Positions 1 through 61,323 of a stretch of 61,323 nucleotides of DNA are shown one piece after another. The notes under the pieces were generated by a model. It saw only the letters and a list, made by a program, of their open reading frames with translations, was not told the origin of the DNA and did no database searches. Source of the DNA: a virus; the IMG/VR virus record IMGVR_UViG_3300045051_000399, positions 1-61,323 of that record; one strand, written 5' to 3'. The translations under genes were made by a program, and so were the position numbers. How positions within the stretch are numbered: position 1 is the stretch's first letter; every line of letters begins with the position of its first letter.

Positions 1-127
1 GCTGGCGAACGTCGTCACGACGTTGTGCGACGCGGCGCACGAATCACAGCAAGTACCGAAGCCCGACGCCGGCACCGTCGCGAAAGCGGCTTCGGCCCTG
101 GCGAGTAATTCGCTCTTCATGGCCGAG
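1..127. repeat. Terminal direct repeat (circular-contig overlap), left copy
   Basis: Bases 1-127 are identical to 61197-61323. The length of 127 is a k-mer size commonly used by assemblers, so this is most simply an assembly overlap that marks a circular or circularly permuted molecule. A true direct terminal repeat cannot be excluded from the sequence alone. The repeat lies inside the AAA ATPase gene, and the reading frame is continuous across the join. Confidence 0.9.
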
Positions 128-1063
128 CAAGTGACCGCGATGTCGATCAAGTCGAGCGGCCTCAAGATCGCAAGCGTGCGCGCCCGGACCATTCAGCAGA
201 TCAAGAGCACGCCGGGCCTCACGGTATGGGAGGGCGGCGAGACGTTCGAGGAGATCGGCGGCTCGGAGAATATCAAGCGGTTTTGCCAGCTCATCGCGAA
301 GGGCAACAACCGGCCGAACGTGATCGCGTTCATCGACGAGATCGAAAAGCAGTTCGGCGGATACGGCTCCGATAGTTCGGGCACGAGCCAGCATCAGATG
401 GCGGCGATTCTCCAAGAGATGACGGACACCGACGCGACGGGCTTCATCGAGTACGGGCAACCGGGCACCGGCAAAACGAAGCTCGCGAAAGCGCTCGCGC
501 GCGAAGTCGATACGTTCGTGCTGAAGCTCGATCTCGGCAACATGAAGCACAAGCACGTCGGCGAGAGCGAGAGCCGCACGGCCGCCGTGCTGAAGATCAT
601 CCGCGAGATCGGTCAAGGCCGCGTGCTGTGGGTAGCGACGAGCAACGGGCTCGTGAACTTGCCCGGCGAGCTAAAGTCGCGCTTCCGGCTCGGCACGTTT
701 TTCTTTGACTTGCCCGGCGCGGAGGAGCGCGAGGCGATCTGGCGCGTGCACGAGGCCCGGTACAAGCTCACGGGCGAGCAGCTCGCCGAACGGCCGGCGG
801 ATGAGGGATGGACCGGCCGCGAGATCGAGGCGTGCTGTGCGAACGCCTACGGCCTGAAGCTCACTCTTCTCGAAGCCTCGAAGTTCATCGTGCCGATCTC
901 GGTGAGCGATCACGAGCGGATCGTGCAACGCCGGCAAGAGGCGCATAACCGCTACATCTCGGCGGCGTACTCGGGTACGTATCGCTCGCCGCACAGCGTC
1001 GAGGAGGCCGAGCAAGTGCTTCGCTCGCCGGCGGCCCGCGCGTTCACGGTTCGCGAGAGCTAG
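1..1063 (+). CDS. Ycf46-like AAA ATPase with rearranged motif order (3' part; 5' part at 60679-61323)
   Basis: This is the C-terminal portion of a 526-residue protein whose start (ATG 60679) lies at the other end of the window. The frame is continuous over the 127-bp overlap. The whole protein resembles Ycf46-type AAA ATPases: a degenerate N-terminal domain, then a FEEIGG entry motif and an AAA core ending in a DLPGAEER segment. The core is out of order. The Walker B-like FIDEIEK (residues 283-289) and the following SGTSQ helix come before Walker A GQPGTGKT (325-332). Sensor 1 ATSN (385-388) and a likely arginine finger region (SRFR, about 399-402) follow at the usual end. In canonical AAA proteins Walker B lies between Walker A and sensor 1. 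The downstream DUF1257 and DUF2997 genes support a shared function. Substrate unknown. Confidence 0.85.
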   Translation, partial: LANVVTTLCDAAHESQQVPKPDAGTVAKAASALASNSLFMAEQVTAMSIKSSGLKIASVRARTIQQIKSTPGLTVWEGGETFEEIGGSENIKRFCQLIAKGNNRPNVIAFIDEIEKQFGGYGSDSSGTSQHQMAAILQEMTDTDATGFIEYGQPGTGKTKLAKALAREVDTFVLKLDLGNMKHKHVGESESRTAAVLKIIREIGQGRVLWVATSNGLVNLPGELKSRFRLGTFFFDLPGAEEREAIWRVHEARYKLTGEQLAERPADEGWTGREIEACCANAYGLKLTLLEASKFIVPISVSDHERIVQRRQEAHNRYISAAYSGTYRSPHSVEEAEQVLRSPAARAFTVRES

Positions 1064-1072
1064 GGGGCGATC

Positions 1073-1522
1073 ATGAGTCACGTTTCACTTGTGCCCGAGT
1101 GCACCATTCAACCGGATCAGCTCGACGTGTTCGCCGAGGCGTGCGTCGAGCTGGGCGCGGAGTTCATGCGCGATCAGACAAGCTTCGCGTGGTTCGGCCG
1201 ATGGGTGAACGATTACCACGGGGCCGACGCCGCATACCGCACGATCGATCCGGCGACGTTCGGCACGTGCGCGCACGCCGTACGCGTGCCCGGCGCGACG
1301 TACGAAGTCGGGCTCGTCAAGATGCCCGACGGCACGTTCCGATTGATGTACGACAATTGGAGCGGCGGCGGAGGGCTGCACGCGAAACTGGGCAAGCAGC
1401 TCTCCGGGCTCCGCCGCACGTTCGCGACGCGGTGCGCCGAGCGCCAGCTCCGACGCGAGGGCCGGCGCACGCGCCGGGAGATCGAGGCCGACGGCACGAC
1501 GACGATCGTCGTTGACTGCTAG
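1073..1522 (+). CDS. DUF1257 (Ycf35-like) family protein
   Basis: A 149-residue protein beginning MSHVSLVPECTI, the typical opening of DUF1257/Ycf35-like proteins. The N-terminal half is mixed alpha/beta and the C-terminal third is strongly basic and arginine-rich (RRTFATRCAERQLRREGRR). No catalytic motif is visible. It starts 10 bp after the ATPase gene, behind a GGGGGCG purine stretch, so translation is probably coupled. In plastids, cyanobacteria and some phages Ycf46 ATPases and Ycf35 proteins co-occur; this arrangement is the main support. Function is unknown. The C-terminal basic tail suggests nucleic-acid contact, which is inference only. Confidence 0.7.
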   Translation: MSHVSLVPECTIQPDQLDVFAEACVELGAEFMRDQTSFAWFGRWVNDYHGADAAYRTIDPATFGTCAHAVRVPGATYEVGLVKMPDGTFRLMYDNWSGGGGLHAKLGKQLSGLRRTFATRCAERQLRREGRRTRREIEADGTTTIVVDC

Positions 1523-1538
1523 CGCCGGCGAGCCGGCG
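1523..1538 (+). other. Intergenic GC hairpin (GCCGGC arms)
   Basis: Arms CGCCGG (1523-1528) and CCGGCG (1533-1538) flank a CGAG tetraloop in the 32-bp gap between the DUF1257 and DUF2997 genes. No T-tract follows, so it is more likely an RNA-stability or attenuation element than a classical terminator. Confidence 0.4.
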
Positions 1539-1554
1539 GAGAGACGAGGGACGT

Positions 1555-1749
1555 ATGCCACAGATTCGCGTAAACATCGGGCACGACGGGAAAGTCACGA
1601 TCAAAACGAAGGGCTTCCGGGGGAAGGCGTGCTTGAAGGCGACGGCGGGCCTTGAGCGCGCGCTCGGCGGCTCGCTCGAACGCACGGCAACCTCGGAGAT
1701 GAGGCTCAGCGAGACGGCCTCAGAACGGAGCCACGATGTCGAGCAATAA
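1555..1749 (+). CDS. DUF2997 family small protein
   Basis: A 64-residue protein: a beta-rich start (QIRVNIGHDGKVTIKTKGF), then GKACLKATAGLERALGG, which matches the DUF2997 pattern of a V/I-rich strand pair followed by G-x-x-C-x-x-x-T and an E-x-x-L-G helix. It carries one cysteine. DUF2997 genes are usually found directly beside DUF1257 genes, as here. Its 3' end overlaps the next gene by 14 bp. Function unknown. Confidence 0.7.
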   Translation: MPQIRVNIGHDGKVTIKTKGFRGKACLKATAGLERALGGSLERTATSEMRLSETASERSHDVEQ

Positions 1750-2026
1750 GCTTCGCGTGCGCGTCGGCGAGGATGGCGCGCTCAGCTTCATCTATGACGA
1801 TCGGCTCGCGTGTCTCCTGGCGCTCGGGCCGTCGAGCACCACGCGCGCGAGCCACGTCGAGCCGGCCGCCGGCGACGGCGTGCGAACGGTCACGGGCGGA
1901 TGGATTGCGGACATGAGCCCGAGCGGCGGGCCGGTGCTTCGGCAGAGCAACGGCGAGCCGTTTCTCACACGTCAACACGCGCTCGACGCCGAGCGCGCGT
2001 GGCTGATCGACAACCGGAACTTGTAA
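1736..2026 (+). CDS. Hypothetical protein, probable fourth member of the AAA/DUF1257/DUF2997 operon
   Basis: A 96-residue protein with the strand-rich opening LRVRVGEDGALSFIYDD, which echoes the VNIGHDGKVTI opening of the preceding DUF2997 protein, and a C-terminal helix PFLTRQHALDAERAWL. ATG 1736 overlaps the upstream stop by 14 bp, indicating translational coupling. No known family is recognised with certainty. The gene order suggests a role with the ATPase. Confidence 0.65.
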   Translation: MSSNKLRVRVGEDGALSFIYDDRLACLLALGPSSTTRASHVEPAAGDGVRTVTGGWIADMSPSGGPVLRQSNGEPFLTRQHALDAERAWLIDNRNL

Positions 2027-2029
2027 CGC

Positions 2030-2045
2030 GCCGGCCCGCGCCGGC
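2030..2045 (+). other. Intergenic GC hairpin (GCCGGC arms)
   Basis: GCCGGC (2030-2035) and GCCGGC (2040-2045), self-complementary arms around CCGC, fill the gap before the next start codon. This is the second GCCGGC-armed hairpin within 520 bp. It has no T-tract. Confidence 0.35.
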
Positions 2046-2060
2046 AGGGAGTGACGCATC

Positions 2061-3047
2061 ATGGCAAACAGACCGACACCGGACACGCCGAGCGTTTCGC
2101 TTGAGCAGCTACCGGACATCAACGCCGCGACGATCGCGATCTCGATCTCGATGGAGCACTTTTACAATCGGCGGCGCGTGTCGTCGTCGATTGTCGGCGA
2201 CGGCAGCTCGACGCCGGTTGCGGGCACGGTGGCCGAGGCGATCAAACGCGATACGACGCTCTTCGGCGTCACAAAGCGACTGCTCGACTGCGACGAGCTG
2301 CGCGCGATTAATCACGAGCAAGCGGCCGTGAAAGAGTGGACGTACCGCACGGCACTTCCGTCGTTTCTCAAGCCGGGGATCCACTTGATCCCGATCGCGC
2401 TCGTGACGCGCTTCGAGGAGGAGCTAAAGGATCGCAAGGCGCGGATCGCCGGCCACGTCGAGCTGCTCGCGGCCGTGCTCGAAGAGCGGATCGAAGCGAT
2501 GAAGCCGCGCCTCGCCGATCAGTTCAACCGGGCCGATTATCCGAGCGTCGAAGAGCTGCGCGAGGGCTTCTCGCTCACGTGGCGCTATCTCAAGCTCACG
2601 GCCGACGATCGGCTCGAAACGCTCTCGCCGGCGCTCTTCGAGGAGCAACGGCAGATCATCTCGAACGCCGCGCAAGAGACGGCGCGCGAGGTTCGCGGGC
2701 TCATCCGGGCGCAAGCGTTCGAGGCCGTCAAGCGGCTCTCCGAGCGCCTCGACGCCGTGACGAGCAAAACGGGCCGGCCGTCGCACGTGCACGATTCGGC
2801 CGTGTCGGCTCTGCATGAGTTTCTTTCGCTCGTGCCGCATCGCAACGTGACGGGCGACGCGAAGCTCACGAAGGCGCTCGAACAGCTTCAGGCGAGCATG
2901 CAGGGCGTAACGGCCGAGCAGCTCAACGACGATCAGGCGCTCCGCGCGAAGATGGCCGGCCTCATGGGCGACGTGGCCGGCAAGCTCGAAGCGCTCGTGC
3001 AAGAGGCTCCGGTGCGCTCGATGAAGTTCCGCAACGAGGCCGCGTGA
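2061..3047 (+). CDS. Hypothetical helical protein downstream of the AAA module
   Basis: A 328-residue protein, ATG behind a GGGAG ribosome site. After a short polar N-terminus it is mostly alpha-helical with charged heptad-like stretches (FEEELKDRKARIAGHVELL, EAVKRLSERLDAV), so coiled-coil association is likely. No catalytic motif, membrane segment or cysteine cluster is visible. Large helical proteins of unknown function often sit beside phage AAA ATPase modules and could be partners or substrates; that is inference. Its stop overlaps the next start (TGATG). Confidence 0.7.
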   Translation: MANRPTPDTPSVSLEQLPDINAATIAISISMEHFYNRRRVSSSIVGDGSSTPVAGTVAEAIKRDTTLFGVTKRLLDCDELRAINHEQAAVKEWTYRTALPSFLKPGIHLIPIALVTRFEEELKDRKARIAGHVELLAAVLEERIEAMKPRLADQFNRADYPSVEELREGFSLTWRYLKLTADDRLETLSPALFEEQRQIISNAAQETAREVRGLIRAQAFEAVKRLSERLDAVTSKTGRPSHVHDSAVSALHEFLSLVPHRNVTGDAKLTKALEQLQASMQGVTAEQLNDDQALRAKMAGLMGDVAGKLEALVQEAPVRSMKFRNEAA

Positions 3048-3313
3048 TGGCGTTCAATCGCGCGGCGTATCGCGTGCACGGGATGACGACGAGCGCCGGG
3101 CCGCGCCCGGCGCGGAAGTGGTACAGCGAGCGCGCCGTGCGCGACTTGCTCGACACGGTGCGCGATCTTGCCGATCACGTCGAGGAGATGGGCTGCACGT
3201 GCGGCCCTGGCGTGCGCGAGCGGCACGGGCACGGTCGCGAGTGCATGGGCGTCGGCTATGCGCGCAAGGCGCGTCGCCAGCTTGCCACGTGGCGACGGAG
3301 GCTCGATGTCTAA
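3047..3313 (+). CDS. Small hypothetical protein with Cys/His pairs
   Basis: An 88-residue basic protein. CTCGPG and RHGHGRECMG segments (two cysteines, then two histidines and a cysteine) suggest a small metal-binding site. ATG 3047 overlaps the preceding stop; a GTG three bases upstream is an alternative start. The 3' end overlaps the next gene by 8 bp. No family recognised. Confidence 0.6.
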   Translation: MAFNRAAYRVHGMTTSAGPRPARKWYSERAVRDLLDTVRDLADHVEEMGCTCGPGVRERHGHGRECMGVGYARKARRQLATWRRRLDV

Positions 3314-3602
3314 GCGCATCGCACCGGAGCCGCCGCCGCCGGCCGTCAGTGCTCGCCCGAAGTGCGCCGGATGCCGTCGCGCGCTCCGGCCGCACTTCGA
3401 GCCGACGAGCAGCGGCGGCAAACGCCTCGGCGGGGGCGCGTGGCTCACGTTCTCGCCGGGCCGGGATCCGTTCGGCTGGTTCGGCAAGTACGTCGGGTAT
3501 CCGCGCGACGCGCCGATCTTCTGTCGGATGGATTGCGCGCTCGCGTTTGCCGTGTACGTCTATCGCGAGCTGAAAGCCGGCAAACTGAGGAGGAGCGGAT
3601 GA
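3306..3602 (+). CDS. Hypothetical zinc-ribbon-like protein
   Basis: A 98-residue protein with CAGC near residue 17 and CRMDC near residue 77, four cysteines that could bind one zinc ion. Between them lies a Gly/Trp/Phe-rich stretch (FGWFGKYVGYP). ATG 3306 overlaps the upstream gene by 8 bp, and the stop overlaps the next ATG. Likely a small nucleic-acid-binding protein; function not assignable. Confidence 0.6.
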   Translation: MSKRIAPEPPPPAVSARPKCAGCRRALRPHFEPTSSGGKRLGGGAWLTFSPGRDPFGWFGKYVGYPRDAPIFCRMDCALAFAVYVYRELKAGKLRRSG

Positions 3603-3841
3603 GCCCAAACGAGCCGGCCCGCGAGATCAGTCGCGAGGCCGAGGCGCTGTACCTCAACGATCCCGTGTTTCATGCGATGACGCACGCGATCGGCGGTTGC
3701 TTGGCGACGTACTCCGAGGCGCTAATCCTCGACGCGGTTCGCATCGCGGCCGAGCGTGCGACGCATCTCGATCGCCGGCCGCGCGGATACTTTTGTGCTC
3801 ACTGCAAGATGCTCTGGCCGCTAGGAGGGCCGCGATCATGA
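3599..3841 (+). CDS. Small hypothetical protein with C-terminal CxxC
   Basis: An 80-residue protein with an acidic helical N-terminus and an HAMTHAI-type helix (VFHAMTHAIGG). The same VxHAMTHAI peptide occurs in the protein at 15825-16238, pointing to a shared motif or old duplication. It ends with CAHCKMLWP. Overlaps neighbours by 4 bp on both sides. Confidence 0.6.
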   Translation: MSPNEPAREISREAEALYLNDPVFHAMTHAIGGCLATYSEALILDAVRIAAERATHLDRRPRGYFCAHCKMLWPLGGPRS

Positions 3842-4272
3842 GCCGCAAGCAAGCGAAGTATACGATCGCCCGGCGCACGGTGACACGCGGCGGCGCGATC
3901 GTCGTCGAGAAGTTCCGGCGATGCTCGGCGTGTAAACATATCAACGGGCTAACGCTCGTCGTGTGCCGGCGATGCGGAGCCGAGATGCGAAAGCCGCCGC
4001 GACGCGGCCCGCTCGCGCCCGACGTGCAGCTCAAGATCGCCGAGCAGCAGCTTCGAGATTGGCAACGACGCCTCACGCGGGCGACAACCGGGATCAAGGC
4101 CGCGATGGCGCGCGTGCAGAAACTTCGTACCGCGATTGCCGTCGCCGTCGCCGTGCGACAGGAGCGCGCGAAACAGCAAACGATCCTCGCCGGGGGCCGC
4201 TCGATGCGGATCCGGCCCGAGGCAACGCCGGAGCCCGAGGGCTCCATCGGAGGGACAAATGCCGCTCAATGA
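3838..4272 (+). CDS. Zinc-ribbon protein with C-terminal coiled coil
   Basis: A 144-residue basic protein. CSACKHINGLTLVVCRRC (about residues 26-43) gives a classic two-CxxC zinc ribbon, followed by an R/K/Q-rich helical segment that could form a coiled coil. Probably nucleic-acid binding. ATG 3838 overlaps the preceding stop (ATGA) and the stop overlaps the next gene by 14 bp. Confidence 0.65.
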   Translation: MSRKQAKYTIARRTVTRGGAIVVEKFRRCSACKHINGLTLVVCRRCGAEMRKPPRRGPLAPDVQLKIAEQQLRDWQRRLTRATTGIKAAMARVQKLRTAIAVAVAVRQERAKQQTILAGGRSMRIRPEATPEPEGSIGGTNAAQ

Positions 4273-4402
4273 CTTCGTGAAGCAGTTCGAGGCAACCGTC
4301 GGCGTGCTCAACGCCGAGCGGTTATGGATCATCGTGTCGATCGTCGGCGTGATCGTCGTGATGCTGGCGCTTGAGAACGCGCTTCGGGAGCGTAAGCGAT
4401 GA
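4259..4402 (+). CDS. Small single-pass membrane protein
   Basis: A 47-residue protein with one hydrophobic segment (LWIIVSIVGVIVVMLALE) preceded by a polar amphipathic stretch and followed by the basic tail RERKR, giving an N-out/C-in type topology. Start overlaps the upstream gene. One of several tiny membrane proteins in the early arm; function unknown. Confidence 0.6.
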   Translation: MPLNDFVKQFEATVGVLNAERLWIIVSIVGVIVVMLALENALRERKR

Positions 4403-4575
4403 GAGCCGATCGCGCCGAGCTGCCTACGTATGCGCGGGAGCGGTTGCGCCGCCGATGGCGAGGCTTCGAGCTGCTCGCGTTTGTGGGGCTCTGGCTCGTT
4501 GTCCTGGCGGTACAAGTCGCGTGGGCGGGCGCGCTCGTCTATATCGTGTGGCACTTCATCGCGAAGTACTGGTGA
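4399..4575 (+). CDS. Small membrane protein
   Basis: A 58-residue protein with a basic N-terminus (RERLRRRWRG) followed by one long or two short hydrophobic segments rich in Trp (ELLAFVGLWLVVLAVQVAWA). ATGA overlaps at both ends couple it to its neighbours. Could influence the host envelope; no family recognised. Confidence 0.6.
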   Translation: MRADRAELPTYARERLRRRWRGFELLAFVGLWLVVLAVQVAWAGALVYIVWHFIAKYW

Positions 4576-4883
4576 TGGGCGGCACGCTTCGCGCATCGGA
4601 GGCCGTCGCGTACGCGAATCAAGTGCGACGGCTCGGGCTTTCGACGCTGGCGGATTTTCTCGAAGAGGTTGCGGCCGATGCGATTCGGACGCCGCCGATC
4701 TCGCCGACGGAGATCGTCGAGGTTCGCGTCGAGTTTGTCGGAGGCGAGCTTCGGCATTCGGCCCTCGTGTGCGGAAATCTCGCGCGTAGGCTGATCGCGG
4801 AATGCCTCGCCGGCCTCGACGGCGACGCGCGCGCAAAAGAGCTTGCGCGACTCACCGGCGGTGCACTGCTCCGCCGTTTGTAA
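4575..4883 (+). CDS. Hypothetical protein
   Basis: A 102-residue alpha/beta protein; a central strand IVEVRVEFVGGELR is followed by helices. No motif recognised. The stop codon TAA forms the first bases of the TAATACAAT box at 4881-4889, so this gene may end the first early transcription unit. Confidence 0.6.
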   Translation: MGGTLRASEAVAYANQVRRLGLSTLADFLEEVAADAIRTPPISPTEIVEVRVEFVGGELRHSALVCGNLARRLIAECLAGLDGDARAKELARLTGGALLRRL

Positions 4884-4890
4884 TACAATG
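4881..4890 (+). promoter_or_regulatory. Candidate promoter -10 box (TAATACAAT)
   Basis: TAATACAAT at 4881-4889 lies 29 bp before the next ATG. Close relatives of the same string occur at 12230, 22727 and 59764, each at a gene boundary. No good -35 hexamer is visible 16-18 bp upstream, so recognition may need an activator, or the string may be coincidental. Confidence 0.35.
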
Positions 4891-4917
4891 CCGGGCTTCC
4901 GGAGAGCACAGACGAAC

Positions 4918-5157
4918 ATGGGCAGACCACAGAAGCGCCGACGCGGCCCGCGCTCCGCCTACGGGCCGAAAACGGAAACGCTCAACCTCCGCGTGACGAA
5001 GGTGGCAAAGAGCCTCGTCACGATGGGCACCGAGCGCGACGGCTTGAGCGAAAGCGACTGGTGCGAGGCGAAGTTTCGCGGCGAGGATCCGGCGCGCGTC
5101 GCGGCAAAGCTCCGGGCCGACGAAGAGCGAGAGCAGCTCGCAACCGAGGAGGCATGA
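4918..5157 (+). CDS. Small basic hypothetical protein, possible DNA-binding
   Basis: A 79-residue protein with a strongly basic N-terminus (MGRPQKRRRGPRSAYGPK), then LNLRVTKVAKSLV and a charged helical C-terminus. The opening resembles small ribbon-helix-helix-type or plasmid-encoded regulators (a basic arm, then a beta strand), but the match is weak. It is the first gene after the TAATACAAT box. Confidence 0.55.
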   Translation: MGRPQKRRRGPRSAYGPKTETLNLRVTKVAKSLVTMGTERDGLSESDWCEAKFRGEDPARVAAKLRADEEREQLATEEA

Positions 5158-5471
5158 TGCATCGTGTCGAAGTCACGTACGAAGCCGCGCCACTGCACTA
5201 TGCGCCCGAGCGGCCGGGCGGGCACTTTGTCGTCGAAGTGCCGCCGATTGCGAAAACGGTGCTCAAGAGCGGCGGGATTCGCGTCACGTATTACCGCACA
5301 TTGAGCGATGACGAGCTTGCCGGCGAGCTGCGCCTCCTGGCGCGGCGCGAAGAGCAGCTCGCGCCGATCCCGCCGCGCATCGATCGGCGCGTCTATGGCG
5401 TGCCGTATCTGACGCCGGTACTCGCGACGATCGCGCGACTCGACGAATTGATCGACATCGACGGGGATTGA
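5157..5471 (+). CDS. Hypothetical protein
   Basis: A 104-residue protein; ATG 5157 is preferred over ATG 5154 because it gives better spacing from GAGGAGG. N-terminal half is beta-rich, C-terminal half helical and acidic (ATIARLDELIDIDGD). No motif recognised. It is followed by a strong hairpin and a 147-bp gap, so it probably ends a unit. Confidence 0.6.
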   Translation: MHRVEVTYEAAPLHYAPERPGGHFVVEVPPIAKTVLKSGGIRVTYYRTLSDDELAGELRLLARREEQLAPIPPRIDRRVYGVPYLTPVLATIARLDELIDIDGD

Positions 5472-5482
5472 CGGGATAGGAG

Positions 5483-5518
5483 GGAGCCGGCAGCTTCCGG
5501 CAGAAAGCCGCCGGCTCC
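5483..5518 (+). terminator. Strong GC hairpin, possible terminator
   Basis: Arms GGAGCCGGC (5483-5491) and GCCGGCTCC (5510-5518) pair perfectly over 9 bp, with an inner GCTT/AAGC pairing extending the stem. No T-tract follows, so intrinsic termination is uncertain. It could instead be a processing or attenuation structure before the recombination block. Confidence 0.5.
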
Positions 5519-5618
5519 TCGGCGAGCTGTGAGAATGCAGCTCACCGGACGCGCGCCAAATGGTACCACGAGGCCGCGTAGCGATCGAAACCCCTGCCCG
5601 GTAGCGGAGGGAGCCCAC

Positions 5619-6626
5619 GTGTCAAAGAAACGCGCCAGCAAGCCGCCGGCGAGCCCGAGCACGTCTCTCGTGCACCGGCCGCCGGCCTCGGCCGCCGACG
5701 TGCCCGTGCGCGTCGAGATCGTGACGCCAACTTCCGGCCCGGCGAGCGTCTTGCCAGATTTGAGAACGGTTGAGCCTCGCGAAGATCTGCAACCGATGGA
5801 TCCGGCGGCCGTGTACTTCGGCGGCACCGGCCTCGCCGATCATTCGTTCACAAAGCGCCAGCAATCGATCCTGCTGAAGCCCGTCGATCTCGCGGAGCTT
5901 GACGTGCTCCCGACGGGCGAGGTCTACATGAGCGCCGTGCACGTGCGCCGGCGACTGTGGGCGGCGTTCGGCGTCGGTGCGTTCGGGCAGCGGCCGCGCT
6001 CGATGCCGAAGCAACAAGGCTCGACCGTCATGCAATTGTGGGAGCTGGTGATCCTGGGGCGATCGGTCGATACGACGTGGGGCGAGGCCGAGTACCACGA
6101 GGATAACGTGCGGATGTCGTATGCGAGCGCGCTCGAAGCTGCGAAAAGCAACGCGCTCACGCGAAGCTGTAAGGTGCTCGGCGTGGGCTCCGAATGCTGG
6201 GATCGAAAGTTTTGCGCCGACTACCTCGCAACGCACGCCGTGAAAGTGCACCGGCACAAGGTGAAAGATCCGCGCTACGCGTGGCAGTGGCGACGGCTCC
6301 ACGCGCCGTCGTTCTATGACGAGGATGCCGTCGCCGAGGATATGCCGCGCGACGTGATCGCGACGTGGCACGCGAGCCGGGCCGAGCAACCGCGCGTCGA
6401 GGCGCAACCGAGCGCGGCGGATCTTGACAAGCCGCTCACCGAGCCACAGCTCGCGCGACTGTGGGGATTGATGCGCGCGCACCACGTGACGATCGAGGCG
6501 TTGCACGACTATCTCGGTAAGCACTACGCGTACACCGTGCGCGGCAAGGCGAAGCCGAGCGGCCGATTGATCAAGCGTCTGGATGCCGACGCAATCGAGG
6601 CATGGATCGCCAATGGCGGCGCGTAA
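5619..6626 (+). CDS. Rad52-like single-strand annealing protein
   Basis: A 335-residue protein from GTG 5619, chosen because GCGGAGGGA lies 8-10 bp upstream; a start at 5529 would add an unlikely basic leader. The segment around residues 157-195 (WGEAEYHEDNVRMSYASALE, then AAKSNALTRSCKVLGVGSEC) has the E-x-A-x-T/S-x-A-L-x-R-x-x-x-x-L-G pattern of Rad52-family and related phage annealing proteins. The C-terminal 65 residues (TEPQLARLWGLM...LIKRLDADAIEAWI) resemble the helical tail found in several phage annealases. The adjacent gene encodes a RecB-like nuclease, completing a two-component recombination pair. The first 60 residues are proline-rich and probably disordered. Confidence 0.65.
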   Translation: MSKKRASKPPASPSTSLVHRPPASAADVPVRVEIVTPTSGPASVLPDLRTVEPREDLQPMDPAAVYFGGTGLADHSFTKRQQSILLKPVDLAELDVLPTGEVYMSAVHVRRRLWAAFGVGAFGQRPRSMPKQQGSTVMQLWELVILGRSVDTTWGEAEYHEDNVRMSYASALEAAKSNALTRSCKVLGVGSECWDRKFCADYLATHAVKVHRHKVKDPRYAWQWRRLHAPSFYDEDAVAEDMPRDVIATWHASRAEQPRVEAQPSAADLDKPLTEPQLARLWGLMRAHHVTIEALHDYLGKHYAYTVRGKAKPSGRLIKRLDADAIEAWIANGGA

Positions 6627-7227
6627 TCGGTTCGATCCCGTCGAGCATCGGTACTTCGCCGGCGCGCGCGAGCTGATCTCGGTAACGACGCTCCTCAAAA
6701 ACGAGGGCCGGATCGACGATCGATACTTCACCGAAGAGAGCCGCGAGCGCGGCTCGTGGGTCCATGCGCGGGCGACGGAGATCGATCTCGGTTTGCCCGT
6801 GCGCGACACGGTGAAACGGTTCGACGATGCCGGCGTGTGGATCGGCGATCTCGTTGCGCCGGAAGAGTGGCGGGCGCGCCTCGACGGGTACCTCGCGTTT
6901 CGCTCGCTGGTACCGTTGTCATTCCTGACGGTCGAGGAGCCGATCTTTCGTCCCGATCTCGGGCTCGGCGGCCGGCCCGATCGTACCTTCGAGCTGCGCG
7001 GCCGCGCCGGGATCCTCGACATCAAAACCGGGCCGCGCGAGACGTGGCACGGCGTACAGATGGCGCTATACGACGTAATGCTCGGCGGCCTCCCGCCGGG
7101 CACTCGGCACCGCGCCGGCGTGTATCTCGACGAGCGCGGCGGTTTCACGTTTCATCTTTTCGACAGTCGCGAGGATGTCGTCGAGGCCTTCAACCTCGCG
7201 GCCCTCGCAAGGGAGCGTTTCGCATGA
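6613..7227 (+). CDS. RecB-like PD-(D/E)XK exonuclease
   Basis: A 204-residue protein. RGSWVH (about residues 46-51) matches the RecB-nuclease RG-x-x-H motif. GGRPDRTF (119-126) supplies the first acidic residue, ILDIKTG (134-140) the D-x-K pair, and QMALY (149-153) the Q-x-x-x-Y motif. These are the signatures of the phage/RecB exonuclease family that resects double-strand ends for annealing. ATG 6613 overlaps the annealing protein by 14 bp, and the coiled-coil gene follows directly. The size is normal for compact phage exonucleases. Confidence 0.8.
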   Translation: MAARNRFDPVEHRYFAGARELISVTTLLKNEGRIDDRYFTEESRERGSWVHARATEIDLGLPVRDTVKRFDDAGVWIGDLVAPEEWRARLDGYLAFRSLVPLSFLTVEEPIFRPDLGLGGRPDRTFELRGRAGILDIKTGPRETWHGVQMALYDVMLGGLPPGTRHRAGVYLDERGGFTFHLFDSREDVVEAFNLAALARERFA

Positions 7228-8054
7228 CGACAAACGAACGCGTGATCGTGGATGTCACTCCGGCAAACATCGAGGGCGGTGCGACGGCCGAGGCCGGCGC
7301 AATGGCGCTCGTCAAGATCGCCGATGTCGAGCAACGCCTCGCGGCCTCCGAGCACTTGCGCGGGATCCGGCTGCTCAAGCGGAAGATCGAAGCGCATTAC
7401 GACGCGATTAAGCGGCCGCTCCTCGACACGATCTCGAAGGTGCGCCGAATGGAGGCCGACGATCTCCGGCCTGTCGTGCAAGCCGACGCTCACCTTGTGC
7501 GCGTGCTGAGCGAGTTCGATCGGGCCGAGGCCGATCGTAAGGCACGGGAGCTGCGCGCCCGAGAAGAGGAGGAGCGCAAAAAGCTCGAAGCCCGGCGACA
7601 CGAGGAGGCCGAGGCCCTCCGCCGGGCCGCGCGCGAAGAGGAGGACGCACGCAACCGCCGGGCGCTCCACGCACAAGCTCGCGCCGTTGAGGCTGCGCCG
7701 ATCGTGCCCGTAGTCGCGCCGTCGAACGGCGGCGGCCCGGTGAACGTCGCCGGCGTCAGCTCGACGCGCAAGTATCGGGCGCACGTGACCGATAGGCGGG
7801 CGGCGATCCTGGCGGCGGCCGCCGGCGAGCTGCTCCGGGCAACCTACGGCCTCGTACCGCCCGTGCAAGGCCGCGATGAAGTCGAAGCGTTTCTCCGGCG
7901 GTTCATGGGCGGCGATAGCGCAACGCCGTTGCCGTTCGAGGCGATCGACATCAGCGAGCCGATCCTCAATCAACTCGCGAAGCGGCTCGAATCATCGCTC
8001 GTCGCGCCCGGCGTGCACGCGGTGACGGTGGATGGTTTCAGCGTGCGCCGGTAG
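7224..8054 (+). CDS. Coiled-coil protein of the recombination block
   Basis: A 276-residue protein. Residues about 85-155 are an almost uninterrupted charged coiled coil (ARELRAREEEERKKLEARRH). A Pro/Val/Ala linker and a globular C-terminal domain (about 175-276) follow. Similar proteins often accompany phage exonuclease/annealase pairs, possibly as loaders or nuclease inhibitors. ATG 7224 overlaps the exonuclease stop (ATGA), implying coupled translation. Confidence 0.65.
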   Translation: MTTNERVIVDVTPANIEGGATAEAGAMALVKIADVEQRLAASEHLRGIRLLKRKIEAHYDAIKRPLLDTISKVRRMEADDLRPVVQADAHLVRVLSEFDRAEADRKARELRAREEEERKKLEARRHEEAEALRRAAREEEDARNRRALHAQARAVEAAPIVPVVAPSNGGGPVNVAGVSSTRKYRAHVTDRRAAILAAAAGELLRATYGLVPPVQGRDEVEAFLRRFMGGDSATPLPFEAIDISEPILNQLAKRLESSLVAPGVHAVTVDGFSVRR

Positions 8055-8076
8055 TCGGCGCGAGGAGGATCGCAAA

Positions 8077-8478
8077 ATGTGGACGATCGCAAAGGTAGGC
8101 CGGCAGGGCTTACGCGACACCGAGCACGACATCGCACCGCCGCTCTTGAAGGCGATTACGATCCCGATCGAGTTCGACGATACCGGGCTTCGTATTCAAC
8201 TCGCGATCTATTTCGGCGTGCCGCGTTGCATGCCGGCCTCGGCGGTCACTGATTTTGACTTGGCACAAGCCGCGCACACGATCGTCGAGCGCCTCGAAGC
8301 GAAGGATCAGCTCGCCGGGCTGAGGGAGGAGCGCGACGATCTCCGAGCGCGGTATGAGATCTTGAGGCGCGAAAGAGACAAGGCGACAGCGGAGAGAGAC
8401 AAGGCGACAGAGCGCCTCGATGCGATCGAGAAACTGATCACGTCGGCGGCGCAATGGTTTCGTGGGCCGCGCCGGTGA
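8077..8478 (+). CDS. Hypothetical protein with C-terminal coiled coil
   Basis: A 133-residue protein with GAGGAGGATCGC upstream of ATG 8077. N-terminal half is alpha/beta. Residues about 70-120 form a charged coiled coil, with the direct nucleotide repeat RDKATAERDKATER near 8376-8415. The 3' end overlaps the next gene by 25 bp. Confidence 0.6.
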   Translation: MWTIAKVGRQGLRDTEHDIAPPLLKAITIPIEFDDTGLRIQLAIYFGVPRCMPASAVTDFDLAQAAHTIVERLEAKDQLAGLREERDDLRARYEILRRERDKATAERDKATERLDAIEKLITSAAQWFRGPRR

Positions 8479-8816
8479 GCCTCGACGCCGTGGCCGTCGC
8501 GCTTCGAGCCGGTCGAATCTCTCCGATCGAGAAGCTCGCGCTCATCTTTCTCGCGAACGCCTACGCCGACGAGTACGGCGTCGGGCGCATCCCGACGGGC
8601 GACGAGTACGACGATCTTCCGCGCTTCATCGGCTGCACGCCGCACGAGGCGACGTACGCGGTAAAGCGACTCTTCGAGGCCGGCGTGTTGCGACGCGTCC
8701 CGGCACCGGCGATGCTCTTTGCCGAAGAGTCGCATGCCGGGATTTGGTTTCAACTGGTCGAGCAACCGACGCTCGCCGAGATCGACGGAGGCCGCACACG
8801 TGCCGCCGGCGAATAG
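8454..8816 (+). CDS. Winged-helix-like DNA-binding protein
   Basis: A 120-residue protein. The segment ISPIEKLALIFLANAY followed by GCTPHEATYAVKRLFEAGVL reads as a winged helix-turn-helix, with the recognition helix at HEATYAVKRL. It lies immediately before, and overlaps by 17 bp, a gene with a similar winged-helix domain, so it may be a replication cofactor or regulator. Confidence 0.55.
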   Translation: MVSWAAPVSLDAVAVALRAGRISPIEKLALIFLANAYADEYGVGRIPTGDEYDDLPRFIGCTPHEATYAVKRLFEAGVLRRVPAPAMLFAEESHAGIWFQLVEQPTLAEIDGGRTRAAGE

Positions 8817-9627
8817 TCTCGACGCAACGCTCACAGTGATCGAGCTGATCGAACATCCGCGATCGCCGCTCAAGATGGCCGAGCGCTTCGCGTTGCTCCT
8901 CCTCGCCGGGCGCGTGAATCACTCGCGCGGCGACTGGCGCGTGTGGCCGAGTCTCGATAAGCTCGCGACGGGTATGCACGCCTCGAAAGATACGACACGA
9001 CGCGCGTTGCGCGGGCTCACTGAGGCCGGCTTGCTCTCGCTCGTACGTATCGGCAACGGGCGCGGAAACCCGACGGTGTACCAGCTCGAAAGGGTAGCGC
9101 TGTGCAACCTTTTACGAGAGCTGAAAGGATCGCAAACGGCCCGAGAAAGGGTAGCAACCGAGGCTCACCTTAAGAGCAACACGAAAGTACAAGTACAACA
9201 CGAAGTACAAGACGGCCTCGCGAGCGCAAACGCGCTCGCCGAACTGTGGAACGGCATCGTAACGAGGCCGATCCCGAAAGTGCGGATCCCGCTCTCACCG
9301 GATCGCGTACGCGCGTACGCTCGGGCATGGCCGTCGATGAAGCCCGACGAGTGGCGGCTCACCTTCGAGCACGTCAACGGCGAGAGCTGGTGCCGGGCTC
9401 CTGGCGTCGGCGAGCATCCGAATTGGACCGAAACGCTCGATCGGATTGTGAGCAAGCCGGGGATCTGGCAACGGCACTTTGAAAAAGCCACGTCGGGCGC
9501 TGGAGGGGCCGTGGTGCCACGATCGCGCGCCGAGGCGTATCGACATACCCAAGCGAGCAACGCGGCCGCCGTAGCGGGCTTGCCGGCGTTTTTCGTCGGA
9601 GGGCGAAACGATGAAGCCGAGGACTAA
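8800..9627 (+). CDS. Replication initiator, lambda O-like
   Basis: A 275-residue protein from GTG 8800, 9 bp after CGGAGG. Residues about 10-100 form a winged helix of the phage replication-protein type (VWPSLDKLATGMHASKDTTR, then RALRGLTEAGLLSLVR). A short linker and a C-terminal domain with FNELW-like (ALAELWNGIV) and W-rich motifs follow, typical of phage O/DnaD-like initiators. The linker-coding DNA (9088-9213) contains short direct repeats and is less G+C-rich, as in lambda, where the origin lies inside O. The DnaC-like loader three genes downstream fits the O/P arrangement. Confidence 0.65.
   Translation: MPPANSLDATLTVIELIEHPRSPLKMAERFALLLLAGRVNHSRGDWRVWPSLDKLATGMHASKDTTRRALRGLTEAGLLSLVRIGNGRGNPTVYQLERVALCNLLRELKGSQTARERVATEAHLKSNTKVQVQHEVQDGLASANALAELWNGIVTRPIPKVRIPLSPDRVRAYARAWPSMKPDEWRLTFEHVNGESWCRAPGVGEHPNWTETLDRIVSKPGIWQRHFEKATSGAGGAVVPRSRAEAYRHTQASNAAAVAGLPAFFVGGRNDEAED
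9088..9213. repeat. Iteron-like direct repeats inside the initiator gene (candidate origin)
   Basis: GAAAGGGTAGC occurs at 9088-9098 and 9145-9155. ACACGAAAGTACAAG and ACACGAAGTACAAG occur back to back at about 9179-9213. The stretch is locally richer in A than the rest of the gene. Lambda-type origins lie within the initiator gene and carry direct repeats, so this is a reasonable origin candidate, but the repeats are few and short. Confidence 0.35.
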
Positions 9628-9904
9628 GGGCATTCTCGCGTTGACTGGTCGCTTCACGGTCGGCGATGAGACTTTCGGCAATCTCAACGGCCACGCTACC
9701 GGCGAGCCGATCATCGTGAGGCGGATTGTCGCGCGGAAGGCGTGGGCACGCTGGCTCCGCGCGCATCTCGACGCGGAGGGCGTACGGCTGGCGGAACAGC
9801 GGATCGCATGGGACATCGACAGGGGCCGGCCGATCACGTACGCAGCAGTGGAGATCGATCCGATGAAAGTCAAGAGGGCACCGTGCGAAATCTCACTGAG
9901 GTAA
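9611..9904 (+). CDS. Small hypothetical protein
   Basis: A 97-residue basic protein, overlapping the initiator gene by 17 bp. The N-terminal third is beta-rich (ILALTGRFTVGDETFGNLNG) and the middle helical and arginine-rich (VARKAWARWLRAHLDAEGVR). No family recognised. Confidence 0.55.
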   Translation: MKPRTKGILALTGRFTVGDETFGNLNGHATGEPIIVRRIVARKAWARWLRAHLDAEGVRLAEQRIAWDIDRGRPITYAAVEIDPMKVKRAPCEISLR

Positions 9905-10128
9905 TCTTCGGGCTCACCGCGATCGGCATTACAGCGGCGGCGGCCGCTCGCATGGTGTCGATCGTGATGAAGCGGGCGCGATGGTATCCGTCGCTTGTGT
10001 GGGCGAGCTACGTGCTCGCGTGGGGGCTCCTGGCGGCGTACTGCGCGTACTGGCAGCTTCACGCGTTCCACGGCTGGGGCGCGCTCCTCAACGGCGGGCA
10101 GTGTGCGCCGGCACCGGGGGCGTTCTAG
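9883..10128 (+). CDS. Small two-pass membrane protein
   Basis: An 81-residue protein from GTG 9883 with two hydrophobic segments (VIFGLTAIGITAAAAARMV and LVWASYVLAWGLLAAYCAYW) separated by a short basic loop (KRARWYP). The size and topology would suit a holin-like or envelope-interacting protein, but its place in the replication block argues against lysis. Overlaps the previous gene by 22 bp. Confidence 0.5.
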   Translation: MRNLTEVIFGLTAIGITAAAAARMVSIVMKRARWYPSLVWASYVLAWGLLAAYCAYWQLHAFHGWGALLNGGQCAPAPGAF

Positions 10129-10129
10129 C

Positions 10130-11146
10130 GTGGCCGGCAAGATGCCGCCGAGGCCGGCTCAGGCGTACCCCGATTGCCCGCACTGCTCGTACGGGCTTTT
10201 CACGGTGCGACAGACGCGACGCGTCGAGCCTCGGCCCTTATGGACGCACGAGCGGGCACAGCTTACCGATACCGAGCGTGAGCAATTGCCCGAGGGCTCG
10301 ACAAATCACGACTTGATCCGGCTCCGGCAACCGAATCGACCGATGCCGCCGACGTTCGAGGATGACACGGCTGCCGCGTGTCTATGCCCGGCCGGGCGCG
10401 CCAAGCTGCGCGAGTATGTGCGCTTGATTGGGATGGAGCGGCTCGTTACGCAAGAGGAGATCGATCAACTCTGGCCGGGCGGCCCGCCGCGCGAAGAGAC
10501 GCGAAGCGCCGCGCTCGAAGCCGCCGGCATCCCGCCGCTCTGCTGGGAGTGGACGATCGAGAGCTACCGGAAACGCTTCGGGAAGGATCGCGGCACGCGC
10601 GCGTTGCTCCGACAAGCCGACGACTGGCTCAAGGCGACACCGGGACACCGTACCGACGTGGTGATCTTCGGGCCGCACGGCACCGGGAAAACCGGCCTCG
10701 CGATCGGGATGCTCATCGAGTGCATCGAGCACAACGAGCGCGCCCGACTCGAAGATGCGCGCCGGCTCTTCATGGGATGGCGCGAGACGTTCCGCGAGGA
10801 TGCGACGATGAGCGAGGAGCGGTACCTCGCGCAGTGGGAGAGCGTGCCGACGCTCATCCTCGACGAAGTGCAAGAGGGCTCTGACAAGTCGCGGCCGGTG
10901 CTTCAGCTCCTCATTGATCGCCGGCAGAAAATGCGGCGGCCCTCGGTGCTCGTGCTCAACGTGCCCGAGGATTGCGCCGACACAACGAGCGCGCAACCGT
11001 ATCTCGCACAGCAGCTCGGGCCGGCGCTCTTCGATCGGCTCCGCGAGCGCGCGCAATTTTGGGCGCTCCTCGGAGCCTCACGTCGGCAAGCGCTTGTCCT
11101 GGCGTTCGATGGCAAGAGTCGCGAAGAAAAGCACGAGGCCGAATGA
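10130..11146 (+). CDS. DnaC-like helicase loader ATPase
   Basis: A 338-residue P-loop ATPase. Walker A is GPHGTGKT (181-188) and Walker B LILDE (242-246), in a domain like DnaC/IstB loaders. The N-terminal half has CPHC (16-19) and CLC (84-86), a probable zinc-binding region, and helices that could contact the initiator or helicase. GTG 10130 follows the previous stop closely; ATG 10142 is an alternative. With the O-like initiator it would load the host replicative helicase, since the phage has no helicase or polymerase of its own that I can see. Confidence 0.7.
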   Translation: MAGKMPPRPAQAYPDCPHCSYGLFTVRQTRRVEPRPLWTHERAQLTDTEREQLPEGSTNHDLIRLRQPNRPMPPTFEDDTAAACLCPAGRAKLREYVRLIGMERLVTQEEIDQLWPGGPPREETRSAALEAAGIPPLCWEWTIESYRKRFGKDRGTRALLRQADDWLKATPGHRTDVVIFGPHGTGKTGLAIGMLIECIEHNERARLEDARRLFMGWRETFREDATMSEERYLAQWESVPTLILDEVQEGSDKSRPVLQLLIDRRQKMRRPSVLVLNVPEDCADTTSAQPYLAQQLGPALFDRLRERAQFWALLGASRRQALVLAFDGKSREEKHEAE

Positions 11147-11334
11147 TGCGCGAGTTGTGGTATTCGGTGACGGGGTACGGCTTCGCCGGCATGCTCCTCG
11201 TGAACGCGATACTTTTCGGCACCGTGTTCGCAGAAAAAAACTTCGCCGATCACTGCTACATCGCGGCGCTCGTGCTGTGCGGGATCACGAGCGAGATCCG
11301 GCGCGCCTCGAAACAACGAGCGAAGGGGGATTGA
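11146..11334 (+). CDS. Small membrane protein
   Basis: A 62-residue protein with two hydrophobic stretches (YGFAGMLLVNAILFGTVFA and CYIAALVLCGITSEI) and the basic tail RRASKQRAKGD. The start overlaps the loader stop (ATGATG), and the stop overlaps the next gene. Function unknown. Confidence 0.55.
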   Translation: MRELWYSVTGYGFAGMLLVNAILFGTVFAEKNFADHCYIAALVLCGITSEIRRASKQRAKGD

Positions 11335-11972
11335 TGGCAAAAACGATCACGCGCGCGGCGACAAACGGCAAGCCGGCAAAGTCGGACACGTGGCGCACGC
11401 CGCGCGAGCTGTTCGAGGCGCTTAACGCGGAGTTTAGTTTCGCGTGGGATTTGGCGGCGGATAAAAGCAACCATCTCGCGCCGGAGTGGTTCGGTCCTGG
11501 CAGCTCGTCGGAAGTGAACGCGCTCGCGTCCGATCTAGATTGGGAAGTCGAGATCGTGAACTATGCGAAGCCGCCGGCGCGGATCTATTGGGCGTTTCTC
11601 AATCCGCCGTACTCCGCCAAACTGATCAAGCCATTCATGGCGAAAGTGCGCGATACGATGGCGCGCTCGACACGCCTCGGGATCGTGACGCTCACGCCCG
11701 ACGATCATTCGACGCAATGGTACCGTGCGCTCGACGGCGCGGCGGAGCTGCGACGGATACCTCACCGCGTGCCGTACTTGAAGCCCGTCGGGCGCACACT
11801 CGCGCTCGCCGGCGCAATGTTTCCGAGCTGTGTCGGGATCTTCCGGCCTCAGATCGGCGTATGGCATCCGCACGCGCCGCGCGTCGTCGCGTGGAGCTGG
11901 AAAGGCGTCGAGCATCGGCTCCGGGCCGCCGCGTTGCATGAGCGGCTCCGTCGGGCCTCGGAGGGGGAGTAA
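11334..11972 (+). CDS. Phage DNA N6-adenine methyltransferase (Dam family)
   Basis: A 212-residue protein. TWRTPRELFEALNAEF (19-34) and WDLAADKSNHLAPEWFG (38-54) match the phage N6-adenine methyltransferase family, with the catalytic NPPYS motif at 90-94. Members methylate adenine, often in GATC. GATC is strikingly abundant in this genome (see findings), so this is a plausible specificity but is not shown by the sequence. The gene lies between a small membrane protein and a hypothetical protein with ATGA-type overlaps. Confidence 0.8.
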   Translation: MAKTITRAATNGKPAKSDTWRTPRELFEALNAEFSFAWDLAADKSNHLAPEWFGPGSSSEVNALASDLDWEVEIVNYAKPPARIYWAFLNPPYSAKLIKPFMAKVRDTMARSTRLGIVTLTPDDHSTQWYRALDGAAELRRIPHRVPYLKPVGRTLALAGAMFPSCVGIFRPQIGVWHPHAPRVVAWSWKGVEHRLRAAALHERLRRASEGE

Positions 11973-12232
11973 TGCCACAGATCCTCGCGTCGGTGTATGC
12001 CGATACCGTGGGCGTCGGGCGATGCCGTGATGAGGCGTGCGGCGCGCGTATCACGTGGGCCGAGAACGTCGTGACACATCGGCGCATGCCGTTCGATGGC
12101 GAGCTTGTCGCGATCCGCACGAGCACCGAGCCGGCGACGGGCCGGCAGATCTGGCACGTGGATCTCGATCAGAATCACTGGCGGTCGTGCCCTGGCTCCG
12201 ACAAGTTTCGTCGCGGCCGCGTGAAGTCGTAA
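11972..12232 (+). CDS. Small cysteine-containing hypothetical protein
   Basis: An 86-residue protein with GRCRDEACGARI and HWRSCPGSDKFR, three cysteines plus nearby histidines that could bind zinc. Overlaps the methyltransferase stop by one base (TAATG). Its TAA stop begins a TAATACAATT box. Confidence 0.6.
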   Translation: MPQILASVYADTVGVGRCRDEACGARITWAENVVTHRRMPFDGELVAIRTSTEPATGRQIWHVDLDQNHWRSCPGSDKFRRGRVKS

Positions 12233-12239
12233 TACAATT
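12230..12239 (+). promoter_or_regulatory. Candidate promoter -10 box (TAATACAATT)
   Basis: The ten-base string lies 14 bp before the ATG at 12253 and is nearly identical to the boxes at 4881 and 59764. No convincing -35 element is seen. If transcription started just downstream, the leader would be only a few bases long. Confidence 0.3.
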
Positions 12240-12252
12240 ACGGCTCGCACCG

Positions 12253-12765
12253 ATGGCAACGATCACGATGAATCGCGCGGAGCTGGCGGCGTTTCGTCGC
12301 CGGCATCGAGGGCCGGAGCTGGCGGCTCTCCCGTTCGCCGAGGCGATCCCGAAGCCGCCGAAGTGGCGGAGCGGCCGCGCCCGGCATGAGGCCGGGCAGG
12401 AAAAAGGCGCGCTCCTGAAGTGGCAGCTCGATCGGATGGCGGCGGCGGATCCGCGCTTCGCCGGTGCGCTCTGCGAGGTTCGGTTTCATCCGATCCGGAA
12501 GTGGCGGCTCGATGTCGCGATCTTCCGGCTCAAGATCGGCGTGGAGATTCACGGCGGCGTATTCCTGAAGCCTCGGCGGGACGATCCGAACGCCCGAGGC
12601 GCACACTCGCGCGGCGCGCAACAAGTGAAAGATTGGGAGAAAGCAAACGCCGCACAGATCGCCGGTTGGATCGTGTTGAACGTGTTGCCCGAGTGGATCC
12701 CGAAAGGGATCGCGCTTCAATTGGTCGAACATGCGGTCAACGCGCGGGAGCCTCGATGCCGCTAG
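12253..12765 (+). CDS. PD-(D/E)XK endonuclease-like protein
   Basis: A 170-residue protein. EVRFHPIRKWRLDVAIF (75-91) and IGVEIHGGVF (95-104), followed by AHSRGAQQVKDWEKANAA (117-134), match a widespread phage endonuclease family with the pattern R-x-W-R-x-D ... E-x-x-G-G ... R-G-A ... E-K-x-N. D87 and E98 are the likely metal ligands. Such enzymes are proposed to act in recombination, replication or DNA packaging. It follows a TAATACAATT box. Confidence 0.65.
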   Translation: MATITMNRAELAAFRRRHRGPELAALPFAEAIPKPPKWRSGRARHEAGQEKGALLKWQLDRMAAADPRFAGALCEVRFHPIRKWRLDVAIFRLKIGVEIHGGVFLKPRRDDPNARGAHSRGAQQVKDWEKANAAQIAGWIVLNVLPEWIPKGIALQLVEHAVNAREPRCR

Positions 12766-12899
12766 TGCTGTTCGTGATGGCGTGCATCGTGGCGATCGTG
12801 TTCGCCGGCGCGTGCGATCGCATCGAGCGGAAACTCGATCGGCTCCTGGCATTACACGAGCGGCTCGAAACCGAGTCGCGCGACGAAGAGGCGACGTAA
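12756..12899 (+). CDS. Small membrane-anchored protein
   Basis: A 47-residue protein: one N-terminal hydrophobic segment (LVLFVMACIVAIVFAGACD), then an amphipathic charged helix. The AGAC at the end of the hydrophobic stretch could in principle be a lipobox, but the N-terminus lacks positive charges. Overlaps the nuclease gene by 10 bp. Confidence 0.5.
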   Translation: MPLVLFVMACIVAIVFAGACDRIERKLDRLLALHERLETESRDEEAT

Positions 12900-12902
12900 C
12901 GC

Positions 12903-12930
12903 GTTTTCCGAAAACCCGTACGCGAGTACG
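12903..12930. promoter_or_regulatory. Two adjacent inverted repeats
   Basis: GTTTTC-C-GAAAAC (12903-12915) is an AT-rich near-perfect palindrome that resembles an operator. Directly after it, CGTAC-GCGA-GTACG (12917-12930) forms a 5-bp stem closed by a GNRA-type tetraloop. Together they fill the 46-bp gap before the ATG at 12946. Operator or RNA element; not decidable here. Confidence 0.35.
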
Positions 12931-12945
12931 AGTGAGGAGCAAACA

Positions 12946-13236
12946 ATGAGCGACAAAGTACCGGCAGTGACGTTCGACTTCAACCTCGGCGATCGGGCAC
13001 GTGACAAGCTATCGGGCCTCGTGGGGATCGTCACGTCTCGCGCCGATCACTTCACTGGATGCAAGCGGTACTGGCTCACGCCGCAAGAGCTGAAGGACGG
13101 CAAGCCCGTCGATGGTTTGTGGGTAGACGACGAGCTGTGCGAGCTGGTCGAGGCGGGCGTGCTCAAACCGAAGCCGATCGCGACGAGCGGGCCGATCGGG
13201 CAACCGTCGAGCGCGCCGCGCATGCCGAGGCCGTAA
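12946..13236 (+). CDS. Hypothetical SH3-like protein
   Basis: A 96-residue protein with GAGGAG 9 bp upstream. The sequence FNLGDRARDKLSGLVGIVTS, then HFTGCKRYWLTP, is the pattern of phage small barrel proteins (G-D-x-V/A-x-D-x-x-[ST]-G-x-x-G). The C-terminus is proline-rich. Function unknown. Confidence 0.6.
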   Translation: MSDKVPAVTFDFNLGDRARDKLSGLVGIVTSRADHFTGCKRYWLTPQELKDGKPVDGLWVDDELCELVEAGVLKPKPIATSGPIGQPSSAPRMPRP

Positions 13237-13278
13237 ACGCGCGTATACCGAGCCCGTAAAAACGAGGAGGGACTGATC

Positions 13279-13443
13279 ATGCTGCACGATCCTATTTGGT
13301 TTCACTCCGCCGGCCCACTGGTGTCGCTCGCGTGGCTCGTGCGGATTGTCGCGGCGATCTTTTGCGCGTGGAGCTACTTTCGCGATCGCGGGCCTGACGT
13401 GACCGTGTGGCTCCTCCTGGCGCTCCTGTTCGCGTTTTTCTGA
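13279..13443 (+). CDS. Small two-pass membrane protein
   Basis: A 54-residue protein with a good GAGGAGG site 7-13 bp upstream. It has two hydrophobic segments (GPLVSLAWLVRIVAAIFCAW and TVWLLLALLFAFF) joined by YFRDRGPDV. The length and hairpin topology are holin-like, though the gene is far from the endolysin candidate. Confidence 0.55.
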   Translation: MLHDPIWFHSAGPLVSLAWLVRIVAAIFCAWSYFRDRGPDVTVWLLLALLFAFF

Positions 13444-13502
13444 AGGGTACGAAGGCCGACGCGGATCGGCTTCTCACGTGGCGATACAACGAGGAGGACG
13501 CA

Positions 13503-13823
13503 ATGAGACAACGAAAGGGCGGCGCGCTCGTGCTGGAGCTAACGCACGAGTGTAATTTTCTGGCGTCGGCGCTCGGCATCGTGGCCGTGCTCGCCGACAA
13601 GCACGGGGATCGGATCTCGGAGCTGCGCTCAATTCACACGCTCGGCGAGATGGCGCATAAGCGGCTCAATGAGCAGCTCGTCGAGGCGTCGCTCGCGAAT
13701 CAAGAGAAACAGAAAGCGGCCGCCAGCGTCCCGGCCTCGGGCACGTTGCCGATCGACAACCGCGAGAAAGGACAAGCGATCGAGCATGCCGAGATGGGGC
13801 AACCGAGCTTGTCGGAAGCATGA
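13503..13823 (+). CDS. Hypothetical helical protein
   Basis: A 106-residue protein behind GAGGAGGACGCA. Mostly helical with a conserved-looking NFLASALGIVAVLADKHGD core; the C-terminus is polar and probably disordered. Overlaps the next gene by 4 bp. Confidence 0.55.
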   Translation: MRQRKGGALVLELTHECNFLASALGIVAVLADKHGDRISELRSIHTLGEMAHKRLNEQLVEASLANQEKQKAAASVPASGTLPIDNREKGQAIEHAEMGQPSLSEA

Positions 13824-14200
13824 GCGCGATCAGCGACGGCCCGGTCGAGCATCAACAAGATCCGGCGCGCGCGAAAACGCTCGCCGCGTTGAAGCCGATC
13901 CTCACAAGCACCGCGTTTATGTGCGATCTCGATGCGCTCTCCGCCGACGTGATCCGGCTGCTCTCCGACTTCGCCGAGGAGCACTTCGATCAATTGATCG
14001 GCACGCTTGGGCAAGAGACGCACTTGCCGACGGTGCTCGATATGCTCCTCGGCTGGATCGCCGGCTTTGGCGATGCTGGCGGCGACGGCCCGACGACGCC
14101 GACGATCGGGATCGCGGCGCAACGGATCCTCGTGATCAGCTTCGTTGCGGGCTGGTCCGTCGATAACTCCGCGCGGCTTCACCGAAGCAAGGTGCAATGA
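13820..14200 (+). CDS. Hypothetical helical protein
   Basis: A 126-residue protein, helical throughout, acidic in the middle (SDFAEEHFDQLIGTLGQE). The C-terminal segment RILVISFVAGWSV is only moderately hydrophobic. No family recognised. ATGA overlaps on both sides. Confidence 0.55.
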   Translation: MSAISDGPVEHQQDPARAKTLAALKPILTSTAFMCDLDALSADVIRLLSDFAEEHFDQLIGTLGQETHLPTVLDMLLGWIAGFGDAGGDGPTTPTIGIAAQRILVISFVAGWSVDNSARLHRSKVQ

Positions 14201-14763
14201 TGAGCGACAAGATCACGCTCGCACCGGCGCGCGGGCTTCAGATACCCGAGATCACGCGCCGATCGTTCGAGCTGCGCCCGATCGGCTTGAAGGTGCTCCG
14301 CGCGCCGACGTTCGAGGAGGCCGAGGCGCTCGGGCACTTCATCGTCAAAGTACACGGCGGGATCGCGTGGATCGCCGGCGATTGGGCGAATACGTGCGAG
14401 GATCGCTTCGGCGAAGAGAGCGCACAGCTCCTCGACGCGACAGGATGGGAGTATGAGACGTTGCAGCAGTACCGGCGCGTTTGTGCGGCGGTGCCGTACG
14501 AGCGCCGGCAAGCGGATCTCTCCTTCGCTCATCATCGCGAGGTTGCGGATCTCAAAACCGAGGCTCAACAACTCCGCTGGCTCGGAAAAGCGCGCGAAGA
14601 AAACTGGTCGAGCGCCCGGCTCCGACGAGAGCTAAACAAGTCGAAGGATCCGGAGAAAGCGAAACTATGGGTACTCGTCGAGTGCAAGAGCCCGGCGGAT
14701 CAGGAAGCCCTGATCGAACGGCTCACAGTCGAGGGCCGCACGTGCAAAGCGGTCGAGCGGTAA
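14200..14763 (+). CDS. Helix-turn-helix-like phage/plasmid regulatory protein
   Basis: A 187-residue protein. The middle contains IAWIAGDWANTCEDRFGEES, then ATGWEYETLQQYRRVCAAVP and LSFAHHREVADL...WLGKAREENWSSARLRREL. This is the pattern of a widespread phage/plasmid family with a helix-turn-helix like that in ParB/KorB-type proteins (G-D-x-x-x-x-x-x-R-[YF]-G-E, then SHH-x-x-V-A-x-L). Expected to bind DNA. No ParA partner is seen, but a parS-like site exists at 59677. Confidence 0.5.
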   Translation: MSDKITLAPARGLQIPEITRRSFELRPIGLKVLRAPTFEEAEALGHFIVKVHGGIAWIAGDWANTCEDRFGEESAQLLDATGWEYETLQQYRRVCAAVPYERRQADLSFAHHREVADLKTEAQQLRWLGKAREENWSSARLRRELNKSKDPEKAKLWVLVECKSPADQEALIERLTVEGRTCKAVER

Positions 14764-15167
14764 TCGATCTCCTGGCGCGCCGCGCGCTTCAAGCGCTCAT
14801 CCGTTCGTGGAGAGTGCGCGCGCAATGGCCGTTGTGTGATGGCGGCCCGGCGACGTTCAACGAGCGTCGAGCGCTCCTGAGCTGCGCGACGGCCCTCGAA
14901 GTGGCGATCATGCGGGATTGCGACGAGGGCGTCGCGATGGAGGGCGGGCTTATGGCGAGACGCTGGTCGGAAGTGGAGGCCGGTATGAGCGATTCAGATC
15001 CGGCGACGACGAGAGCCGAGCGCATCGTACACGCGGCGCACGTGGCATATGCGGCGCATCGGACGGAAGGCGTAATGGCCGACGGCGTGGATCGCGCACG
15101 GGCCGAGGAGCGCGCGCGCGAGGCGAGCCTCGAAGCGCTGTGGGAGGCCGTGCGATCGCGATCATGA
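14742..15167 (+). CDS. Hypothetical helical protein
   Basis: A 141-residue protein from GTG 14742, overlapping the previous gene by 22 bp, with GAGGG just upstream. Alanine/arginine-rich helices, one internal ATG (14986, MSDSDPATTR) as an alternative start. No family recognised. Confidence 0.5.
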   Translation: MQSGRAVIDLLARRALQALIRSWRVRAQWPLCDGGPATFNERRALLSCATALEVAIMRDCDEGVAMEGGLMARRWSEVEAGMSDSDPATTRAERIVHAAHVAYAAHRTEGVMADGVDRARAEERAREASLEALWEAVRSRS

Positions 15168-15616
15168 TGCGCCGCAAAGAAAGGCCCATGAAGGCGAGCG
15201 ATCATCCTGGCTTGCCGCTCGCAAAGCCGGAGCGCCGAAGCAAGCAGAAACGGCGCGAGGAGCGCCAGCTCGCCGAGGCGCGCGACGAGTGCCGGCGCGT
15301 GAGTTTCCATCGAGCCGGCGGCCGGTGCGAGCATTGCGGCGAAATGCTGTATTACAAAACGCCGAATCCGTTCAAGCTCGCGCACGTGCACGAGGAGCCG
15401 CCGCGCTCGCTCGGCGGCGATCCGACGGATCCGACGTGTACCGTCTGCGTGTGCTGGAAATGCCACGAGAAGATCACGCGGCACGAGCTAGACGTGATCC
15501 TGCTGTTCAAGGGCGTTACGGATATCAGCATGCGCGGGCTCGCCGAGGCCGCCGAGCGCGTCGTCAAGTTTCAACCGCGTTTGCCGGAGTGCACCGATCA
15601 TGAGCGGTACGCTTGA
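15167..15616 (+). CDS. HNH-type endonuclease
   Basis: A 149-residue protein. CEHC (54-57) and CVCWKCH (94-100) provide a zinc-binding knuckle. LAHVHEEPPRSLGGDP (71-86) carries the His-x-His before a G-G-D segment, and H100 is the closing His of the HNH (beta-beta-alpha metal) fold. The asparagine position is not obvious. The N-terminal 50 residues are strongly basic. Phage HNH proteins often assist packaging or are free-standing homing endonucleases; this one is in the early arm, about 4 kb before the terminase genes. Confidence 0.65.
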   Translation: MRRKERPMKASDHPGLPLAKPERRSKQKRREERQLAEARDECRRVSFHRAGGRCEHCGEMLYYKTPNPFKLAHVHEEPPRSLGGDPTDPTCTVCVCWKCHEKITRHELDVILLFKGVTDISMRGLAEAAERVVKFQPRLPECTDHERYA

Positions 15617-15821
15617 AGTCGGCGCGAGTGTGCGCGAGACGAGTACCGGGTATTACTGGTGCGTGACGGATCTCTTCGATCGCGCCGGCGTACCGCACGT
15701 CGGCTTGCTTGCGGTGAGCGGGAAGCGTGTCGTGCTCACGCGCGACGAGTACGGCCGCCGGTTCGACGACTACCGGCCCGCCGCGCCGGCGAAGCCGCTC
15801 GCGTTACCGGAGAACTTCTAA
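15600..15821 (+). CDS. Small hypothetical protein
   Basis: A 73-residue beta-rich protein (SVRETSTGYYWCVTDLFDR, then VGLLAVSGKRVVLTRDEYG), reminiscent of small SH3-like phage proteins. Overlaps the HNH gene by 17 bp. Confidence 0.55.
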   Translation: MSGTLEVGASVRETSTGYYWCVTDLFDRAGVPHVGLLAVSGKRVVLTRDEYGRRFDDYRPAAPAKPLALPENF

Positions 15822-15824
15822 ATC

Positions 15825-16238
15825 ATGGGCCTCGCACCATTCGAGAAAGCGACGAAGGCGCTCGCGACGTTCGGCGAGTCGCTCGGCACCGTCGGCGCGG
15901 CCGTGGGCGTCGCGGCCGGCGCGTTCAACACTCTGGCGAATGCTTTCCGGGGGCCGGCGGCTCCTGGCGGCGTGATCGACGCCGAGGCGCACATGCTCCT
16001 CGAAGAGATACGGGCATCGGGCGACGCACATTCACAGCTCGCGCGCTCCTGGCTCGTTGATCATGGCATCGATCCTGATGCGCCATATCCCGTGGTTCAT
16101 GCGATGACGCACGCGATTCTCGGTGCCGGTGCCGAGGGGCCGCAAGGTGGCACCGGCGTTGTAGCGCCGAGAGCCGCACGGAAGCCCGTCGAGCCGAGGC
16201 CCGCGCCCGCGCGATCGTTCGGGAGGCTTCGAGAATGA
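15825..16238 (+). CDS. Hypothetical protein with Ala/Gly-rich amphipathic N-terminus
   Basis: A 137-residue protein. A glycine/alanine-rich helix (LGTVGAAVGVAAGAFNTLAN) could associate with membrane or self-associate. The peptide VVHAMTHAILG repeats the VFHAMTHAIGG of the protein at 3599-3841. The C-terminus is proline/arginine-rich. Confidence 0.55.
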   Translation: MGLAPFEKATKALATFGESLGTVGAAVGVAAGAFNTLANAFRGPAAPGGVIDAEAHMLLEEIRASGDAHSQLARSWLVDHGIDPDAPYPVVHAMTHAILGAGAEGPQGGTGVVAPRAARKPVEPRPAPARSFGRLRE

Positions 16239-16429
16239 AGCCCACGATCAAGCGCTATCGGATCGAGGTATTCCGGATCGGCGGCGGCATGATGGTCGAG
16301 CGCGTACCGGACAAGTCGCGCACGTTCGAGACGCCGCTCGCGCGGAAGTGCGACGCCGAGAAAGCGGCCGCGATCGAGCTTGACGGCGCGCTCCGATCAA
16401 ACGAGTTTTTCCGACTCTACCGGGCATGA
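16235..16429 (+). CDS. Small hypothetical protein
   Basis: A 64-residue alpha/beta protein (IKRYRIEVFRIGGGMMVERV) with a helical C-terminus. ATGA overlap with the upstream gene. No motif recognised. Confidence 0.5.
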   Translation: MKPTIKRYRIEVFRIGGGMMVERVPDKSRTFETPLARKCDAEKAAAIELDGALRSNEFFRLYRA

Positions 16430-16438
16430 GGAGGCGCG

Positions 16439-16603
16439 ATGCAGTGGTATCACTGGTTTCTGGCGGGCGCGGCGTGCGGCCTGTTCGCGCACGTGCTCGT
16501 CGCGATCGCTCGCTCCTGGCGCGATGCGCGCGCGGCCGATCGGGCGCTCAACATCCTCTCGGCTGAGCGCCGACAGATGTTGATCAGGGACGGCGAACTA
16601 TAG
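16439..16603 (+). CDS. Small single-pass membrane protein
   Basis: A 54-residue protein preceded by GAGGAGGCGCG. One hydrophobic segment (WFLAGAACGLFAHVLVAIA) near the N-terminus, then a basic helical tail (RSWRDARAADRALNIL). Confidence 0.55.
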   Translation: MQWYHWFLAGAACGLFAHVLVAIARSWRDARAADRALNILSAERRQMLIRDGEL

Positions 16604-16628
16604 CGGGCAGAAACGAGGAGGCGTGCGA

Positions 16629-17021
16629 ATGTCGAAACATTGGGATCGGTTGCTACTCTGGTCGATCAAGCCCGTACTCGAACGGATCCGACTCTCAATC
16701 ATGCTCGAAGGGGAAGCCACGCGGGTACGACTTCAACAATGGGGGCATCAGATCATGGACAACGTGCAAGAGCTGAAAGACACCGTACAAGAAACCGCCG
16801 ATGTCGTCGGGCAGATGGCCGGCAAGCAAGAGGAGATCGGCAAGGATCTCGACTACGCGGTCAAGATCCTCGAATCGGGCAGCGGGGGTACCGATCAGCA
16901 GACAATCAACGACGCACTCGAAATCGCGAAGCGGGTACGCGACGCGGTGAAAGTGCAAAACGACGCGCTCACGGCGCTCGCCAGCAAGATCACGCCGCCG
17001 GTCGAGCCGCCGACTCCATAG
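16629..17021 (+). CDS. Hypothetical amphipathic/coiled-coil protein
   Basis: A 130-residue protein from ATG 16629 (GAGGAG 8 bp upstream; GTG 16623 possible). Basic amphipathic N-terminus (KHWDRLLLWSIKPVLERIRL). The centre is a coiled coil (NVQELKDTVQETADVVGQMA), and the end is proline-rich. The overall pattern is that of small phage virion or tail-associated helical proteins, but context is early. Confidence 0.55.
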   Translation: MSKHWDRLLLWSIKPVLERIRLSIMLEGEATRVRLQQWGHQIMDNVQELKDTVQETADVVGQMAGKQEEIGKDLDYAVKILESGSGGTDQQTINDALEIAKRVRDAVKVQNDALTALASKITPPVEPPTP

Positions 17022-17038
17022 CGCGGCAACGTAGGCGG

Positions 17039-17062
17039 GCGGCCCTGGCCGGGCAGGGCCGC
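17039..17062 (+). terminator. Perfect 9-bp GC hairpin, possible terminator
   Basis: GCGGCCCTG (17039-17047) pairs with CAGGGCCGC (17054-17062) around GCCGGG, in the 69-bp gap after the previous stop. The following TCGCGCTTTCTG is only weakly T-rich, so termination is plausible but not certain. Confidence 0.5.
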
Positions 17063-17090
17063 TCGCGCTTTCTGTGGGGAGGAGGGCGCA

Positions 17091-17510
17091 ATGACTGACG
17101 CACAGCTCGATCGGATTCTCCGCCAGCTCTCCGGCCGGCTCTCGGCCGTCGCCGACGATTGGGCCGAGCCGCCGGCCGATCGGACGATCGATCCCGGCGC
17201 GGTGCTCCTGGGAATTAAAGAGATCGTCAACATTGCCGAGGCCGCCTCGCTCACACTCCGGCGACGGGCCGAGCATTCGATCGAGAGCGGGCAAATGCTC
17301 GACGTGAACGGGCTCGCGTGCGACGTGCACTCGGTACGCGTGCTGCGAGATGGCCGCGAGCTGGGCGCGGGCTATGACGTGCGCGATCCCGCGACGTGGT
17401 ACGTCTACTCGCGCATGATGCCGGGGCACCGATGGCAGAAACACTGCGGGCCGTACAGCTCGTGCGATCAAGCGCTCGCATGGATCGACGCGATTCGGGA
17501 GGAGGCGTGA
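17091..17510 (+). CDS. Hypothetical protein
   Basis: A 139-residue protein behind GGGGAGGAGG. Helical N-terminus, beta-rich centre, and a C-terminus with W/H/C residues (PGHRWQKHCGPYSSCDQALAW). No family recognised. Overlaps the next start by 4 bp. Confidence 0.55.
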   Translation: MTDAQLDRILRQLSGRLSAVADDWAEPPADRTIDPGAVLLGIKEIVNIAEAASLTLRRRAEHSIESGQMLDVNGLACDVHSVRVLRDGRELGAGYDVRDPATWYVYSRMMPGHRWQKHCGPYSSCDQALAWIDAIREEA

Positions 17511-17797
17511 GCGAGATTCTCGATCGATGGCGGATCTCGGCATTCGGCCCGGCGTCGTACTGGCTAATTCTGTCGTGCGGTCATTGGTTCAAATGGCACG
17601 GCGACGGGCTCCCGAGCGTCGGCTCGGATCTGCCGTGCGCGAGCTGCCCGACGGGCACGGTTGCCGTTGAGGTATCCGCGTTGAAGGGCTTTATCGAGTA
17701 TGAAGTCGTGCGTTCACACGTGATCGAGGAGGGCGTGCGCGTGATCGACGAGCTGCGCGTGATCTCGGTACACGTCGGAGGTCAATATGCCGGCTAA
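17507..17797 (+). CDS. Small zinc-binding-like protein
   Basis: A 96-residue protein from GTG 17507 with GGAGG immediately upstream. LSCGHWFKWHGD and LPCASCPTG supply three cysteines and two histidines in the spacing of a small zinc knuckle. The same CGH...CxxC arrangement recurs in the protein at 20654-20866. Confidence 0.55.
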   Translation: MSEILDRWRISAFGPASYWLILSCGHWFKWHGDGLPSVGSDLPCASCPTGTVAVEVSALKGFIEYEVVRSHVIEEGVRVIDELRVISVHVGGQYAG

Positions 17798-17809
17798 GGG
17801 GTTATCAGC

Positions 17810-18046
17810 ATGAGCGACAAAGACGTACTCCGCGAGCGGCTCGCTGCGATCGCCGCCGATCTGCGAAAGCTGGCAAAGGCGCTCGACGCCTACACGGGGC
17901 GCGTATACGTGGCCGTGGATCCTACTACCGAGGAGCCGGCCGATCTCTTTGACAAGATGCTCGACATTGCCGATCGTGTCGATCAGCTTCGATTACCGAT
18001 CACGGCCATAACGCCGAGCACCGATGGAGGCGAACGTGCCCGTTAG
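17810..18046 (+). CDS. Small helical hypothetical protein
   Basis: A 78-residue protein, helical at both ends (LRERLAAIAADLRKLAKALD; LFDKMLDIADRVDQLRLP). No motif recognised. The last bases overlap the next start at 18036. Confidence 0.5.
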   Translation: MSDKDVLRERLAAIAADLRKLAKALDAYTGRVYVAVDPTTEEPADLFDKMLDIADRVDQLRLPITAITPSTDGGERAR

Positions 18047-18185
18047 TCGCAAGCGGAAGGATGCCGGCAAAGGCAAGGGCGCGAAAGAGCGTCGCGCGTG
18101 GCGCGTCGAGCAACGGCGGCTCGCGCGGCTCAAGCAGACCCTATGGAGGCTCCGCAAGCTTCGGAGGCTCGGAGGGCTCGACTAA
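18036..18185 (+). CDS. Very basic small protein
   Basis: A 49-residue protein from GTG 18036 with GGAGG 6 bp upstream. About 22 of 49 residues are Arg or Lys (for example RRAWRVEQRRLARLKQTLWR). Likely binds nucleic acid, or perhaps a host protein. Its stop overlaps the next ATG (TAATG). Confidence 0.55.
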   Translation: MPVSRKRKDAGKGKGAKERRAWRVEQRRLARLKQTLWRLRKLRRLGGLD

Positions 18186-18691
18186 TGCAGATCACGGCTC
18201 GCGTCTTTCGAGCGGATCCCATTCTGACGCCTCTACTCAAGGCACAATCGGTGCCCGTCGTCAGAAACTTCGATTACGGCACGCTGATCGGTTCGGCCGT
18301 CTTGCGCCGGGCCGAGAACGGCGACATCTTCGCCGACATGACGCTCAACGGTGAGCACGTGCCCGAGGAGGGCACGCCAGCGATCGGCTATCGCATCACA
18401 GAGCAAGAGCACGCCGCCGGGGGCGAAGTGACGAGAGCGCTCATCGAGATCGTGACCATATCGATCAGCGACGGGCCGAACGTCGATCCGGAAATCACAG
18501 CGATCAGGCTGCGCGACGCCGGGATCCCGCGCTCGGCTTGCCCTGGTCTCAACGTGCCGGCCGAGCTATCGATCCGCGCTTCAATCCGTGCGGTCGAGGA
18601 GATGCCTGCCGACACGCGGCTCACCGATGCGGTCGTGCTACTCGGGCGAGCCCTCGATCGCGTGGCTGCGTTCGTCGATGGTAAGGATTGA
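18185..18691 (+). CDS. Hypothetical protein
   Basis: A 168-residue alpha/beta protein. Beta-rich middle (GTLIGSAVLRRAENGDIFAD; EVTRALIEIVTISISDG) and a helical C-terminus. No motif recognised. ATG 18185 overlaps the preceding stop by one base. Confidence 0.55.
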   Translation: MQITARVFRADPILTPLLKAQSVPVVRNFDYGTLIGSAVLRRAENGDIFADMTLNGEHVPEEGTPAIGYRITEQEHAAGGEVTRALIEIVTISISDGPNVDPEITAIRLRDAGIPRSACPGLNVPAELSIRASIRAVEEMPADTRLTDAVVLLGRALDRVAAFVDGKD

Positions 18692-18700
18692 GGAGGCGCG

Positions 18701-18904
18701 ATGCGACTACTTCAAGACGTGATCGATCTGGCATTCGAGGCCGGGCAACGCGGCGATCGGGCGGCCGTCGCGACGCTGATCGGCGAGACAGTGTACGAGC
18801 GGGCCGGCCTCATGCACGAGCGCGCACAGCTCGCCGAGAGCCGGGCTTTTCGAGCTGAGCGTGCGCTCGATCGGATATGCCGCCGTGCCGGGAGGCTCGA
18901 CTAG
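18701..18904 (+). CDS. Small helical hypothetical protein
   Basis: A 67-residue helical protein preceded by GAGGAGGCGCG. The C-terminal half (ERAQLAESRAFRAERALDRI) is a likely coiled coil. It abuts the next gene without a gap. Confidence 0.5.
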   Translation: MRLLQDVIDLAFEAGQRGDRAAVATLIGETVYERAGLMHERAQLAESRAFRAERALDRICRRAGRLD

Positions 18905-19447
18905 ATGGGCACGCAATTTGAGACGAGCGATCATCGCACCGCGCAAGAGCGCCTCGGCCCGCTCCTGGCCGCCGCGTATCGCTGCGAGCTGATCGAGCTG
19001 CCGACGTTCTCGCCGATCGACTGGCTCCTCGTGCGGCGGGGCGAAATAGTGGGGGCGGCCGAGCTGAAGTGCCGGAGTGTCGAGCACGGGAAATACCCGA
19101 CGGTTTTCCTCGAAGCGCGCAAGGCGCGTGCCCTGGTAAGCAGTGCCCTCGCGTTGAGCGTGAGCGAGCGGGGCTGGCTCTCCCTATTCATGGTCGAATG
19201 GCGCGATGCGGTCGGCGTGTTCGATGCCTCGTTGTGTAAAGGCATGGTGGTCGAGCACGTCTCGCTCAACGCGCCTCGGGAGCGGCACGACATCGACGAT
19301 CCCGTATATTGCGTGGCGTGCCACGAGTTCGAGCTACTCATCGACGGCCGAAGCGTCGAGGCACAGCTCGCCAGCTCCAAGCAAGCCCGCCGGCCCGGCC
19401 CGGTGCACCGTCCCGGCCCATACACGCCCGAGCGCTACATCCGATGA
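18905..19447 (+). CDS. PD-(D/E)XK nuclease-like protein
   Basis: A 180-residue protein. PIDWLLVRRGEIVGAAELKCR (from residue 37) places D39, E53 and K55 in the D-x(n)-E-x-K order of PD-(D/E)XK nucleases, and the following YPTVFLEARKARAL contributes a helix typical of the fold. The C-terminal 30 residues are Arg/Pro-rich. It lies two genes before the small terminase and could act in packaging or host-DNA degradation. Confidence 0.55.
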   Translation: MGTQFETSDHRTAQERLGPLLAAAYRCELIELPTFSPIDWLLVRRGEIVGAAELKCRSVEHGKYPTVFLEARKARALVSSALALSVSERGWLSLFMVEWRDAVGVFDASLCKGMVVEHVSLNAPRERHDIDDPVYCVACHEFELLIDGRSVEAQLASSKQARRPGPVHRPGPYTPERYIR

Positions 19448-19728
19448 GCGACGAGACGCGAGCACCGAGGTATCGCAAGCACGCCTACTGTGAGCGCTTG
19501 TGCGGCTGGGCGTTGTATCAGGCGTGCGCCCGGCCCGAGTGCCGGCTCGACGCCTCGGCGATGCTGAAGCATGCGCCAGTGAAGCTCGCGACGTTCAACA
19601 TCTCTCGCGATGCGCGTCGAGATGGGGGCGGAGGGGAGGGGGGCGCGATAGGTTCTCCGCCGGCCGCGCTCGTTGCGGGCGAACGGTTCGCCAAAAACGC
19701 CCAATCTTTGAAGGGCTCTAAGGGCTAA
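19444..19728 (+). CDS. Hypothetical cysteine-containing protein
   Basis: A 94-residue protein with CERLCGWALYQACARPEC, four cysteines within 18 residues that could bind zinc. The C-terminal 45 residues are glycine-rich and probably disordered. Overlaps both neighbours by 1-4 bp. Confidence 0.5.
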   Translation: MSDETRAPRYRKHAYCERLCGWALYQACARPECRLDASAMLKHAPVKLATFNISRDARRDGGGGEGGAIGSPPAALVAGERFAKNAQSLKGSKG

Positions 19729-20402
19729 TGGCGAAGAGGGCTGCAAAGGCCGCCAAACGTCGCCGGCGGCCCGTGGGGCGACGCAAGCCGGCCGGGCGGG
19801 CTCCTGGCTCTCGGGCAGGGAGCGGGGCTCAGGCGGGCGGCAGTCAGCCGACGCCGAGCCCGGCCGGCGGTTCGCCTCGGGCACCGGCGGCACCGGACGC
19901 GCCCGAGCTGCTCACGCGGCGCGAGCTGAGCGCCCGGCTCGCGGTGCATATGCAAACCGTGACGAAGTGGGAGCGGGCCGGGCTCCCGATTGCCGAGCAA
20001 GGCCGGCTCGGGAAGCCCTCGCGCTACGCCGAGGCCGCCGTGCGGGCGTGGCTCGACTCGCGCGAAGTCGAGGCCCGGCGCTCCGGCGTCGCCGAGGTTT
20101 CGACGGAGCGGGCGCGGAAAGAGCGGGCGCAAGCCCTCCTCGCCGAACAGTCGTACGAGGCGCGATCGCGGAGCCTCTTGCCGGCCGATGAAGTCGAGCG
20201 GGTATGGAGCGCCGAGGTTGCGGCGGTTCGTACGGCGATCCTGGCGAGCTACACGACGCAAGCCGACGCCGTGCACCGGGCCGGCGTACTCGACGGCGTG
20301 GGCGGCGTCGAGCGGGAGCTAAAGCGGATCGCGCTCGAACTACTTCGCGAGCTTTCCGATCCGACACCGAGGCCGTTGCCGCGCGCCGCCGGCGCGGCGT
20401 GA
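19728..20402 (+). CDS. Terminase small subunit, Nu1-like
   Basis: A 224-residue protein. A basic, disordered N-terminus (about 60 residues of K/R/G/P/A) precedes a MerR-type winged helix: LLTRRELSARLAVHMQTVTK, then W-x-x-x-G-L-P. This is the gpNu1 DNA-recognition fold. The C-terminal helical region (DEVERVWSAEVAAVRTAIL) is the usual terminase assembly region. The large terminase follows within 500 bp. Nu1-type subunits recognise the packaging start and hand DNA to the large subunit. Confidence 0.75.
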   Translation: MAKRAAKAAKRRRRPVGRRKPAGRAPGSRAGSGAQAGGSQPTPSPAGGSPRAPAAPDAPELLTRRELSARLAVHMQTVTKWERAGLPIAEQGRLGKPSRYAEAAVRAWLDSREVEARRSGVAEVSTERARKERAQALLAEQSYEARSRSLLPADEVERVWSAEVAAVRTAILASYTTQADAVHRAGVLDGVGGVERELKRIALELLRELSDPTPRPLPRAAGAA

Positions 20403-20412
20403 GGAGAGCGCA

Positions 20413-20586
20413 ATGACGCAAGACGAAGAGCAAGCCACGATGAAGCAAGCGATTGACAAAGCCGAGTACTACCTCGCGCCGATCCGTGAGGGCAGATTCG
20501 ACGGCAATTACGAAGGGAAGGCCGCGCACGCGCTCGTCGCGATCGCCGAGCTGCTCGTCGGCATGGCGAAGGTGAGCTTGCGATGA
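20413..20586 (+). CDS. Small acidic helical protein
   Basis: A 57-residue protein with GAGGAGAGCGCA directly before ATG 20413. Helical (EEQATMKQAIDKAEYYL, then AAHALVAIAELLVGMA). It lies between the small and large terminase genes; role unknown. Confidence 0.55.
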   Translation: MTQDEEQATMKQAIDKAEYYLAPIREGRFDGNYEGKAAHALVAIAELLVGMAKVSLR

Positions 20587-20657
20587 CGTGGCCGATACTC
20601 GCTTTCTTCGTCGTGTTCGTCATTACGTATGCCGCGCTTGGGAGATGGTTCAAGTGA
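20583..20657 (+). CDS. 24-residue membrane peptide
   Basis: A tiny reading frame encoding one hydrophobic helix (PILAFFVVFVITYAALG) ending in RWFK. It overlaps the upstream stop (ATGA) and the downstream GTG (GTGA) exactly, the same coupling used by real genes here, which is the reason to report it. Confidence 0.4.
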   Translation: MTWPILAFFVVFVITYAALGRWFK

Positions 20658-20866
20658 GCGCCGACGACGAGCCGCGCATTTGGATCACGCAAGGCCCGAG
20701 CGGCGTGACGGAGAAACAGCTTCTCGACGCGCTCGACGAGCTGCGCGCCCGCAATAGTTACGTGCTCTCGTGCGGGCACGTGCACGACGAAGGCCGCCAG
20801 AGCGGGCACGTCTGGTGCGCCGCGTGCGGGCGTCACGTGCCGATGTATCCGAAGCCGCTCACGTGA
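20654..20866 (+). CDS. Small zinc-finger-like protein
   Basis: A 70-residue protein from GTG 20654. LSCGHVHDEGRQSGHVWCAAC gives Cys-x-His and C-x-x-C ligands; compare the protein at 17507. The stop overlaps the terminase start (GTGA). ATG 20645 is an alternative start. Confidence 0.5.
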   Translation: MSADDEPRIWITQGPSGVTEKQLLDALDELRARNSYVLSCGHVHDEGRQSGHVWCAACGRHVPMYPKPLT

Positions 20867-22722
20867 TCGAGCCGACACCGACGGAGGCGCTCGCGGCCCG
20901 TGTGCGCGCGAGCTTCGCGCCGCCGTCCGAGCTGCGCGTGTCGGAGTTTTCCGATCAGACGGTGATCGTCACGAGCGGGCCGCTCGCGGGTACGCACTGG
21001 CAAACCGACTTCGCGCCGTATCAACGCGGGATCCTCGACGTGTTTCACGAGCCCGGCATCGAGATCGCCGTCGTGATGGGCTCCTCGCAGTGGGGCAAAA
21101 CGAGCATCGCCGTCAATCTGTGCGCGTACCATATCAAGCACGATCCCTGCTCAATTCTCGTCGTCGAGCCGACAGAAGATCCAATGGCGCGCGACTTCGC
21201 AAAGAATCGACTTGATCCCATCATCGACGCGAGCCCGGAGCTAAGCGACGCCGTGCGGCGCAAGCGCAACAAGCGCTCGGGCGGCACGGTGCTACAGAAA
21301 ACGTTTCGGGGCGGCTCGCTCTCGATCGCCGGCGCTAATTCGGCGTCGTCCCTGGCGGCGCGCCCGGTACGCGTGCTGATCTGCGATGAAGTCGATCGGT
21401 ATCCCGCCGAGCTGCCCGGCGAGGGCGCGACGCTCGCGATCGCATTCAAGCGCACGACAACCTTTCGGCGACGGCGGCGGATCCTCTTGCTCTCGTCGCC
21501 GACGCTCGCCGGCTCGCCGATCCATGAATGGTGGTCGAGCGGCGATCAGCGTCGGTACTACGTGCCGTGCCCGAGCTGTAAAAAGGGCTTCGCGTACGAG
21601 TGGCAGCTCGTGAAATGGGAGCGGGATCCCGATCGGCCGAGCACCGCGCGCATTCATTGCCCGAGCTGCGGGCACGGGCTCGATGATGCCGAGCGCGTCG
21701 CCATGCTGAAGTTCGGCACGTGGATCGCCGACAAGCCCGATCGCGACGACGCCTCGATCGTGTCGTTCCATCTATGGGAGGCGTATAGTCCATTCTCGTC
21801 ACTGAGCGAGATCGTGACGAACTTCCTCCGCGCGCGTCGGAAACAAAAAGAGGGCGATCGCGCGGAAATGCACACGTGGATCAATACGACGCTCGGCGAG
21901 CCCGTCGAGCCCGACGAGGGGGAGGGCGCGGAGCCGCACGCGCTCCTGGCGCGGCGCGAGGAGTACGCGGCTCCGGTGCCGACGGAGGCCGTCGTGCTCA
22001 CCGCCGGCATCGACATTCAGGACGATCGGATCGAGGGCCTCGTGATCGGCTGGGGCATCGGCGAGGAAAGCTGGCTCGTCGATCGGTTCTATTTCGCCGG
22101 CGACACCGAGGGGCCGGAGCCCTGGCGCGAGCTGGAGCAAGCGCTCGAAAACGAATACCGTCACAGCTCCGGCCCGACGCTCCCGATCGCGTGCGCGTGC
22201 ATCGACTCCGCCGGGCATCGCACGACGATCGTGTACGACTTCGTGGGCCGGCATCCGCGCACGTTCGCGATCATCGGGCGGGATGGCGAGCGGCCGATCG
22301 TCTCGTCGCCGACGCCGCGCTCGTGGGGGCGGAATGGCCGGCAAGTGCCGCTCTATACGATCGGCGTCGATTCGGCCAAGGCGTTATGGCAATCGCGCTT
22401 GATTCTCACCGAGCACGGGCCGGGCTTCGCGCATCTCCCGATCGCGCCGTGGGCCGACGAGGAGCTATGCCAGCAGCTCACGAGCGAGCGCTTGATCAAG
22501 CGGTTCAAGAAAGGCGTGCCGCGTATGGAGTGGATCAAGCGGCGGCCTCGCAATGAGGGCCTCGACTGCGCCGTATACGCCGTCGCCGCGCTCCGGTTGC
22601 TTCATCCCGACTTGAAGCTCCTCGCCGATCGCCTCGCGAATCCGAACGCGCGCACGCCGCCGCCGCCGCGCAAGCCCGCCGGCTTTCTCGGGCCGTCGCG
22701 TCGCGGATGGCTCCGGCGGTGA
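20863..22722 (+). CDS. Terminase large subunit, lambda GpA-like
   Basis: A 619-residue packaging ATPase/nuclease. Walker A-like GSSQWGKT (73-80) and Walker B VLICDEVDRYP (171-181) are the GpA-family signatures. Two CPSC pairs in the middle form the family's zinc region. AGIDIQDDRIEG (about 381-392) is the RNase H-like nuclease core with the acidic residues that cut concatemers. The length matches GpA-type terminases (about 620-670). The gpW-like and portal genes downstream follow lambda order. A GpA-type enzyme usually implies site-specific cos-type ends, which would fit a circular assembly. Confidence 0.9.
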   Translation: MIEPTPTEALAARVRASFAPPSELRVSEFSDQTVIVTSGPLAGTHWQTDFAPYQRGILDVFHEPGIEIAVVMGSSQWGKTSIAVNLCAYHIKHDPCSILVVEPTEDPMARDFAKNRLDPIIDASPELSDAVRRKRNKRSGGTVLQKTFRGGSLSIAGANSASSLAARPVRVLICDEVDRYPAELPGEGATLAIAFKRTTTFRRRRRILLLSSPTLAGSPIHEWWSSGDQRRYYVPCPSCKKGFAYEWQLVKWERDPDRPSTARIHCPSCGHGLDDAERVAMLKFGTWIADKPDRDDASIVSFHLWEAYSPFSSLSEIVTNFLRARRKQKEGDRAEMHTWINTTLGEPVEPDEGEGAEPHALLARREEYAAPVPTEAVVLTAGIDIQDDRIEGLVIGWGIGEESWLVDRFYFAGDTEGPEPWRELEQALENEYRHSSGPTLPIACACIDSAGHRTTIVYDFVGRHPRTFAIIGRDGERPIVSSPTPRSWGRNGRQVPLYTIGVDSAKALWQSRLILTEHGPGFAHLPIAPWADEELCQQLTSERLIKRFKKGVPRMEWIKRRPRNEGLDCAVYAVAALRLLHPDLKLLADRLANPNARTPPPPRKPAGFLGPSRRGWLRR

Positions 22723-22726
22723 GTGG

Positions 22727-22736
22727 TGTTACAATT
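22727..22736 (+). promoter_or_regulatory. Candidate promoter -10 box (TGTTACAATT)
   Basis: TGTTACAATT, related to the boxes at 4881, 12230 and 59764, lies in the 37-bp gap between the large terminase and the gpW-like gene. No clear -35 hexamer. Could give extra transcription of the head genes. Confidence 0.3.
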
Positions 22737-22759
22737 GCGCGCCGAGGGGGGCGCGGCTC

Positions 22760-22957
22760 ATGGCATGGACGCAAGCCGACATCGACACGCTCAAGCAAGC
22801 ACTTATCGATCGGAAGGGCGCGCGCTCGATCGCGTTCTCGGATCAAGTCGTGACGTTCGACTCGATCGACGACATGCTCAAGCTGCTCTCGGTAATGACG
22901 GGCGAGGCAACCGGCGGAAGCCGCACGCGCTACGCACAGACACGCAAAGGGTGCTGA
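22760..22957 (+). CDS. gpW-like head-tail connector protein
   Basis: A 65-residue protein. MAWTQADIDTLKQALIDRKG, then IAFSDQVVTFDSIDDMLKLL, is the helix-beta hairpin-helix pattern of the lambda gpW family. It sits between terminase and portal as in lambda. gpW completes the head so that tails can join. Confidence 0.7.
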   Translation: MAWTQADIDTLKQALIDRKGARSIAFSDQVVTFDSIDDMLKLLSVMTGEATGGSRTRYAQTRKGC

Positions 22958-22963
22958 TCGCGA

Positions 22964-24652
22964 ATGGTGCCCGGCCTCACGTCGATCGTCATTCCCACGT
23001 ATAACCATGCAACACAGCTCGCCGACGCGATCGGAAGCGCCTTGCTTCAAACCGCGCCCGTTGAAGTGATCGCGATCGACGACGGCTCCACGGATCACAC
23101 GAGCGACGTGCTCCGGAAGTATCCGCAAGTGCGCGCGTTGAAGCTCCCGCACTGCGGGCCGAGCCTCGCGCGTAACGCGGGCCTCGATGCGGCGGCCGGC
23201 GAATACGTGATGTTGCTCGATGCCGACGACGTGATCGCGCCGGAGAAAGTCGCGAAGCAACGCGCCGAGCTGGAGGCCGTGCCCGAAGCGGGCTGGTGCT
23301 TGTGCGACGTGCGGATCGAGGATGCTTGCAAGGGCCGCACGATCAACGCCTCCGAACAATACGACTACGCGCGGATCGGGATCGACGGTTGGATCAAGTC
23401 GAAGCTTCAAGCCGGCCCGTTTATCCCGGTGATGTCGCCGCTCGTGCGGCGCTCGGTGATCGAAGAGCCGACGCCGATCCGGTTCGACGATCGCCTCGTG
23501 CCCGAGGATTACCACTTCTGGCTGAGCATCGCCGGCCGCGCTCGCGTGCGTTACGTGCCCGACGTGCTCGCGACGTATCGACACGGGCGCACCGGCCGAA
23601 GCCGGTTGCCGAAAACGGCCCGCGCCGTCGAGGCGAATATCGAGCTGCCGTTGCGGCTCAATCTCGGTTGCGGCGCGCCGGGCACGCGCTCCTGGCATCC
23701 GATGCGCGGCTTCGTGAATCTCGACAAGTCGATGGGCTGGCGCTTCGAGGATGGCTTGCGCGACTTCGCCGATCACTCCGTCGCCGGGATCACAATCTCG
23801 CATGCGTTGATGTATCTGCCCGAGGCCGACTGGCCGCGCTTTCTCTCCGAGTGCTCGCGCGTGCTTGCCGATCACGGCGTGCTCCGGATCACGGAGGATC
23901 ACACGGAGCATCCCGAGAGTGCGCGGCGCGGCGGCTGGCGCGGGAGCGAGCCGGCCGTCACGCTCACGACGCCGAGCTTTGTCGCCGAGCAGCTCGCGCG
24001 GGCCGGCCTCGTGGCCGAACACGTGGACGCCGAGCGCTCGACGTATCTCGATCGCTCGTTGATGCAAGCGCAACACGGCAAGCATCCCGATGTTTTTTTC
24101 ATCGAGGGCCGGAAATTGCCCGGCACGCTATTCTCGCCGCACAACGACGACGAGACGCTTTTCGCGGCGTTTACGATTCTGCGGTTTCGGCCGCGCGTCG
24201 TCGTGTGCTTCGAGAGCGTGCGCGACTACGGCGATCCGCGTGTGCGGGAAAATGAAACGCGCGAGGCAATGACGGTGCTCGGCGGCGGCGCGGTCGAGCA
24301 GTGGGCATGCCGTACCGGGATCGGTAGCGCGCACGTCGGCGAGCTGGTCGAGCAGATGCAAGCGTTCGACGCACGCGCGCATCCGATCCGAGTGTGGGCT
24401 CCGTCGCGCGAGGCATCGCATCCCGATCACGTCGCCGTTGCCGAAGCCGCCGCGCTCGTGTTCGACGGGCGCGTGCGGCACTTCCACACGTACGACGCCG
24501 GAGGCAAGGTGCGACGCGGCAAGCCCGTCGAGTACGAAGTCGAGTGGATCGAGCAAAAGCATCGGGCCTTATTGCGTTACGAGACACAAATCAAGCACGC
24601 GCGCGCTCACACGTTTTTCGCGTGGGATCTCACTGAATACGAGGAGGCGTGA
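22964..24652 (+). CDS. Three-domain fusion: GT2 glycosyltransferase, SAM methyltransferase, PIG-L/LmbE deacetylase
   Basis: A 562-residue protein. Residues 5-215: GT-A glycosyltransferase family 2, with IPTYN (10-14), DDGSTD (39-44), ARNAGLDAA (69-77) and the metal-binding DAD (86-88). Residues 225-375: class I methyltransferase with LNLGCG (232-237) and a type-11-like SHALMYLPEADWPRFLSE segment. Residues 383-560: PIG-L/LmbE-type N-acetylglucosamine deacetylase with SPHNDDE (391-397; family consensus HPDDE) and SHPDH (485-489) as zinc ligands. All key residues of each domain appear present. It lies inside the head operon beside further transferase genes, suggesting a sugar is built and then methylated and/or deacetylated. 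The acceptor could be virion protein, DNA or host glycan. Confidence 0.8.
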   Translation: MVPGLTSIVIPTYNHATQLADAIGSALLQTAPVEVIAIDDGSTDHTSDVLRKYPQVRALKLPHCGPSLARNAGLDAAAGEYVMLLDADDVIAPEKVAKQRAELEAVPEAGWCLCDVRIEDACKGRTINASEQYDYARIGIDGWIKSKLQAGPFIPVMSPLVRRSVIEEPTPIRFDDRLVPEDYHFWLSIAGRARVRYVPDVLATYRHGRTGRSRLPKTARAVEANIELPLRLNLGCGAPGTRSWHPMRGFVNLDKSMGWRFEDGLRDFADHSVAGITISHALMYLPEADWPRFLSECSRVLADHGVLRITEDHTEHPESARRGGWRGSEPAVTLTTPSFVAEQLARAGLVAEHVDAERSTYLDRSLMQAQHGKHPDVFFIEGRKLPGTLFSPHNDDETLFAAFTILRFRPRVVVCFESVRDYGDPRVRENETREAMTVLGGGAVEQWACRTGIGSAHVGELVEQMQAFDARAHPIRVWAPSREASHPDHVAVAEAAALVFDGRVRHFHTYDAGGKVRRGKPVEYEVEWIEQKHRALLRYETQIKHARAHTFFAWDLTEYEEA

Positions 24653-25188
24653 TGCCGGGTCCATTCAAGCTGTACCCAGAAGAGCGGCACTGGTGGAGCT
24701 TCAACGACTACGGTGCCGTGCTCGACGTGATGACGATGTACAAGCCGAAGCGTGTCGTCGAGTTTGGGCCGGGCTCCTCGACGCTTGCGCTCATCGAGGG
24801 CGGAGCCGAATCGATCACGATGCTCGAAGATAATCCGGATTGGGCCGGCGTGTACCGTGAACGGTTGGCGCGCAAGTATCCGACGCCAGAGTATCCGACG
24901 ATCGTTGAGATGGTTGAGTACACGTGGTGCAAGCCGCTCCGGATCCCGAAGCTCGATAAGGCGCGCTTCGATCTCGCGCTCATCGACGGGCCGCACGGCA
25001 CACAAAGCCGGCCGCCGGTGCTCGCGTGGTGCTTGAAGCGGTGCGATCTCGTGCTCATCCCGACGGAGGATGGCGACGGCGGCCTCATGCGAACGGCGAT
25101 CAGGGCCGAAGCGAAGAAAGCGCGCCGCTCGTCGGTGCAGTGGATGGAAACCGGGCCGCTCTCTGGCGGCTTTGCGCTGATCTCCTGA
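24652..25188 (+). CDS. SAM-dependent methyltransferase-like protein
   Basis: A 178-residue Rossmann-fold protein. VVEFGPGSSTLAL (about 36-48) is motif I, ITMLEDNPDW the motif II acidic strand end, and FDLALIDGPHG the motif IV-like segment seen in FkbM/class I small-molecule methyltransferases. ATG 24652 overlaps the previous stop (TGATG), with GAGGAGG upstream. Probably modifies the product of the adjacent glycosyltransferases. Confidence 0.7.
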   Translation: MPGPFKLYPEERHWWSFNDYGAVLDVMTMYKPKRVVEFGPGSSTLALIEGGAESITMLEDNPDWAGVYRERLARKYPTPEYPTIVEMVEYTWCKPLRIPKLDKARFDLALIDGPHGTQSRPPVLAWCLKRCDLVLIPTEDGDGGLMRTAIRAEAKKARRSSVQWMETGPLSGGFALIS

Positions 25189-25190
25189 TC

Positions 25191-25907
25191 ATGCTGATTG
25201 TCTTGGCGTGGAGCTGGGGCGGTCTGTTCGGGCCAGAGTATCCGAATCGACTTCGGGCCTCGCTCGCGCGCCGGTTGCATATCGCGCACAAGCTCGTGCT
25301 CGTGACGGATCGTACCGACGGGCTCGATCCTGGCATCGAGGCGATCCCGATGCCGACGACGTTCGCGGAAACCCCACGGTGCCGCCGCCGCATGCAACAG
25401 TACGATCAGACGTTTACCGATCCGCTCGGCCGCCGGATCCTCGGGCTCGATCTCGATCTCGTATTCGTGGATGACGTGACGCCGCTCGTACTCTGCGACG
25501 ATCCGATCAAGTGCTGGAAAGTCGGGCATGCCGGCGTGTACTCCGGAAGCTTCGTGCTTTTCAATTCCGGCGCGCTCGATGGCGCGTGGCAACAATTCGC
25601 CGCCGCGCCCGAGGCGTGGCCGCGCTCGTTGCAAAGATCGGGCACGCCGTCGGATCAAGCGATGATCAATGCGTGGCTCGCCTCGCAACCGCCGATCGCG
25701 CACTGGACGGAGCGAGACGGATTCGTCACGTACTACGGGCGCGGATACGAGCGCCTCGAACATTTAGGCGTTGGGCCTCGGTATCCGCACTTGCCGGCCG
25801 GTGCCCGCGTCGTCGTGCTCGGCAGTGCCGATAAGGCCGTGATGGATCGCGCCGAGTTCCCGTGGATTCGCGAGCACTGGCGCGACGTGCCGGCGAGGAT
25901 CTCGTGA
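25191..25907 (+). CDS. Glycosyltransferase (GT-A, GT8/GT32-like)
   Basis: A 238-residue protein. RRILGLDLDLVFVDDVTPLV (81-100) carries the D-x-D of nucleotide-diphospho-sugar transferases (D87, D89). HAGVYSGSFVLFNSGALDGAW and TPSDQAMINAWL match the later part of the family, where N-S-G and D-Q-A contact the acceptor. Shorter than most host enzymes; soluble. Overlaps the next start (GTGA). Confidence 0.7.
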   Translation: MLIVLAWSWGGLFGPEYPNRLRASLARRLHIAHKLVLVTDRTDGLDPGIEAIPMPTTFAETPRCRRRMQQYDQTFTDPLGRRILGLDLDLVFVDDVTPLVLCDDPIKCWKVGHAGVYSGSFVLFNSGALDGAWQQFAAAPEAWPRSLQRSGTPSDQAMINAWLASQPPIAHWTERDGFVTYYGRGYERLEHLGVGPRYPHLPAGARVVVLGSADKAVMDRAEFPWIREHWRDVPARIS

Positions 25908-26503
25908 CGCCGATCTTTCCCGTGATGCCGTTCGCGCTCGATATGAATCTCGGGCGCGCGTACAACGAGGCGATGAGTCTCGCGCCCGAGGATGCGTGGC
26001 TCGTGTTTCTCGATCACGACATGATGCTCACGACGCGCGAATGGTTTCGGCAGATCGAGGAGGCGATCCGGTTCAAGCCCGACGCCGGCGCGTTCGTGGC
26101 GTGCGCGAATCGCATCGCGCCGGAGTGGCAGAAAGCCGGCCCGGTCAACATCCACGAGATCCGGCATCATCGCTCATTCGGCAAAGAGCGGTTGAAGGTT
26201 CGTACGCTGCTCGACGTTACGGATACGAAAGGTTTCGGCGGCGTGCTCTTCGCGGTGAGCAAGGCGAGCTGGCGAGAAGTCGGCGGCTTTCGCGACGGGA
26301 TGCTTTGTGTCGATCACGGCATGCACTTCGCGCTTCGCGACGCCGGCAAGCGGATCTATTTGATCGAGGGCTTGTACGTGTACCATTGGCGGCGAGCATT
26401 CGGCGACGAGCTGCCAGAAGAAACCCCACGCGTCGCCGACTGTCCCTGTCGCGGCCCTGAAGCGATGCCGACTGAGCGACTAACCTTGCCGGAGCGAATA
26501 TGA
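25904..26503 (+). CDS. Glycosyltransferase family 2-like protein, short form
   Basis: A 199-residue protein from GTG 25904. AWLVFLDHDMMLTTREW (31-47) has the acidic D-H-D of GT-A enzymes. TKGFGGVLFAVSKASWREVG followed by DGMLCVDHGMHFALRDAG and a VYHWRR end match the later half of GT2 enzymes. The usual N-terminal nucleotide-binding strand (V-x-[IV]-P-x-[YF]-N) is largely missing, so it is either a minimal form or depends on a partner. Confidence 0.65.
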   Translation: MTPIFPVMPFALDMNLGRAYNEAMSLAPEDAWLVFLDHDMMLTTREWFRQIEEAIRFKPDAGAFVACANRIAPEWQKAGPVNIHEIRHHRSFGKERLKVRTLLDVTDTKGFGGVLFAVSKASWREVGGFRDGMLCVDHGMHFALRDAGKRIYLIEGLYVYHWRRAFGDELPEETPRVADCPCRGPEAMPTERLTLPERI

Positions 26504-28044
26504 GCACTTTGCGCGTGCGTCCGACGTGGCTCGATCGCGTGGTGATGCAATTCTCGCCGGCCGCCGGCGTGCGGCGCATCCGCAACCGGGCCGCGCTCGC
26601 GTTGATGGAACGGCACTTCGAGGCAACGACGGCCGGCCGCCGTACGGGCACGTGGAGCAAGCCCGCGAGCGATGCGAACGCCGCGATCGGGCCGGCCCTG
26701 GCGGGCCTCCGACAGAACGCGCGCGATCTCGTGCGAAACAATCCGTACGCCGAAAGCGCGCTCGCGACGATCGCGGATCATACGATCGGCTGGGGCATCA
26801 CGGCGAAGCCTGCGAAACCGAATGCGAAGCTCCTCGCACTGTGGCGCTCGTGGGCCGAAACGACGGCATGCGATGCCGACGGCCGCGAGAATCTGTACGG
26901 GCTTCAGCAGCTCGCTATGCGAACGGTGGTCGAGTCGGGCGAGGTAATCGTGCGGCTCCGCCGGCGGTTTCTCGAAGATGGGTACCCCGTGCCGTTGCAG
27001 ATTCAAGTGCTCGATCCCGACTACCTCGACTCGTCGAAAGACACGCTTACCACAGCACCGCCGGCCCGAGGCCGCGTGATACAGGGCGTGGCGTTCGACG
27101 CGCTCGGCAAGCGGATCGGGTACTACCTGTTTCCGGAGCATCCCGGCTCCTCGCTCGGCATGCAATCGTCAACACTGGTGCCAGCCGAGAGCGTGTTGCA
27201 TATTTACTGGCGCAAGCGGCCGGGACAAGTGCGCGGGTATCCCTGGTTTGCGCCGATCGTGCTTCGCATGCGCGACTTCGACGCGTTCGAGGATGCAACG
27301 TTGATGAAGCAAAAGATCGCCGCGTGTCTCTCGGTGATCACGAGCGATCCCGACGGCTCGGCGACGGCCCTCGGCGCGGCCGACGACTCCGCCGATCCGC
27401 CGATCGATCTCTTGGAGCCGGGCGCAATCCTCAACGTGCCGCCGGGCCGTTCGGTGAACGTCGTCAATCCGCCGACGACGGGCGATTACGAGGCGTACTC
27501 GAAAGGGCAGCTCCGCGCGGTTGCGACGGGTATGGGGATCCCGTACGAGGATCTCACCGGCGACTATACGGGCATGCCGTTCTCGGCGGCGCGCCGCTCG
27601 GGACTGCGACACGAGAGCCGCGTGCGGAATTGGCGATACAATCTGATCATTCCGCAATTCTGCGATCCCACGTGGGGATGGTTCATGCAAGCGGCGGCAA
27701 TCCTCGGCATCGGCTCGGCCGACGATCGCGCGGAGTGGACGCCGCCGCCATTGCCCGTCGTCGATCCGAGCATCGAGACGCTCGCCGATCAGCGGCGGAT
27801 CCGGAGCGGGCTTGCGAGCTGGAGCGAGACGGTTCGCGAACGTGGGTACGATCCGAAAGATCTACTCGACGAGATCAAGGCCGACTTCGATAAGTTCAAG
27901 GCGGCCGGCCTGATCCTCGACATCGATCCCGCGAACATGACGCAAGCCGGGCAGCTTCAAGGCGTCGCCGCCGCCGAGGCGAAAGCCGACACGCCGGATC
28001 CGCTCGCGGCCGCGCACGCCGCCGGCGAGGGGGCGGCCGCGTGA
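26500..28044 (+). CDS. Portal protein, lambda gpB-like
   Basis: A 514-residue protein. Family features: RRIRNRAALALMERHFEA near the N-terminus, NNPYAESALATIADHTIGWG (about 80-100), VLDPDYLD, and the central GIPYEDLTGDYTGMPFSAAR followed by RSGLRHESR. The C-terminal domain has PDPLAAAHAAGEGAAA-like low complexity. The length is normal for the lambda family. It forms the dodecameric DNA channel at the capsid vertex. ATG 26500 overlaps the upstream glycosyltransferase by 4 bp, so both are translated from one message. Confidence 0.9.
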   Translation: MSTLRVRPTWLDRVVMQFSPAAGVRRIRNRAALALMERHFEATTAGRRTGTWSKPASDANAAIGPALAGLRQNARDLVRNNPYAESALATIADHTIGWGITAKPAKPNAKLLALWRSWAETTACDADGRENLYGLQQLAMRTVVESGEVIVRLRRRFLEDGYPVPLQIQVLDPDYLDSSKDTLTTAPPARGRVIQGVAFDALGKRIGYYLFPEHPGSSLGMQSSTLVPAESVLHIYWRKRPGQVRGYPWFAPIVLRMRDFDAFEDATLMKQKIAACLSVITSDPDGSATALGAADDSADPPIDLLEPGAILNVPPGRSVNVVNPPTTGDYEAYSKGQLRAVATGMGIPYEDLTGDYTGMPFSAARRSGLRHESRVRNWRYNLIIPQFCDPTWGWFMQAAAILGIGSADDRAEWTPPPLPVVDPSIETLADQRRIRSGLASWSETVRERGYDPKDLLDEIKADFDKFKAAGLILDIDPANMTQAGQLQGVAAAEAKADTPDPLAAAHAAGEGAAA

Positions 28045-28787
28045 CGCCTCGGCTCGAAGCGGTCTGGTTCGAGGCGAACGATCGATCGGCGCGATGGTCG
28101 AGGATGGCGCGCGTCTTAGCGCTCACCGCCGGCGAGCAGCTCCCGAGCTGGGCCGTCAACGTGTACGCCATGCCCGACACGCCGATCGAGAGTGACATCG
28201 ATCGTCGGCAGATCATCGCGAATAGTCGGAAGCTGTGGGCGTGGAATAACACGATCCGATCGGCGGAGGATGGCGAGCGGATCCTCCTCATCGACGCGGA
28301 TGCCGCGATCCTCTTGCCGCTCGATGACGTGTGGGATCTCGACTTCGATCTCGCGTACACGAAGCGGCCGAGCACGGCAAAGTTTCCATTTAACGGCGGC
28401 GTGCTTTTCGTGCGCGTGTCGAACGTGACGCGAGCGTTTTTTGATCTGTGGGAAAGAGAAAATGCGCGCATGCTGGTCGAGCCCGCGCATCATCGGAAGT
28501 GGCAAGCGCGGTATGGCGGGATCAATCAGGCGAGCTTCGGGTACCTCACACATAGTCGGAGTTTCGATCTAAAGCTGCACGCGCTCCCGTGTTCGGAATG
28601 GAATTGCGAAGATAGCGGCTGGTCGCAATTCGATCCGGACACGACGCGGATCCTCCATATCAAGAGCGCGCTTCGGCTGGCGTGTTTCCTGGGCGTGGCC
28701 GAGCGGGCAACCGGGCTCGGCCCGCTCGCGAAGATCTGGCGCGAGTTCGATCGACGCGCCTCGGGAGCCCTCACGAGGACAGCATGA
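28041..28787 (+). CDS. Glycosyltransferase-like protein (GT-A with DxD)
   Basis: A 248-residue protein from GTG 28041. ERILLIDADAAILLPLDDVW (79-98) provides the D-A-D metal site (D85, D87), and FPFNGGVLFVRVSNVTRAFF is the typical N-G-G-V acceptor-side motif of GT8/GT34-like enzymes. It follows the portal gene with a 4-bp overlap, so transferase genes flank the portal on both sides. Confidence 0.65.
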   Translation: MTPRLEAVWFEANDRSARWSRMARVLALTAGEQLPSWAVNVYAMPDTPIESDIDRRQIIANSRKLWAWNNTIRSAEDGERILLIDADAAILLPLDDVWDLDFDLAYTKRPSTAKFPFNGGVLFVRVSNVTRAFFDLWERENARMLVEPAHHRKWQARYGGINQASFGYLTHSRSFDLKLHALPCSEWNCEDSGWSQFDPDTTRILHIKSALRLACFLGVAERATGLGPLAKIWREFDRRASGALTRTA

Positions 28788-29023
28788 GCCACGCACAACG
28801 CATGATCCGATCGCACGACTTGACCGATCGCGCCGTTCGCTCGCCAAAGGCCGCCGAGCCGCAATCGCTGAGCCCTCAAGAGCTGGCGGCGGAGTGGGGA
28901 TGTCACGTCGATACCGTCTATCGCGACATCCGCAAGCGAGCGCTTAGGGCCTATCGACTGCCCGGCGGCTCGCTCCGCATCCGCCGCGAAGATGCGGATC
29001 GCTACGGGCGGCCGCTCTGGTAA
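28784..29023 (+). CDS. Excisionase/MerR-type helix-turn-helix protein
   Basis: A 79-residue protein. LSPQELAAEWGCHVDTVYRD, then RALRAYRLPGGSLRIRREDA, is a complete winged helix-turn-helix of the excisionase (HTH_17) family. No integrase is present, so it is more likely a regulator or packaging factor. Overlaps both neighbours by 1-4 bp. Confidence 0.65.
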   Translation: MSHAQRMIRSHDLTDRAVRSPKAAEPQSLSPQELAAEWGCHVDTVYRDIRKRALRAYRLPGGSLRIRREDADRYGRPLW

Positions 29024-29337
29024 TGGCGAGCGAGCCTGTCGGCGAGCCGATCGTCGAGGAAGTCGAAGCCTCTTTGCCGTCGAAAACGACGCGCGAAGAG
29101 GATCGACATTCGCTCGGCCAGCGTCGGATCAACGCGATTTGGGAAATGACGCAAGCGGCGATCGCGCTTAGCGTCATTTGGGGCGCGTTCGGAGCCGCGA
29201 TCTGGATGGTGATTCAGGATCCATCGAATCGGCTCATGGCGTTTTTGTTTCTCTCGAATGTCGTCTCGATCGTGATCGGCTTCTACTTCGGGCGCACCAA
29301 TCATCAGCGTATCGGCGGCGTCGATCTCGGCCGCTAG
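29023..29337 (+). CDS. Two-pass membrane protein
   Basis: A 104-residue protein: acidic N-terminal 45 residues, then two hydrophobic segments (AIALSVIWGAFGAAIWMVI and LMAFLFLSNVVSIVIGFYFG) and a short basic tail. Membrane proteins between portal and capsid genes are unusual. It could be a holin-like or superinfection-exclusion protein. Confidence 0.55.
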   Translation: MASEPVGEPIVEEVEASLPSKTTREEDRHSLGQRRINAIWEMTQAAIALSVIWGAFGAAIWMVIQDPSNRLMAFLFLSNVVSIVIGFYFGRTNHQRIGGVDLGR

Positions 29338-29351
29338 GCTGGGGCTAGTTT

Positions 29352-29380
29352 AGGCCGCAACCGGCCGCAACCGGCCGCAC
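29352..29380. repeat. Three tandem copies of a 10-bp repeat
   Basis: GGCCGCAACC is repeated in tandem (29353-29362, 29363-29372), followed by GGCCGCACAC, in the 95-bp gap before the protease-capsid gene. The repeats could bind a regulator or be a packaging-related site. No hairpin is formed. Confidence 0.5.
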
Positions 29381-29432
29381 ACGCCACAAGAGAGTTTGCA
29401 GCTCGGCGGCGGCCTCGGGCACTCTGTCGCCC

Positions 29433-31451
29433 GTGGGAAGCCCGGCCAATAACGATCGTTTTATCGATCTCCCGGCCCTTGAGTTCCGCGCCGTCGTCGC
29501 GCCGAAATCCATCGACAACGAGAAGCGCACCGTCGATCTGACGTTCAGCACGGGCGCGCCCGTCGAGCGTGTTGATTGGGGAACGGGCGAACGCTTCATC
29601 GAACGACTTTCGATGGATCCGGCGCACGTGCGGCTCGAACGACTCAACAACGGCGCGCCGCTCCTCGACACGCACGGCGGGTACTCGATCGCGAGCATGC
29701 TCGGCGCGGTCGTCCCTGGCACGGCGAAGATGGTTGCCGGGCAGGGCCGAGGCACGGTGCAGTTTTCGCGGCGTGCCGAAGTCGAGCCCGTGTGGCGCGA
29801 CGTACAGGACGGGATCGTTTCGAGCGTGAGCGTCGGCTATCGTGTGCACGCGTACGAAGAGCGGGCCGCGAAAGCCGGAGCACTCAAGACACGTACGGCC
29901 GTCGATTGGGAGCCATACGAAGTCTCGATGGTGCCGATGCCGGCCGACACCGGCGCGCACACGCGGAGCGAATCAGGACCGGAAACCAATCGTTGCATCG
30001 TCCGAACAATTGAGGAGATCCCGACAATGGAACGTACCCCGTCAGAGTTTGTCGCCGAGGATCCGCTCGCGGCCGGGCTCGCGGCACCGGCAACGCCGGC
30101 ACCGCCGGCCGCTCCGGCAACGGAGCCCACGGATCGCGATCGCGGCGCGATCTCCGAACGTGAGCGCACGCTCGGGATCATCGCCGCCGTGCGCGGTGCG
30201 CGACTTCCACAGGCAAAGGCCGACGCGTACATCGCGAGCGGTCGTACCCTGGTGGATATTCAGTCGGAGATCTTCCGCGAGCTGGAGCGGCGCGATCCGC
30301 CGGTGCCGAATCTGATCAGCAACAACGGCGGCACCGTTGAGATGAACGGGCCGGATCCAAATCTGCACTTGCGCGCCGGGATCGAAAATGCGCTCTTGCA
30401 CCGCATCGCGCCGCAAGCGTTCAAGCTCGAAGATGTCGGCCGCGAGTATCGCGGGATGACGCTCCTCGACATCGCGCGCGTGTATCTGCACGCACAGCGG
30501 ATCCGCACGACGGGCATGTCGAAAATGGATCTCGCCGGCCTCGCGCTCGGGCTCAACGTGCGTGCCGGGTATCACACGACTTCCGATTACCCGAACTTGC
30601 TCGCCGACGTGGCGGCAAAGACGCTGCGCGCCGCGTATGAAGCCGCGCCTCAGACGTTCACGGTGATCGGCCGGCGCGTGACGCTCTCCGACTTCAAGCC
30701 CGTGAAGCGCTTGCAGCTCGGCGAGGCTCCGTCGCTGCTCGAAGTCAACGAGCACGGCGAGTACAAGCGCGGCACGATCGGCGAGGGAAAAGAGCAATTC
30801 CAGCTCGCGACGTACGGCCGCGTGTTCGCGATCACGCGCAAGGCGCTGATCAACGACGACACCGACGCGTTTTCTCGAGTACCGGCGCTCTTCGGGCGTT
30901 CGGCGCGCAACCTCGAAAGCGATCTCGCGTGGGAGCAGATCACGGCGAATGCGGCAATGGGCGACTCGATCGCCGTATTCCACGCATCGCACGGCAACCT
31001 CGCGGACGACGGAGATCCCATCTCGATCGACACGCTCGGCGCGGGCCGCGCCGCCATGCGGTTGCAGACCGGGCTGGACGGCGCGACGTACCTCAACATC
31101 GTTCCGAAGTACTTGCTCGTGCCGACGAGCCTCGAAACGGTGGCCGATCAGTTCGTGAGCAACATTACGCCGGCCGTTGCCGGGCAGGCGAATCCGTTCA
31201 CGGGCCGGTTGACGGTCGTGCCCGAGCCTCGGCTCGACGCAACCTCACAAATCGCGTGGTATCTGGCGGCCTCGCCCGATCAGATCGACATGCTCGAATA
31301 CGCGTACCTTGAGGGCGAGGATGGACCGGCGATCGAGTCGCGGATCGGCTTCGACATCGACGGGCTAGAAATCAAGTGCCGGCACGACTTCGCGGCGAAG
31401 CTGATCGATTATCGCGGCTTCTATCGCAACGACGGCGATCAGGTGAGCTAG
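29433..31451 (+). CDS. Fused prohead protease and major capsid protein
   Basis: A 672-residue protein. Residues about 14-178 are an HK97-type prohead protease: LLDTHGGYS (78-85, catalytic His81), GIVSSVSVGYRV (127-138, catalytic Ser region) and WEPYEVSMVPMPAD (159-172). Residues about 190-300 are Ala/Pro/charged and helical, like a scaffold segment. Residues about 310-672 are an HK97-fold major capsid protein (KLEDVGREYRGMTLLDIARV; YGRVFAITRKALINDDTDAF). Cleavage after assembly would release the capsid subunit. Start GTG 29433 has a poor ribosome site, so the exact N-terminus is uncertain. Confidence 0.85.
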   Translation: MGSPANNDRFIDLPALEFRAVVAPKSIDNEKRTVDLTFSTGAPVERVDWGTGERFIERLSMDPAHVRLERLNNGAPLLDTHGGYSIASMLGAVVPGTAKMVAGQGRGTVQFSRRAEVEPVWRDVQDGIVSSVSVGYRVHAYEERAAKAGALKTRTAVDWEPYEVSMVPMPADTGAHTRSESGPETNRCIVRTIEEIPTMERTPSEFVAEDPLAAGLAAPATPAPPAAPATEPTDRDRGAISERERTLGIIAAVRGARLPQAKADAYIASGRTLVDIQSEIFRELERRDPPVPNLISNNGGTVEMNGPDPNLHLRAGIENALLHRIAPQAFKLEDVGREYRGMTLLDIARVYLHAQRIRTTGMSKMDLAGLALGLNVRAGYHTTSDYPNLLADVAAKTLRAAYEAAPQTFTVIGRRVTLSDFKPVKRLQLGEAPSLLEVNEHGEYKRGTIGEGKEQFQLATYGRVFAITRKALINDDTDAFSRVPALFGRSARNLESDLAWEQITANAAMGDSIAVFHASHGNLADDGDPISIDTLGAGRAAMRLQTGLDGATYLNIVPKYLLVPTSLETVADQFVSNITPAVAGQANPFTGRLTVVPEPRLDATSQIAWYLAASPDQIDMLEYAYLEGEDGPAIESRIGFDIDGLEIKCRHDFAAKLIDYRGFYRNDGDQVS

Positions 31452-31513
31452 CGCGTTAGCGTGCTCATTGGCCGTTCCACGTAATCGGTGAGACAAGCGG
31501 AGGAGCTGAGGCA

Positions 31514-31849
31514 ATGATTAACTTCGTAAAGCCGGGCGACGTGCTCACGTTCACCGCCCCAATTGGCGGCGTCGTGTCGGGCGCGCCGGTGCTGATCGGT
31601 TCGTTGCTCGTCGTGCCGGGCGCTTCGGCGGCCGCAACCGAGGAGTTCGAGGGCGCGCGCGTCGGCGTGTTCACACTCGCCAAGACAACCGGCGAGGCGT
31701 GGACGGAAGGCGTCAAATTGTACTGGGTCGCCGGCACGAGCAAGATCTCGACAACCGCCGGGGGCAATACCCTGGTGGGCGTCGCGGCCGCCGCCGCCGA
31801 TTCGGCCGCCGAGACGGGCGACGTACTGCTCGACGGCGTAGCGCGTTAG
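31514..31849 (+). CDS. DUF2190-like capsid decoration protein
   Basis: A 111-residue beta-rich protein behind CGGAGGAG. KPGDVLTFTAPIGGVVSGAP, then VGVFTLAKTTGEAWTEGVKL and LVGVAAAAADSAAETGDV, fits DUF2190, a trimeric head-decoration family usually encoded just after the major capsid gene, as here. Confidence 0.75.
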   Translation: MINFVKPGDVLTFTAPIGGVVSGAPVLIGSLLVVPGASAAATEEFEGARVGVFTLAKTTGEAWTEGVKLYWVAGTSKISTTAGGNTLVGVAAAAADSAAETGDVLLDGVAR

Positions 31850-31858
31850 CGGGCGGCG

Positions 31859-32215
31859 ATGGATCTCGGGCCGCTCCGCGCGCTAGCGCTTGATCTCAAC
31901 CTTCAAGCGCACGGCGTCGCGATAGTGGTCACGAGGCCCGCGCCGGATGACGAGCCGATCGATACGCGCGGGATATGGCAAACGCCGTCGCCCGAGAGCG
32001 TGCCGATCGGCTCTTCGTTTGGACGGACGGATCGCCAGCGGATCATGGTGCTTCGCAAGTCGGACGTGCCGACGGCTCCACGGGGCACCGTGATCATCGC
32101 GCCGGAAAAGCTGGGCGACTGCGATCAGGCATGGCGCGTTGACGGGCTCGAACGGGAAGAGGCGGATTTGTGGGCGGTGCATCTTGTCAGCTCGCCCGAA
32201 GATCTTCCGGGGTAG
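31859..32215 (+). CDS. Head-tail joining protein candidate
   Basis: A 118-residue beta-rich protein (HGVAIVVTRPAPDDEPIDT ... RIMVLRKSDVP ... GTVIIAPEKLGD). Position between decoration protein and tail terminator candidate corresponds to lambda FII-type joining proteins. No specific signature seen. Confidence 0.55.
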   Translation: MDLGPLRALALDLNLQAHGVAIVVTRPAPDDEPIDTRGIWQTPSPESVPIGSSFGRTDRQRIMVLRKSDVPTAPRGTVIIAPEKLGDCDQAWRVDGLEREEADLWAVHLVSSPEDLPG

Positions 32216-32218
32216 CGC

Positions 32219-32698
32219 ATGGCAAACGAGTCGGTGCGACAACTGATCCTCGAAGCCCTGGCGACGCGACTGCGCGCGATCGTCGCGGGCAATACGACGG
32301 ATCAGGGCGCAACGTTTCAGACGGACGCCGGCGCGCAAGTGCTCCTCAACGAGTCGCCGGCATTCGGGCCTGACGATCCGGCGCAAGCGATCGCGATGCG
32401 CGTTGACGAGGACGAATTGATCTTCAGCAACGAGAATCACTACATCCGGATCCCGATCACGATCGAGGCCCTCGCGCGGGCCGACTTGAGCGCGCCGTAC
32501 CTCGTGGCCGAGCAAGTGCTCGCCGACATCAAGCGGGCAGTCGAGCTGCGGGATCGATCGCTCGGCGGGCTCGCGGCAAAGAGCAAGGGCATCGAGCGCG
32601 GCTCGTCGCAAGCGTTGCAACGCGAGGATGGATCGACCGGCGTCGGCTGCTCGGTTCGGTACTTCGTGCCGTATCTCGAAGGCTGGGGCACGCCGTGA
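32219..32698 (+). CDS. Tail-terminator-like protein
   Basis: A 159-residue alpha/beta protein. Helix VRQLILEALATRLRAIV at the N-terminus, then strands with acidic loops (IAMRVDEDELIF; IRIPITIEALA) and a long helix. Resembles the gpU/tail-completion fold and has the right place between head-tail joining and gpZ-like genes. The family match is by context and fold only. Confidence 0.5.
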   Translation: MANESVRQLILEALATRLRAIVAGNTTDQGATFQTDAGAQVLLNESPAFGPDDPAQAIAMRVDEDELIFSNENHYIRIPITIEALARADLSAPYLVAEQVLADIKRAVELRDRSLGGLAAKSKGIERGSSQALQREDGSTGVGCSVRYFVPYLEGWGTP

Positions 32699-33279
32699 AC
32701 GTGACAGGCACGCTCAACGTATCGGCTGCCGTGGCCGGAATGAAGCGGTTCCAGAAGCTCGCGCCGCAAGGGATTGCGCGCGCGCTCAATCGGGCGGCGA
32801 CGACGGCCCGCGCCGTGATGGCGCGCGAAGTCGCAACCGATCTCGGGATCCGCGTGAGCAAGGTCAAGGATCAGATCACGATCGAATCCGCGCGCTCGGA
32901 TATGTCGAGCCCGACGGTTCGGATCGTGGTGACGGGCACGCGGATCAAGCTGATCGAGTTCAACGCGAAAGGCCCGGTACCGTCGCGCGGGCGCGGCCGA
33001 GGCGTGACGGCGCGGCTCCCTGGCGGCAAGGGGCGATACCCGAACGCGTTCATTGCCACGATGCGAAGCGGGCACGTCGGCGTCTTTCAACGCGTGCCGC
33101 ATGCGACGCGGCACGGCGCGGCACCGCATCGGCCACAGCTTCCGATCTACGAGCTGCGCGGGCCGTCGATGCCGCACGTGTTCGCGAAGCATATGGAGGC
33201 CGGGCTCACGGCGGGACAAGAGGCAGTACGGAAAAACTTGGAGCGCGAGCTTTCGTTTGCGCTCCGGCAGTCGGCGTAA
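32695..33279 (+). CDS. Minor tail protein Z-like
   Basis: A 194-residue protein from GTG 32695. IARALNRAATTARAVMAREV followed by GIRVSKVKDQITIESA is the signature N-terminus of gpZ-like minor tail proteins (conversion to R...K...I). FKARMRSGH-like FIATMRSGHVGVFQRV and LPIYELRGPSMPHVF complete the family pattern. gpZ acts at tail completion. Confidence 0.75.
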   Translation: MNVTGTLNVSAAVAGMKRFQKLAPQGIARALNRAATTARAVMAREVATDLGIRVSKVKDQITIESARSDMSSPTVRIVVTGTRIKLIEFNAKGPVPSRGRGRGVTARLPGGKGRYPNAFIATMRSGHVGVFQRVPHATRHGAAPHRPQLPIYELRGPSMPHVFAKHMEAGLTAGQEAVRKNLERELSFALRQSA

Positions 33280-33306
33280 CTTTCCATTTCCGAGGGGGCT
33301 TGAGCG

Positions 33307-33933
33307 ATGTCGAACACGGTGCCGTATGAAGTGCTCGCCGCGCCGTTCACGGTGTACGTTGCGCCGGTTGGCACGACGTTTCCCGACGTGGGCGACGCCG
33401 AAACCGATCCGTCCTTTGTCTCGTGGACGAAGATCGGCACGAGTGGCCCGCTCAATTACGACAGTGATGCCGGCGTGACGGTCGAGCATCCACAAAGCAC
33501 GAATCCCTGGCGCTCGCTCGGCGACTCGGGCTCGCGCAAGATCTTCCGCTCGGAGGAGGATTGCAAGGTGAGCTTGCAGCTCGCCGACGTGACGGCCGAA
33601 CAGTACCGCAACGCGGTCAACAGCAACACCGTTACGGATCAGGCGGGCGTTGCGGGCATTTCCGCGCCGCAACGCCGGCTCGGGCTTTCGCGTGGCTTCA
33701 CGGTCGCAACGATGGCGGTGCTCATTCGGGCGGGCACGTCGCCGTATGGCGCGGATTGGAATATGCAGTACGAGATCCCGCGCGCCGCACAGACCGGATC
33801 GCCGCAAGTCGTCTACAAAAAGGATCGGCCCGCGCTCCTCAATCTCGAATGGATGGCGCTTGTCGATTCGACGGCGGCGAATGAGGATGAGCGCTTCGGG
33901 CGTCTCGTCGTGCAGGACGGAAACGACAGCTAA
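33307..33933 (+). CDS. Major tail tube protein
   Basis: A 208-residue beta-rich protein behind GAGGGGG. FTVYVAPVGTTFPDVGD at the start, then a GPLNYDSDAGVTVEHPQ segment and multiple strands, match siphoviral tube proteins. Its position just before the chaperone and tape-measure genes fits. Confidence 0.7.
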   Translation: MSNTVPYEVLAAPFTVYVAPVGTTFPDVGDAETDPSFVSWTKIGTSGPLNYDSDAGVTVEHPQSTNPWRSLGDSGSRKIFRSEEDCKVSLQLADVTAEQYRNAVNSNTVTDQAGVAGISAPQRRLGLSRGFTVATMAVLIRAGTSPYGADWNMQYEIPRAAQTGSPQVVYKKDRPALLNLEWMALVDSTAANEDERFGRLVVQDGNDS

Positions 33934-33948
33934 CGGCGAGGCGCGTCG

Positions 33949-34140
33949 ATGGAGATCGCCGCGCCTCCCGATCGGACGATTCGAGAAGCGGTGGAGCTGC
34001 GCCGAGAGATCGGGCGGCTGAAAGCGGAAATTAGGAAACGGCGCGAGCTGCTCGCCGAGAAAGCCGAGCGGCTCGCGCATATCGAGGCAGAGCATCGCGC
34101 GCACGGCGTCTCTATCGTTTTTCAGAAACCTAAACTCTAA
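33949..34140 (+). CDS. Small coiled-coil protein
   Basis: A 63-residue protein with an almost continuous heptad pattern (LRREIGRLKAEIRKRRELLA). It lies between tube and chaperone genes and may be a minor virion or assembly factor. Confidence 0.55.
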   Translation: MEIAAPPDRTIREAVELRREIGRLKAEIRKRRELLAEKAERLAHIEAEHRAHGVSIVFQKPKL

Positions 34141-34162
34141 CGCGTAGCAGGAGCGATCCCGC

Positions 34163-34639
34163 ATGGCGACACCCACAACAACCGAGCACGATCCCGTGCT
34201 CGATCTTCACACGTCAACGAGGCGGAAGGTAAAGCTCGACGGCCGCGAGTACGACTTGCGAGGCACGAGCGATCTTCGGATCGCCGAGTTCACAAAGATC
34301 CAATCGCTCGCCATGTCGATCGCCGAGCTGCTCACGATTACCGGCGAGCGCGAATTGACGAAGCCCGAAGAAAAGGAGTTCGACGAGCTGCTCGACAAGG
34401 CCGTCAAGATGGCGCTTGTCGCGTCGCCGAGCGTGTTCGAGAAGCTCGGGCAGATGGATCGGCTCATCGTGTTCGAGGCTTTCGTGATGCCCTTAACGCC
34501 AGTGCTCCAACGTTGGGGGCGGATGACGCCGGCGACTCCGGCGGGGAGCCGATCTCATTTGACGAAGCCTGCTGCCGACTCGCGCATTACTACGGAGGGA
34601 GCCCGATCGAGTGGGCCACAGAAGCGCCGCTCGGGCTGA
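34163..34639 (+). CDS. Tail assembly chaperone G
   Basis: A 158-residue protein. The N-terminal 115 residues (KVKLDGREYDLRGTSDLRIA and the acidic LTKPEEKEFDELLDKAVKMA) have the gpG chaperone pattern. After residue 117 the zero frame becomes low-complexity Ser/Arg/Pro sequence typical of a read-through tail. The -1 frame that overlaps from 34513 encodes a well-structured extension, as in lambda G/GT. It lies directly before the tape-measure gene. Confidence 0.75.
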   Translation: MATPTTTEHDPVLDLHTSTRRKVKLDGREYDLRGTSDLRIAEFTKIQSLAMSIAELLTITGERELTKPEEKEFDELLDKAVKMALVASPSVFEKLGQMDRLIVFEAFVMPLTPVLQRWGRMTPATPAGSRSHLTKPAADSRITTEGARSSGPQKRRSG

Positions 34640-34893
34640 TCGAGCGCTCGCTCAAATTGCTTCCGGAGCTGCGCGCCGAGGATGCGCTTCGAGCGATCAA
34701 GCAAACCGGCGTCGGCACGGGCGCGCTCAAGAAAGAGGATGTCAAAGAGATCCTCGATGACTGGTACGAGGCGTTGCGGCCGTCGCACCGCCCGGCCCGC
34801 GCGCAGAAGATGACGCCGGCGCAGGTCGGGGCCGCGAAGATCGGGATCGGCGTCGTGCGACAGAAGCGCAAGCGCAAGCAACGGAGCGAGTGA
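34513..34893 (+). CDS. Tail assembly chaperone T extension (reached by -1 frameshift)
   Basis: This open frame (about 126 codons) is offset by -1 from the G gene and overlaps it by 127 bp. It has no good ATG/GTG start. Its sequence is protein-like (ISFDEACCRLAHYYGGSPIE; LLPELRAEDALRAIKQTG; a basic KKRKQRSE-type end). A slip at the run of five G (34515-34519, codons TGG GGG) would give a GT fusion reading ...QRWGADDAGDSGGE.... The slip string is not the canonical X-XXY-YYZ form. Confidence 0.65.
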   Translation: MGADDAGDSGGEPISFDEACCRLAHYYGGSPIEWATEAPLGLIERSLKLLPELRAEDALRAIKQTGVGTGALKKEDVKEILDDWYEALRPSHRPARAQKMTPAQVGAAKIGIGVVRQKRKRKQRSE

Positions 34894-34899
34894 GCGCCG

Positions 34900-37800
34900 A
34901 TGGCACAGAGCGAGAAAGTCGGTCGCGCGGTTATCGAGCTGGGCGTCGATGGCAGTCGGCTCGGGCTCGAAGCCGAACGCGAGTTCAAAGCCCTGGCGAA
35001 TCGGCTCAAGGGCGCGATCCCGAAAGACACGTTTGCCGGGCTCGACACGTCGCTCACGGGCCGCATCAAAGCGATCGGCGCGCAATTCGACGGGCTCGCG
35101 ACGAAGCTCCGCAACCTCGGCGAGAAAGACATCAAGGCCGCATTTAAGAGCGTCGATGGTGCGATCGGTAGTTTCCGCAATCTCGCCGGTGAAGCGAACC
35201 CCGCCGTAAACGCGATCGAGAATCTCTCCGGCAAGATCGGCGGCGCGGCGAGCGCGTTCGCCGCGCTCGGGCCGGTGGCCGGCGTGGCGGCCGTCGCGAT
35301 CGGCGCGGTCACGCTCGCGGCCGCCGGTGCCGTCGTCGGCGTCGGGCTCGTGGGCTCCGAGCTGATCTCGCTCATGGAGCACGCCGCGAACGTCGGCGAC
35401 GAGATGCTTGCGCTCTCGAATAAAACCGGCCTCACGGTCGAGGCGCTCTCCGAATTGAAGTTCGTCAGCTCACAAGCCGACGTGCCGCTCGACGCGATGA
35501 CGGCGAGCATTTTCAAGCTCGGGCAAAATCTCGCCGAGGGCGGCGACAAAGCGAAAGCCGGGCTCGGAAAACTCGGGCTCTCGATCGCCGACATCCGCAA
35601 GCAGAAACCCGAGGAGGCGTTTACCACCATCATCACAGCGCTCGGCAAGATACCGGACGCCGGGCAACGCGCGGCCGTCGGCGTGTCGCTCTTCGGGAAG
35701 GGCTTCAAAGAGATCGCCGGGCTCACGCGCGAGGATATGCAAGGGCTGATCGATCAGGCGCACAAGCTCGGGCTCGTGATGTCCACCGAGTTCGCGGTTG
35801 CCGGCGATCGCTTCAACGATGCTCTTGCCGCGAACGGCGCACAGATCGAAGCGCTCAAGCTCCGCATCGGTTCGTCGTTGCTCCCGGTCGGGATCGCGTT
35901 CGTCGAGCTGTTCGGGCAGAACCTAACGGCGGCCCTGGCGCATAGCGGCACGAGCGCCGAATCGTTCGGCGAGATCATGGGGAACGTCGCGATCACGGTC
36001 GGCCAGTATCTCGCACAGATCATCGGGCTCGTCGCCGATCTCGCACAAACGATCGCGATCTTTGCGTCGGGCAAAGGGCTCGAAGCAATGGGCCTGATCG
36101 ACTTTTTTGGTTCGGTCACTGGCGCGATCGCGGCCGTGCTTTCAGGGATGGCGCTCCTCAATCCGTCCCTTGAGGGCGCGGCCTCGAAAGCCGAATCGCT
36201 CGCGGCGAAGATCCACGGCTTCGCGGAGAGTAGCGCGAAGGGGATCCTCGCGAGCACGTCGGCGATCGTGACGACAACGAGGGCGATCTCAGCGGCCGCC
36301 GATCTGACGGTCGCCGGGCTCCCTGGCAAAGTCGCGGCCGTCAAAAAGGAGATCGCCGCGACTGCCGAGGAGCTTCGCAAAGCGGCGGCCGCCGGCAAGG
36401 GCTTCGGAGGTGGCATCGGCGAGGGCCTTGAGGATGTAAAGAAAGCGACGAAAGAAGTCGAAGAGTTGACCGGGCAGATCGATCGCGCGCGATCGAGCGG
36501 AATGTCGAGCGGCGAGATCATTCGGCTCTTTGGGAAAAAGGCGCTCGACGCCGCCGACGATGCGGCCCGCGCCGGCGTCTCGATCACGGCAACGATCGAG
36601 GATGTCGCGACGGCCGCGCGGCAATTGAGCAACGCGGAGTTTCTCTCGAAGGTGTCGGCAGATCTCGCCGATGGCTCGCGGAAGATCTTCGAGGCCGGCG
36701 TCGCGGCCCGCGACAAAGAGCAGCAAGCGCAAGGCAAGCAGCTCGTCGAGCTGGCGACGGCGAACAAACGTTATCAGGACGATCTAACGCGCATCAACGC
36801 AACCGGCGTCGAGCGCCGGCTCCTCGATATTCAGCGGGCCGAGGATGCCGAGATCGCGCGGCTCCCGGCGCGCACCGCCGCGAATGCGCGCGAGTACGAC
36901 ATCCGCCGCGCACAGATCGAGAGCTTCTATCAGCACGAGGCCGATGTCGCGGCGGGCACGTACGAGACGATCGTCGAACGCATGCGGGCCGCCGGCGTGG
37001 CGACGCGTGGGGATCTCCTGGCGACGGCGGCCGAGGCCGCGCGCGATTATGAACAGATGCGCGCCTCGGGACAATTCACGAGCGAGCAGGTACAAGGCGC
37101 GTGGGAGCGGAGCCTCAAGCTCCAAGCCGAAGCCCTCGGCGGCTTTAAGGGCGGCTTCCTGTCGATGTACGCCGATCTCGCCGGGCACGTTTCCGACGCG
37201 CTCGCGCAAATGCTCACGCACTGGCGCTCGTGGCGCGACTCGTTGAAGTCGCTATGGTCGGACATCGCCGGGGATTTTACGGCGATGCTGGCGCGGATGC
37301 TCAAGCAGTGGATCGAGGGCTTTTTGATGAAGCTCCTCGGCTCGCTTACGGGCATGCGCGGGAGCCTCGGCACCGGGCTCGCCGGGCTCCTCGGCGGCGG
37401 CCCTGGCGGCGGAGGGGGCGGCGGAGGGCTTGGCGGGCTGCTGGGCGGGCTTTTCGGCGGCGGCGGTGGCTCGGGAGCGGTGCCGTTCATCAATCCAATG
37501 ACGGGCCTGCCAATGGCCGGCATCGGGCTTCCTGGCGCGGGCGGTGCCGGCGGTGCTGGCGCGTTCGCCGGGCTCTCGGGCCTCCTCGGCGGCGTGGGAG
37601 CTGGCGGCTCGGGCTTGCTCCTCGGGCTGCTCGGCAAGCAGCTCTTCGGCGGTGCCGGCGTCGGAGCCGGCCTATTCGGCGGCGGCTCGGGCGCGGCGAC
37701 GGGGGCGCTCATCGGCTCGATCGTGCCCGGCATCGGCACGGCGATCGGCGCGCTCATCGGCGGGCTCTCCGGTTTCTTTTCCGGTTTCTTCGGCAAGAGC

Positions 37801-38745
37801 AAGAGCGACAAGACACGCGATCAGTTCATCGGCGGCTTTGGGCCGGCCGGCACGGGCGAGGGATCGGGCTTTATGACGCTCGCGGGCCGGCTCACCGAGG
37901 CGACGGGCGAGGCCGGCGGCGGCACGCTGTTCGATCGGCTCATCAAAGCAAAGACGCTCGATCAAGTGAAGTCGGCGATCGATGCGATCAACGGAGCCCT
38001 CGACGCGTACGACGCGAAACAGAAACAGGCGAGCACGACAACCGACGCCGAAGTCGAGAAACAAAAGGCGAAGTACGAGGAGTTGAAGGCGACGATCACA
38101 GATCAGATCAAGAGCATCGACGAGCAAGTCGCACAGCTCAACGCGAGCGAAGCGCCAGAGGAGCATATGGGCGTGATCGAGCGACAGACACGCGCGACGC
38201 TCGAAGCGCAACGCAAGGCGCTCGAAGCACAGCTCGACGCCGCGACGAAGGCCGCCGCGAACGCCGCACAAGAGGCGCAAGATGCCGGCGAGAACGTGCT
38301 CGACGCGCTCGGCGATCAAGTCGCACAGTTTCCCGAAGATATGGGCGATGCCGCGCGCGAGGGCGCGATCAGGTTCCGCGACGCGTTTCTCGATGGCATC
38401 GGCGGGATCCATATTCCGACGTTGCACGTTCCCGTCGTGACCGATCTCCCGGTGACACCGATGGCGGCCGGCGGCGCGGGCCGCGTGTATTCGCCGACGC
38501 TCTTTCTCGCCGGCGAGCGCGGGCCGGAAGATTTTGCATTTTCCGGCGGCGGCAAACGGTTCTCACGTGACAAGCCGGTCAACGTGTTCGTAACGATTCA
38601 AGCGCTCGACGGTGCCGACGTGGAGCGCGTTGTCAACTCGGCGCGCTTCACCACGGCGATCGCGCGGCGACTGCCGATCATCCTCACTGACAATCCCGAG
38701 GGCGTGCGCTCGAACGCGCAACGCGCGCTCGGGATCAGGACGTAA
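34900..38745 (+). CDS. Tail tape measure protein
   Basis: A 1281-residue protein, the second longest here. N-terminal coiled-coil region (about 1-120). A hydrophobic segment rich in Ala/Val/Gly (about 127-165, AAVAIGAVTLAAAGAVVGVG) followed by the ELISLMEHAANVGDEMLALS helix typical of tape-measure proteins. Further long helices reach to about 830. A glycine-rich linker (about 826-960) contains glycine-zipper-like stretches, and the C-terminus is helical and charged. At roughly 1.5 angstrom per residue it predicts a tail near 190 nm, an estimate only. Confidence 0.9.
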   Translation: MAQSEKVGRAVIELGVDGSRLGLEAEREFKALANRLKGAIPKDTFAGLDTSLTGRIKAIGAQFDGLATKLRNLGEKDIKAAFKSVDGAIGSFRNLAGEANPAVNAIENLSGKIGGAASAFAALGPVAGVAAVAIGAVTLAAAGAVVGVGLVGSELISLMEHAANVGDEMLALSNKTGLTVEALSELKFVSSQADVPLDAMTASIFKLGQNLAEGGDKAKAGLGKLGLSIADIRKQKPEEAFTTIITALGKIPDAGQRAAVGVSLFGKGFKEIAGLTREDMQGLIDQAHKLGLVMSTEFAVAGDRFNDALAANGAQIEALKLRIGSSLLPVGIAFVELFGQNLTAALAHSGTSAESFGEIMGNVAITVGQYLAQIIGLVADLAQTIAIFASGKGLEAMGLIDFFGSVTGAIAAVLSGMALLNPSLEGAASKAESLAAKIHGFAESSAKGILASTSAIVTTTRAISAAADLTVAGLPGKVAAVKKEIAATAEELRKAAAAGKGFGGGIGEGLEDVKKATKEVEELTGQIDRARSSGMSSGEIIRLFGKKALDAADDAARAGVSITATIEDVATAARQLSNAEFLSKVSADLADGSRKIFEAGVAARDKEQQAQGKQLVELATANKRYQDDLTRINATGVERRLLDIQRAEDAEIARLPARTAANAREYDIRRAQIESFYQHEADVAAGTYETIVERMRAAGVATRGDLLATAAEAARDYEQMRASGQFTSEQVQGAWERSLKLQAEALGGFKGGFLSMYADLAGHVSDALAQMLTHWRSWRDSLKSLWSDIAGDFTAMLARMLKQWIEGFLMKLLGSLTGMRGSLGTGLAGLLGGGPGGGGGGGGLGGLLGGLFGGGGGSGAVPFINPMTGLPMAGIGLPGAGGAGGAGAFAGLSGLLGGVGAGGSGLLLGLLGKQLFGGAGVGAGLFGGGSGAATGALIGSIVPGIGTAIGALIGGLSGFFSGFFGKSKSDKTRDQFIGGFGPAGTGEGSGFMTLAGRLTEATGEAGGGTLFDRLIKAKTLDQVKSAIDAINGALDAYDAKQKQASTTTDAEVEKQKAKYEELKATITDQIKSIDEQVAQLNASEAPEEHMGVIERQTRATLEAQRKALEAQLDAATKAAANAAQEAQDAGENVLDALGDQVAQFPEDMGDAAREGAIRFRDAFLDGIGGIHIPTLHVPVVTDLPVTPMAAGGAGRVYSPTLFLAGERGPEDFAFSGGGKRFSRDKPVNVFVTIQALDGADVERVVNSARFTTAIARRLPIILTDNPEGVRSNAQRALGIRT

Positions 38746-38750
38746 CGCCG

Positions 38751-39569
38751 ATGCTTGGGATGCCGTACTGTAGCGCCGACAATCTGCACACGGTCGAGAC
38801 GTGGACGATCGCGGCCGGGACGCCGGTCACGAGCATTGATGAGGATTACGACGAGACGCGGTTGCAGGATGGCGATCCGAGCTTTCCATTTTGGATCGAG
38901 GAAAACTCACTCGAACTGCAAGGCGATCTCGGCTCGGCGAAACGTATCGACGGGATCGTGCTCGTACATCACGATTACGCCGAGGGCACGCGACTTCGCC
39001 TCCGCGTGCACTCGGCGGCCTCCTGGGGCGGCGCGGTTGACATCACAGTCGAGCAAACCGTGGGCGCGTGGCTCGGGCTCTTCGCGCCTAACGTGTATTT
39101 CAACGTGGCCGACGAGGCTCCGGTCGAAGGGGATCGCACGCGGCAATACTTCTATCTCGATCAGCTCGACGCGAACGATCAGCCGGTGAAGATCGGGCAA
39201 TTACTCGTCGCCGGGCTCGTCGGCGAGCTGGAACTTGGGATGATGCCGAGGCCGCACACGCCGCTCACCTATGGCCGATCGCAAGCCGAGGGGAAGAAAG
39301 GCCCGCGCTACGTGCACGACTGGCGCACGCGCGCCCGGAGCTGGATCGGGCAAACCGGCCTCGACGACACCGACGGCCCGGCGTTCGAGGCGATCTGGAA
39401 TGCGACGCGCGCCGTGTTGCCCTGGCTCGCTTGGCCGATGAACGACATCGCGCAAGAGCCGGTCTTTGGGCTCTTCGTCGGCGATACGTACGATCCCACG
39501 TGGGCCACGTCGGAGCACCGAGAAGTCGCGATCGAGTTTGAAGAGCGGGCATTCGGAGAAGCGTACTAG
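38751..39569 (+). CDS. Distal tail protein-like
   Basis: A 272-residue protein with beta-rich N-terminal half (GIVLVHHDYAEGTRLRLRVH; AVDITVEQTVGAWLGLFAPN) and a Trp-rich C-terminal half. The position after the tape measure and before the large hub corresponds to distal tail (Dit/gpM-L) proteins. No distinct signature recognised. Confidence 0.55.
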   Translation: MLGMPYCSADNLHTVETWTIAAGTPVTSIDEDYDETRLQDGDPSFPFWIEENSLELQGDLGSAKRIDGIVLVHHDYAEGTRLRLRVHSAASWGGAVDITVEQTVGAWLGLFAPNVYFNVADEAPVEGDRTRQYFYLDQLDANDQPVKIGQLLVAGLVGELELGMMPRPHTPLTYGRSQAEGKKGPRYVHDWRTRARSWIGQTGLDDTDGPAFEAIWNATRAVLPWLAWPMNDIAQEPVFGLFVGDTYDPTWATSEHREVAIEFEERAFGEAY

Positions 39570-42500
39570 TGCCGATCCTCACCACGATCCAAGCGCGCAC
39601 GACTCCGGGATCGGAGGCGTACAACATCGGCGGGCAACCTGTCGCGTTGATCTTGTGGAGCAACGGGCAAACTGTTCTCAATGCGATCGAGGACGGATGG
39701 CGCATGCTGATCGGCTTCTCCGACGGCACCGATCAGCGCTCGCGCTCCGTCGCCGTCGAAGATAGTCTCGCGTCGCCGAAAGGCTCGATGTGCGAGTCGC
39801 CCGTGTCGATCTACAAGATGGCGGCCGTCGTCGCGTCTGGCGCGGCGGCGGCGGTGCAAGAGGCACAACTGACATCGTTCGACGCCTCCGGCTTTACGCT
39901 CGACTGGCTCACGACGAACGGCGAGGCAACCGAGATTCACGTGCTCGCGTTCGTGACCGGCGAGATCACGGACGCGAAGATCGTTTCGGTGTTCAACAAC
40001 GCGAAGCCGCAAGCTGTGACCGGCGTCGGCTTCCGTCCCGATTGCGTGTTCACGATCTCGGGCGTGACAACCGACAACCTCGGATTTTCGGGCGGTCCGT
40101 ACGCGCTCTTTCAGAGCCTCGGCGTCTCCGATGCCGTGAATCAGTACGTCGAAATGGCGTGGGCGAGGCTGCAAGATAACGTCAATCCGGTGCAGGCGCA
40201 CATACAACATATTTCCGGCGAAGCGAATCTCGTCACGAGCATTTTTCAGGGCTTCACCGCCGTATCGTTTGCGGTCCAGTCGCTCGACGCCGACGGCTTC
40301 ACGATCAATAAAAACGGTTTCGGGGCAACGTCTCTCTATCATCATTTTCTGGCGATCAAAGGCGCGACGGTGAAAGTCGGCCGCGTGCGGCAACCGGCCT
40401 CGGCGGGCACGGTGAGCCTCGGGATCCCGTTCGAGGCGAGCGCGATCTTGTTTCAATCGTGCGGCTCGCAACACGACGGCTCCGGCGAGAACCTCAAAGG
40501 TCATTTTGCAATGGGGGCGTGGACGCCTACGGAGGCGCGCTCGACTTCCATTGCCGCCGATCGGCCGAGCGGCATCACGCACACGGCTCGCGAGACGCGC
40601 ACGGCCGACGTGCTTCGGCTGCTCGTGGCGTCGGCAACCGGGAGCGCCTCGACTGTCGGTTGCGTTCTAGAGATCGAGGACAACGGCGCGACGGCGAACT
40701 TCTCGACGTGCGACGGCATCCGTCGATTCGTGAACTTCGTCGCGTTTTTGACCGGCGTCGCGACGCCGCCGGCGTCGTGCTCGGATGGCACCGTGCCCAC
40801 AGTGGCCGATCCGCCCGACGGCCCGGTATTCGACGGGCTCGGGCCGCATTACGATCGGTTTTTCACTGAGACGGATCTCGACGACGGGACGGTGCGCTAT
40901 GCGATGCATCAGCCGATGAACGATCGCGGCGATCTCGCGGTGCATCCTGGCAGGAAAGAGGGCCTCTTACTCGCGGCCGACTCGATCATCAGGCGCACGA
41001 CGGATCGACTCGGCGGTTGGCAAACGTCCACGTGCCGGTTTCTATACGACGATCATCAACGGAAGATCCGTGCGCTCATCGCATCGGGGCAGTGGTTCAA
41101 CCGAGAAACGCGCCCGTATCTGGCGAAGCGCGACAACGTGGAGAACGCGCTCGCGCTCGGGCGCTTCATCATCCGCGAGTATCCGCTCGGCTCACCGTTC
41201 AACGTTGAAGTGAACGGCGTCGATATTATCGGTACCGACTTCTCGCCGTTCTCGCTCGATCGCGACATCACGGCCGGCGCGGTATTCGACGGCGTGCACT
41301 TTCCCGATGCGCCGACGGAGCTGCTCAAGATGGATCCGCCGAAGCCGATCCCGGCGCTCGGCGGCGTGTGGAGCGACGAGGCAAGCGACGTTGAGCCGCC
41401 GATCCTCATCGGCAACGCGGCGATCGGATCCGCCGCGCCAGATGGTATGTGGACGATGGGATTTGGCAATTTGACGGAAGGGCCGGAAGCGCCGGCGGGC
41501 CTCGCGGCCGTCGTGAGCAGTGGGGGCACGATCACGTCGGCCGTGCTTCCATATGGCCGGCTCTTCGCGCAAGTGTGGGCCGTCGATGGTGCCGGCGTGG
41601 CCGGCGATCCGTATCCGTTTTTGCCGAACGGCCTGCCGATCACGTTGAGCGGTACCGGGCAAAAGGTCACGCTCACGGTTACGCCGAGCGGAGGGCCGAC
41701 GCCGGATAAATATCGGTTTGCCCTGGCGACGGATTACTTCGGCCCTCGGTGGCTTCAGATCCTCGAAGTGCCCGGCGGCACAACCTCCGTTGTATTCGAC
41801 GCGCATCCGGCACTGATCGCCGGATCCGGCGCGGGCGCAATGACGGCCGGCGCGTTCGCACCGATCCTAGAACGGCGGCGGTATATCGTCGTCGCGCTCA
41901 TCGACGGCGCGCGCACCGGCGCGTCGGACACGTGCCGGGCGTACGAAAATACGCCGTACTATCGGCCGATCCACGTGACGAACATCCCGGTAATCGGCGC
42001 GACGGGGTACGAAGTGTACGCAACGCAAGCGTTGCAGTTCACAGATGGAAGCCCATTGCACGCCGCACCGCCCGAGATTTTTAATCGCAAGTGGTCTGTG
42101 CCCGTGCAGCTCGACGCCGACGGGTACCAATACTTCGAGGATCGCTTCGACGACTTGGGCGTCGAGTTCGTTGACGGCGCGACGGTGCCGTCGGGCATGT
42201 TGCCCGTGACGTACGCCGGCGACGAGACGATCGACGGCGTGGTGTACGGACGACTGGTGCTCTCCCGGTGGCCGTGTCACTTGATTATCGGCGTGTACGC
42301 CGGCGGCAAGCGCCTCGCCGACAACCATCCCGATCTCTTGCATCAAGATCATCCGGCGTGGCCGTTTGCCGAGCCGTTCCGCACCGTCGGCGGGCTCGAT
42401 CTCACGATCATCTATGCCCGGCAAGGGAGCGCAGTACTGTTGTCGCATCTCGACGGCACCGCGCCCGTGCAAGTCAACGCGTGTACTACGGAGGATGTCG

Positions 42501-43471
42501 GCGACGGATCGGGCAGCACGATCACGCAAGCGGCGCGGCTCGTGCAGCACTTTTTGACGGAGCTTGTATTCAACGATCATCATACGGGCTTGTGGGCCGG
42601 GATCCCGCTCTTCGCCGATGGCGTGGCAATGATCCGCACGTCGTCGTACGCCTCGGCCGAGACGATGCAGATCGCGCGCGTCGGTGGCACTGGATACACC
42701 GGGCGGATCGCGATCATCGAGCCGACGACGCTCCGCACGTTCATCGAGCGCGTTGTGCACAGCTTCGGATTGCATCATGGGATCAACCGGCACGGACAAG
42801 TCGTGTGCGGGCATTACGACGACGCGATCGATACGACGCTCGGGTATCCGCACTTCCGCGACGTGCGCGAGATCGTCGGCCGCATCAACGTCGTGCCGCG
42901 TACGAATGAGCTTGAGAACTACATACCGTACGTTGACGACTTCCGGCCGGTGACGAACGACTTCAAAATCAAGTCGTACGTATCGGACGCAACCGCGATC
43001 GCCGCGAATCGCGATCGCACGAGCAAGGGCTCGGAGCGCACGCTCGCCTATTCCGCGAACGTCGTGACGAGCGCCGACGTGATGCAACGGGCCTTGTTGA
43101 TCGGCCGGTACGTGCAACAGTGGGTCGAAGTGCCGACATCGATCGTCGGGCAACGCGGCACGTGCGATCTCTTCAGCGTGATCCGCGTGACGGATGCCGA
43201 GGGCCTCGGCGCGGACGGCTATCAAGAGGCGTTTATCCTGATCCTCGAACATGAAACACAACCGCCCGATCCCGGCAGCAACCGGCCCATACTCACCGTG
43301 CTCAAGGGCCTCAATATCACGGCGCTCGCCGATGCCGCGTGCGTGTGGGGTCCGGACACGTTGACCGATTGGGATTCGATGAGCGACGAGGAGCGAGGGA
43401 TCTACGGTGCGTATGCCGCCGATGACGACACGATCCCGAGCGACAATTCTCCGGCGAAGGAGTGGCGATAA
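39569..43471 (+). CDS. Large tail hub / tip protein
   Basis: A 1300-residue protein from GTG 39569, overlapping the upstream stop (TAGTG). Mostly beta-structured with repeated Ig/fibronectin-like strand patterns in the middle (for example LTVTPSGGPTPDKYRFALA and GATGYEVYATQALQF). By size and position it is the central tip protein that binds the tail tube end and carries fibres. The family cannot be named from sequence alone. Confidence 0.6.
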   Translation: MPILTTIQARTTPGSEAYNIGGQPVALILWSNGQTVLNAIEDGWRMLIGFSDGTDQRSRSVAVEDSLASPKGSMCESPVSIYKMAAVVASGAAAAVQEAQLTSFDASGFTLDWLTTNGEATEIHVLAFVTGEITDAKIVSVFNNAKPQAVTGVGFRPDCVFTISGVTTDNLGFSGGPYALFQSLGVSDAVNQYVEMAWARLQDNVNPVQAHIQHISGEANLVTSIFQGFTAVSFAVQSLDADGFTINKNGFGATSLYHHFLAIKGATVKVGRVRQPASAGTVSLGIPFEASAILFQSCGSQHDGSGENLKGHFAMGAWTPTEARSTSIAADRPSGITHTARETRTADVLRLLVASATGSASTVGCVLEIEDNGATANFSTCDGIRRFVNFVAFLTGVATPPASCSDGTVPTVADPPDGPVFDGLGPHYDRFFTETDLDDGTVRYAMHQPMNDRGDLAVHPGRKEGLLLAADSIIRRTTDRLGGWQTSTCRFLYDDHQRKIRALIASGQWFNRETRPYLAKRDNVENALALGRFIIREYPLGSPFNVEVNGVDIIGTDFSPFSLDRDITAGAVFDGVHFPDAPTELLKMDPPKPIPALGGVWSDEASDVEPPILIGNAAIGSAAPDGMWTMGFGNLTEGPEAPAGLAAVVSSGGTITSAVLPYGRLFAQVWAVDGAGVAGDPYPFLPNGLPITLSGTGQKVTLTVTPSGGPTPDKYRFALATDYFGPRWLQILEVPGGTTSVVFDAHPALIAGSGAGAMTAGAFAPILERRRYIVVALIDGARTGASDTCRAYENTPYYRPIHVTNIPVIGATGYEVYATQALQFTDGSPLHAAPPEIFNRKWSVPVQLDADGYQYFEDRFDDLGVEFVDGATVPSGMLPVTYAGDETIDGVVYGRLVLSRWPCHLIIGVYAGGKRLADNHPDLLHQDHPAWPFAEPFRTVGGLDLTIIYARQGSAVLLSHLDGTAPVQVNACTTEDVGDGSGSTITQAARLVQHFLTELVFNDHHTGLWAGIPLFADGVAMIRTSSYASAETMQIARVGGTGYTGRIAIIEPTTLRTFIERVVHSFGLHHGINRHGQVVCGHYDDAIDTTLGYPHFRDVREIVGRINVVPRTNELENYIPYVDDFRPVTNDFKIKSYVSDATAIAANRDRTSKGSERTLAYSANVVTSADVMQRALLIGRYVQQWVEVPTSIVGQRGTCDLFSVIRVTDAEGLGADGYQEAFILILEHETQPPDPGSNRPILTVLKGLNITALADAACVWGPDTLTDWDSMSDEERGIYGAYAADDDTIPSDNSPAKEWR

Positions 43472-43966
43472 ATGGCGGGCGAAACTTACGCGGTGTTGAC
43501 GCCTCCGACGGGCTCGACGTTCATCGCTGGGCATGCGGTTCGCGCGAGTCAAGCGGAGCGGATCCGCCAGAATCTCGTGCAGCTCGGCAAGCCTCGATAC
43601 ATCGATCTCGGCGGCTCGGAGATCGACGGGCACGGCGACGAGTGCGTTACGTATGCGAGGTTGCGATCCGGCAAGGTGATCGAGCTTTGCGAGGAGCACT
43701 TTCGAGGGCTCACGCTCACGTTGCAAGTGTGGGCGAAGCTCCTCGCCGGCACGAGCACCGTGCAAGTGCGGCTCCGCAATATCGACGACAATGCCGACGT
43801 GGCCGAGATGGCGTCGGCCGTTACCGTCACGAGCCTCACGATGTACGAAGTGACGTGCGTGCTTCCGGCGGGCACTACGCCGAAACAGTGCCGACTAGAG
43901 ATCGAGTGTCCCGGCGGCGATGCCGATCCCGGCGTCGCGTTCGGCCAGATCAAACTGGAGCTTTGA
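43472..43966 (+). CDS. Tail-associated beta-sandwich protein
   Basis: A 164-residue protein. After a helix that resembles tail assembly adaptors ([18 protein letters not shown]) it has a beta-sandwich ([20 protein letters not shown] ... [20 protein letters not shown]) similar to carbohydrate-binding modules. Last gene of the block before the signal-peptide-bearing proteins begin. Confidence 0.5.
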
Positions 43967-43970
43967 GATC

Positions 43971-45485
43971 ATGCGTGCTCGCGTCGCGCTCCTCGTCGCG
44001 CTCCTCCTGACGGCCGTCTGGTGGCCGGCGGCCGCGCAAAATATCCCGGCCAGCTCTATCCGGTTCGCCTCGGGCGCACAGATCAGGAGCGGCACCGGCT
44101 CGCCCGTCGGCGTCGTCGATCTCCCTGGCGGCTCGATCTGGCTGCAAAGCGATGGCGCGAGCGGCGCGACGCTGTGGACGAACGTCGGCGGCGGCGTAAG
44201 CGGCTGGGAGCCTCCTGGCGGCGCGGGCGGGCTCACGCCTCATAACATCCTGTCGTCGAGCCATTCCGACGCCGTGGCGGCCGCCGGCTTGCGTGCATGC
44301 CTCATCGTGGCGAACAGCTCGAACCAATGGTCGAGGGTGTGCCCGAGCAGTTCGGGCGAGATGCTTCGGTACGGCGGATCCGATACGACGTTTTCGACGG
44401 ACGGCACGAGCCTCTCGGTGAGCGCCTCCAATCTTACCGTCGGCACTTTGCCGGCGGCCCGGTTCCCGGCGTTTACCGGGGACGTGACGACATCCGCCGG
44501 CGCTGTCGCGACGACGATCGCCGCCGGCGCGGTGACGAACAGCAAGATCGCGGCGGCAACGATCCTGTTCGATCGCTGGGCGCTCAACGGCTGCACGGCC
44601 GGGCAGCTCCCGCATATCAACGCCGGCGCGACGGCGTGGGAGTGCTCCGATCCGTCGGCGACGACGGCGCACAACATCCTCAGCGCAACGCATCTCGACA
44701 CCGTGCCGGCCTCGCTCGTGCAAGGCGATCTCTTGTATGCCAATGGCACGCCGGCGCTCACGCGGCTCGCGAAGTCGAGCAGCTCGACGAGGTATCTCTC
44801 GAATACGGGGGCGAGCAATGCGCCGGCGTGGGCGCAAGTCGATCTCTCGAACGGCGTGACCGGCAATCTTCCGGTAAGCAATCTCAACTCGGGCACGAGC
44901 GCGAGTAGTTCAACCTTCTGGCGAGGCGATGGCTCGTGGGCCTCGTCGGGCGCGAGCGGCGCGATTACGGCGAGCGCGTTCACGATGAACACGGCCCGGC
45001 TCCTCGGGCGCACCACGGCATCGAGCGGCGCGATCGAGGAGATCTCGATCGGCTCCGGGCTTTCGATGTCGGCGGGCTCGATCACGGCGACGGGCACCGG
45101 CGCGCCGAATAGCGATCGGCTGATCGGGATCACGATCGACGGCGGCGGCGTTGCGATCACGAGCGGCGTAAAGGGCTTCGTGATGACGCCGATCTCCGGC
45201 ACGATCACGGCGGCGACACTGCTCTCGACGGATGCGAGCGTGACGGCGTGCACGATCACGCTCGACGTGTTCCAAGACACGTACGCGAACTATCCGCCGA
45301 CGGCTGGCGGCGACACGATCACGGCGAGCGCGAAGCCGGCGCTATCGACGGCCACGACGAATCAATCGACGTTGAGCGGTTGGAGCACCGGCGTCACGGC
45401 CGGCCATATTTACGGCTTCAGCGTCGAGGCGTCGCCGACGCCGACGTGCACGCGCGTTACTCTCATGATCACGGTGACTCCATGA
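43971..45485 (+). CDS. Tail-fibre-like protein with Sec signal peptide
   Basis: A 504-residue protein from ATG 43971. [18 protein letters not shown] then PAAAQ is a textbook signal peptide (basic n-region, hydrophobic h-region, A-x-A cleavage before Q/N). The mature part is Ser/Gly/Thr-rich. [20 protein letters not shown] followed by [12 protein letters not shown] is the helical/beta repeat pattern common in phage tail fibres. A C-terminal beta domain with two cysteines follows. A cleavable export signal on a fibre-like virion protein is unusual. Confidence 0.65.
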
Positions 45486-46714
45486 GTAAGCGACTCTCGA
45501 TTGTATCGGCTACGCTCGCGGCTCTCCTGGCGATCGCGCCTTCGCTCGGCGCAACGATTCAAAAAACGCATTTTCTTTTGCAGACGGATCCCTATCTTGG
45601 AAACAATACGGGCACACTGCAAAACGCCTCGGGGGAAAGCTACGGGGTAATCGGTCACGTACGGATCGCCGGAAATGCCACGAGCAAAGTGATCTCGGCC
45701 GCCGGTAGCGGCAAGATCCTCTGGCAAACGGCCGCCGTTACGTTCGCGACTGCGGGCTCCGCATACCGCGTCGGGATTCAGGACGCGAATACTTCGACGG
45801 GCGTGGAAGATGGCACGTTCGACGTTTTCAAGGAATACGTGCAAGGCACCGACACGATCACGGCAAACGCGTACAACGTCGCAACCATGAGCAGCGGGAC
45901 AAAGACGATCAGCGATGGCGATCTGATCGTGATCGTTGCGGAGTTCACCACGCGCAACGGTGCCGATGCGATCAATAGCAATGGTGTCGGACCTGGCGTT
46001 ACGCAATCGGCGTTGTTCGGCGGCTTTCCCTATGGGACGAGCGATGCCGGCGCGCTCGCACGACTGACGAGCAGCTATCTCCACGCGCTGATCCAATTCG
46101 ACGACGGCACGGTTGGATGGATTCTCGGCACTATGCCGATCTCGAAAGCGGCGACATCCGTCGCAGTCAACACGGGCACAACGCCTGACGAGTACTGCGC
46201 GTCGTTTACGCCAAGCTACAAAGTCGAGATCGACGGCTTGGGATCATTGCTCTCTGGGATCGCCGGCACGGATAGTTTCGAAACGATCCTGTATTCCGAT
46301 CCGCTCGGCACGCCGTCTGTCGTGAATACGGTCACGCCGGATCCGGATGTCGTGGCCCAAGTCGCCGGCAATCTGGGCGTGCATTTATTTCACGAGCCGC
46401 CGACTTCGCTCACGGCCGGATCGACGTACTGCGTCGCTATTCGGCCGACGACGGCCAATTCGATCAACTACGGATATATCGACACCGCAAGCAGCGCCGC
46501 CGCCGATATCATTCGCGGCGCTTTGCCACTTGCGGGAGCAAAGGTGCTCAGTCGATCCGATCAGACCGGCGCGTTTTCTGTCGTGAGCAACAATTACATT
46601 CCAGTGCTGGTGCTGGGCGTATCTGGCGTTGATGACGGGATCGGGGGCGGTGGATCGTTTCCGTTTGCGCTCATGCACCGGGCCGGCGACGCGGTGCGAG
46701 GCGTCGGGAGATGA
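45482..46714 (+). CDS. Exported beta-rich protein, possible receptor-binding
   Basis: A 410-residue protein; ATG 45482 overlaps the upstream stop (ATGA). The N-terminus [20 protein letters not shown] followed by SLGA is a signal peptide. The mature part is beta-rich with Ser/Thr/Gly/Asn ([40 protein letters not shown]) and ends in [10 protein letters not shown]. No family recognised. The visible composition is somewhat less G+C-rich than the surrounding genes. Confidence 0.6.
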
Positions 46715-47490
46715 CGCGCCGACTGCTCTCGATCGTCGTGCTCCTCCTGGCGCTCTCGCTCGCCGTTCCTAGCGACGGCGCAAACGGGATCGTGATCACG
46801 TACAAGTCAAGCGTGAAGAGCACCAGCGCCGGCGCGCTCACGTGCTCGCCGACGTGGACGCCGGCGGCAAACGCACTCGTGGTCGCATTCGTGGTCGAGA
46901 CATATGCCAGCTCGCCCGTTGATCCGACGGGCGTCACGGGGCACGGCCTCACATACTCGGCGCTCACGCTCGGCACGTCTACGCTTTCGACGACGCACAA
47001 GCTCTCGATATGGGCCGCGAAAACCGGCGGAAGCCCGACATCGGTTGCATGCACGGAAACCGTGTCTGGCACGACAACCGGCGGGGCGATTATCGAGTTT
47101 GAAGTCGTCGGCGCGGATACCTCGGGTACGGCACTTCAAGCGTTTCAGGCGACGAACGCGACGAACACGGGCACGAGCACGACGCCGACAGTCACGCTCG
47201 CCTCGCCGACGCTTACCGGCAATCGGGCGATGACGTTCGTCGTTCAACTGAGCAACGCCGCGCCGACAACTTCGGGCACGTGGGAACTTACCGCCGGCGC
47301 GTCGGGCAATTACAACTCGCCCGCGACTGGTGTCGCGGTGCTCTTCAAAACATCTCCGTTTGATACGGCCGGCGCGGCGACAACGGCGAACGTCAATTGG
47401 CGTATGGTCGGCGTCGAGCTAAAGTCGGTCAAGCAACCGGGCGCGTTGCTCGGGGGCATTCGCAATCGAGTCGTTCAGCCCGTCAATTGA
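46711..47490 (+). CDS. Exported beta-rich protein
   Basis: A 259-residue protein. [20 protein letters not shown] then SDGA is a signal peptide. The mature part is Thr/Ser/Gly/Ala-rich beta sequence (VAFVVETYASSPVDPTGVTG; AMTFVVQLSNAAPTTSGTWE), like beta-sandwich adhesion domains. ATGA overlap with the upstream gene. Confidence 0.6.
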   Translation: MTRRLLSIVVLLLALSLAVPSDGANGIVITYKSSVKSTSAGALTCSPTWTPAANALVVAFVVETYASSPVDPTGVTGHGLTYSALTLGTSTLSTTHKLSIWAAKTGGSPTSVACTETVSGTTTGGAIIEFEVVGADTSGTALQAFQATNATNTGTSTTPTVTLASPTLTGNRAMTFVVQLSNAAPTTSGTWELTAGASGNYNSPATGVAVLFKTSPFDTAGAATTANVNWRMVGVELKSVKQPGALLGGIRNRVVQPVN

Positions 47491-47504
47491 TGGAGATCGC
47501 TACC

Positions 47505-50069
47505 ATGAAGCTCCGCGTCATCCTTCTCGCATTTTCACTCCTGGCGTTCGGAGCGATCCCGGCCGCCGCGCAATATCGAGGCGACATCGATCTCGGGGAT
47601 ACGTTCGATTGCAAGTTCACAACAACCGACACGTCGGGCGTGCCAGCGACGCTCGGCGGCACGCCGGCCGTGTCGGCGTATGTAGACAACGGCACGACGG
47701 AGATCACGGCCGGGATCACAACGTCGGCCGACTTCGACGGGCGCGTCGGCTTGAACAATATCCGCGTCGTTGCGACAAGCGGGAACGGATACACGACGGG
47801 CACAAACGTCGATCTTGTGATCACGACGGGCACCGTCGGCGGCGCGAGCGTTGTCGGGTACGTGCCGTGCAGCTTTTCGATCGACAAGCGATCCGGGCTG
47901 AGGCCCGCGACGGCCGGGCGCACGCTGGTCGTTGACGCGGCCGGCCTCGCGGATGCGAACACGGTCAAGCTCGGGCCGTCTGGATCGGGCACGACGCAAA
48001 CCGCACGCGACATCGGCGCGAGCGTATTGCTCTCCACGGGCACGGGCACCGGACAGCTCGACTTCACGAGCGGCATCGTCAAGTCGAACGTGACGCAGAT
48101 CGACGGCTCGGCAACGAACGGCAACAACGCCACGCTGAAGCTCGCCGGCTTGAGCATTGTCGCGGCCGCCGGCGCGGATGCCGTCACGATCACGGGCGGC
48201 GCGGCGAGCGGCGCGACGCCGGCCGGCGCGGGCATCAACGCGACGGGCGGCGCGGCGAGTACCACGGGCGGCGGCGTCTCTGCCGCCGCGATCAAGGCGA
48301 CGGGCGGAGCCGGCGCGGCCTCGACGAACGGTGCGGCTACCGCGATCACTGCGACGGGCGGCGGCACGATCACGGTGAGCGGCGGGCGTGGTGTGCTCTT
48401 TCAAGGAACGGGAGCCCGCGCCGGGCTGGACGTGACGGCAGGGGATACGGCCACTGTTGGCGCATTAGCGATCAACGGCGGGGCAACGAGCGGCCCTGGC
48501 CTGAGGATCGTCACGACTTCAGGGAACGGCGTCACGATCAGCCCGAATGTTGGGCACGGAATGGCGATCACTGCTGACGGTGTTGGCAACGACGCGATCA
48601 ACCTAGCAGGCGCAACGGATGGGAGCGGCCTTGACATCCTTGGAAGTCGCTCAGGTGCAGGCATCAAGATCACGGGCGGCAGCGCCTCCGGTGCCGCTCC
48701 CGGCGCGGCCGCGATCGATGCGACGGGCGGCGCGGCGAGTACCACGGGCGGCGGCATCTCTGCTGCCGCAATCAAGGCGACGGGCGGAGCAGGTGCAGCT
48801 TCTACGAACGGCGCGAGCGCTGGCATGACCTCGGATGGTGGCGGTACCACCACGGTCACTGGAGGCGCTGGTGCCGTGTTCACAGCGACAGGGAATCTCG
48901 ATGGCGTGCAATACGCCGGGGCAGGTTCTGGTGCTGGGTACAAAGCGACCGGCGGAGCAACCGGTATCGGAGGAAACTTTGTAGGTGGGGCAACGTCGGG
49001 CACTGCGATCAAAGCCTATGCGACAGCGGGCAATTCTGTTGGCGTCGATATTGCCAGTCGCGGTTCGCAAACCGCGCTCGGGATTAGTGCGCTCGGCACC
49101 GGGATCGGGATGTGGATTCACGGCGGTGCAACCTCCGGCGTAGGCGTGAAGATCGACACGACAAGCGGCGATGCGGTGCAACTAGCACCGACAATTGGCA
49201 ACGCGATCCAAGCCACCAGCGACGGGGCGGGCAATTACGTGATCGATCTTACCGCTGGGAGCAATTCCGGCGGGCTGAAGATCACGCCGCAAGGGACCGG
49301 GCACGGCATCTTCGTTGACTCGAACGGCACCGGCGACGGTGTGCGGATCGCAGGCGGTAATGTGAGCGGCGATGCGATCCATTTGGTGACCACTTCAGGC
49401 GACGGCCTCGACGCCTCAACCGACGTGGCTGGCGGCGTGCCCATTCGCGGAAGCGTGACGGGCAATCTCACCGGCTCAATCGGATCTGTGAGCGCGGGCG
49501 GCATCGCGGCGTCGAGCTTCGCGGCGAGCGCGATCGATGCAACGGCGATCGCCGACAACGCGATTGATGCGGCGGCCCTGGCGACAGATACGATCACGGC
49601 GGCGAAGATCGCGGCCGATTCGATCGGGGCATCCGAAATTGCCGACAACGCGATCGACGCGGGAGCGATTGCGACGGACGCGATCACGGCGGCGAAGATT
49701 GCCGCCAGCGCGATCACGTCGAGCGAGTTCGCACAGTCGGCGGCGGATGAAGTGTGGAGCACGGCGACGCGCGCGCTCACCGATAAGATCGACTTTACGC
49801 TCGCGGCGACTGGAGCCGATCCCACAGTGCCGAGCGGCGTCGTCGTGACCGACGCGGGCAACTCGACATCGCAAGCTAAAACGGATCTCACGGGCGGCAA
49901 TAACAACCGATACAAAGACGCGTTGATCCGGTTTACGGGCACGTGCAACGTTGACGACGAAGTAAAAAAGATCCTTACCTCTGACGCGACGACGGGGATC
50001 ATTACGTGGACGCCGGTCGTAACGGCGACACCGGACGACGGATGCGGCGTGCTGATCATCAACCGATAG
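47505..50069 (+). CDS. Large exported Gly/Ala/Thr-rich fibre-like protein with internal duplication
   Basis: An 854-residue protein from ATG 47505 (an in-frame ATG at 47490 is less likely). MKLRVILLAFSLLAFGAIPA then AAQ is a signal peptide. Residues about 230-670 are low-complexity Gly/Ala/Thr/Ser with turn-like GGA-x-S-G repeats, probably a beta-helix or other fibrous fold. A 160-residue unit is duplicated (480 bp apart). The C-terminal region has Ala/Ile/Asp helical repeats (AIADNAIDAAALATDTITAA) and a small globular end. Likely a receptor-binding or side fibre. Confidence 0.65.
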   Translation: MKLRVILLAFSLLAFGAIPAAAQYRGDIDLGDTFDCKFTTTDTSGVPATLGGTPAVSAYVDNGTTEITAGITTSADFDGRVGLNNIRVVATSGNGYTTGTNVDLVITTGTVGGASVVGYVPCSFSIDKRSGLRPATAGRTLVVDAAGLADANTVKLGPSGSGTTQTARDIGASVLLSTGTGTGQLDFTSGIVKSNVTQIDGSATNGNNATLKLAGLSIVAAAGADAVTITGGAASGATPAGAGINATGGAASTTGGGVSAAAIKATGGAGAASTNGAATAITATGGGTITVSGGRGVLFQGTGARAGLDVTAGDTATVGALAINGGATSGPGLRIVTTSGNGVTISPNVGHGMAITADGVGNDAINLAGATDGSGLDILGSRSGAGIKITGGSASGAAPGAAAIDATGGAASTTGGGISAAAIKATGGAGAASTNGASAGMTSDGGGTTTVTGGAGAVFTATGNLDGVQYAGAGSGAGYKATGGATGIGGNFVGGATSGTAIKAYATAGNSVGVDIASRGSQTALGISALGTGIGMWIHGGATSGVGVKIDTTSGDAVQLAPTIGNAIQATSDGAGNYVIDLTAGSNSGGLKITPQGTGHGIFVDSNGTGDGVRIAGGNVSGDAIHLVTTSGDGLDASTDVAGGVPIRGSVTGNLTGSIGSVSAGGIAASSFAASAIDATAIADNAIDAAALATDTITAAKIAADSIGASEIADNAIDAGAIATDAITAAKIAASAITSSEFAQSAADEVWSTATRALTDKIDFTLAATGADPTVPSGVVVTDAGNSTSQAKTDLTGGNNNRYKDALIRFTGTCNVDDEVKKILTSDATTGIITWTPVVTATPDDGCGVLIINR
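48239..48335. repeat. Direct repeat copy 1 (480-bp spacing)
   Basis: This 97-bp stretch recurs at 48719-48815 with about 90 % identity by eye; most differences are third-position changes. It encodes the ATGGAASTTGGG(V/I)SAAAIK peptide and its continuation. Weaker similarity extends upstream, so an ancestral 480-bp (160-codon) duplication is likely. Confidence 0.8.
48719..48815. repeat. Direct repeat copy 2 (480-bp spacing)
   Basis: Second copy of the 48239-48335 element, exactly 480 bp downstream and in the same reading frame. The largely synonymous differences suggest selection on the protein rather than a recent copy event. Confidence 0.8.
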
Positions 50070-50102
50070 GCGAGCGAGTTACCTCAATGGGAGAGCGGGC
50101 CA

Positions 50103-50741
50103 ATGTCTAGCATGAATCTGTTCGGAAAAGCGTTTGCTAATCTGCTCGGCGGCGAGTCGTCGGGCGACACGTTCGCGATCGATTTTCTCAGCGACACGAT
50201 TAAGGCCGCTCTCACGACAAGCGCATACTCGGAGAATCTCGATACGCACGAGGTTTTTGCCGACGTGACCGATGAGGTCACGGGCACGGGGTACTCCGCC
50301 GGCGGCGTGACGCTCGGGAGCAAAACGATCACGTACACGGCGGCTAACTCGTGGGCGACGACGTGGGCAACCAATACGGCGTACGCGGTCGGCGACATCG
50401 TGCGGCCGACGAGCGGCAACGGGCATCTCTTCCGGTGCATCGTGGCCGGCACGTCGCACGCCTCAACCGAGCCGACGTGGCCGACGACGAGCGGCGCAAC
50501 CGTGGCCGACAATACGGTCACGTGGGCGGAGATCGGGCGCGGCGTGACTCAACTCGACTGCGGCGATCCCGCATGGACGACGGCGACGATCTCCGGCATC
50601 CGCAAGGCCGTCTTTTACAAGAGCGGCGGCGGCAATCCGTTGATTGGGATCATGACGTTCGACTCCGACATCGCGGTCACGAACGGCACATTTAGCATCA
50701 CGATCCCGGTGCTCGGGATCCTGACGTTCAGCACGCCGTAA
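50103..50741 (+). CDS. Tail protein with carbohydrate-binding-like module
   Basis: A 212-residue protein without a signal peptide. The N-terminal 60 residues are helical/beta. The middle WATNTAYAVGDIVRPTSGNG, then HLFRCIVAGTSHASTEPTW and TVTWAEIG (about residues 85-142), follows the pattern of chitin-binding type-5/12-like modules that are common in phage tail proteins. The C-terminus is beta-rich and hydrophobic. Confidence 0.65.
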   Translation: MSSMNLFGKAFANLLGGESSGDTFAIDFLSDTIKAALTTSAYSENLDTHEVFADVTDEVTGTGYSAGGVTLGSKTITYTAANSWATTWATNTAYAVGDIVRPTSGNGHLFRCIVAGTSHASTEPTWPTTSGATVADNTVTWAEIGRGVTQLDCGDPAWTTATISGIRKAVFYKSGGGNPLIGIMTFDSDIAVTNGTFSITIPVLGILTFSTP

Positions 50742-50758
50742 AGCGGTCGAGCCGATCA

Positions 50759-52051
50759 ATGTCGCTGATCCTGATCAATTCGTTTGACGGTGGCGAGGAC
50801 GTTACCGTCACGAATCTACCGAGCGGCCGCTCGTCGGCCGCCGGAAGTGCGCCGGCGATCTCCGCCGGAAGCACACTTGCCGCCGTGGCGGCGGTTGCGA
50901 TCGCGATCGCGGCCGCCGCAACGCCTATCGCCTCGGCGACGGTCGAGGGGGCGGGCGCTCGATCGGACGCACGCGGCACCGCGCCGGCGTTCGAGCTGGG
51001 GATCTCGGCGGATGGTGCGACGGCGGCCGCTCGCGCGAGTGGCACCGGGCCGAGCTTCTCCGCCGGCTCCATCCTGGCGGGCTCGGCGGCCTCCTCGACG
51101 GCGTTTGCCTCAGCGCCGGCCTATGCCTCCGGCTCTACACTCGCGGGCTCTGGCGCGGCCGCTAGCGCCCGGAGCACGGCACCGGCGATCAGTGCCGGGA
51201 GTGCGGCGGCCGGCACCGTGGCGGCCGCCGGCGCGCGTGGCACCGGGCCGGCCTACTCCGCCGGCTCGACGCTCTCCGGTATCTCGGCGCGAGCTGGCGT
51301 ACTCGGGTACGGCCCGGCGTTCTCGGCGGGCTCGACGATTGCGGGCTCCGGTGCGACGGCGGAGATCGTCGCAACGCCGGGCGTCGCAGGGATTGTCACG
51401 GCCGCCGCCGGCGCGACGGGATTCGGCCGCGCGGTTGGCATCGGGCCGACGTTCTCGGCGGGCTCTGCCCTGGCCGGCTCCACGGCCGCCGCATCGAGCC
51501 GCTCGCCAGCGCCGGCGTACTCTGCCGGCTCGACATTCGCGGGCTCTGGCGCGGCCGCGAGCGCTCGCGGGACTGGCCCGACGTTCGCGCTCGGCATCTC
51601 GGCCGCCGGCGCGACGGGCTCGGCCCTGGCGCTCGGCTTCGCGCCGACGTACGCACTCTCGCAAGCCTTCGCCGGAGCGACGGCGCGCGCAGCGGTGCGA
51701 GGTACCGCGCCGGCAATCAGCACCGGGACGACGATCGCCGGCGCGGCCGCGAGTGCGTTCGGCAGTGGCACGGCCGGCGAGCCCGGCCTCGGGACGGCGG
51801 CGCTCGGGAGCACCGCGATCGCCTCGTGCGTGCTCATCGGCGGCGAGTCGCTCATCGAGGATCTCGTGCTCATCGAGGGCGCGACGGCCTCCGCGTACGT
51901 GTATTGCGGGAAACCATTCATACCGGGGCCGCCGTTCCGTGTGCCGGGCCGGTACATCGATCGCGTGCGCCTCACGGCATCCGTCGTTGACATCGCGCGC
52001 CCGAGTGGGCGTTACATCGATCACGTGCGACTTGCGGGGAGGCTTACATGA
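50759..52051 (+). CDS. Protein with 14 contiguous 22-residue Ala/Gly/Ser repeats
   Basis: A 430-residue protein. Residues 32-339 divide exactly into 14 units of 22 residues with the pattern P-[AST]-[FYI]-x-x-G-[ST]-x-[LI]-A-G-x-x-A-x-A-x-A-x-G-x-[AG]; one clear unit is PAYSAGSTFAGSGAAASARG plus TG. The C-terminal 90 residues are a separate domain with SCVLIGGESLIEDLVLIEGA and a duplicated GRYID(R/H)VRL peptide. Repeats this regular suggest a fibrous or solenoid fold, possibly a shaft. No known family recognised. Confidence 0.7.
   Translation: MSLILINSFDGGEDVTVTNLPSGRSSAAGSAPAISAGSTLAAVAAVAIAIAAAATPIASATVEGAGARSDARGTAPAFELGISADGATAAARASGTGPSFSAGSILAGSAASSTAFASAPAYASGSTLAGSGAAASARSTAPAISAGSAAAGTVAAAGARGTGPAYSAGSTLSGISARAGVLGYGPAFSAGSTIAGSGATAEIVATPGVAGIVTAAAGATGFGRAVGIGPTFSAGSALAGSTAAASSRSPAPAYSAGSTFAGSGAAASARGTGPTFALGISAAGATGSALALGFAPTYALSQAFAGATARAAVRGTAPAISTGTTIAGAAASAFGSGTAGEPGLGTAALGSTAIASCVLIGGESLIEDLVLIEGATASAYVYCGKPFIPGPPFRVPGRYIDRVRLTASVVDIARPSGRYIDHVRLAGRLT
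50852..51775. repeat. 66-bp coding tandem repeat, 14 copies
   Basis: This interval encodes the fourteen 22-residue units. The copies are imperfect at the DNA level but keep register without any insertion: 308 codons = 14 x 22. Two units (residues 208-229 and 54-75) are degenerate. Confidence 0.8.
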
Positions 52052-52437
52052 CGGAAGCGGCAACCGGGCCGATCGTCGGCGATCTCGTCGTGTACCTCGA
52101 CACTGACAATCCGTTCGACTTGCCGATCGTCGATCGTGCCGGCGTGCGCCTCGACGTGTTGACGTGGGCGGCCGACTTCAAAGTCGATACCGACGAGACG
52201 CACACGGCAACGAAGCTCACCGTGGCCGTCGTCGGCGCGCCCGATCCGGAAGATGGCACGAAGTCTGTACTCCATTGGGTACTGACAGACGATCTCTTAC
52301 AACCGGGCGACGCGGCGAATCAATGGCCGGTGACTGAGACTCCAAAGACGTGGCCGTATTCAGTCAAGCGCACCGACGACGGGCTCGAAAAGATCGTGAG
52401 GCGCGGTCGGCTCATTGTGAAGCGGGCGCGGGAGTGA
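52048..52437 (+). CDS. Hypothetical beta-rich protein
   Basis: A 129-residue protein (VGDLVVYLDTDNPFDLPIVD; ATKLTVAVVGAPDPEDG), beta-rich and acidic with a basic end (KRTDDGLEKIVRRGRLIVKR). Similar small proteins occur near phage fibre genes. ATGA overlap with the repeat protein. Confidence 0.55.
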   Translation: MTEAATGPIVGDLVVYLDTDNPFDLPIVDRAGVRLDVLTWAADFKVDTDETHTATKLTVAVVGAPDPEDGTKSVLHWVLTDDLLQPGDAANQWPVTETPKTWPYSVKRTDDGLEKIVRRGRLIVKRARE

Positions 52438-52973
52438 TCCGGCTCCCGCGCATCACACGGCCGATCGCGATCTCGGCGGTGCTCATGGTGCTGGCATGGA
52501 CCGGCGCGCAATCCGACGGAAGCGCGTACTCGGACGCGCGGTTGCAGCCGGTGACGAGCGAGGCCGAGCCGATCGATTGGCGCTGGGCGATTACACAAGG
52601 CGGGCTTACGCTCGTCGTGCTTGTACTGTTGTGGAGCTATCGAAAGGATATGCAACGCTGGCAAGCCGACTCGGTGGTCGCGCAAGAGCGGGCCGATCGC
52701 GAACAGCGAGGCTTCGATCAGTCGCGCATCGACGAAGCGATCCGGTACCATCGGGCCGTCGAGTCGCTCTCGTCGCGCACCGACGCGACGTTGCAGCTCG
52801 TCGCCGAGGCGCTCTCCGGCCATAGCACCGTGATCGCGCGCAATACCGATGCGGTGCATCGCACCGCCAAAGAGGCCGAGCGCCTCGATCGCCGCATGGA
52901 GCTGATCGAGCGTCTCATCAATGACATCCGTCGAGGAGATCCGAATGACCGATCCCGAGCGCCTCTCGCATAA
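52434..52973 (+). CDS. Two-pass membrane protein with cytoplasmic/periplasmic coiled coil, lysis candidate
   Basis: A 179-residue protein from GTG 52434. The first hydrophobic segment (ITRPIAISAVLMVLAWTGAQ) could be a membrane helix or signal. The second (ITQGGLTLVVLVLLW) is followed by a long charged coiled coil (RWQADSVVAQERADREQRGF to ERLDRRMELIERLIND). It overlaps the M15 peptidase gene by 29 bp, so a holin- or spanin-like role is plausible. Confidence 0.5.
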   Translation: MIRLPRITRPIAISAVLMVLAWTGAQSDGSAYSDARLQPVTSEAEPIDWRWAITQGGLTLVVLVLLWSYRKDMQRWQADSVVAQERADREQRGFDQSRIDEAIRYHRAVESLSSRTDATLQLVAEALSGHSTVIARNTDAVHRTAKEAERLDRRMELIERLINDIRRGDPNDRSRAPLA

Positions 52974-53490
52974 TGCCGAGCAGCTCGCGCAATGTTACGG
53001 CCCGTTTCGTGATCGCGCCCGACTCGTACTCGACGGGCAAGAGGCGCGCGGCATGCGCCCGCGTATCGCCGCGCCGGCGTGGCGAAGCTCGGTGCTTCAA
53101 GCGGCCGCCGTCGCGGCGGGAAACTCCCAAGTCAAGTGGTCGTTTCATCAGGCGACGGCGAAGGATGGCACGCCCGAGTCGCTCGCGATCGACGTGCTCG
53201 ACGACGACTATCCGATGCCCTCGCCGCATCAAAGCGAATGGCCGGCACAGTTCCGCGCGTTTGTATTCTGGCTGGCGGCCCTGGCCGAGAGCCGGGGGCT
53301 CGAAACGGGCGGCGTGTTCGGGCTTCGCGGCGAGGAGCGCGAGGCGTGGCTCCACGCGATCCGCAACGCGGTCGAGCCCGTCGTATGGCTGGGTGCGATC
53401 GGCTGGGATCCCTGCCACGTCGAGCCGGGCGGAAACTTTACGACGGCGGCGGCGCGCGCCGGTCGGCGGCCGTGGGCGGAGGGATCGTAG
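52945..53490 (+). CDS. M15-type peptidase, candidate endolysin
   Basis: A 181-residue protein from ATG 52945 (GAGGAGATCCGA upstream). SFHQATAKDGTPESLAID (66-83) gives S-x-H and the A-x-D metal ligands, and WDPCHVEPGG (154-163) the C-terminal W-x-x-x-H. Together these are the zinc-site layout of VanY/L-alanyl-D-glutamate peptidases used as phage endolysins. The conserved E before the last His is not obvious, so activity is inferred. No signal peptide, hence dependence on a holin or similar. Confidence 0.6.
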   Translation: MTDPERLSHNAEQLAQCYGPFRDRARLVLDGQEARGMRPRIAAPAWRSSVLQAAAVAAGNSQVKWSFHQATAKDGTPESLAIDVLDDDYPMPSPHQSEWPAQFRAFVFWLAALAESRGLETGGVFGLRGEEREAWLHAIRNAVEPVVWLGAIGWDPCHVEPGGNFTTAAARAGRRPWAEGS

Positions 53491-55142
53491 TGTTCGGAGA
53501 GTGCGGCATCCTCGACGACGGCCGACGCGTGCTCGCGCCGTGGAACGCCGGCGGCGTGTACATTGGCGATCGGTTTTTTCCTGGCCCACAGGTACGCATG
53601 CCCGACGCCGTGCTCGACGCCTCGGGCCGGGCGTGGGTAGTCGGCAAGGCGCAAGCCGACATCGGCCCGATGCGCGGCGCGCTCGTGCTCTGTGAATCCG
53701 TCGGCGACTTCTGGCCGATCGTCAACGACAACGGCGCATCGATCCCGGCGTTCGGTGCGCGGTGCGTGATTCGAGCGGACGGGGCCGCCGGCGTGCGCGT
53801 GGGGATCGCCTCGGGCTCGCACTCATGGGCGAGCGTGGCCGTCGAATCGCTCACGGGGATCACGCGCCGCATGCACGTCGCCGAGATCGGCACGATCGCG
53901 GATGGCTCGGGCGCGAACGGCTTGCGCGGTTGGAGCGAAGTCGGTCGGCCGCTCCCGATGCTCCCGCTCGACGAGTCGTTGCTCGGGTATCCCGTGCGCG
54001 GAGCCTCGACGCTCAACGCGGGCGTGCAGATTGGCGCGGCCCTCGGGCCGGTGCCCGACTCGGTGCTCGTGGCGCGCGGGATGCGCGTCGGGACGTTGCA
54101 GAGCGGCGGCGTGGACTGGCAAGGGCTTCGGCTGAGCGCGAACGGCAAGTATTGGGCGGGCGTGCAATACGTCGGCGGCAAAGTGCACGGCGGCGCGGTG
54201 CCCGAGCTGCTCGATCCGGTGAAGCTCACGCCGATCTTGAAGGCGTGCGCGACGGCATGGATCTTCGCGTTCGGACGATACGGGCACGATCCGAGCGCGC
54301 CGTCGGACTGGACGATCGTCGTTGACGACGACACGCCGCCGCCGGATCGGCCGTTTCTGATCGCGCGGCTCGCCGACAAAACGAGCGCGGATCTCATCTT
54401 GAAGTACGCGCCCGTGTGGGAGCGCGTCGCCGGGATCTTCATCACAAACGAGAACGGCCGCGACTTGCAGCTCGAAGCAGATCGCGCGATCGGTCGAATG
54501 GACGCGTTGCGCCTCCCGCGAAAGCCCTTGCTTTCCTACACGGGTAAAAGCGTTGACGCGGCGATCGCGGTGAAAGAGATCCGATGGATCGGGATCGAGT
54601 GCTACCTCGACGCGGTGCACGGCGAGAGCCTCCTCGACGCCGAGCACCGATGGCGCAACGAGATCCAAAAAGCGATGAGCGCACGTCGTGCGATTGCGAT
54701 CATCGGCGGCGCGTCGGGCGACGGCGGGCGCACGATCGCACAGCTTCAGCGGCTCATGCTGCGATACTTCGAGCTTGCGCGCGTGGCCGGCGCGGAGCTG
54801 CTGATCTGGTTTGCGTGGGGGCGGGCGCTCGGCGGGCGGGCGCTCGGGCTCGGGCAATATGCGGAGAGCGCACGACTCGCGACGACACCGATCCCGGTGC
54901 CCGCCGGCACGTGGCCGCCGGCACCGCCGCCGCCGATACCGCCGCCAGTGGATGAGGGCAAGCCGAAAATGACGTTTGCAGAGTCGCTCGCGTTGACGCG
55001 CCAGTGTGCCGCGAAGTGGCGCACGGTGTACGGCAAAACCGATCAAGAGATGGACGAAGGACAAGCGCATATATGGCTCTGGCGAATGCTCGTCGAGGGA
55101 TGGTCGGCCGAGGCTATCCTCGCCGACATTTACAAACGCTGA
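53490..55142 (+). CDS. Large hypothetical protein, possible TIM-barrel glycosidase/virion protein
   Basis: A 550-residue protein starting at GTG 53490 (overlap TAGTG). The N-terminal 260 residues are beta-rich with repeated G-x-x-V-x-D strands. The middle (TSADLILKYAPVWERVAGIF, ITNENGRDLQ, IRWIGIECYLD) reads like strands and helices of a TIM barrel, with acidic residues at strand ends. After a proline-rich linker (WPPAPPPPIPPPVDEG) a small helical domain ends the protein. Could bind or cut surface polysaccharide. Confidence 0.5.
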   Translation: MFGECGILDDGRRVLAPWNAGGVYIGDRFFPGPQVRMPDAVLDASGRAWVVGKAQADIGPMRGALVLCESVGDFWPIVNDNGASIPAFGARCVIRADGAAGVRVGIASGSHSWASVAVESLTGITRRMHVAEIGTIADGSGANGLRGWSEVGRPLPMLPLDESLLGYPVRGASTLNAGVQIGAALGPVPDSVLVARGMRVGTLQSGGVDWQGLRLSANGKYWAGVQYVGGKVHGGAVPELLDPVKLTPILKACATAWIFAFGRYGHDPSAPSDWTIVVDDDTPPPDRPFLIARLADKTSADLILKYAPVWERVAGIFITNENGRDLQLEADRAIGRMDALRLPRKPLLSYTGKSVDAAIAVKEIRWIGIECYLDAVHGESLLDAEHRWRNEIQKAMSARRAIAIIGGASGDGGRTIAQLQRLMLRYFELARVAGAELLIWFAWGRALGGRALGLGQYAESARLATTPIPVPAGTWPPAPPPPIPPPVDEGKPKMTFAESLALTRQCAAKWRTVYGKTDQEMDEGQAHIWLWRMLVEGWSAEAILADIYKR

Positions 55143-55201
55143 TCGAAGGCTCGAAGCGCTGGCGGCGGAAGTTCCACGCGCGCCGACGTGCGATCGATCT
55201 G

Positions 55202-56743
55202 ATGCGCCGCGTGACGGCGGCCGATCTCTCGGTTCGCGTGACCGCGCTCCTCCTGGCGCTCGTGCTCCCGAGCTGTGGCGGCGGGCATCGGCCGCCGGTG
55301 GTGCAACCGCCGCCGTTCAACGAAGCGGCCGCGCGCGTGACGTGCGAGGGGATCTGGCGTGCCGAGCTGCAACGCGGCATCGATCCGTCGGGCCTCGCCG
55401 GTTGCCTCGCCGATCTCCGGCGCGGCGCGAGCGTCGCACAGATCACGGCGAACGTGCGGGCGAGCGAGGAGTACAAGCAATTGCACGCGCCGCCGCCGCC
55501 GGGCCGGCTCGGGCAAGTGCGCGCCGTCAATGCCGCGCTCGCCGACGACTCGGGCGGGCTCCTCGGGTATGGCACGTCGCTCTTTTGGGCGCTATGGGGC
55601 ATCGAGCACGACGCCGATCGTCTCGACAGAAACCTTGCCGACGCGCGCGCCGCCGGCTTCGAGTACGTGCGCGTGCTGGCAACCGTCGGGCCGGGCGGCT
55701 GGACGGATCGCGCCGTGGATTGGAAGTCGCCCGGCTGGGCCGTGCGCGTGGCGGCGCTCACCGATCGCGTGCGCGACAAGTACGGGATGCGCGTCGAGTG
55801 GTCGCTCCTCGGGGGCAGCGCGACGACGAAGAGCGCCGGCGATCGCGAAGCGATGGTGCGCGCGTTCATCGCGGCGATCGTGCCGCGTCAGTCGAAAGTG
55901 TGGGCGATCGAGCTGAGCAATGAGGCGAACGATCTCACGTATCCCGAGGCGAAGAGGCTTGCCGGTATTCTCCGCGCCGCCGGCTTCTCCGGACTGCTTG
56001 CGATCACGTCGCCGACGACGGACGCATGCGACGATCAGGCGGCGTGGTATGCCGGCACGCCGGCGACGTTCGCGACGATTCACTTCTCGCGCGCGACGGA
56101 TGGCGAGGGCGGCGCGTGGCGGCCGGCGCGGCAACCGTGGCGCGAGTCGCGCTTTACGTGCCCGAGCGTGCCGCATGCGTACTCGAACGATGAGCCTCGC
56201 GGCCCGCGATCGTCGGTCACGATGGAAGCCCGGCCCGAGCTGCTCGGCGCGGATGCCGTCACGACGTGGATCGCCGGCGTCTCGTCGTACACGTTTCACA
56301 CGGGCGCGGGCGTGCGCGGCGGCGGCTTCGAGGATCTCCACGGCACGAAGCCCTACATTCCGAGGCCGGCAAATCTTCGCGACGTGGAGAACTGGACGGC
56401 GACGACGAACACGATCCGCGCGTTGCGCGCGCTCCTCCCGGCCGACGTGCCGAATTGGGCGAAGGGCTCCTCGCGGCCCGCGATGTTTGATGTCGAGTTC
56501 GCGAACGTCGAGCGCGTCTATTGCGCGGCGCAAGATGCCGGGATGAAGCCGGGCAGTCGCTTCGCGTGCTCGGCGGTGCACGTGCACGGCGTCGCGAAGC
56601 TCACCGCCAAGCGCGCGATGCGCGTCGAGGTCTACAGCACTCGCGATGCCGCGAAGGTGCAGAGCGTCGATCTCCCAAGCGGCGGCGCGCTTCGCCTCGA
56701 TCCGAGCGCGCCCGGCGCGTTGCTCCTGGGGAGTTTCCAATGA
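55202..56743 (+). CDS. Lipoprotein with DUF4214-like segment and clan GH-A-like glycosidase domain
   Basis: A 513-residue protein from ATG 55202. The N-terminus has arginines, a hydrophobic stretch (VRVTALLLALVLPSC) and a lipobox-like LPSC with Cys25. Residues 44-95 (GIWRAELQRGIDPSGLAGCL ... ITANVRASEEYKQL) resemble DUF4214 helices. Residues about 118-430 look like a cellulase-type TIM barrel: ELSNEANDL places E241 after Asn as in the clan-A acid/base N-E motif, and TMEARPELLG places E342 about 100 residues later as the possible nucleophile. The C-terminal 90 residues are beta-rich. A phage-encoded lipoprotein glycosidase could degrade capsule or alter the envelope. Confidence 0.55.
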   Translation: MRRVTAADLSVRVTALLLALVLPSCGGGHRPPVVQPPPFNEAAARVTCEGIWRAELQRGIDPSGLAGCLADLRRGASVAQITANVRASEEYKQLHAPPPPGRLGQVRAVNAALADDSGGLLGYGTSLFWALWGIEHDADRLDRNLADARAAGFEYVRVLATVGPGGWTDRAVDWKSPGWAVRVAALTDRVRDKYGMRVEWSLLGGSATTKSAGDREAMVRAFIAAIVPRQSKVWAIELSNEANDLTYPEAKRLAGILRAAGFSGLLAITSPTTDACDDQAAWYAGTPATFATIHFSRATDGEGGAWRPARQPWRESRFTCPSVPHAYSNDEPRGPRSSVTMEARPELLGADAVTTWIAGVSSYTFHTGAGVRGGGFEDLHGTKPYIPRPANLRDVENWTATTNTIRALRALLPADVPNWAKGSSRPAMFDVEFANVERVYCAAQDAGMKPGSRFACSAVHVHGVAKLTAKRAMRVEVYSTRDAAKVQSVDLPSGGALRLDPSAPGALLLGSFQ

Positions 56744-57654
56744 GACGCACACTGCTCGCGCTCGCGATCCTCGTCGGGCTCGTCGCGCCGGCGGCCGCGC
56801 AAGAGTTCCCGCCGGAGCTGCCGCCGATTCAACCGTCGATCCCGCTGTTTTGGATGACGATCCCGGCTCCGGTGCTTGACTTGCCGAGCGCGCCTCCTGG
56901 CGAGCCGATCGACGTGATGTTGCTCGGGCCTTCGAATGTGTTCACGTCTCAGGCGGAGATGACGACGTATTGCGCGACGTTGCAAACGAACGCGAATAAC
57001 GTCTATGCGGCCGATCCGTTGAATCCGACGCGCGTTCGGATCGTGGCGTGTCTCTACCTCGCGAACTACGCCGCGCCGAAAAACATGAGCACCGAGCTAT
57101 CGCAGATCCAATCAAACCGACTCGGCGAATGCCCGACGTGCGTCCCGGCCGTGACGCGCGTCGTCGATGTCGCCGCACTTCGCGATCAGTACCACGCCGA
57201 TCGCGTCTCGCTCATCGACACCGGCTCTGGATCGTGCGGCCTCGGATACATGAACGCCGCGAAGTTCGGTAAGACGTGGGCGTTTTCAGTTTTTGATAAG
57301 GCGTGCGGAGCCACCAATAGCAGTGCCTGGCACGAATGGGGGCACAACGACGGCTTGTGTCACGACGACGCAAACGCGAGCGGTTGCACGCCGGCGTTTC
57401 CATACGGGTACGGATTCTGCGATAGCGCGCATGGCCGCCGATCGCCGATGGTGTATCCGAGCCCGTGCGGCGGCACACGTGTCATCTTCAGCAACAAAGA
57501 CAACACGACGACGTACGGGTACCCATTCGGCGATGCGACGCACGACGAAGCCGCCGTGCTGCGCTGGGCGATGCCGATCGAGGCGGCTTTCTATCAATCG
57601 ATCGGCTCGGTGCCGATGCCAAGGGCAACCGGCAAACCCGTTCCGACTCAATAG
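56740..57654 (+). CDS. Secreted metzincin metalloprotease
   Basis: A 304-residue protein. MRRTLLALAILVGLVAPAAA is a signal peptide with A-x-A cleavage before Q21. HEWGHNDGLCHD (198-209) matches the metzincin zinc motif H-E-x-x-H-x-x-G-x-x-H-D exactly, including the trailing Asp of adamalysin/reprolysin-like enzymes, and SPMVYPSPC (235-243) supplies the Met-turn. Eleven or more cysteines around this core suggest disulfides and extracytoplasmic maturation. RVIFSNKDNTTTYGYP also fits the adamalysin-like C-terminal region. Proteases of this type in phage genomes are rare. It starts 4 bp inside the glycosidase gene end and may process virion, envelope or competitor proteins. Confidence 0.75.
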   Translation: MRRTLLALAILVGLVAPAAAQEFPPELPPIQPSIPLFWMTIPAPVLDLPSAPPGEPIDVMLLGPSNVFTSQAEMTTYCATLQTNANNVYAADPLNPTRVRIVACLYLANYAAPKNMSTELSQIQSNRLGECPTCVPAVTRVVDVAALRDQYHADRVSLIDTGSGSCGLGYMNAAKFGKTWAFSVFDKACGATNSSAWHEWGHNDGLCHDDANASGCTPAFPYGYGFCDSAHGRRSPMVYPSPCGGTRVIFSNKDNTTTYGYPFGDATHDEAAVLRWAMPIEAAFYQSIGSVPMPRATGKPVPTQ

Positions 57655-57669
57655 GGGGAGGATCCGACA

Positions 57670-58080
57670 ATGAAACAGGTTCGCATCGTGCTCGTGCTCC
57701 TCGTCGCGTTCGCGGCCCTGGCGTTCGCCAGTGGTACGAGCGAGGCGCAAGTGATCATCAATCCGACAAAGATCGTGACTCCGGCGAGCCCGGATCACAA
57801 TGCGACGTTTGCCGGCGTGGCGATCGTCTCGTCGTATCAGCTCGTCTATCGAGACGGCACGACGGCAATCAATACGCAGGATTGCGGCAAGCCGACGCCG
57901 GATGCCGCCGGCAAGATCTCATGCACGATCCCGGCGGCGGTGCTCGCGGTGAAAAACAAGCAGCTCACCGTGCTCGTGAATACGATCGGCGACGGCGGGA
58001 CGACTCCGAGCGTGGTATCGGATTTTTTCGGCTCGCCCGGCGCGCCGGCGGCGGCGGGAAAGCCGGTGCCGACGCCGTAG
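57670..58080 (+). CDS. Exported small beta-rich protein
   Basis: A 136-residue protein; MKQVRIVLVLLVAFAALAFA then SGTSEAQ is a signal peptide. The mature part is beta-rich (FAGVAIVSSYQLVYRDGTTA; KISCTIPAAVLAVKNKQLTV) with two cysteines, like an Ig-type domain. It ends with GKPVPTP; the metzincin ends with GKPVPTQ. Confidence 0.65.
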   Translation: MKQVRIVLVLLVAFAALAFASGTSEAQVIINPTKIVTPASPDHNATFAGVAIVSSYQLVYRDGTTAINTQDCGKPTPDAAGKISCTIPAAVLAVKNKQLTVLVNTIGDGGTTPSVVSDFFGSPGAPAAAGKPVPTP

Positions 58081-58145
58081 TGCATGCGCTCGGGCGCGCG
58101 TTCGTGTGGCTCTGGCGCGTGCTCACGTTGCAATGGATTCATTGA
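58080..58145 (+). CDS. Possible 21-residue hydrophobic peptide
   Basis: GTG 58080 overlaps the previous stop (TAGTG) and the frame ends at 58145, encoding MHALGRAFVWLWRVLTLQWI plus H. It has the coupling typical of genes here but is very short, and could be chance. Confidence 0.25.
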   Translation: MHALGRAFVWLWRVLTLQWIH

Positions 58146-58158
58146 GGAGGATCGGCCA

Positions 58159-58515
58159 ATGGCAGCGGATGATCTGAAAACCGTCGTACGCGCAACCGAC
58201 GCGACAGGCGGATCGGGCGAGATCGGTACGGCGGGCACGGGCTCGACGGGCGCAACGACGGTATATGCGATGCCGGCGTGGAAGCTCGCACTCGTGCGCG
58301 CCGCGCGCGCGGGCTTGCAGTCATTCGCCTCGGTGCTCGGCGTCGGCGCAACGGGCTTGCCCGAGTGGATGCTCAACACGCCGTCGGCCGATTTTCTGAC
58401 GAAGATCAAGCTCGCGGCTGCGATCGGCTTCGGCACGGCGGCCGTGTCGATCGTGCAGGATACGATCGAGTTTCTGAAGGGGATCGATCAAACGCATCCG
58501 CAATACCGCGCGTGA
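58159..58515 (+). CDS. Hypothetical protein, possibly membrane-associated
   Basis: A 118-residue protein behind GAGGAGGATCGGCC. Gly/Thr/Ser-rich N-terminal 40 residues, then helices, one of them moderately hydrophobic (IKLAAAIGFGTAAVSIVQDT). Sits between exported proteins and a lipoprotein; role unknown. Confidence 0.55.
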   Translation: MAADDLKTVVRATDATGGSGEIGTAGTGSTGATTVYAMPAWKLALVRAARAGLQSFASVLGVGATGLPEWMLNTPSADFLTKIKLAAAIGFGTAAVSIVQDTIEFLKGIDQTHPQYRA

Positions 58516-58553
58516 TCGAACGACGAGTCGGCAACAACGAAGAGGAGGATCCA

Positions 58554-59150
58554 ATGACGTGGTACGAACGGCTCACGCCGGCGCGCGTGTTTCTCACGGC
58601 CGCCGCGCTCATCGCGCTCATCGTGTTCGCGGCCGCCGGTTGCGCGGCACGCGGCGCGAGCTTTACGAAGTCACTCGCGATCTACGGATACAAGGCGGAG
58701 AGCGGGATCGAAGTGATCGAGCACACGGTCGCACAGCTCGAAGCCGCGCACGCGCCCGGCGTCACGACGGCGCGGGCCGCCGACGTGATGAAGCTCGCAT
58801 ACAAGGCGGGCGGCCTCGGCAAGCAGCTCGCCGACGCGCTCGAACTGTTCGACAAGCTTGGGAGCGCGGAGGAGCGCGCGACGAGTCAAGCGGGCATCCT
58901 GGCGCTCGTCGAGTCGCTCTCGGCGACGCTCGGCGAGATTCTCAAGATCGATCTCGGCGGGACGGCGGCACAGATCGCCGCGCTCGTCGGTAACGTGACG
59001 GGCTTGCTCGACGCGTTGAAGATCGAGATCGCGAAGTTCCACGCGGGAGCCTCGACGGGCACGACGGGCTTGCTCACGATGCCGGGGGCCGGCATCACAG
59101 TCGGCAACGGGATCACGTTGACAGAAGCGAACCTCGTCGCCGCGCACTGA
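58554..59150 (+). CDS. Lipoprotein
   Basis: A 198-residue protein behind GAGGAGGATCCA. TPARVFLTAAALIALIVFAA then AGCAARGASF is a lipoprotein signal (lipobox A-A-G-C, Cys at about residue 30). The mature part is helical (SGIEVIEHTVAQLEAAHAPG ... KQLADALELFDKLGSAEERA) with a Gly/Thr-rich end. Such a protein could be an outer-membrane spanin component or an exclusion lipoprotein; the length is greater than for typical spanins. Confidence 0.65.
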   Translation: MTWYERLTPARVFLTAAALIALIVFAAAGCAARGASFTKSLAIYGYKAESGIEVIEHTVAQLEAAHAPGVTTARAADVMKLAYKAGGLGKQLADALELFDKLGSAEERATSQAGILALVESLSATLGEILKIDLGGTAAQIAALVGNVTGLLDALKIEIAKFHAGASTGTTGLLTMPGAGITVGNGITLTEANLVAAH

Positions 59151-59200
59151 CGATCGCGCGCCGGCGCTCTCAACTCGGATCAACGAAAGGGCAATCGACA

Positions 59201-59503
59201 ATGGGGATCAAGCTCAACACGATCGAGGAGCTACTCGCCGCGATCAACGGGATCGTCGGGCAAGCGAGCCCGCTCGTGCCGGTGATTAGCTTCGCCATTC
59301 GCGAGCTATGGACGATGTGGAAAGCTCGCAATCCCGACGGCACGGTGCAAGAGTTCATCGACGATCTACGCGAGAAGTCGGAAAGCAATCAGAGCTTCGC
59401 GGCCGCGTGGCTCATCGCGCACGGGTACGTGCTCGATCCGGACGGCGAGACGTGGATCGCGCCGCCGGCGGCCGACGGCTCCGATCCGGCCTCGGGCGGA
59501 TAG
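59201..59503 (+). CDS. Small hypothetical protein at end of late region
   Basis: A 100-residue helical protein (TIEELLAAINGIVGQASPLV; RNPDGTVQEFIDDLREKSES) with a proline/acidic tail. Last gene before the non-coding region. Confidence 0.55.
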   Translation: MGIKLNTIEELLAAINGIVGQASPLVPVISFAIRELWTMWKARNPDGTVQEFIDDLREKSESNQSFAAAWLIAHGYVLDPDGETWIAPPAADGSDPASGG

Positions 59504-59516
59504 GCGGCCCTCAGCA

Positions 59517-59549
59517 CGCGCCGGCCCGAGCCTCGGGCTCGCCGGCGCG
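59517..59549 (+). terminator. Strong GC hairpin after the late genes
   Basis: CGCGCCGGC (59517-59525) pairs with GCCGGCGCG (59541-59549), and the inner CCGAG/CGGG bases extend the stem around CCT. No T-tract follows. The position, 14 bp after the last late gene, supports a terminator or transcript-protecting role. Confidence 0.55.
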
Positions 59550-59676
59550 GAGCTGCACGATCGCCTCGTGGCGGGCCTCCTGGCGCGCCACAGCTACGGC
59601 CCGGCGGCGGCTCGCCCGGTGCCCTCTGGGCGGGCTGCTTACCTCAAGCCCGGCCGGTGCTGCCCGCCGCCGGGCC

Positions 59677-59692
59677 TGTTTCACGAGAAACG
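59677..59692. promoter_or_regulatory. parS-like palindrome
   Basis: TGTTTCACGAGAAACG matches the bacterial ParB-binding consensus TGTTTCACGTGAAACA at 14 of 16 positions. GGGCC/GGCCC bases outside it lengthen the inverted repeat, so a simple hairpin is the alternative reading. No parA gene is seen in the phage. Confidence 0.45.
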
Positions 59693-59741
59693 GCCCGGCC
59701 CTCCCACGCGAAAAGCCCTGCAATTTCAGCGAAAACACGCG

Positions 59742-59773
59742 TTGACACGGATCCCGGCTTTTGTATTACAATT
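59742..59773 (+). promoter_or_regulatory. sigma70-type early promoter
   Basis: A perfect -35 TTGACA (59742-59747), a 16-bp spacer and TATTAC (59764-59769) overlapping TACAATT, with TG just before the -10. Transcription would enter the early genes at 59835 and run through the circular junction into the AAA ATPase module. Confidence 0.7.
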
Positions 59774-59834
59774 GAGCCCGGTCGGCAGACCACGAACGGC
59801 AACGGCGACAACGAGTTAAGCGGAGGGACGCATC

Positions 59835-60020
59835 GTGAAGATCGAAAAGGCGTGGGACGGTAACGAGCTGGTGAACGATCGCGGCAACCGGGTATACATC
59901 TCGCGCGGGCGCTGGCAGTGGATCGTTGTGCTCGACAACGGCGAGATCGACTCCGCGCACGACTTGAAGCGCGAAGCTCTGGCGCGTGCTGAGCTGATCA
60001 GAAAAGCGGAGGCCCGTTAA
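59835..60020 (+). CDS. First early gene, small hypothetical protein
   Basis: A 61-residue protein from GTG 59835 with CGGAGGGACGCATC upstream. N-terminal beta hairpin (GNRVYISRGRWQWIVVLDNG) and a C-terminal basic helix. As the first gene after the strong promoter it may counteract host functions; that is inference only. Confidence 0.6.
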   Translation: MKIEKAWDGNELVNDRGNRVYISRGRWQWIVVLDNGEIDSAHDLKREALARAELIRKAEAR

Positions 60021-60242
60021 GTGCGGCATCTCCGTTGGCGACTCAACGATCCGATCGAAGAGAACGACAAGCGTACCGGCGCACGCTGGACGCGCGTACA
60101 CAAGTTCGTCGATGGCGACTCGCACACGTTGTGCGGCCTCGCCATTCCCGATCATCCGTATATGGCCGATTACGACGATGGCACTCCGGACGGCGCGCCG
60201 GTGTGCGATCGTTGCAAAACCGTCGCGCGCCGAGGAGCGTAA
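60021..60242 (+). CDS. Small zinc-binding-like protein
   Basis: A 73-residue protein from GTG 60021, directly abutting the previous stop, with GCGGAGG upstream. HTLCGLAIPDHP and VCDRC provide Cys/His ligands for one metal ion. No family recognised. Confidence 0.55.
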   Translation: MRHLRWRLNDPIEENDKRTGARWTRVHKFVDGDSHTLCGLAIPDHPYMADYDDGTPDGAPVCDRCKTVARRGA

Positions 60243-60245
60243 CTA

Positions 60246-60629
60246 ATGCGAGAAGCACTCAAGCAAGCGGCGGAGATCGTCGCGCGCGTTCGCGACGCCG
60301 GGATCGACATCCTCATCGACACGAGCGACGTGCGCGGGCGGCTCCTGGCGCGCGCGACGTTGCGCTTCGGCAATGGGCACTCGATCCTTTCGGGCTTCGA
60401 GCTGCGCGGCTTCGAGATTGTCGCCGGCAAAACGATCGGCATGCCGTACTCGGTGACGTGGCCGGCAAAATCGTACAGCGTCAACGGCATTGATCATTCG
60501 TATCACGTGCTCCGCATTTGGCGCGCGCCCGGCGACGCGGTGAAGCTCACCGAGGCGATCGCGGCGGCGTTCACGATTCAGACGGCCGCGACAGTGCACG
60601 AGAAGCTGTACGGCCGTAAGGCACGGTAA
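60246..60629 (+). CDS. Hypothetical protein with SpoVG-like strand pattern
   Basis: A 127-residue protein. TSDVRGRLLARATLRFGNGH followed by FELRGFEIVAGKTIGMPYSV and LTEAIAAAFTIQ resembles the strand order and the terminal helix of SpoVG-type DNA/RNA-binding proteins (an A-x-x-x-F ... I-x-x-G ... M-P core). The similarity is low and was judged by eye. Confidence 0.5.
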   Translation: MREALKQAAEIVARVRDAGIDILIDTSDVRGRLLARATLRFGNGHSILSGFELRGFEIVAGKTIGMPYSVTWPAKSYSVNGIDHSYHVLRIWRAPGDAVKLTEAIAAAFTIQTAATVHEKLYGRKAR

Positions 60630-60631
60630 AC

Positions 60632-60648
60632 GCGCTCCGGCAGAGCGC
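60632..60648 (+). other. Small intergenic hairpin
   Basis: GCGCTC (60632-60637) pairs with GAGCGC (60643-60648) around CGGCA in the 49-bp gap before the AAA ATPase start. It could adjust the relative amounts of the ATPase message. Confidence 0.3.
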
Positions 60649-60678
60649 TCGGCAACGAAAGGCAACGAGGAGGACGCA

Positions 60679-61323
60679 ATGAGAAACGCACGACAGCAAG
60701 CTTTCGAGACGGTGCTCGATGCCCGTCTCGTCTCGACACCGTTCATCGCCTACAGCACGCCCGACGCACAAGCGTCTCAGGCGGGCATCTACTCGGCCAT
60801 CCTGGCGGAGTATCCACAGACCGACGACGAAGCCGGCACGAAGTACATTGAGCCGCCGGCGATTCAATGGGACGCCGTACGCGGCTTCGTGCCGCTCAAC
60901 GACACGGGCAAGGCCGCGATCGCCGGCGTCGGCGGGAGCGAAGCCAACATCAACATCGTGAGCGCACTCGACAACGCGTTGCGCCTCCCGCCGCATACGC
61001 TCCTCTTCGTGCACAACGCTCACTTGCAATGGAGCACCGGCTCGGATCGCGTCGCGATGATACAGGGCGTCTGCAACCTCCGAGAGCGCTTTAAGGCGAA
61101 GTTTCGCACGCTGATGCTCTTCCATCGTGACGCGACGCTCCCGCTCGAACTGAGCGACGTGATGACGGTCGAGGAGCCCTTGCCCGGTTCTGAGGAGCTG
61201 GCGAACGTCGTCACGACGTTGTGCGACGCGGCGCACGAATCACAGCAAGTACCGAAGCCCGACGCCGGCACCGTCGCGAAAGCGGCTTCGGCCCTGGCGA
61301 GTAATTCGCTCTTCATGGCCGAG
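60679..61323 (+). CDS. Ycf46-like AAA ATPase, 5' part (continues at 1-1063)
   Basis: The first 215 codons up to the window end. Codons 181 onward repeat the left end, so the join is unambiguous. ATG 60679 follows GAGGAGGACGCA. Residues about 95-170 form the degenerate N-terminal AAA-like domain of Ycf46 proteins: HTLLFVHNAHLQWS resembles a decayed Walker B strand, KFRTLMLFHRDATLPLELSD a sensor-like strand, and VMTVEEPLPGSEEL the ending seen before the linker in that family. No Walker A is present in this half. The promoter at 59742 should drive it as the fourth early gene. Confidence 0.8.
   Translation, partial: MRNARQQAFETVLDARLVSTPFIAYSTPDAQASQAGIYSAILAEYPQTDDEAGTKYIEPPAIQWDAVRGFVPLNDTGKAAIAGVGGSEANINIVSALDNALRLPPHTLLFVHNAHLQWSTGSDRVAMIQGVCNLRERFKAKFRTLMLFHRDATLPLELSDVMTVEEPLPGSEELANVVTTLCDAAHESQQVPKPDAGTVAKAASALASNSLFMAE
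61197..61323. repeat. Terminal direct repeat (circular-contig overlap), right copy
   Basis: Identical to bases 1-127. After removing one copy the circle is about 61,196 bp. Confidence 0.9.

Follow-up and report, generated by a model that had tools for sequence, protein, structure and literature searches.

The DNA analysed here, referred to below as the window, is the whole stretch of 61,323 nucleotides of the IMG/VR virus record IMGVR_UViG_3300045051_000399. It raises the question of whether an AAA ATPase that carries its Walker B motif ahead of its Walker A motif is a genuine protein and, if so, whether it could fold and work like other members of its superfamily. Based on sequence comparison and structure modelling, it is very probable that the protein is an internally permuted AAA ATPase with an ordinary sheet, and that it most likely acts as an active remodelling machine of the Cdc48/Ycf46 type.

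The window bears a 127-bp direct repeat at both ends, so that the record is circular, and the ATPase frame (60679-61323 plus 128-1063) spans the circular ends, giving 527 uninterrupted codons and a protein of 526 amino acids when joined. The first-pass annotation had noticed the motif order Walker B, Walker A, sensor 1 in this gene, and the positions of the three motifs proved exact to the base and contained in one open frame:

60679..61323, plus strand: ATPase gene, first part; residues 1-215, a degenerate N-terminal AAA-like domain (N profile, 2e-18); the frame continues at base 128
1..1063, plus strand: ATPase gene, second part; end of the N-terminal domain, swapped AAA core, C-terminal lid and stop; bases 1-127 duplicate the opposite end of the window
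320..421, plus strand: segment B, Walker B strand 3 and helix 3, ahead of segment A; residues 280-313 (canonical B profile, 6e-6; strand and helix in the AlphaFold2 model)
329..349, plus strand: Walker B, FIDEIEK; residue 283
452..601, plus strand: segment A, strand 1, P-loop, helix 1, strand 2 and helix 2; residues 324-373 (canonical A profile, 1e-12)
455..478, plus strand: Walker A, GQPGTGKT; residue 325
623..982, plus strand: segment C, strand 4 with sensor 1, arginine finger region, strand 5 and lid; residues 381-500 (canonical C profile, 2e-17)
635..646, plus strand: sensor 1, ATSN; residue 385

The profile values derive from four segment profiles (N, A, B and C) trained solely on canonical Ycf46-like proteins, in which A covers strand 1 and the P-loop up to helix 2, B the Walker B strand with helix 3, and C everything from sensor 1 onward. 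Read with these profiles, the window protein displays the order N-B-A-C, which bears out the earlier proposal of a segment permutation within a Ycf46-like AAA fold. The flanks, which had been described as still Ycf46-like, are indeed retained and collinear with the canonical profiles, the N segment matching at residues 61-269 (2e-18) and the C segment at 2e-17. Residues 1-215 also resemble the N-terminus of a canonical protein (L006, 4e-7), and the Pfam AAA model matches the second part of the gene (1.2e-14) in split stretches.

The exchanged order is a property of a whole family. Using the same profiles, N-B-A-C was obtained in all 89 members of the window ATPase family and N-A-B-C in 77/77 canonical homologues, meaning that the core order of the Ycf46-like classical AAA proteins (Walker A, Walker B, sensor 1) is absent from the swapped family. 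The distance from the Walker A lysine to the sensor 1 asparagine is 57-60 residues in swapped proteins vs 94-98 in canonical ones (5th to 95th percentile), evidencing that the 40-residue Walker B segment is missing from its usual place. Since this distance shrinks while the stretch between the GG motif and sensor 1 hardly differs in length (median 129 residues in swapped and 139 in canonical proteins), segment B has been moved and not duplicated. Consistent with this, a single A and a single B were found per protein wherever copies were counted, and a second Walker B between Walker A and sensor 1, which would have spoken against the permutation, is absent according to both copy counts and spacing.

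The set grew to 129 non-identical swapped proteins through a scan of genome contigs and six scans of IMG/VR, of which two were empty. In these proteins Walker A lies 41-54 residues downstream of Walker B (43 being the commonest spacing), and no odd or multi-copy protein was observed. IMG/VR scans with a single protein as query, either that of the window or that of Tunturi_3, returned no matches, and a two-sequence alignment was needed. The isolated Tunturiibacter phage Tunturi_3 (PP885686), grown in the laboratory on Tunturiibacter psychrotolerans, encodes a collinear protein (gp103) with the same order (40.6% identity over 85% of the query). The earlier impression that other phage ATPases share the arrangement was thus correct, and its view that mis-assembly is unlikely is strengthened by these independent genomes. 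The window is a metagenomic virus contig that ends inside the ATPase gene, which might suggest that the gene is broken or that its order is an artefact of assembly or rearrangement in this single contig. The chance of this is negligible, given that an isolate and 129 non-identical sequences, drawn from many contigs and metagenome-assembled genomes (MAGs), have the same order, with open frames and invariant catalytic residues.

In profile searches the swapped proteins appear as broken or partial AAA matches, which is a trap for annotation. The best-matching PHROG, phrog_8638, looks like a canonical-order phage ATPase family. Each of the 14 swapped members that were tested matches it, in split stretches where these are shown, and annotation pipelines therefore hide the permutation. 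Swapped and canonical forms both occur in phages, the latter being represented by SM1 and dozens of IMG/VR loci. As regards MAGs, one of Bryobacteraceae (G003, the genome of L094 and L095) contains four full-length swapped copies on four contigs, and one of Myxococcales (G005, the genome of L098) holds a swapped copy together with matches split in the canonical-order pattern.

The fold of the rearranged chain was approached by structure prediction and covariation. AlphaFold2, supplied with 66 family sequences, produced a confident p97-like model (pLDDT 94.2, pTM 0.89) in which the strands follow each other along the chain as 3 (Walker B), 1 (P-loop), 2, 4 (sensor 1) and 5. This model superposes on p97 D2 with VIA-align (Z 16.9, 2.5-2.7 A over about 200 residues), although the aligned count (201 residues at 2.7 A) is also expected from a sequential alignment that skips segment B and does not place it. 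Foldseek searches against the PDB gave query TM scores of 0.34-0.47 and an rmsd of about 9-21 A (above 8 A), a poor fit of the kind that a permutation is expected to cause in a sequential aligner.

An independent test of the position of segment B was therefore made by mean-field covariation, using the 129 swapped sequences (effective number about 103). The four strand pairs that are adjacent in the AAA+ sheet 5-1-4-3-2 occupied ranks 1-4 of 10 (chance 1/210), and strand 3 was coupled to strands 4 and 2 more strongly than in any of 25 row shuffles of segment B. A control on canonical proteins gave a noisier result (ranks 2, 3, 6 and 9 for the adjacent pairs), indicating that with about 100 effective sequences the method has only moderate power. 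Judging from these ranks and shuffles, the strand bearing FIDEIEK seems to lie in the usual Walker B slot, with strands 4 and 2 on either side, as the proposed permutation would require.

Covariation is blind to the difference between contacts within and between chains, and the same couplings would arise if the B segment were exchanged between ring subunits as a domain swap that provides Walker B in trans. This arrangement is highly improbable, because the monomer model is confident throughout the core and the linkers in swapped proteins span few residues (about 6-10 ahead of B, 4-10 from B to A and 7 from A to C). In the preferred reading, that of a core permuted within one chain, the flanks stay put and the chain N-B-A-C would fold into the ordinary sheet 5-1-4-3-2. 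Only three connections would change, namely those from helix 0 to strand 3, from helix 3 to strand 1 and from helix 2 to strand 4, and the segments bearing the two pore loops would remain whole.

The comparison with p97/Cdc48, a tandem D1-D2 protein, points in the same direction. In addition to the D2 superposition, the model of a full-length relative (L010, pLDDT 94.4) aligns over both D1 and D2 of p97, suggesting that the N-terminal half resembles a degenerate D1, and the family profile A4 matches a solved p97/Cdc48-like chain in both AAA domains. In both of these domains the profile segments match in exchanged order, with B, A and C of the profile mapping to the chain order A, B, C of the solved protein. 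Unlike p97, the family lacks Walker motifs in its N-terminal half and has no p97 N domain. Reordered P-loop NTPase cores that keep their active site are known from the circularly permuted GTPases YjeQ/RsgA and YlqF. These are circular permutations of a whole G domain, whereas in the ATPase described here two inner segments of an AAA core are exchanged, the N and C flanks are unmoved and no new termini of the RsgA type have been created.

An ordinary sheet would bring the two Walker motifs, sensor 1 and the arginine finger together in the customary way, and a ring of such subunits would be expected to hydrolyse ATP. The Walker A lysine, Walker B glutamate, sensor 1 asparagine and candidate arginine finger are invariant in 129/129 swapped sequences, and the Walker B aspartate is conserved in 97% of them. 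The last glycine of Walker A is less constrained, being replaced by alanine in 40% and by serine in 10% of the swapped family (e.g. L011, L014 and L017) vs 1% serine in canonical proteins, a difference that has to be read as a trend and not as a count of independent events since the swapped sequences are interrelated. It is possible that the relaxed Walker A is a structural consequence of the swap, and alanine or serine at this position could lower or alter activity.

The replacement of this glycine in about half of the family is also what might be seen if the protein had become a scaffold that binds nucleotide but does not hydrolyse it, a regulated platform for its partners in which catalysis was lost to the permutation and the relaxed Walker A. 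We regard such a loss as very unlikely, given that the invariant Walker B glutamate, sensor 1 asparagine and arginine would be needless without catalysis and that MCM helicases are active with alanine at the same Walker A position. Retention of ATPase activity by the permuted core thus remains the favoured reading.

The closest relatives of the swapped family are Ycf46/SpoVK-like AAA proteins, which include plastid and cyanobacterial Ycf46, gp026 of phage SM1, an AAA protein of IncC plasmids and proteins of Planctomycetes (L099-L102). Both groups share the N-terminal domain, the active AAA domain with its catalytic motifs, the C-terminal lid and DUF1257 and DUF2997 neighbours, and they differ in the exchanged order of A and B and in the last Walker A glycine, relaxed in about half of the swapped proteins. 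In a tree built on flank columns alone (N and C, with the swapped segments omitted) from 32 diverse swapped and 40 canonical proteins, the swapped proteins formed one clade (SH-aLRT 100) nested among canonical ones, with the canonical Planctomycetes proteins L099-L102 as sister (SH-aLRT 95). FastTree on all segments likewise placed 79/79 swapped tips together (support 0.73). The simplest reading of this single clade is one origin of the swap within the Ycf46-like family, from an ancestor that would have been a canonical protein with a degenerate N-terminal and an active C-terminal AAA domain and that exchanged its adjacent segments A and B. The likely route is that A-B was duplicated in tandem and that the first A and the second B were lost later; a duplicated A-B-A-B intermediate was not found among the swapped sequences collected.

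Downstream of the ATPase gene the window encodes four putative partners:

1073..1522, plus strand: DUF1257 (Ycf35)-like partner; 4e-26 to a DUF1257-annotated protein of locus L005, with no direct Pfam match
1555..1749, plus strand: DUF2997 partner; PF11211, 4.5e-15
1736..2026, plus strand: small conserved partner with no family assigned; 6e-18 to a gene beside the canonical ATPase of L099
2061..3047, plus strand: DUF3150-like partner; PF11348, E 0.006 (below the cut-off), and 6e-26 to a gene adjoining the canonical ATPase of L099

Among 91 swapped loci these partners were detected as follows: DUF1257 in 83, DUF2997 in 84, the small gene in 42 and DUF3150 in 87, mostly within 4 kb (local iterative profiles at E < 1e-3, for which some drift is possible). 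The canonical sisters of Planctomycetes and a Manganitrophus plasmid carry the same partner genes. In cyanobacteria DUF2997, DUF1257 (Ycf35) and a ferredoxin gene are clustered (PMC4284462), and no assigned function for the DUF1257/DUF2997/DUF3150 module of phages, plasmids and conjugative elements was found.

In the Planctomycetes locus L099 (9155-11774), and likewise in L101 and L102, the neighbours of the ATPase include a small protein with weak resemblance to ThiS, a RING-like protein rich in cysteines and a ThiF/E1-like enzyme, which together hint at a ubiquitin-like conjugation set. A link of this kind was considered for the phage family and dropped, as ThiF was detected in none of the 23 virus records with a swapped ATPase, among them the window; JAB matches occur in 4/23 of these records. 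Similarity to a defence system was also evaluated. IetA of the IetAS system has an AAA domain with weak profile similarity to the window ATPase, which scores 26.8 bits against the IetA NCBIfam model, far below its curated cut-off of 510 bits, and among the genes around the ATPase no subtilase partner (IetS) was noticed. PADLOC reported weak similarity to IetA and to other AAA proteins only.

In the window the module is followed by small genes and then by recombination genes, with a DnaC-like loader further on:

5619-6626: Mgm101-type annealing protein; PF06420, 7.6e-32
6613-7227: exonuclease, directly after the Mgm101-type gene

These two genes represent a recombination set that is found near the module in a few relatives too. 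Outside phages, the swapped ATPase of a Bryobacteraceae MAG is flanked by conjugation genes (coupling protein, CagX) and a PRTRC ThiF gene, and that of a Nitrospirales MAG lies near an integrase, a sliding clamp, a CHC2 zinc-finger protein and a coupling protein. These two loci, L092 (with L410-L411) and L090 (with L408-L409), are integrated elements with conjugation genes. A prophage origin of the MAG loci was rejected because terminase and portal matches were on other contigs, with none on the contigs of these loci, and two of the loci are conjugation-gene elements. Canonical-order copies occur on plasmids.

A role in virion assembly, like that proposed for MoxR-vWA chaperones of some viruses, has to be weighed against these settings. 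This role has been proposed for AAA chaperones with dedicated partners in jumbo phages and an Acidianus virus (PMC7824862), and the window ATPase resembles them in being a phage-encoded AAA protein with dedicated partner genes. It differs from them in belonging to another AAA clade, in having DUF1257 and DUF2997 as partners, with no vWA protein noticed next to it, and in being present on conjugative elements. The occurrence of swapped copies on conjugative elements and of canonical copies on plasmids, which have no virions, argues against assembly, and the module in the window leads toward recombination and replication genes, away from structural genes. Altogether, an assembly function seems unlikely. 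An ATP-driven machine of the Cdc48/Ycf46 type that remodels proteins together with DUF1257, DUF2997, the small protein and DUF3150 is the most likely alternative. We infer a hexamer that would hydrolyse ATP and remodel a target protein, probably in the early programme (DNA metabolism or host takeover).

The AAA superfamily and the families of the module are already known, and what appears to be new is the internal permutation of two segments within the AAA core, which was not found in the open-access literature. The search returned no permuted AAA or AAA+ core (subscription papers lay outside its coverage), and the word "ATPase" is absent from the main text of the paper describing Tunturi_3. 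We consider it probable that the swapped proteins constitute a widespread, naturally evolved AAA family that represents an undescribed topological class, in which three connections, including that from helix 3 to strand 4, are rewired with catalysis kept and in which the rewiring may be adaptive in mobile elements. Classification of P-loop NTPases relies on a fixed strand order along the chain. With more than 100 members, one origin, a canonical sister group and conserved catalytic residues, the family offers a natural test of which chain connections are needed in an AAA motor, as well as a case for how an internal segment swap passes through evolution. In classical AAA proteins the link between helix 3 and strand 4 bears the intersubunit signalling motif, and since this link is rewired here, the family could serve to test the need for it.

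Two further frames of the window deserve mention. A 562-residue frame at 22964-24652, between the terminase and portal genes, has matches to a family 2 glycosyltransferase, a methyltransferase (weak) and a PIG-L deacetylase, and the frame at 56740-57654, in the late region, displays a possible signal peptide and a weak match to reprolysin-like metallopeptidases.

Follow-up and report, generated by a model that had tools for sequence, protein, structure and literature searches.

We identified in a soil phage a gene (22964..24652, + strand) whose single reading frame joins a glycosyltransferase (GT2), a class I methyltransferase (MT) and a PIG-L deacetylase. The gene sits between the DNA-packaging and portal genes of the window, by which we mean the whole 61,323-nucleotide stretch of viral DNA analyzed, and forms with a second methyltransferase gene and three GT-like genes a cassette set among the terminase, portal and capsid genes. 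The fusion is kept in 11 of 13 phage lineages (window included). We put at about 0.5 the probability that its product works as a soluble, three-step glycan enzyme and that the cassette's glycan is carried by a virion protein.

Domains of the fusion protein

From its ATG start the frame is open throughout and encodes 562 amino acids. The GT2 domain, of GT-A fold, covers residues 1-217 (22964..23614, +) and carries the motifs DDGS (residues 39-42), DADD (86-89) and PED (180-182). It is followed by a class I SAM-dependent MT domain (residues 226-386; 23639..24121, +) with LNLGCG (232-237) and VNLD (251-254), and by a PIG-L/LmbE deacetylase domain (residues 387-562; 24122..24649, +) with H393, D395, D396 and H489. 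The first-pass annotation had read these three domains, in this order and with their key residues, from the letters of the DNA, and the Pfam matches and motif positions bear it out. Glycos_transf_2 (PF00535) matched residues 7-111 (E 1.4e-25), and the third domain, on which the earlier reading had been made to depend, was recovered as PIG-L (PF02585) at residues 389-497 (E 3.5e-9; 37.7 bits against a cut-off of 28.2). The Methyltransf_11 match (residues 267-308, E 2.5e-4; 22.1 bits against a cut-off of 21.2) covers only part of the domain and is weak when the window protein is taken by itself. Across the 13 lineages, both Methyltransf_11 (best E 1.5e-8) and PIG-L (best E 1.5e-13) were found in every one at E <= 0.01, the L016 PIG-L protein scoring 25.2 bits, under the 28.2 cut-off. 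Shuffling the protein 20,000 times never reproduced the ordered set IPTYN (10-14), DADD, LNLGCG, PHNDDE (392-397) and HPDH (486-489), which rules out a chance origin of the motifs.

The full-length structural model had a mean pLDDT of 77.1 and was poor around residues 209-258; its Foldseek and VIA lists were dominated by the GT domain. This domain combines the PF00535 match, a DxD motif and the GT-A fold of GT2 enzymes. TarP (6h4m), an enzyme of prophage origin that adds GlcNAc to wall teichoic acid, topped its VIA matches (Z 23.1, rmsd 2.5, 197 aligned), tied within 1 Z with WrtF and others. Structures of TarP and TarS with bound UDP-GlcNAc were among the matches, and fucosyl- and rhamnosyltransferases scored like TarP; as modeled, the fold of this domain points to no one donor sugar. 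Folded alone, the MT domain (pLDDT 84.4, pTM 0.83) adopted a Rossmann-like, class I methyltransferase fold with the glycine-rich motif I and an acidic residue after strand 2. Its VIA matches included 3dli (Z 13.8, rmsd 2.7, 138 aligned), the sugar N-methyltransferase KedS8 (Z 11.7, rmsd 2.8, 136 aligned) and TylM1 (Z 11.5, rmsd 2.7, 133 aligned). Both N- and O-methyltransferases were represented, the latter by many entries, and the predicted fold is compatible with either chemistry without deciding between them. Besides its PF02585 match, the PIG-L domain has the HxDDE and HxxH residues of PIG-L/LmbE enzymes, which provide the zinc and catalytic residues of the family. Its profile came nearest in the PDB to the GlcNAc-malate deacetylase BshB1 (6p2t, E 9.2e-7) and also matched 2ixd (E 1.5e-6).

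Fused and split forms across phages

Scanning IMG/VR viral contigs with the fusion protein and an alignment returned 65 loci, 18 of which match the whole protein and 47 the GT region only. The window and these 18 contigs (19 sequences) reduce to 13 lineages once near-identical groups are merged (window/L001/L002; L010/L015/L019; L012/L013/L014). The ten other fused lineages share 54-65% identity with the window protein (the L008 contig ends inside PIG-L). The two remaining lineages are L016 and L017; there the frame ends behind the MT domain, and a separate PIG-L gene overlaps it by 4 bases at the same joint. Residues D39-S42, D86-D89, P180-D182, N233-G237 and N252-D254, as well as H393, D395-E397, H486, D488 and H489 of the PIG-L part, are invariant in all 11 fused proteins. 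Aligning all 13 lineages likewise shows no change in the MT motifs LNLGCG and VNLD or in four PIG-L residues, namely the H, the two D and the last H. Each of the three domains is under purifying selection, with dN/dS values of 0.13-0.46 per domain in five of five pairs each (15/15 comparisons). A frameshift or assembly artifact joining separate genes, which the first-pass annotation had named as a possible source of error, is thus ruled out by the ten further fused lineages and by selection on all domains.

When the viral contigs were scanned with the MT and PIG-L alignments separately, these 18 contigs came back together with two stand-alone MT relatives (L182 and L183) and five further PIG-L relatives (L196-L200), none of the added relatives being fused to a GT2 in the frames read. 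The stand-alone MT relatives lie at L182:2302-6642 and L183:5128-7272, and the PIG-L relatives of L196-L199 near position 8001. GT-like genes occur near these relatives in L182, L183 and L198. The ten neighbors scanned include, in L182, a Methyltransf_24 gene along with two GT2 genes and, in L198, three genes of GT-like or DUF6625 type. The modules are, therefore, also found unfused in other viral sugar loci.

The first-pass annotation had called the combination unusual. This holds among the named phages and bacterial genomes searched, but the arrangement recurs in 13 phage lineages. The fusion protein matched 89 of 50,697 phage records, none with one place covering at least 80% of it; the 40 matches listed all fell within residues 1-262, and the part from residue 225 on had no match at E <= 0.01 among named phages. 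No paper on a GT-MT-PIG-L phage fusion was found by title or abstract start among the open-licence papers searched. When bacterial genome contigs were searched with two peptide patterns, the best 80 of 486 relatives all matched the GT domain, with no MT or PIG-L match at E <= 1e-3 in the flanks examined. A whole-fusion profile (E <= 1e-30) matched 35 of 398 genomes of the G001 phylum, with 40 of 40 matches within profile positions 1-230. The MT-PIG-L profile (E <= 1e-6) matched 16 of 299 genomes of that phylum, always in the PIG-L half, except that the G251 match begins slightly ahead of that half. In 396 genomes of the G002 phylum this profile (E <= 1e-8) found nothing, nor did the MT-PIG-L protein in six genomes, both searches being run without a positive control. 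A bacterial origin of the whole fusion was, hence, not found in the genomes searched, which gave GT-only or PIG-L-only matches, three of these in proteins that begin with PIG-L.

These three bacterial proteins (L167:1523-3142, L166:5000-9079 and L165:5-4208) resemble the phage fusion in carrying PIG-L and GT2 in one polypeptide, and the GT2 domain of L167 is 32% identical to that of the phage over 206 positions. They differ in having PIG-L first and GT2 second and no methyltransferase family at E <= 1e-3, whereas the phage protein has the reverse order with the MT between. Two of the three have further domains (a GT1-type and a second GT2 domain; RgpF and HAD).

The cassette and its exchange between phage backbones

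The placement of the fusion inside a head-gene region, also proposed at first pass, stands, with packaging genes upstream and portal and capsid genes downstream. The small terminase gene starts at 19728 and precedes the terminase large subunit (20770..22722, +; GpA_ATPase and GpA_nuclease, phrog_15) and a small gene resembling the head-tail adaptor Ad1 (22760..22957, +; phrog_2545, E 5e-10), located upstream of the fusion. Downstream are a second methyltransferase-like gene, MT24 (24649..25188, +; 179 aa; Methyltransf_24 at E 0.0048, below the cut-off), and the GT-like genes A (25191..25907, +; 238 aa from the ATG at 25191) and B (25904..26503, +; 199 aa). Gene A matched the glycosyltransferase phrog_1962 (E 9.7e-5, run with a longer N-terminus) and gene B the glycosyltransferase phrog_14179 (E 1.6e-16, run from 25862); the GTG start of B at 25904 is proposed from the GTGA overlap. 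The portal gene (26500..28044, +; Phage_portal_2, E 4.2e-98) separates them from GT-like gene C (28041..28787, +; 248 aa; Nucleotid_trans at E 0.0055, below the cut-off). Next come the head protease/major capsid protein gene (29433..31451, +; phrog_4523, E 1.6e-219), a head decoration gene starting at 31514, and connector and tail genes. Start and stop codons overlap between the fusion and MT24 (GTGA), A and B (GTGA), and B and portal and portal and C (ATGA and GTGA). The GT genes are, as in virion-glycosylation loci, linked to virion genes. An excisionase-type HTH gene (28682-29023; phrog_66, excisionase and transcriptional regulator) lies between gene C and the capsid gene and has relatives in L009, L010, L011, L014, L015 and L019. 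Elsewhere in the window, 5529-6626 encodes an Mgm101p-type protein (Pfam E 9.3e-32), a likely recombinase, and the next gene, at 6583, is exonuclease-like.

Two phages with related portals, LPPA33 (44%) and PY223 (41%), have TerL, a small gene and the portal in succession with nothing between. Gene A turned up in 12 of the 13 lineages, genes B and C in 11 each and MT24 in nine. Genes A, B and C are present in every lineage whose contig extends far enough (L008 ends in the fusion and L003 in gene A). The 21.6 kb examined of L016 and L017 showed no MT24. The order of the genes varies: gene C precedes the fusion in L009, L010, L011 and L014; in L009, L010 and L014, MT24 precedes the terminase (the L011 contig starts inside the terminase); and L016, L017 and L018 carry the fusion, A and B ahead of the terminase rather than between terminase and portal. 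The cassette is not bound to one type of capsid: the window's capsid family was found in seven of the 13 lineages, and L004 lacks it although its sequence reaches 5.3 kb past the portal.

Alleles of the cassette have also been exchanged. L017 and L018 share 80-81% identity in the large terminase, 81% in the portal and 80% in gene B, but only 58% in the fusion. The GT-MT tree joined L016 and L017 (99/94), whereas the terminase tree joined L017 with L018 (100/99) and L007 with L016 (100/100). The GT-MT data rejected the clade of L017 and L018 (p-AU 0.0026) and that of L007 and L016 only marginally (0.045), both p values being optimistic because the clades were picked after seeing the trees. As judged from sequence comparisons, gene order and alleles thus shuffle between phage backbones. 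Exchange between different backbones suggests selection on the type of glycan. L017 is split and without MT24 in the stretch examined, and L018 is fused and has MT24. Just upstream of the L017 cassette (L017:9448-9753) we noted by eye an RRM RNA-binding-like protein, odd in a phage.

Proposed function and precedents

LmbE/PIG-L enzymes strip the acetyl group from GlcNAc conjugates built by a glycosyltransferase, as in the BshA/BshB, MshA/MshB and PIG-A/PIG-L pairs. The fusion of a GT2 to a PIG-L domain therefore suggests that a GlcNAc-like sugar is added and then deacetylated. We propose that the protein acts in the cytoplasm. Its GT2 domain would draw on the host UDP-sugar pool and attach a sugar, probably GlcNAc or a different acetamido sugar, to an acceptor; the PIG-L domain would take the N-acetyl group off this sugar, and the MT domain would add a methyl group either to the amine so exposed or to a hydroxyl. 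In the NodB-NodS pathway, for example, a methyl group is placed on the freed amine. The first-pass annotation had proposed that one polypeptide attaches, methylates and deacetylates a sugar; the presence of the three activities' domains supports this in part, whereas action on one and the same sugar in that order is no more than conceivable. Transfer, deacetylation and methylation is at least as likely an order as transfer, methylation and deacetylation, since the known substrates of PIG-L enzymes are conjugates of GlcNAc type. MT24 and the three GT-like proteins would cooperate and be made together with the portal. The resulting glycan most likely decorates a virion protein, a target suggested by the position of the genes and by analogy to capsid-modifying viruses, and could change as the cassette and the alleles within it move between phages. 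A more specific version, in which a phage-specific trifunctional enzyme places a de-N-acetylated, methylated (possibly N-methylated) and positively charged amino sugar on virion proteins, from a recombining "glycotype" cassette whose fused and split alleles are swapped while the backbone is kept, is offered tentatively. Counting against the proposal are the varying capsid type beside the cassette, the position of the fusion ahead of the terminase in L016, L017 and L018, and fold matches that single out neither a donor sugar nor N- or O-methylation.

The cassette could instead modify the envelope polysaccharide of the host, in the manner of GtrB or TarP, and so block superinfection or change the receptor. 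The best PHROGs of the GT domain are indeed of GtrB-like O-antigen conversion (phrog_22739, E 3.3e-8; phrog_841, E 1.5e-7; residues 392-499 match phrog_11796, of unknown function), and TarP shares the top of its VIA matches. Yet the five cassette proteins have no hydrophobic stretch above KD 1.6, the scanned subset of window proteins includes no flippase-like gene, and the overlap with the portal gene makes late expression most likely, all of which leave host-surface modification a doubtful reading. Attachment of a modified amino sugar to the bases of the phage DNA, as a guard against restriction, has a precedent in the DNA glycosylation described for phages (PMC9614988), but it is quite improbable here: the scanned subset of window proteins held no base-hydroxylating or nucleotide-modifying enzyme, and a location among head genes would lend it no support. 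Alternatively, joint expression or assembly could be the reason for the fusion, with the three domains working on separate sugars or on some free small molecule. PIG-L is its own gene in two of 13 lineages, and relatives of the MT (L182 and L183) and PIG-L (L196-L199) stand alone in other viral contigs. Against this, the split genes of L016 and L017 still overlap and keep their key residues, and the fusion of GT2 and PIG-L in reverse order in the three bacterial proteins hints at coupled steps. We consider separate substrates unlikely.

Precedents for such decoration come from several viruses, although phage virion glycosylation is known from few isolates in the accounts consulted. The chlorovirus PBCV-1 encodes A064R, a soluble, three-domain protein of 638 aa whose GT-GT-MT domains build and methylate, in a system that includes A061L, the glycan of the major capsid protein, and a second methyltransferase acts separately (PMC9614988, PMC5408694). 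A064R differs from the GT2-MT-PIG-L fusion in its domain order, its GT34-like first domain, its lack of a deacetylase and its algal virus origin. The mycobacteriophages Che8, Corndog and others of cluster O, and Myrna likewise encode GTs that modify capsid and tail tube, with three tandem GTs downstream of an O-methyltransferase in cluster O (PMC11600133, PMC12363180). These are, unlike the fusion, separate genes, and the passages available mention no deacetylase. A Che8 GT was among the BFVD fold matches of the fusion (E 3.7e-8). The glycan genes of the Stenotrophomonas phages DLP3 and DLP5 place a PIG-L (gp96), a methyltransferase (gp99) and a GT-domain protein (gp102) close to one another in a cultured phage, though unfused and interspersed with WcaG-like and WecE-like genes (PMC7326821). 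The same three activities are, hence, already known as nearby separate genes in DLP3, with relatives in DLP5, and the fused form is the variant. It provides a sequence marker for a chemically specific pathway of transfer, deacetylation and methylation in uncultured phages and a single protein on which to test the three steps, with natural split versions as controls. Tetraselmis viridis virus S20 (L168, NC_020840.1) has no fusion and no annotated PIG-L at the corresponding place but resembles the cassette in that several GT genes, along with one for a methyltransferase, immediately precede its head closure and tail genes. The run (1125-6708) is annotated as GT, sialyltransferase and methyltransferase, and the virus encodes a relative of gene A at 28.7% identity.

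Follow-up and report, generated by a model that had tools for sequence, protein, structure and literature searches.

The distal late region of the genome of an uncultured tailed phage, from position 43971 to 59150 of a stretch of 61,323 nt (IMG/VR record IMGVR_UViG_3300045051_000399, hereafter the window), is best explained as a module of fibre and surface proteins whose products are routed via the host Sec pathway. Fibre-type proteins and surface enzymes would be exported, cleaved and disulfide-bonded in the periplasm, and would then join the virions at lysis; a probability of roughly 0.55 is given to this reading as a whole. The window encodes a terminase, a portal and a tape measure protein (at 34900), and its distal late genes are listed in the table.

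The initial annotation had reported at least eight export signals in this region. All eight starts named are present, each with an in-frame ORF, and they were evaluated with a home-made n/h/c-region scorer, which gives 8.3-11.2 for seven known E. coli signal peptides and 6.9 or nothing for five cytoplasmic or membrane controls. Six genes score 11.2 (43971), 9.0 (45482), 10.7 (46711), 11.5 (47505), 11.3 (56740) and 12.2 (57670), and the lipobox gene 58554 reaches 11.6, the other one, 55202, only 7.5. None of the 718 internal in-frame ATG, GTG or TTG codons used as a null reaches 8.5, a value attained by 8 of the 86 predicted genes of at least 60 aa: the six type I signal peptide genes, 52434 and, marginally (8.7), 13503. 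The signals are not a product of chance. As judged from the sequence, seven are firm, namely six predicted Sec signal peptides and the 58554 lipobox, and 55202 is a weaker, plausible one. The AAGC lipobox of 58554, flagged by the scorer, is close to [LVI][ASTVI][GAS]C, with Ala at -3; that of 55202 (L-P-S-C), which the scorer left unflagged, has an off-consensus Pro at -2, and this gene has no ribosome-binding site and possible in-frame starts upstream.

The six type I signals display the features of Sec/signal peptidase I substrates: a positive n-region, a hydrophobic core of 7-15 residues and small residues at -3/-1. They are unlike each other in sequence yet obey the Sec rules, with standard length and charge, and Gln occupies +1 of the predicted cleavage site (marked by a slash below) in four signals. 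All six had been described as ending A-x-A; this is strictly the case for 43971, 47505 and 56740 (AAA/Q), the remaining ends being S-E-A/Q in 57670, S-L-G/A in 45482 and D-G-A/N in 46711, with an acidic -3. Alternative downstream starts, which would remove the signals, were also considered and no good one was found: the next 90 codons of 43971 contain no in-frame start, and the other signal genes offer only GTG/TTG or distant ATG codons, nearly all without a ribosome-binding site. Genuine Sec export of the module proteins is very probable on these predictions.

Table. Predicted genes of the distal late region (positions in the window).
Coordinates	Strand	Product	Length (aa)	Signal	Cys
43971..45485	+	fibre-type protein	504	Sec signal peptide 43971-44036	6 mature
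45482..46714	+	fibre-slot protein	410	signal peptide 45482-45550	2 mature (C239, C317)
46711..47490	+	protein directly upstream of the 47505 fibre	259	signal peptide 46711-46782	2 mature
47505..50069	+	tail-fibre protein, N-terminal beta-sandwich	854	signal peptide 47505-47570 (..IPAAA/QYRGDIDLG)	4 mature (C36, C122, C814, C847)
50112..50741	+	protein with CBM5/12-type stretch (phrog_644)		no signal peptide	
50759..52051	+	low-complexity repeat protein		no signal peptide	
52434..52973	+	two-hydrophobic-segment protein, probable lysis gene; weak Rz-like spanin match			
52945..53490	+	probable peptidase-type endolysin; no family match			
53490..55142	+	late protein; no family match	550	no signal peptide	6
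55202..56743	+	possible lipoprotein	513	LPS/C	6 besides the lipobox Cys
56740..57654	+	predicted exported metzincin-type protease		signal peptide 56740-56799	10 mature
57670..58080	+	predicted exported protein	136	signal peptide 57670-57747	2 mature
58159..58515	+	holin-like small membrane protein, weak (phrog_443, E 0.14)			
58554..59150	+	predicted lipoprotein; AGGAGG RBS		lipobox AAG/C	

The fibre encoded at 47505 allows a direct comparison with ordinary fibres. Its C-terminal part matches PHROG tail fibre families (E=1.5e-11), and its N-domain has 71 distinct homologues, of which 64 begin at the domain without any signal, as had been stated for ordinary fibres, and 7 carry a signal peptide. 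In 39 of the 64 an in-frame stop lies at most 16 codons upstream, making a signal impossible there. In all seven signal-bearing homologues the predicted cleavage falls 0-2 residues from the domain. Exactly two N-domain Cys are found in 7/7 of them versus 2/64 of the others (p=3e-8), the pairs occupying three different position pairs. The upstream neighbour gene also carries a signal peptide in all five determinable loci of this kind, against 0/60 signal-less loci. Removal of the leader would leave QYRGDI..., versus (M)SYRGDI... in the ordinary cytoplasmic fibre; the predicted mature N-terminal peptides are pyroGlu-YRGDIDLGDTFDCK and, for the phage on contig L095, QYRGDIRLGDTLDFK, the unprocessed forms being MKLRVILL.../MKKLLSAIL.... 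On the N-domain tree the signal-bearing fibres are nested among phage fibres and the label changes four times, at least three of these changes being forced by supported branches. The AU test does not formally reject a single clade of such fibres (p=0.059), and the independent pairs with and without signal, only three and nearly always concordant, are too few for significance.

Among the phage beta-sandwiches matched by the structural model of this N-domain (pLDDT 94), one bears the name BppU N-terminal domain and two that of LtfC/p132/Gp6. The BppU and LtfC resemblance is weak (E about 1e-3; for the BppU match, from BFVD, E 1.8e-3 and TM about 0.53-0.56) and lies within a very common Ig-like fold; matches in the PDB are generic Ig-like folds only, and searches against Pfam and PHROG profiles, BppU included, gave no match. 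A first model (8 sequences, pLDDT 73.5) had pointed to the phage GP4 fibre-tail adaptor (Z 7.2), a candidate dropped because it tied with unrelated Ig-like folds and was not listed for the better model.

A signal peptide together with an even Cys number is a criterion for periplasmic disulfide proteins (PMC7678975). The mature Cys number is even, as in DsbA-type substrates, in 7/7 exported window proteins having Cys, against 9 even and 14 odd among the signal-less genes of the right half (p=0.007). The related loci fetched follow the same rule, with 47 even and 7 odd for signal-bearing proteins versus 374 and 567 for the others (p=5e-12); contig L154 (3, 1 and 9 Cys) is an exception. Formation of disulfide bonds in the exported proteins can be predicted as likely, and the Cys parity gives indirect support to cleavage and export of these proteins in the cell.

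The other genes of the fibre slot extend these observations. The fibre repeat of 43971 is common to about 80 viral contigs, and the L095 phage encodes a homologue of this protein that also bears a signal peptide (E 3e-44). Its C-terminal domain shows no clean signal/Cys split, a signal-less homologue (L079) having 2 Cys as well. Both Cys of 45482 are missing at these positions in its signal-less homologues (L091, L119, L144). No sequence-level relative of 46711 was detected in the fetched loci. Homologues without signal peptide are found in the fibre slot for 43971, 45482 and 47505 alike. By homology to fibre genes and position after the tail-tip genes, 43971 and 47505 are of the tail-fibre type, in agreement with the initial annotation, which had taken several signal carriers for such proteins. 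In contigs L026, L059, L073 and L095, as in the window, most of the slot is filled by exported genes and few other fibre candidates are left. L095, a distant relative, keeps the arrangement with its own signal peptide genes (14, 8, 2 and 4 Cys), a repeat protein resembling, by eye, the 50759 product in the matching position, and a lipoprotein resembling the 58554 product next to the holin region.

Further downstream, the 56740 protein combines HEWGHNDGLCHD (HExxHxxGxxH(D)) with the Met-turn RSPMVYPS of metzincins (M12). It matches Pfam Reprolysin_3 above its cut-off (1.3e-5) and part of the NCBIfam Mep72 profile (2.3e-12) at 46.3 bits, below the 645-bit cut-off. It shares a GKPVPT C-terminal tail with the 57670 protein. 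When 58554 and 55202 were checked for o-spanin pairing, the spanin match was weak, Rz-like and confined to 52434. Assignment of the endolysin stems from its His/Asp pattern and position.

This organization was sought among known phages. Isolates gave no match in a nucleotide search, nor with the tail-tip protein, 43971, 55202, 56740 or the L073 and L138 fibres; 47505 gave a single partial match, and its N-domain is absent from the 50,697 phage records searched. Isolates that have parts of their fibres in common with L026 (Bradyrhizobium ppBjS10J-1, Leptospira LE4, Manatee Spring and Rctr41k) also lack the signal-bearing fibre cluster. Among viral contigs, 56740, 55202 and 53490 found no match and the tail-tip protein one fragment only (L002), whose apparent signal peptide is a false positive within the tape-measure protein. 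Scanning genome contigs for a host returned two loci, both without signal peptide, from which no host was called. The open-access papers searched deal with lysis proteins, Lom and comparable examples; none describing a set of tail fibres with signal peptides was found.

On the basis of these data, the following route may be proposed. Signal peptidase I would cut off the leader, so that the N-terminus matches the one found on ordinary fibres of the cytoplasm, and the proteins would acquire their fold and their disulfide bonds in the oxidising periplasm. Once the cell has been opened by holin and endolysin, the mature fibres could dock onto tails leaving the cytoplasm, and the exported metzincin and lipoproteins might act on the envelope or matrix. 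The chances that export is followed by virion attachment appear evenly balanced; virions assemble in the cytoplasm, so that export parts the fibre from its tail until lysis.

The initial annotation had offered two readings, exported effectors/adhesins or a virion role of the hydrophobic N-termini. The first constitutes the main rival: former fibre genes would encode secreted or surface-displayed adhesins, decoys, matrix-degrading enzymes or receptor maskers for superinfection exclusion, directed before lysis at the cell under infection or at its environment. The export and Cys evidence fits it equally, 56740 resembles the secreted biofilm metzincin Mep72, two proteins are lipoprotein-like, and exported phage products that are not virion parts are known, lambda Lom, with its signal peptide, being encoded between spike and fibre genes (PMC12309495). 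It is nevertheless rather unlikely, given that 43971, 45482 and 47505 have ordinary signal-less homologues in the fibre slot, that exported genes occupy most of that slot, and that the domain starting the fibre is intact immediately after the cleavage site. Maturation of fibres by export fits better, since the exported proteins are homologous to ordinary fibre genes and lie in their slot.

Uncleaved N-termini inserting into or anchoring in membranes, free of Sec processing, are improbable. Hydrophobic N-terminal segments do exist, and certain phage tail proteins insert into membranes. This reading is disfavoured because the signals end in cleavable sites right at the start of the ordinary fibre and because Cys pairs and Cys parity track the signal; standard signal length and charge, good cleavage sites (four of them with +1 Gln), and Sec conformity despite sequence diversity argue in the same direction. 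The signals are probably not uncleaved virion anchors. That they are functionless leftovers of captured secreted host genes, as the look of the protease might suggest, is very improbable in view of the nesting of signal-bearing 47505 relatives among phage fibres, the appearance of Cys pairs at different sites together with signals, and the retention of the arrangement in the distant L095 phage.

According to the classical view, folding and assembly of tailed-phage fibres take place in the reducing cytoplasm, without export signal. That fibre genes have repeatedly gained (or lost) Sec signals, with matching Cys pairs and a like change in adjacent genes, points to an extracytoplasmic fibre route, indicated in several uncultured phage lineages of differing gene contexts. 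It may tentatively be regarded as a recurrent strategy in which Sec-exported, periplasm-oxidised receptor-binding fibres attach only during lysis. If so, the final step of virion assembly would take place outside the cytoplasm, disulfide-stabilised fibres would become possible, and infection might depend on the host disulfide machinery. A signal peptide with a Cys pair would then be a sequence rule for finding such phages, which could be a source of ready-made disulfide-stabilised binding proteins.

Among known systems, signal-less fibres with the 47505 N-domain (IMG/VR L087-L092 and others) are alike in beta-sandwich, slot and upstream genes, the domain being 45-70% identical; they differ in starting at the domain, in having 0-1 domain Cys in 61/64 cases, and in lacking a signal peptide on fibre and upstream neighbour. 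BppU N-terminal and LtfC/p132/Gp6 domains weakly resemble the 47505 N-domain at the fold level, with no sequence-level match, and their typical members have no signal peptide. Mep72-type biofilm metzincins are secreted, as is predicted for 56740, and share the catalytic metzincin region, but 56740 is phage-coded and matches their profile partially, well below the cut-off. Filamentous phage coat proteins pIII and pVIII are virion proteins with cleaved signal peptides; their assembly occurs at the membrane, in contrast to the tailed phage described here. Lambda Lom is also a signal-bearing product encoded amid spike and fibre genes (PMC12309495), but it is a single outer-membrane barrel in the host envelope and is not homologous to fibres. 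SAR endolysins and o-spanins are Sec-exported phage proteins too (PMC3765740; PMC3556154); they differ in being lysis proteins rather than fibres, and SAR signals stay uncleaved.

The window comprises an entire IMG/VR virus record (61,323 bases, 65% GC) and repeats its first 127 bases exactly at its end (1-127 = 61197-61323), and the genome is therefore most likely circularly complete, at about 61.2 kb. It is that of a tailed phage, of which no close isolate was found in searches of phage isolates. The fibre region, which holds the genes with signal peptides (SP+), comes after the tail-tip-type gene. A glycosyltransferase 2 / PIG-L deacetylase gene occupies, with more small genes, the interval between terminase and portal (22964-26503), an unusual location for it.

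Features assigned in the window
Feature	Position	Basis
Mgm101-type recombination protein	5619-6626	Pfam E 8e-32
gpA-type terminase	20863-22722	
Lambda-type portal	26500-28044	
Capsid	29433-31451	
Tape measure	34900-38745	
Tail-tip-type protein, 1300 aa	39569-43471	position and size

The initial annotation had proposed export signals for eight genes, named here by their start positions, and all eight open reading frames are found in the window. Using an ad hoc simple scorer, tried on twelve known E. coli proteins, the six type I signals (43971, 45482, 46711, 47505, 56740 and 57670) and the lipobox of 58554 were accepted, while 55202 scored more weakly; the A-x-A endings claimed for the type I signals are literal in three, not in the other three. 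None of the 718 internal in-frame start codons of the genome reaches the scorer's threshold, which is exceeded outside the cluster only by 52434, a gene with two hydrophobic segments, and by one marginal gene. The signals also stand when downstream starts are considered: almost no alternative has a ribosome-binding site, the next 90 codons of 43971 hold no other start, and strong ribosome-binding sites precede 57670 and 58554. The start choice for these genes is sound. The 56740 and 57670 products share a C-terminal tail, GKPVPT(Q/P) (57640-57654 and 58060-58080).

A second, independent line is provided by cysteine parity, an even number being favoured in exported proteins and used as a criterion in PMC7678975. 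Once leaders and lipobox cysteines are taken off, the eight proteins contain 6, 2, 2, 4, 6, 10, 2 and 0 cysteines, against 9 even and 14 odd among genes without signal peptide (SP-) in the right half of the genome (p=0.007). In all related viral loci fetched, 63 distinct SP+ proteins comprise 47 even, 7 odd and 9 without cysteine, and 1473 SP- proteins comprise 374, 567 and 532, respectively (p=5e-12, on phylogenetically non-independent counts). Some odd SP+ proteins are false positives of the scorer or marginal, and one reflects the 58554 lipobox cysteine. The related locus L154 is a true exception, and its odd cysteines might form intermolecular disulfides. Its three adjoining SP+ proteins (3930-8106) have 3, 1 and 9 cysteines.

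The first 110 or so residues of the mature tail-fibre protein 47505 form a domain present in many uncultured phages; a search of 50,697 phage records found no isolate with this domain. Among 71 distinct homologues, 64 are SP- and begin at or beside the domain (MSYRGDIALGATIDIKFTT...), and in 39 of these an in-frame stop just upstream makes a leader impossible. In the seven SP+ homologues (window, L093, L095, L117, L138, L153 and L154), the predicted cut is no more than two residues away from where the domain starts. Leader and cysteines co-vary: exactly two domain cysteines are found in 7/7 SP+ and 2/64 SP- homologues (p=3e-8). These pairs occupy three different position pairs, one common to the window and the L117/L138/L153/L154 clade, the others in L095 and L093. 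On the tree, four changes (gains or losses) of the signal are required, and supported branches force at least three of them; a single SP+ clade is nearly, not quite, rejected (AU p=0.059). Three independent SP+/SP- pairs, too few for a stand-alone test, are concordant in nearly all pairings.

The gene immediately upstream of the fibre follows the same pattern, being SP+ in all five SP+ loci with a visible start and in none of 60 SP- loci; in the other two SP+ loci its true start cannot be judged because the stretch stops inside or near a homologous gene. Both cysteines of 45482 are missing from its three SP- homologues, each immediately upstream of an SP- fibre.

Leaders, cysteine parity, co-variation and conserved gene order are observed, whereas Sec export, cleavage and disulfides are inferred. 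The favoured reading is that the exported proteins are virion fibres, their role being its least certain part. Fibre-slot proteins would be exported by Sec and their leaders then cleaved, restoring an ordinary fibre N-terminus; disulfides would form, and the fibres, completed in the periplasm, would join particles once the inner membrane is breached. Two points favour this reading: SP+ proteins occupy the slot where ordinary fibre genes otherwise stand, and cleavage would restore that N-terminus. The main alternative, that they are exported adhesins, decoys or matrix enzymes outside the virion, is likely for the metzincin-type protease (Mep72-like) and for the lipoproteins. As regards virion fibres, the 47505 domain is modelled as a beta-sandwich (pLDDT 94, 68 homologues) matching only generic Ig-like folds in the PDB. 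Against viral models, numerous phage proteins match weakly, including one labelled BppU N-terminal domain and two sandwiches of the LtfC/p132/Gp6 type. Since BppU-type domains fasten fibres to the tail, these matches hint, without proving it, that a docking domain is kept in the exported protein.

SP+ fibre modules are found in different phage contexts. A 66.9-kb phage (L095/L097/L098), whose early genes are homologous, has the same order: tape measure and tail tip, then SP+ fibre genes whose products have 14, 8, 2 and 4 cysteines when mature, followed by a repeat protein, lysis genes and a lipoprotein; L026, L059, L069 and L073 each carry several SP+ fibre-slot genes in unrelated surroundings. 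Adjoining those of L026 is a protein (2309-3130) beginning MSLIKPSRRLFLVRAALAAPALITC, an apparent twin-arginine (Tat) signal. The module lies upstream of the terminase in L138 (4144-9659) and between portal/capsid and tail-type genes in L153 and L154, a placement unlike that in the window, where the tail module is siphophage-like.
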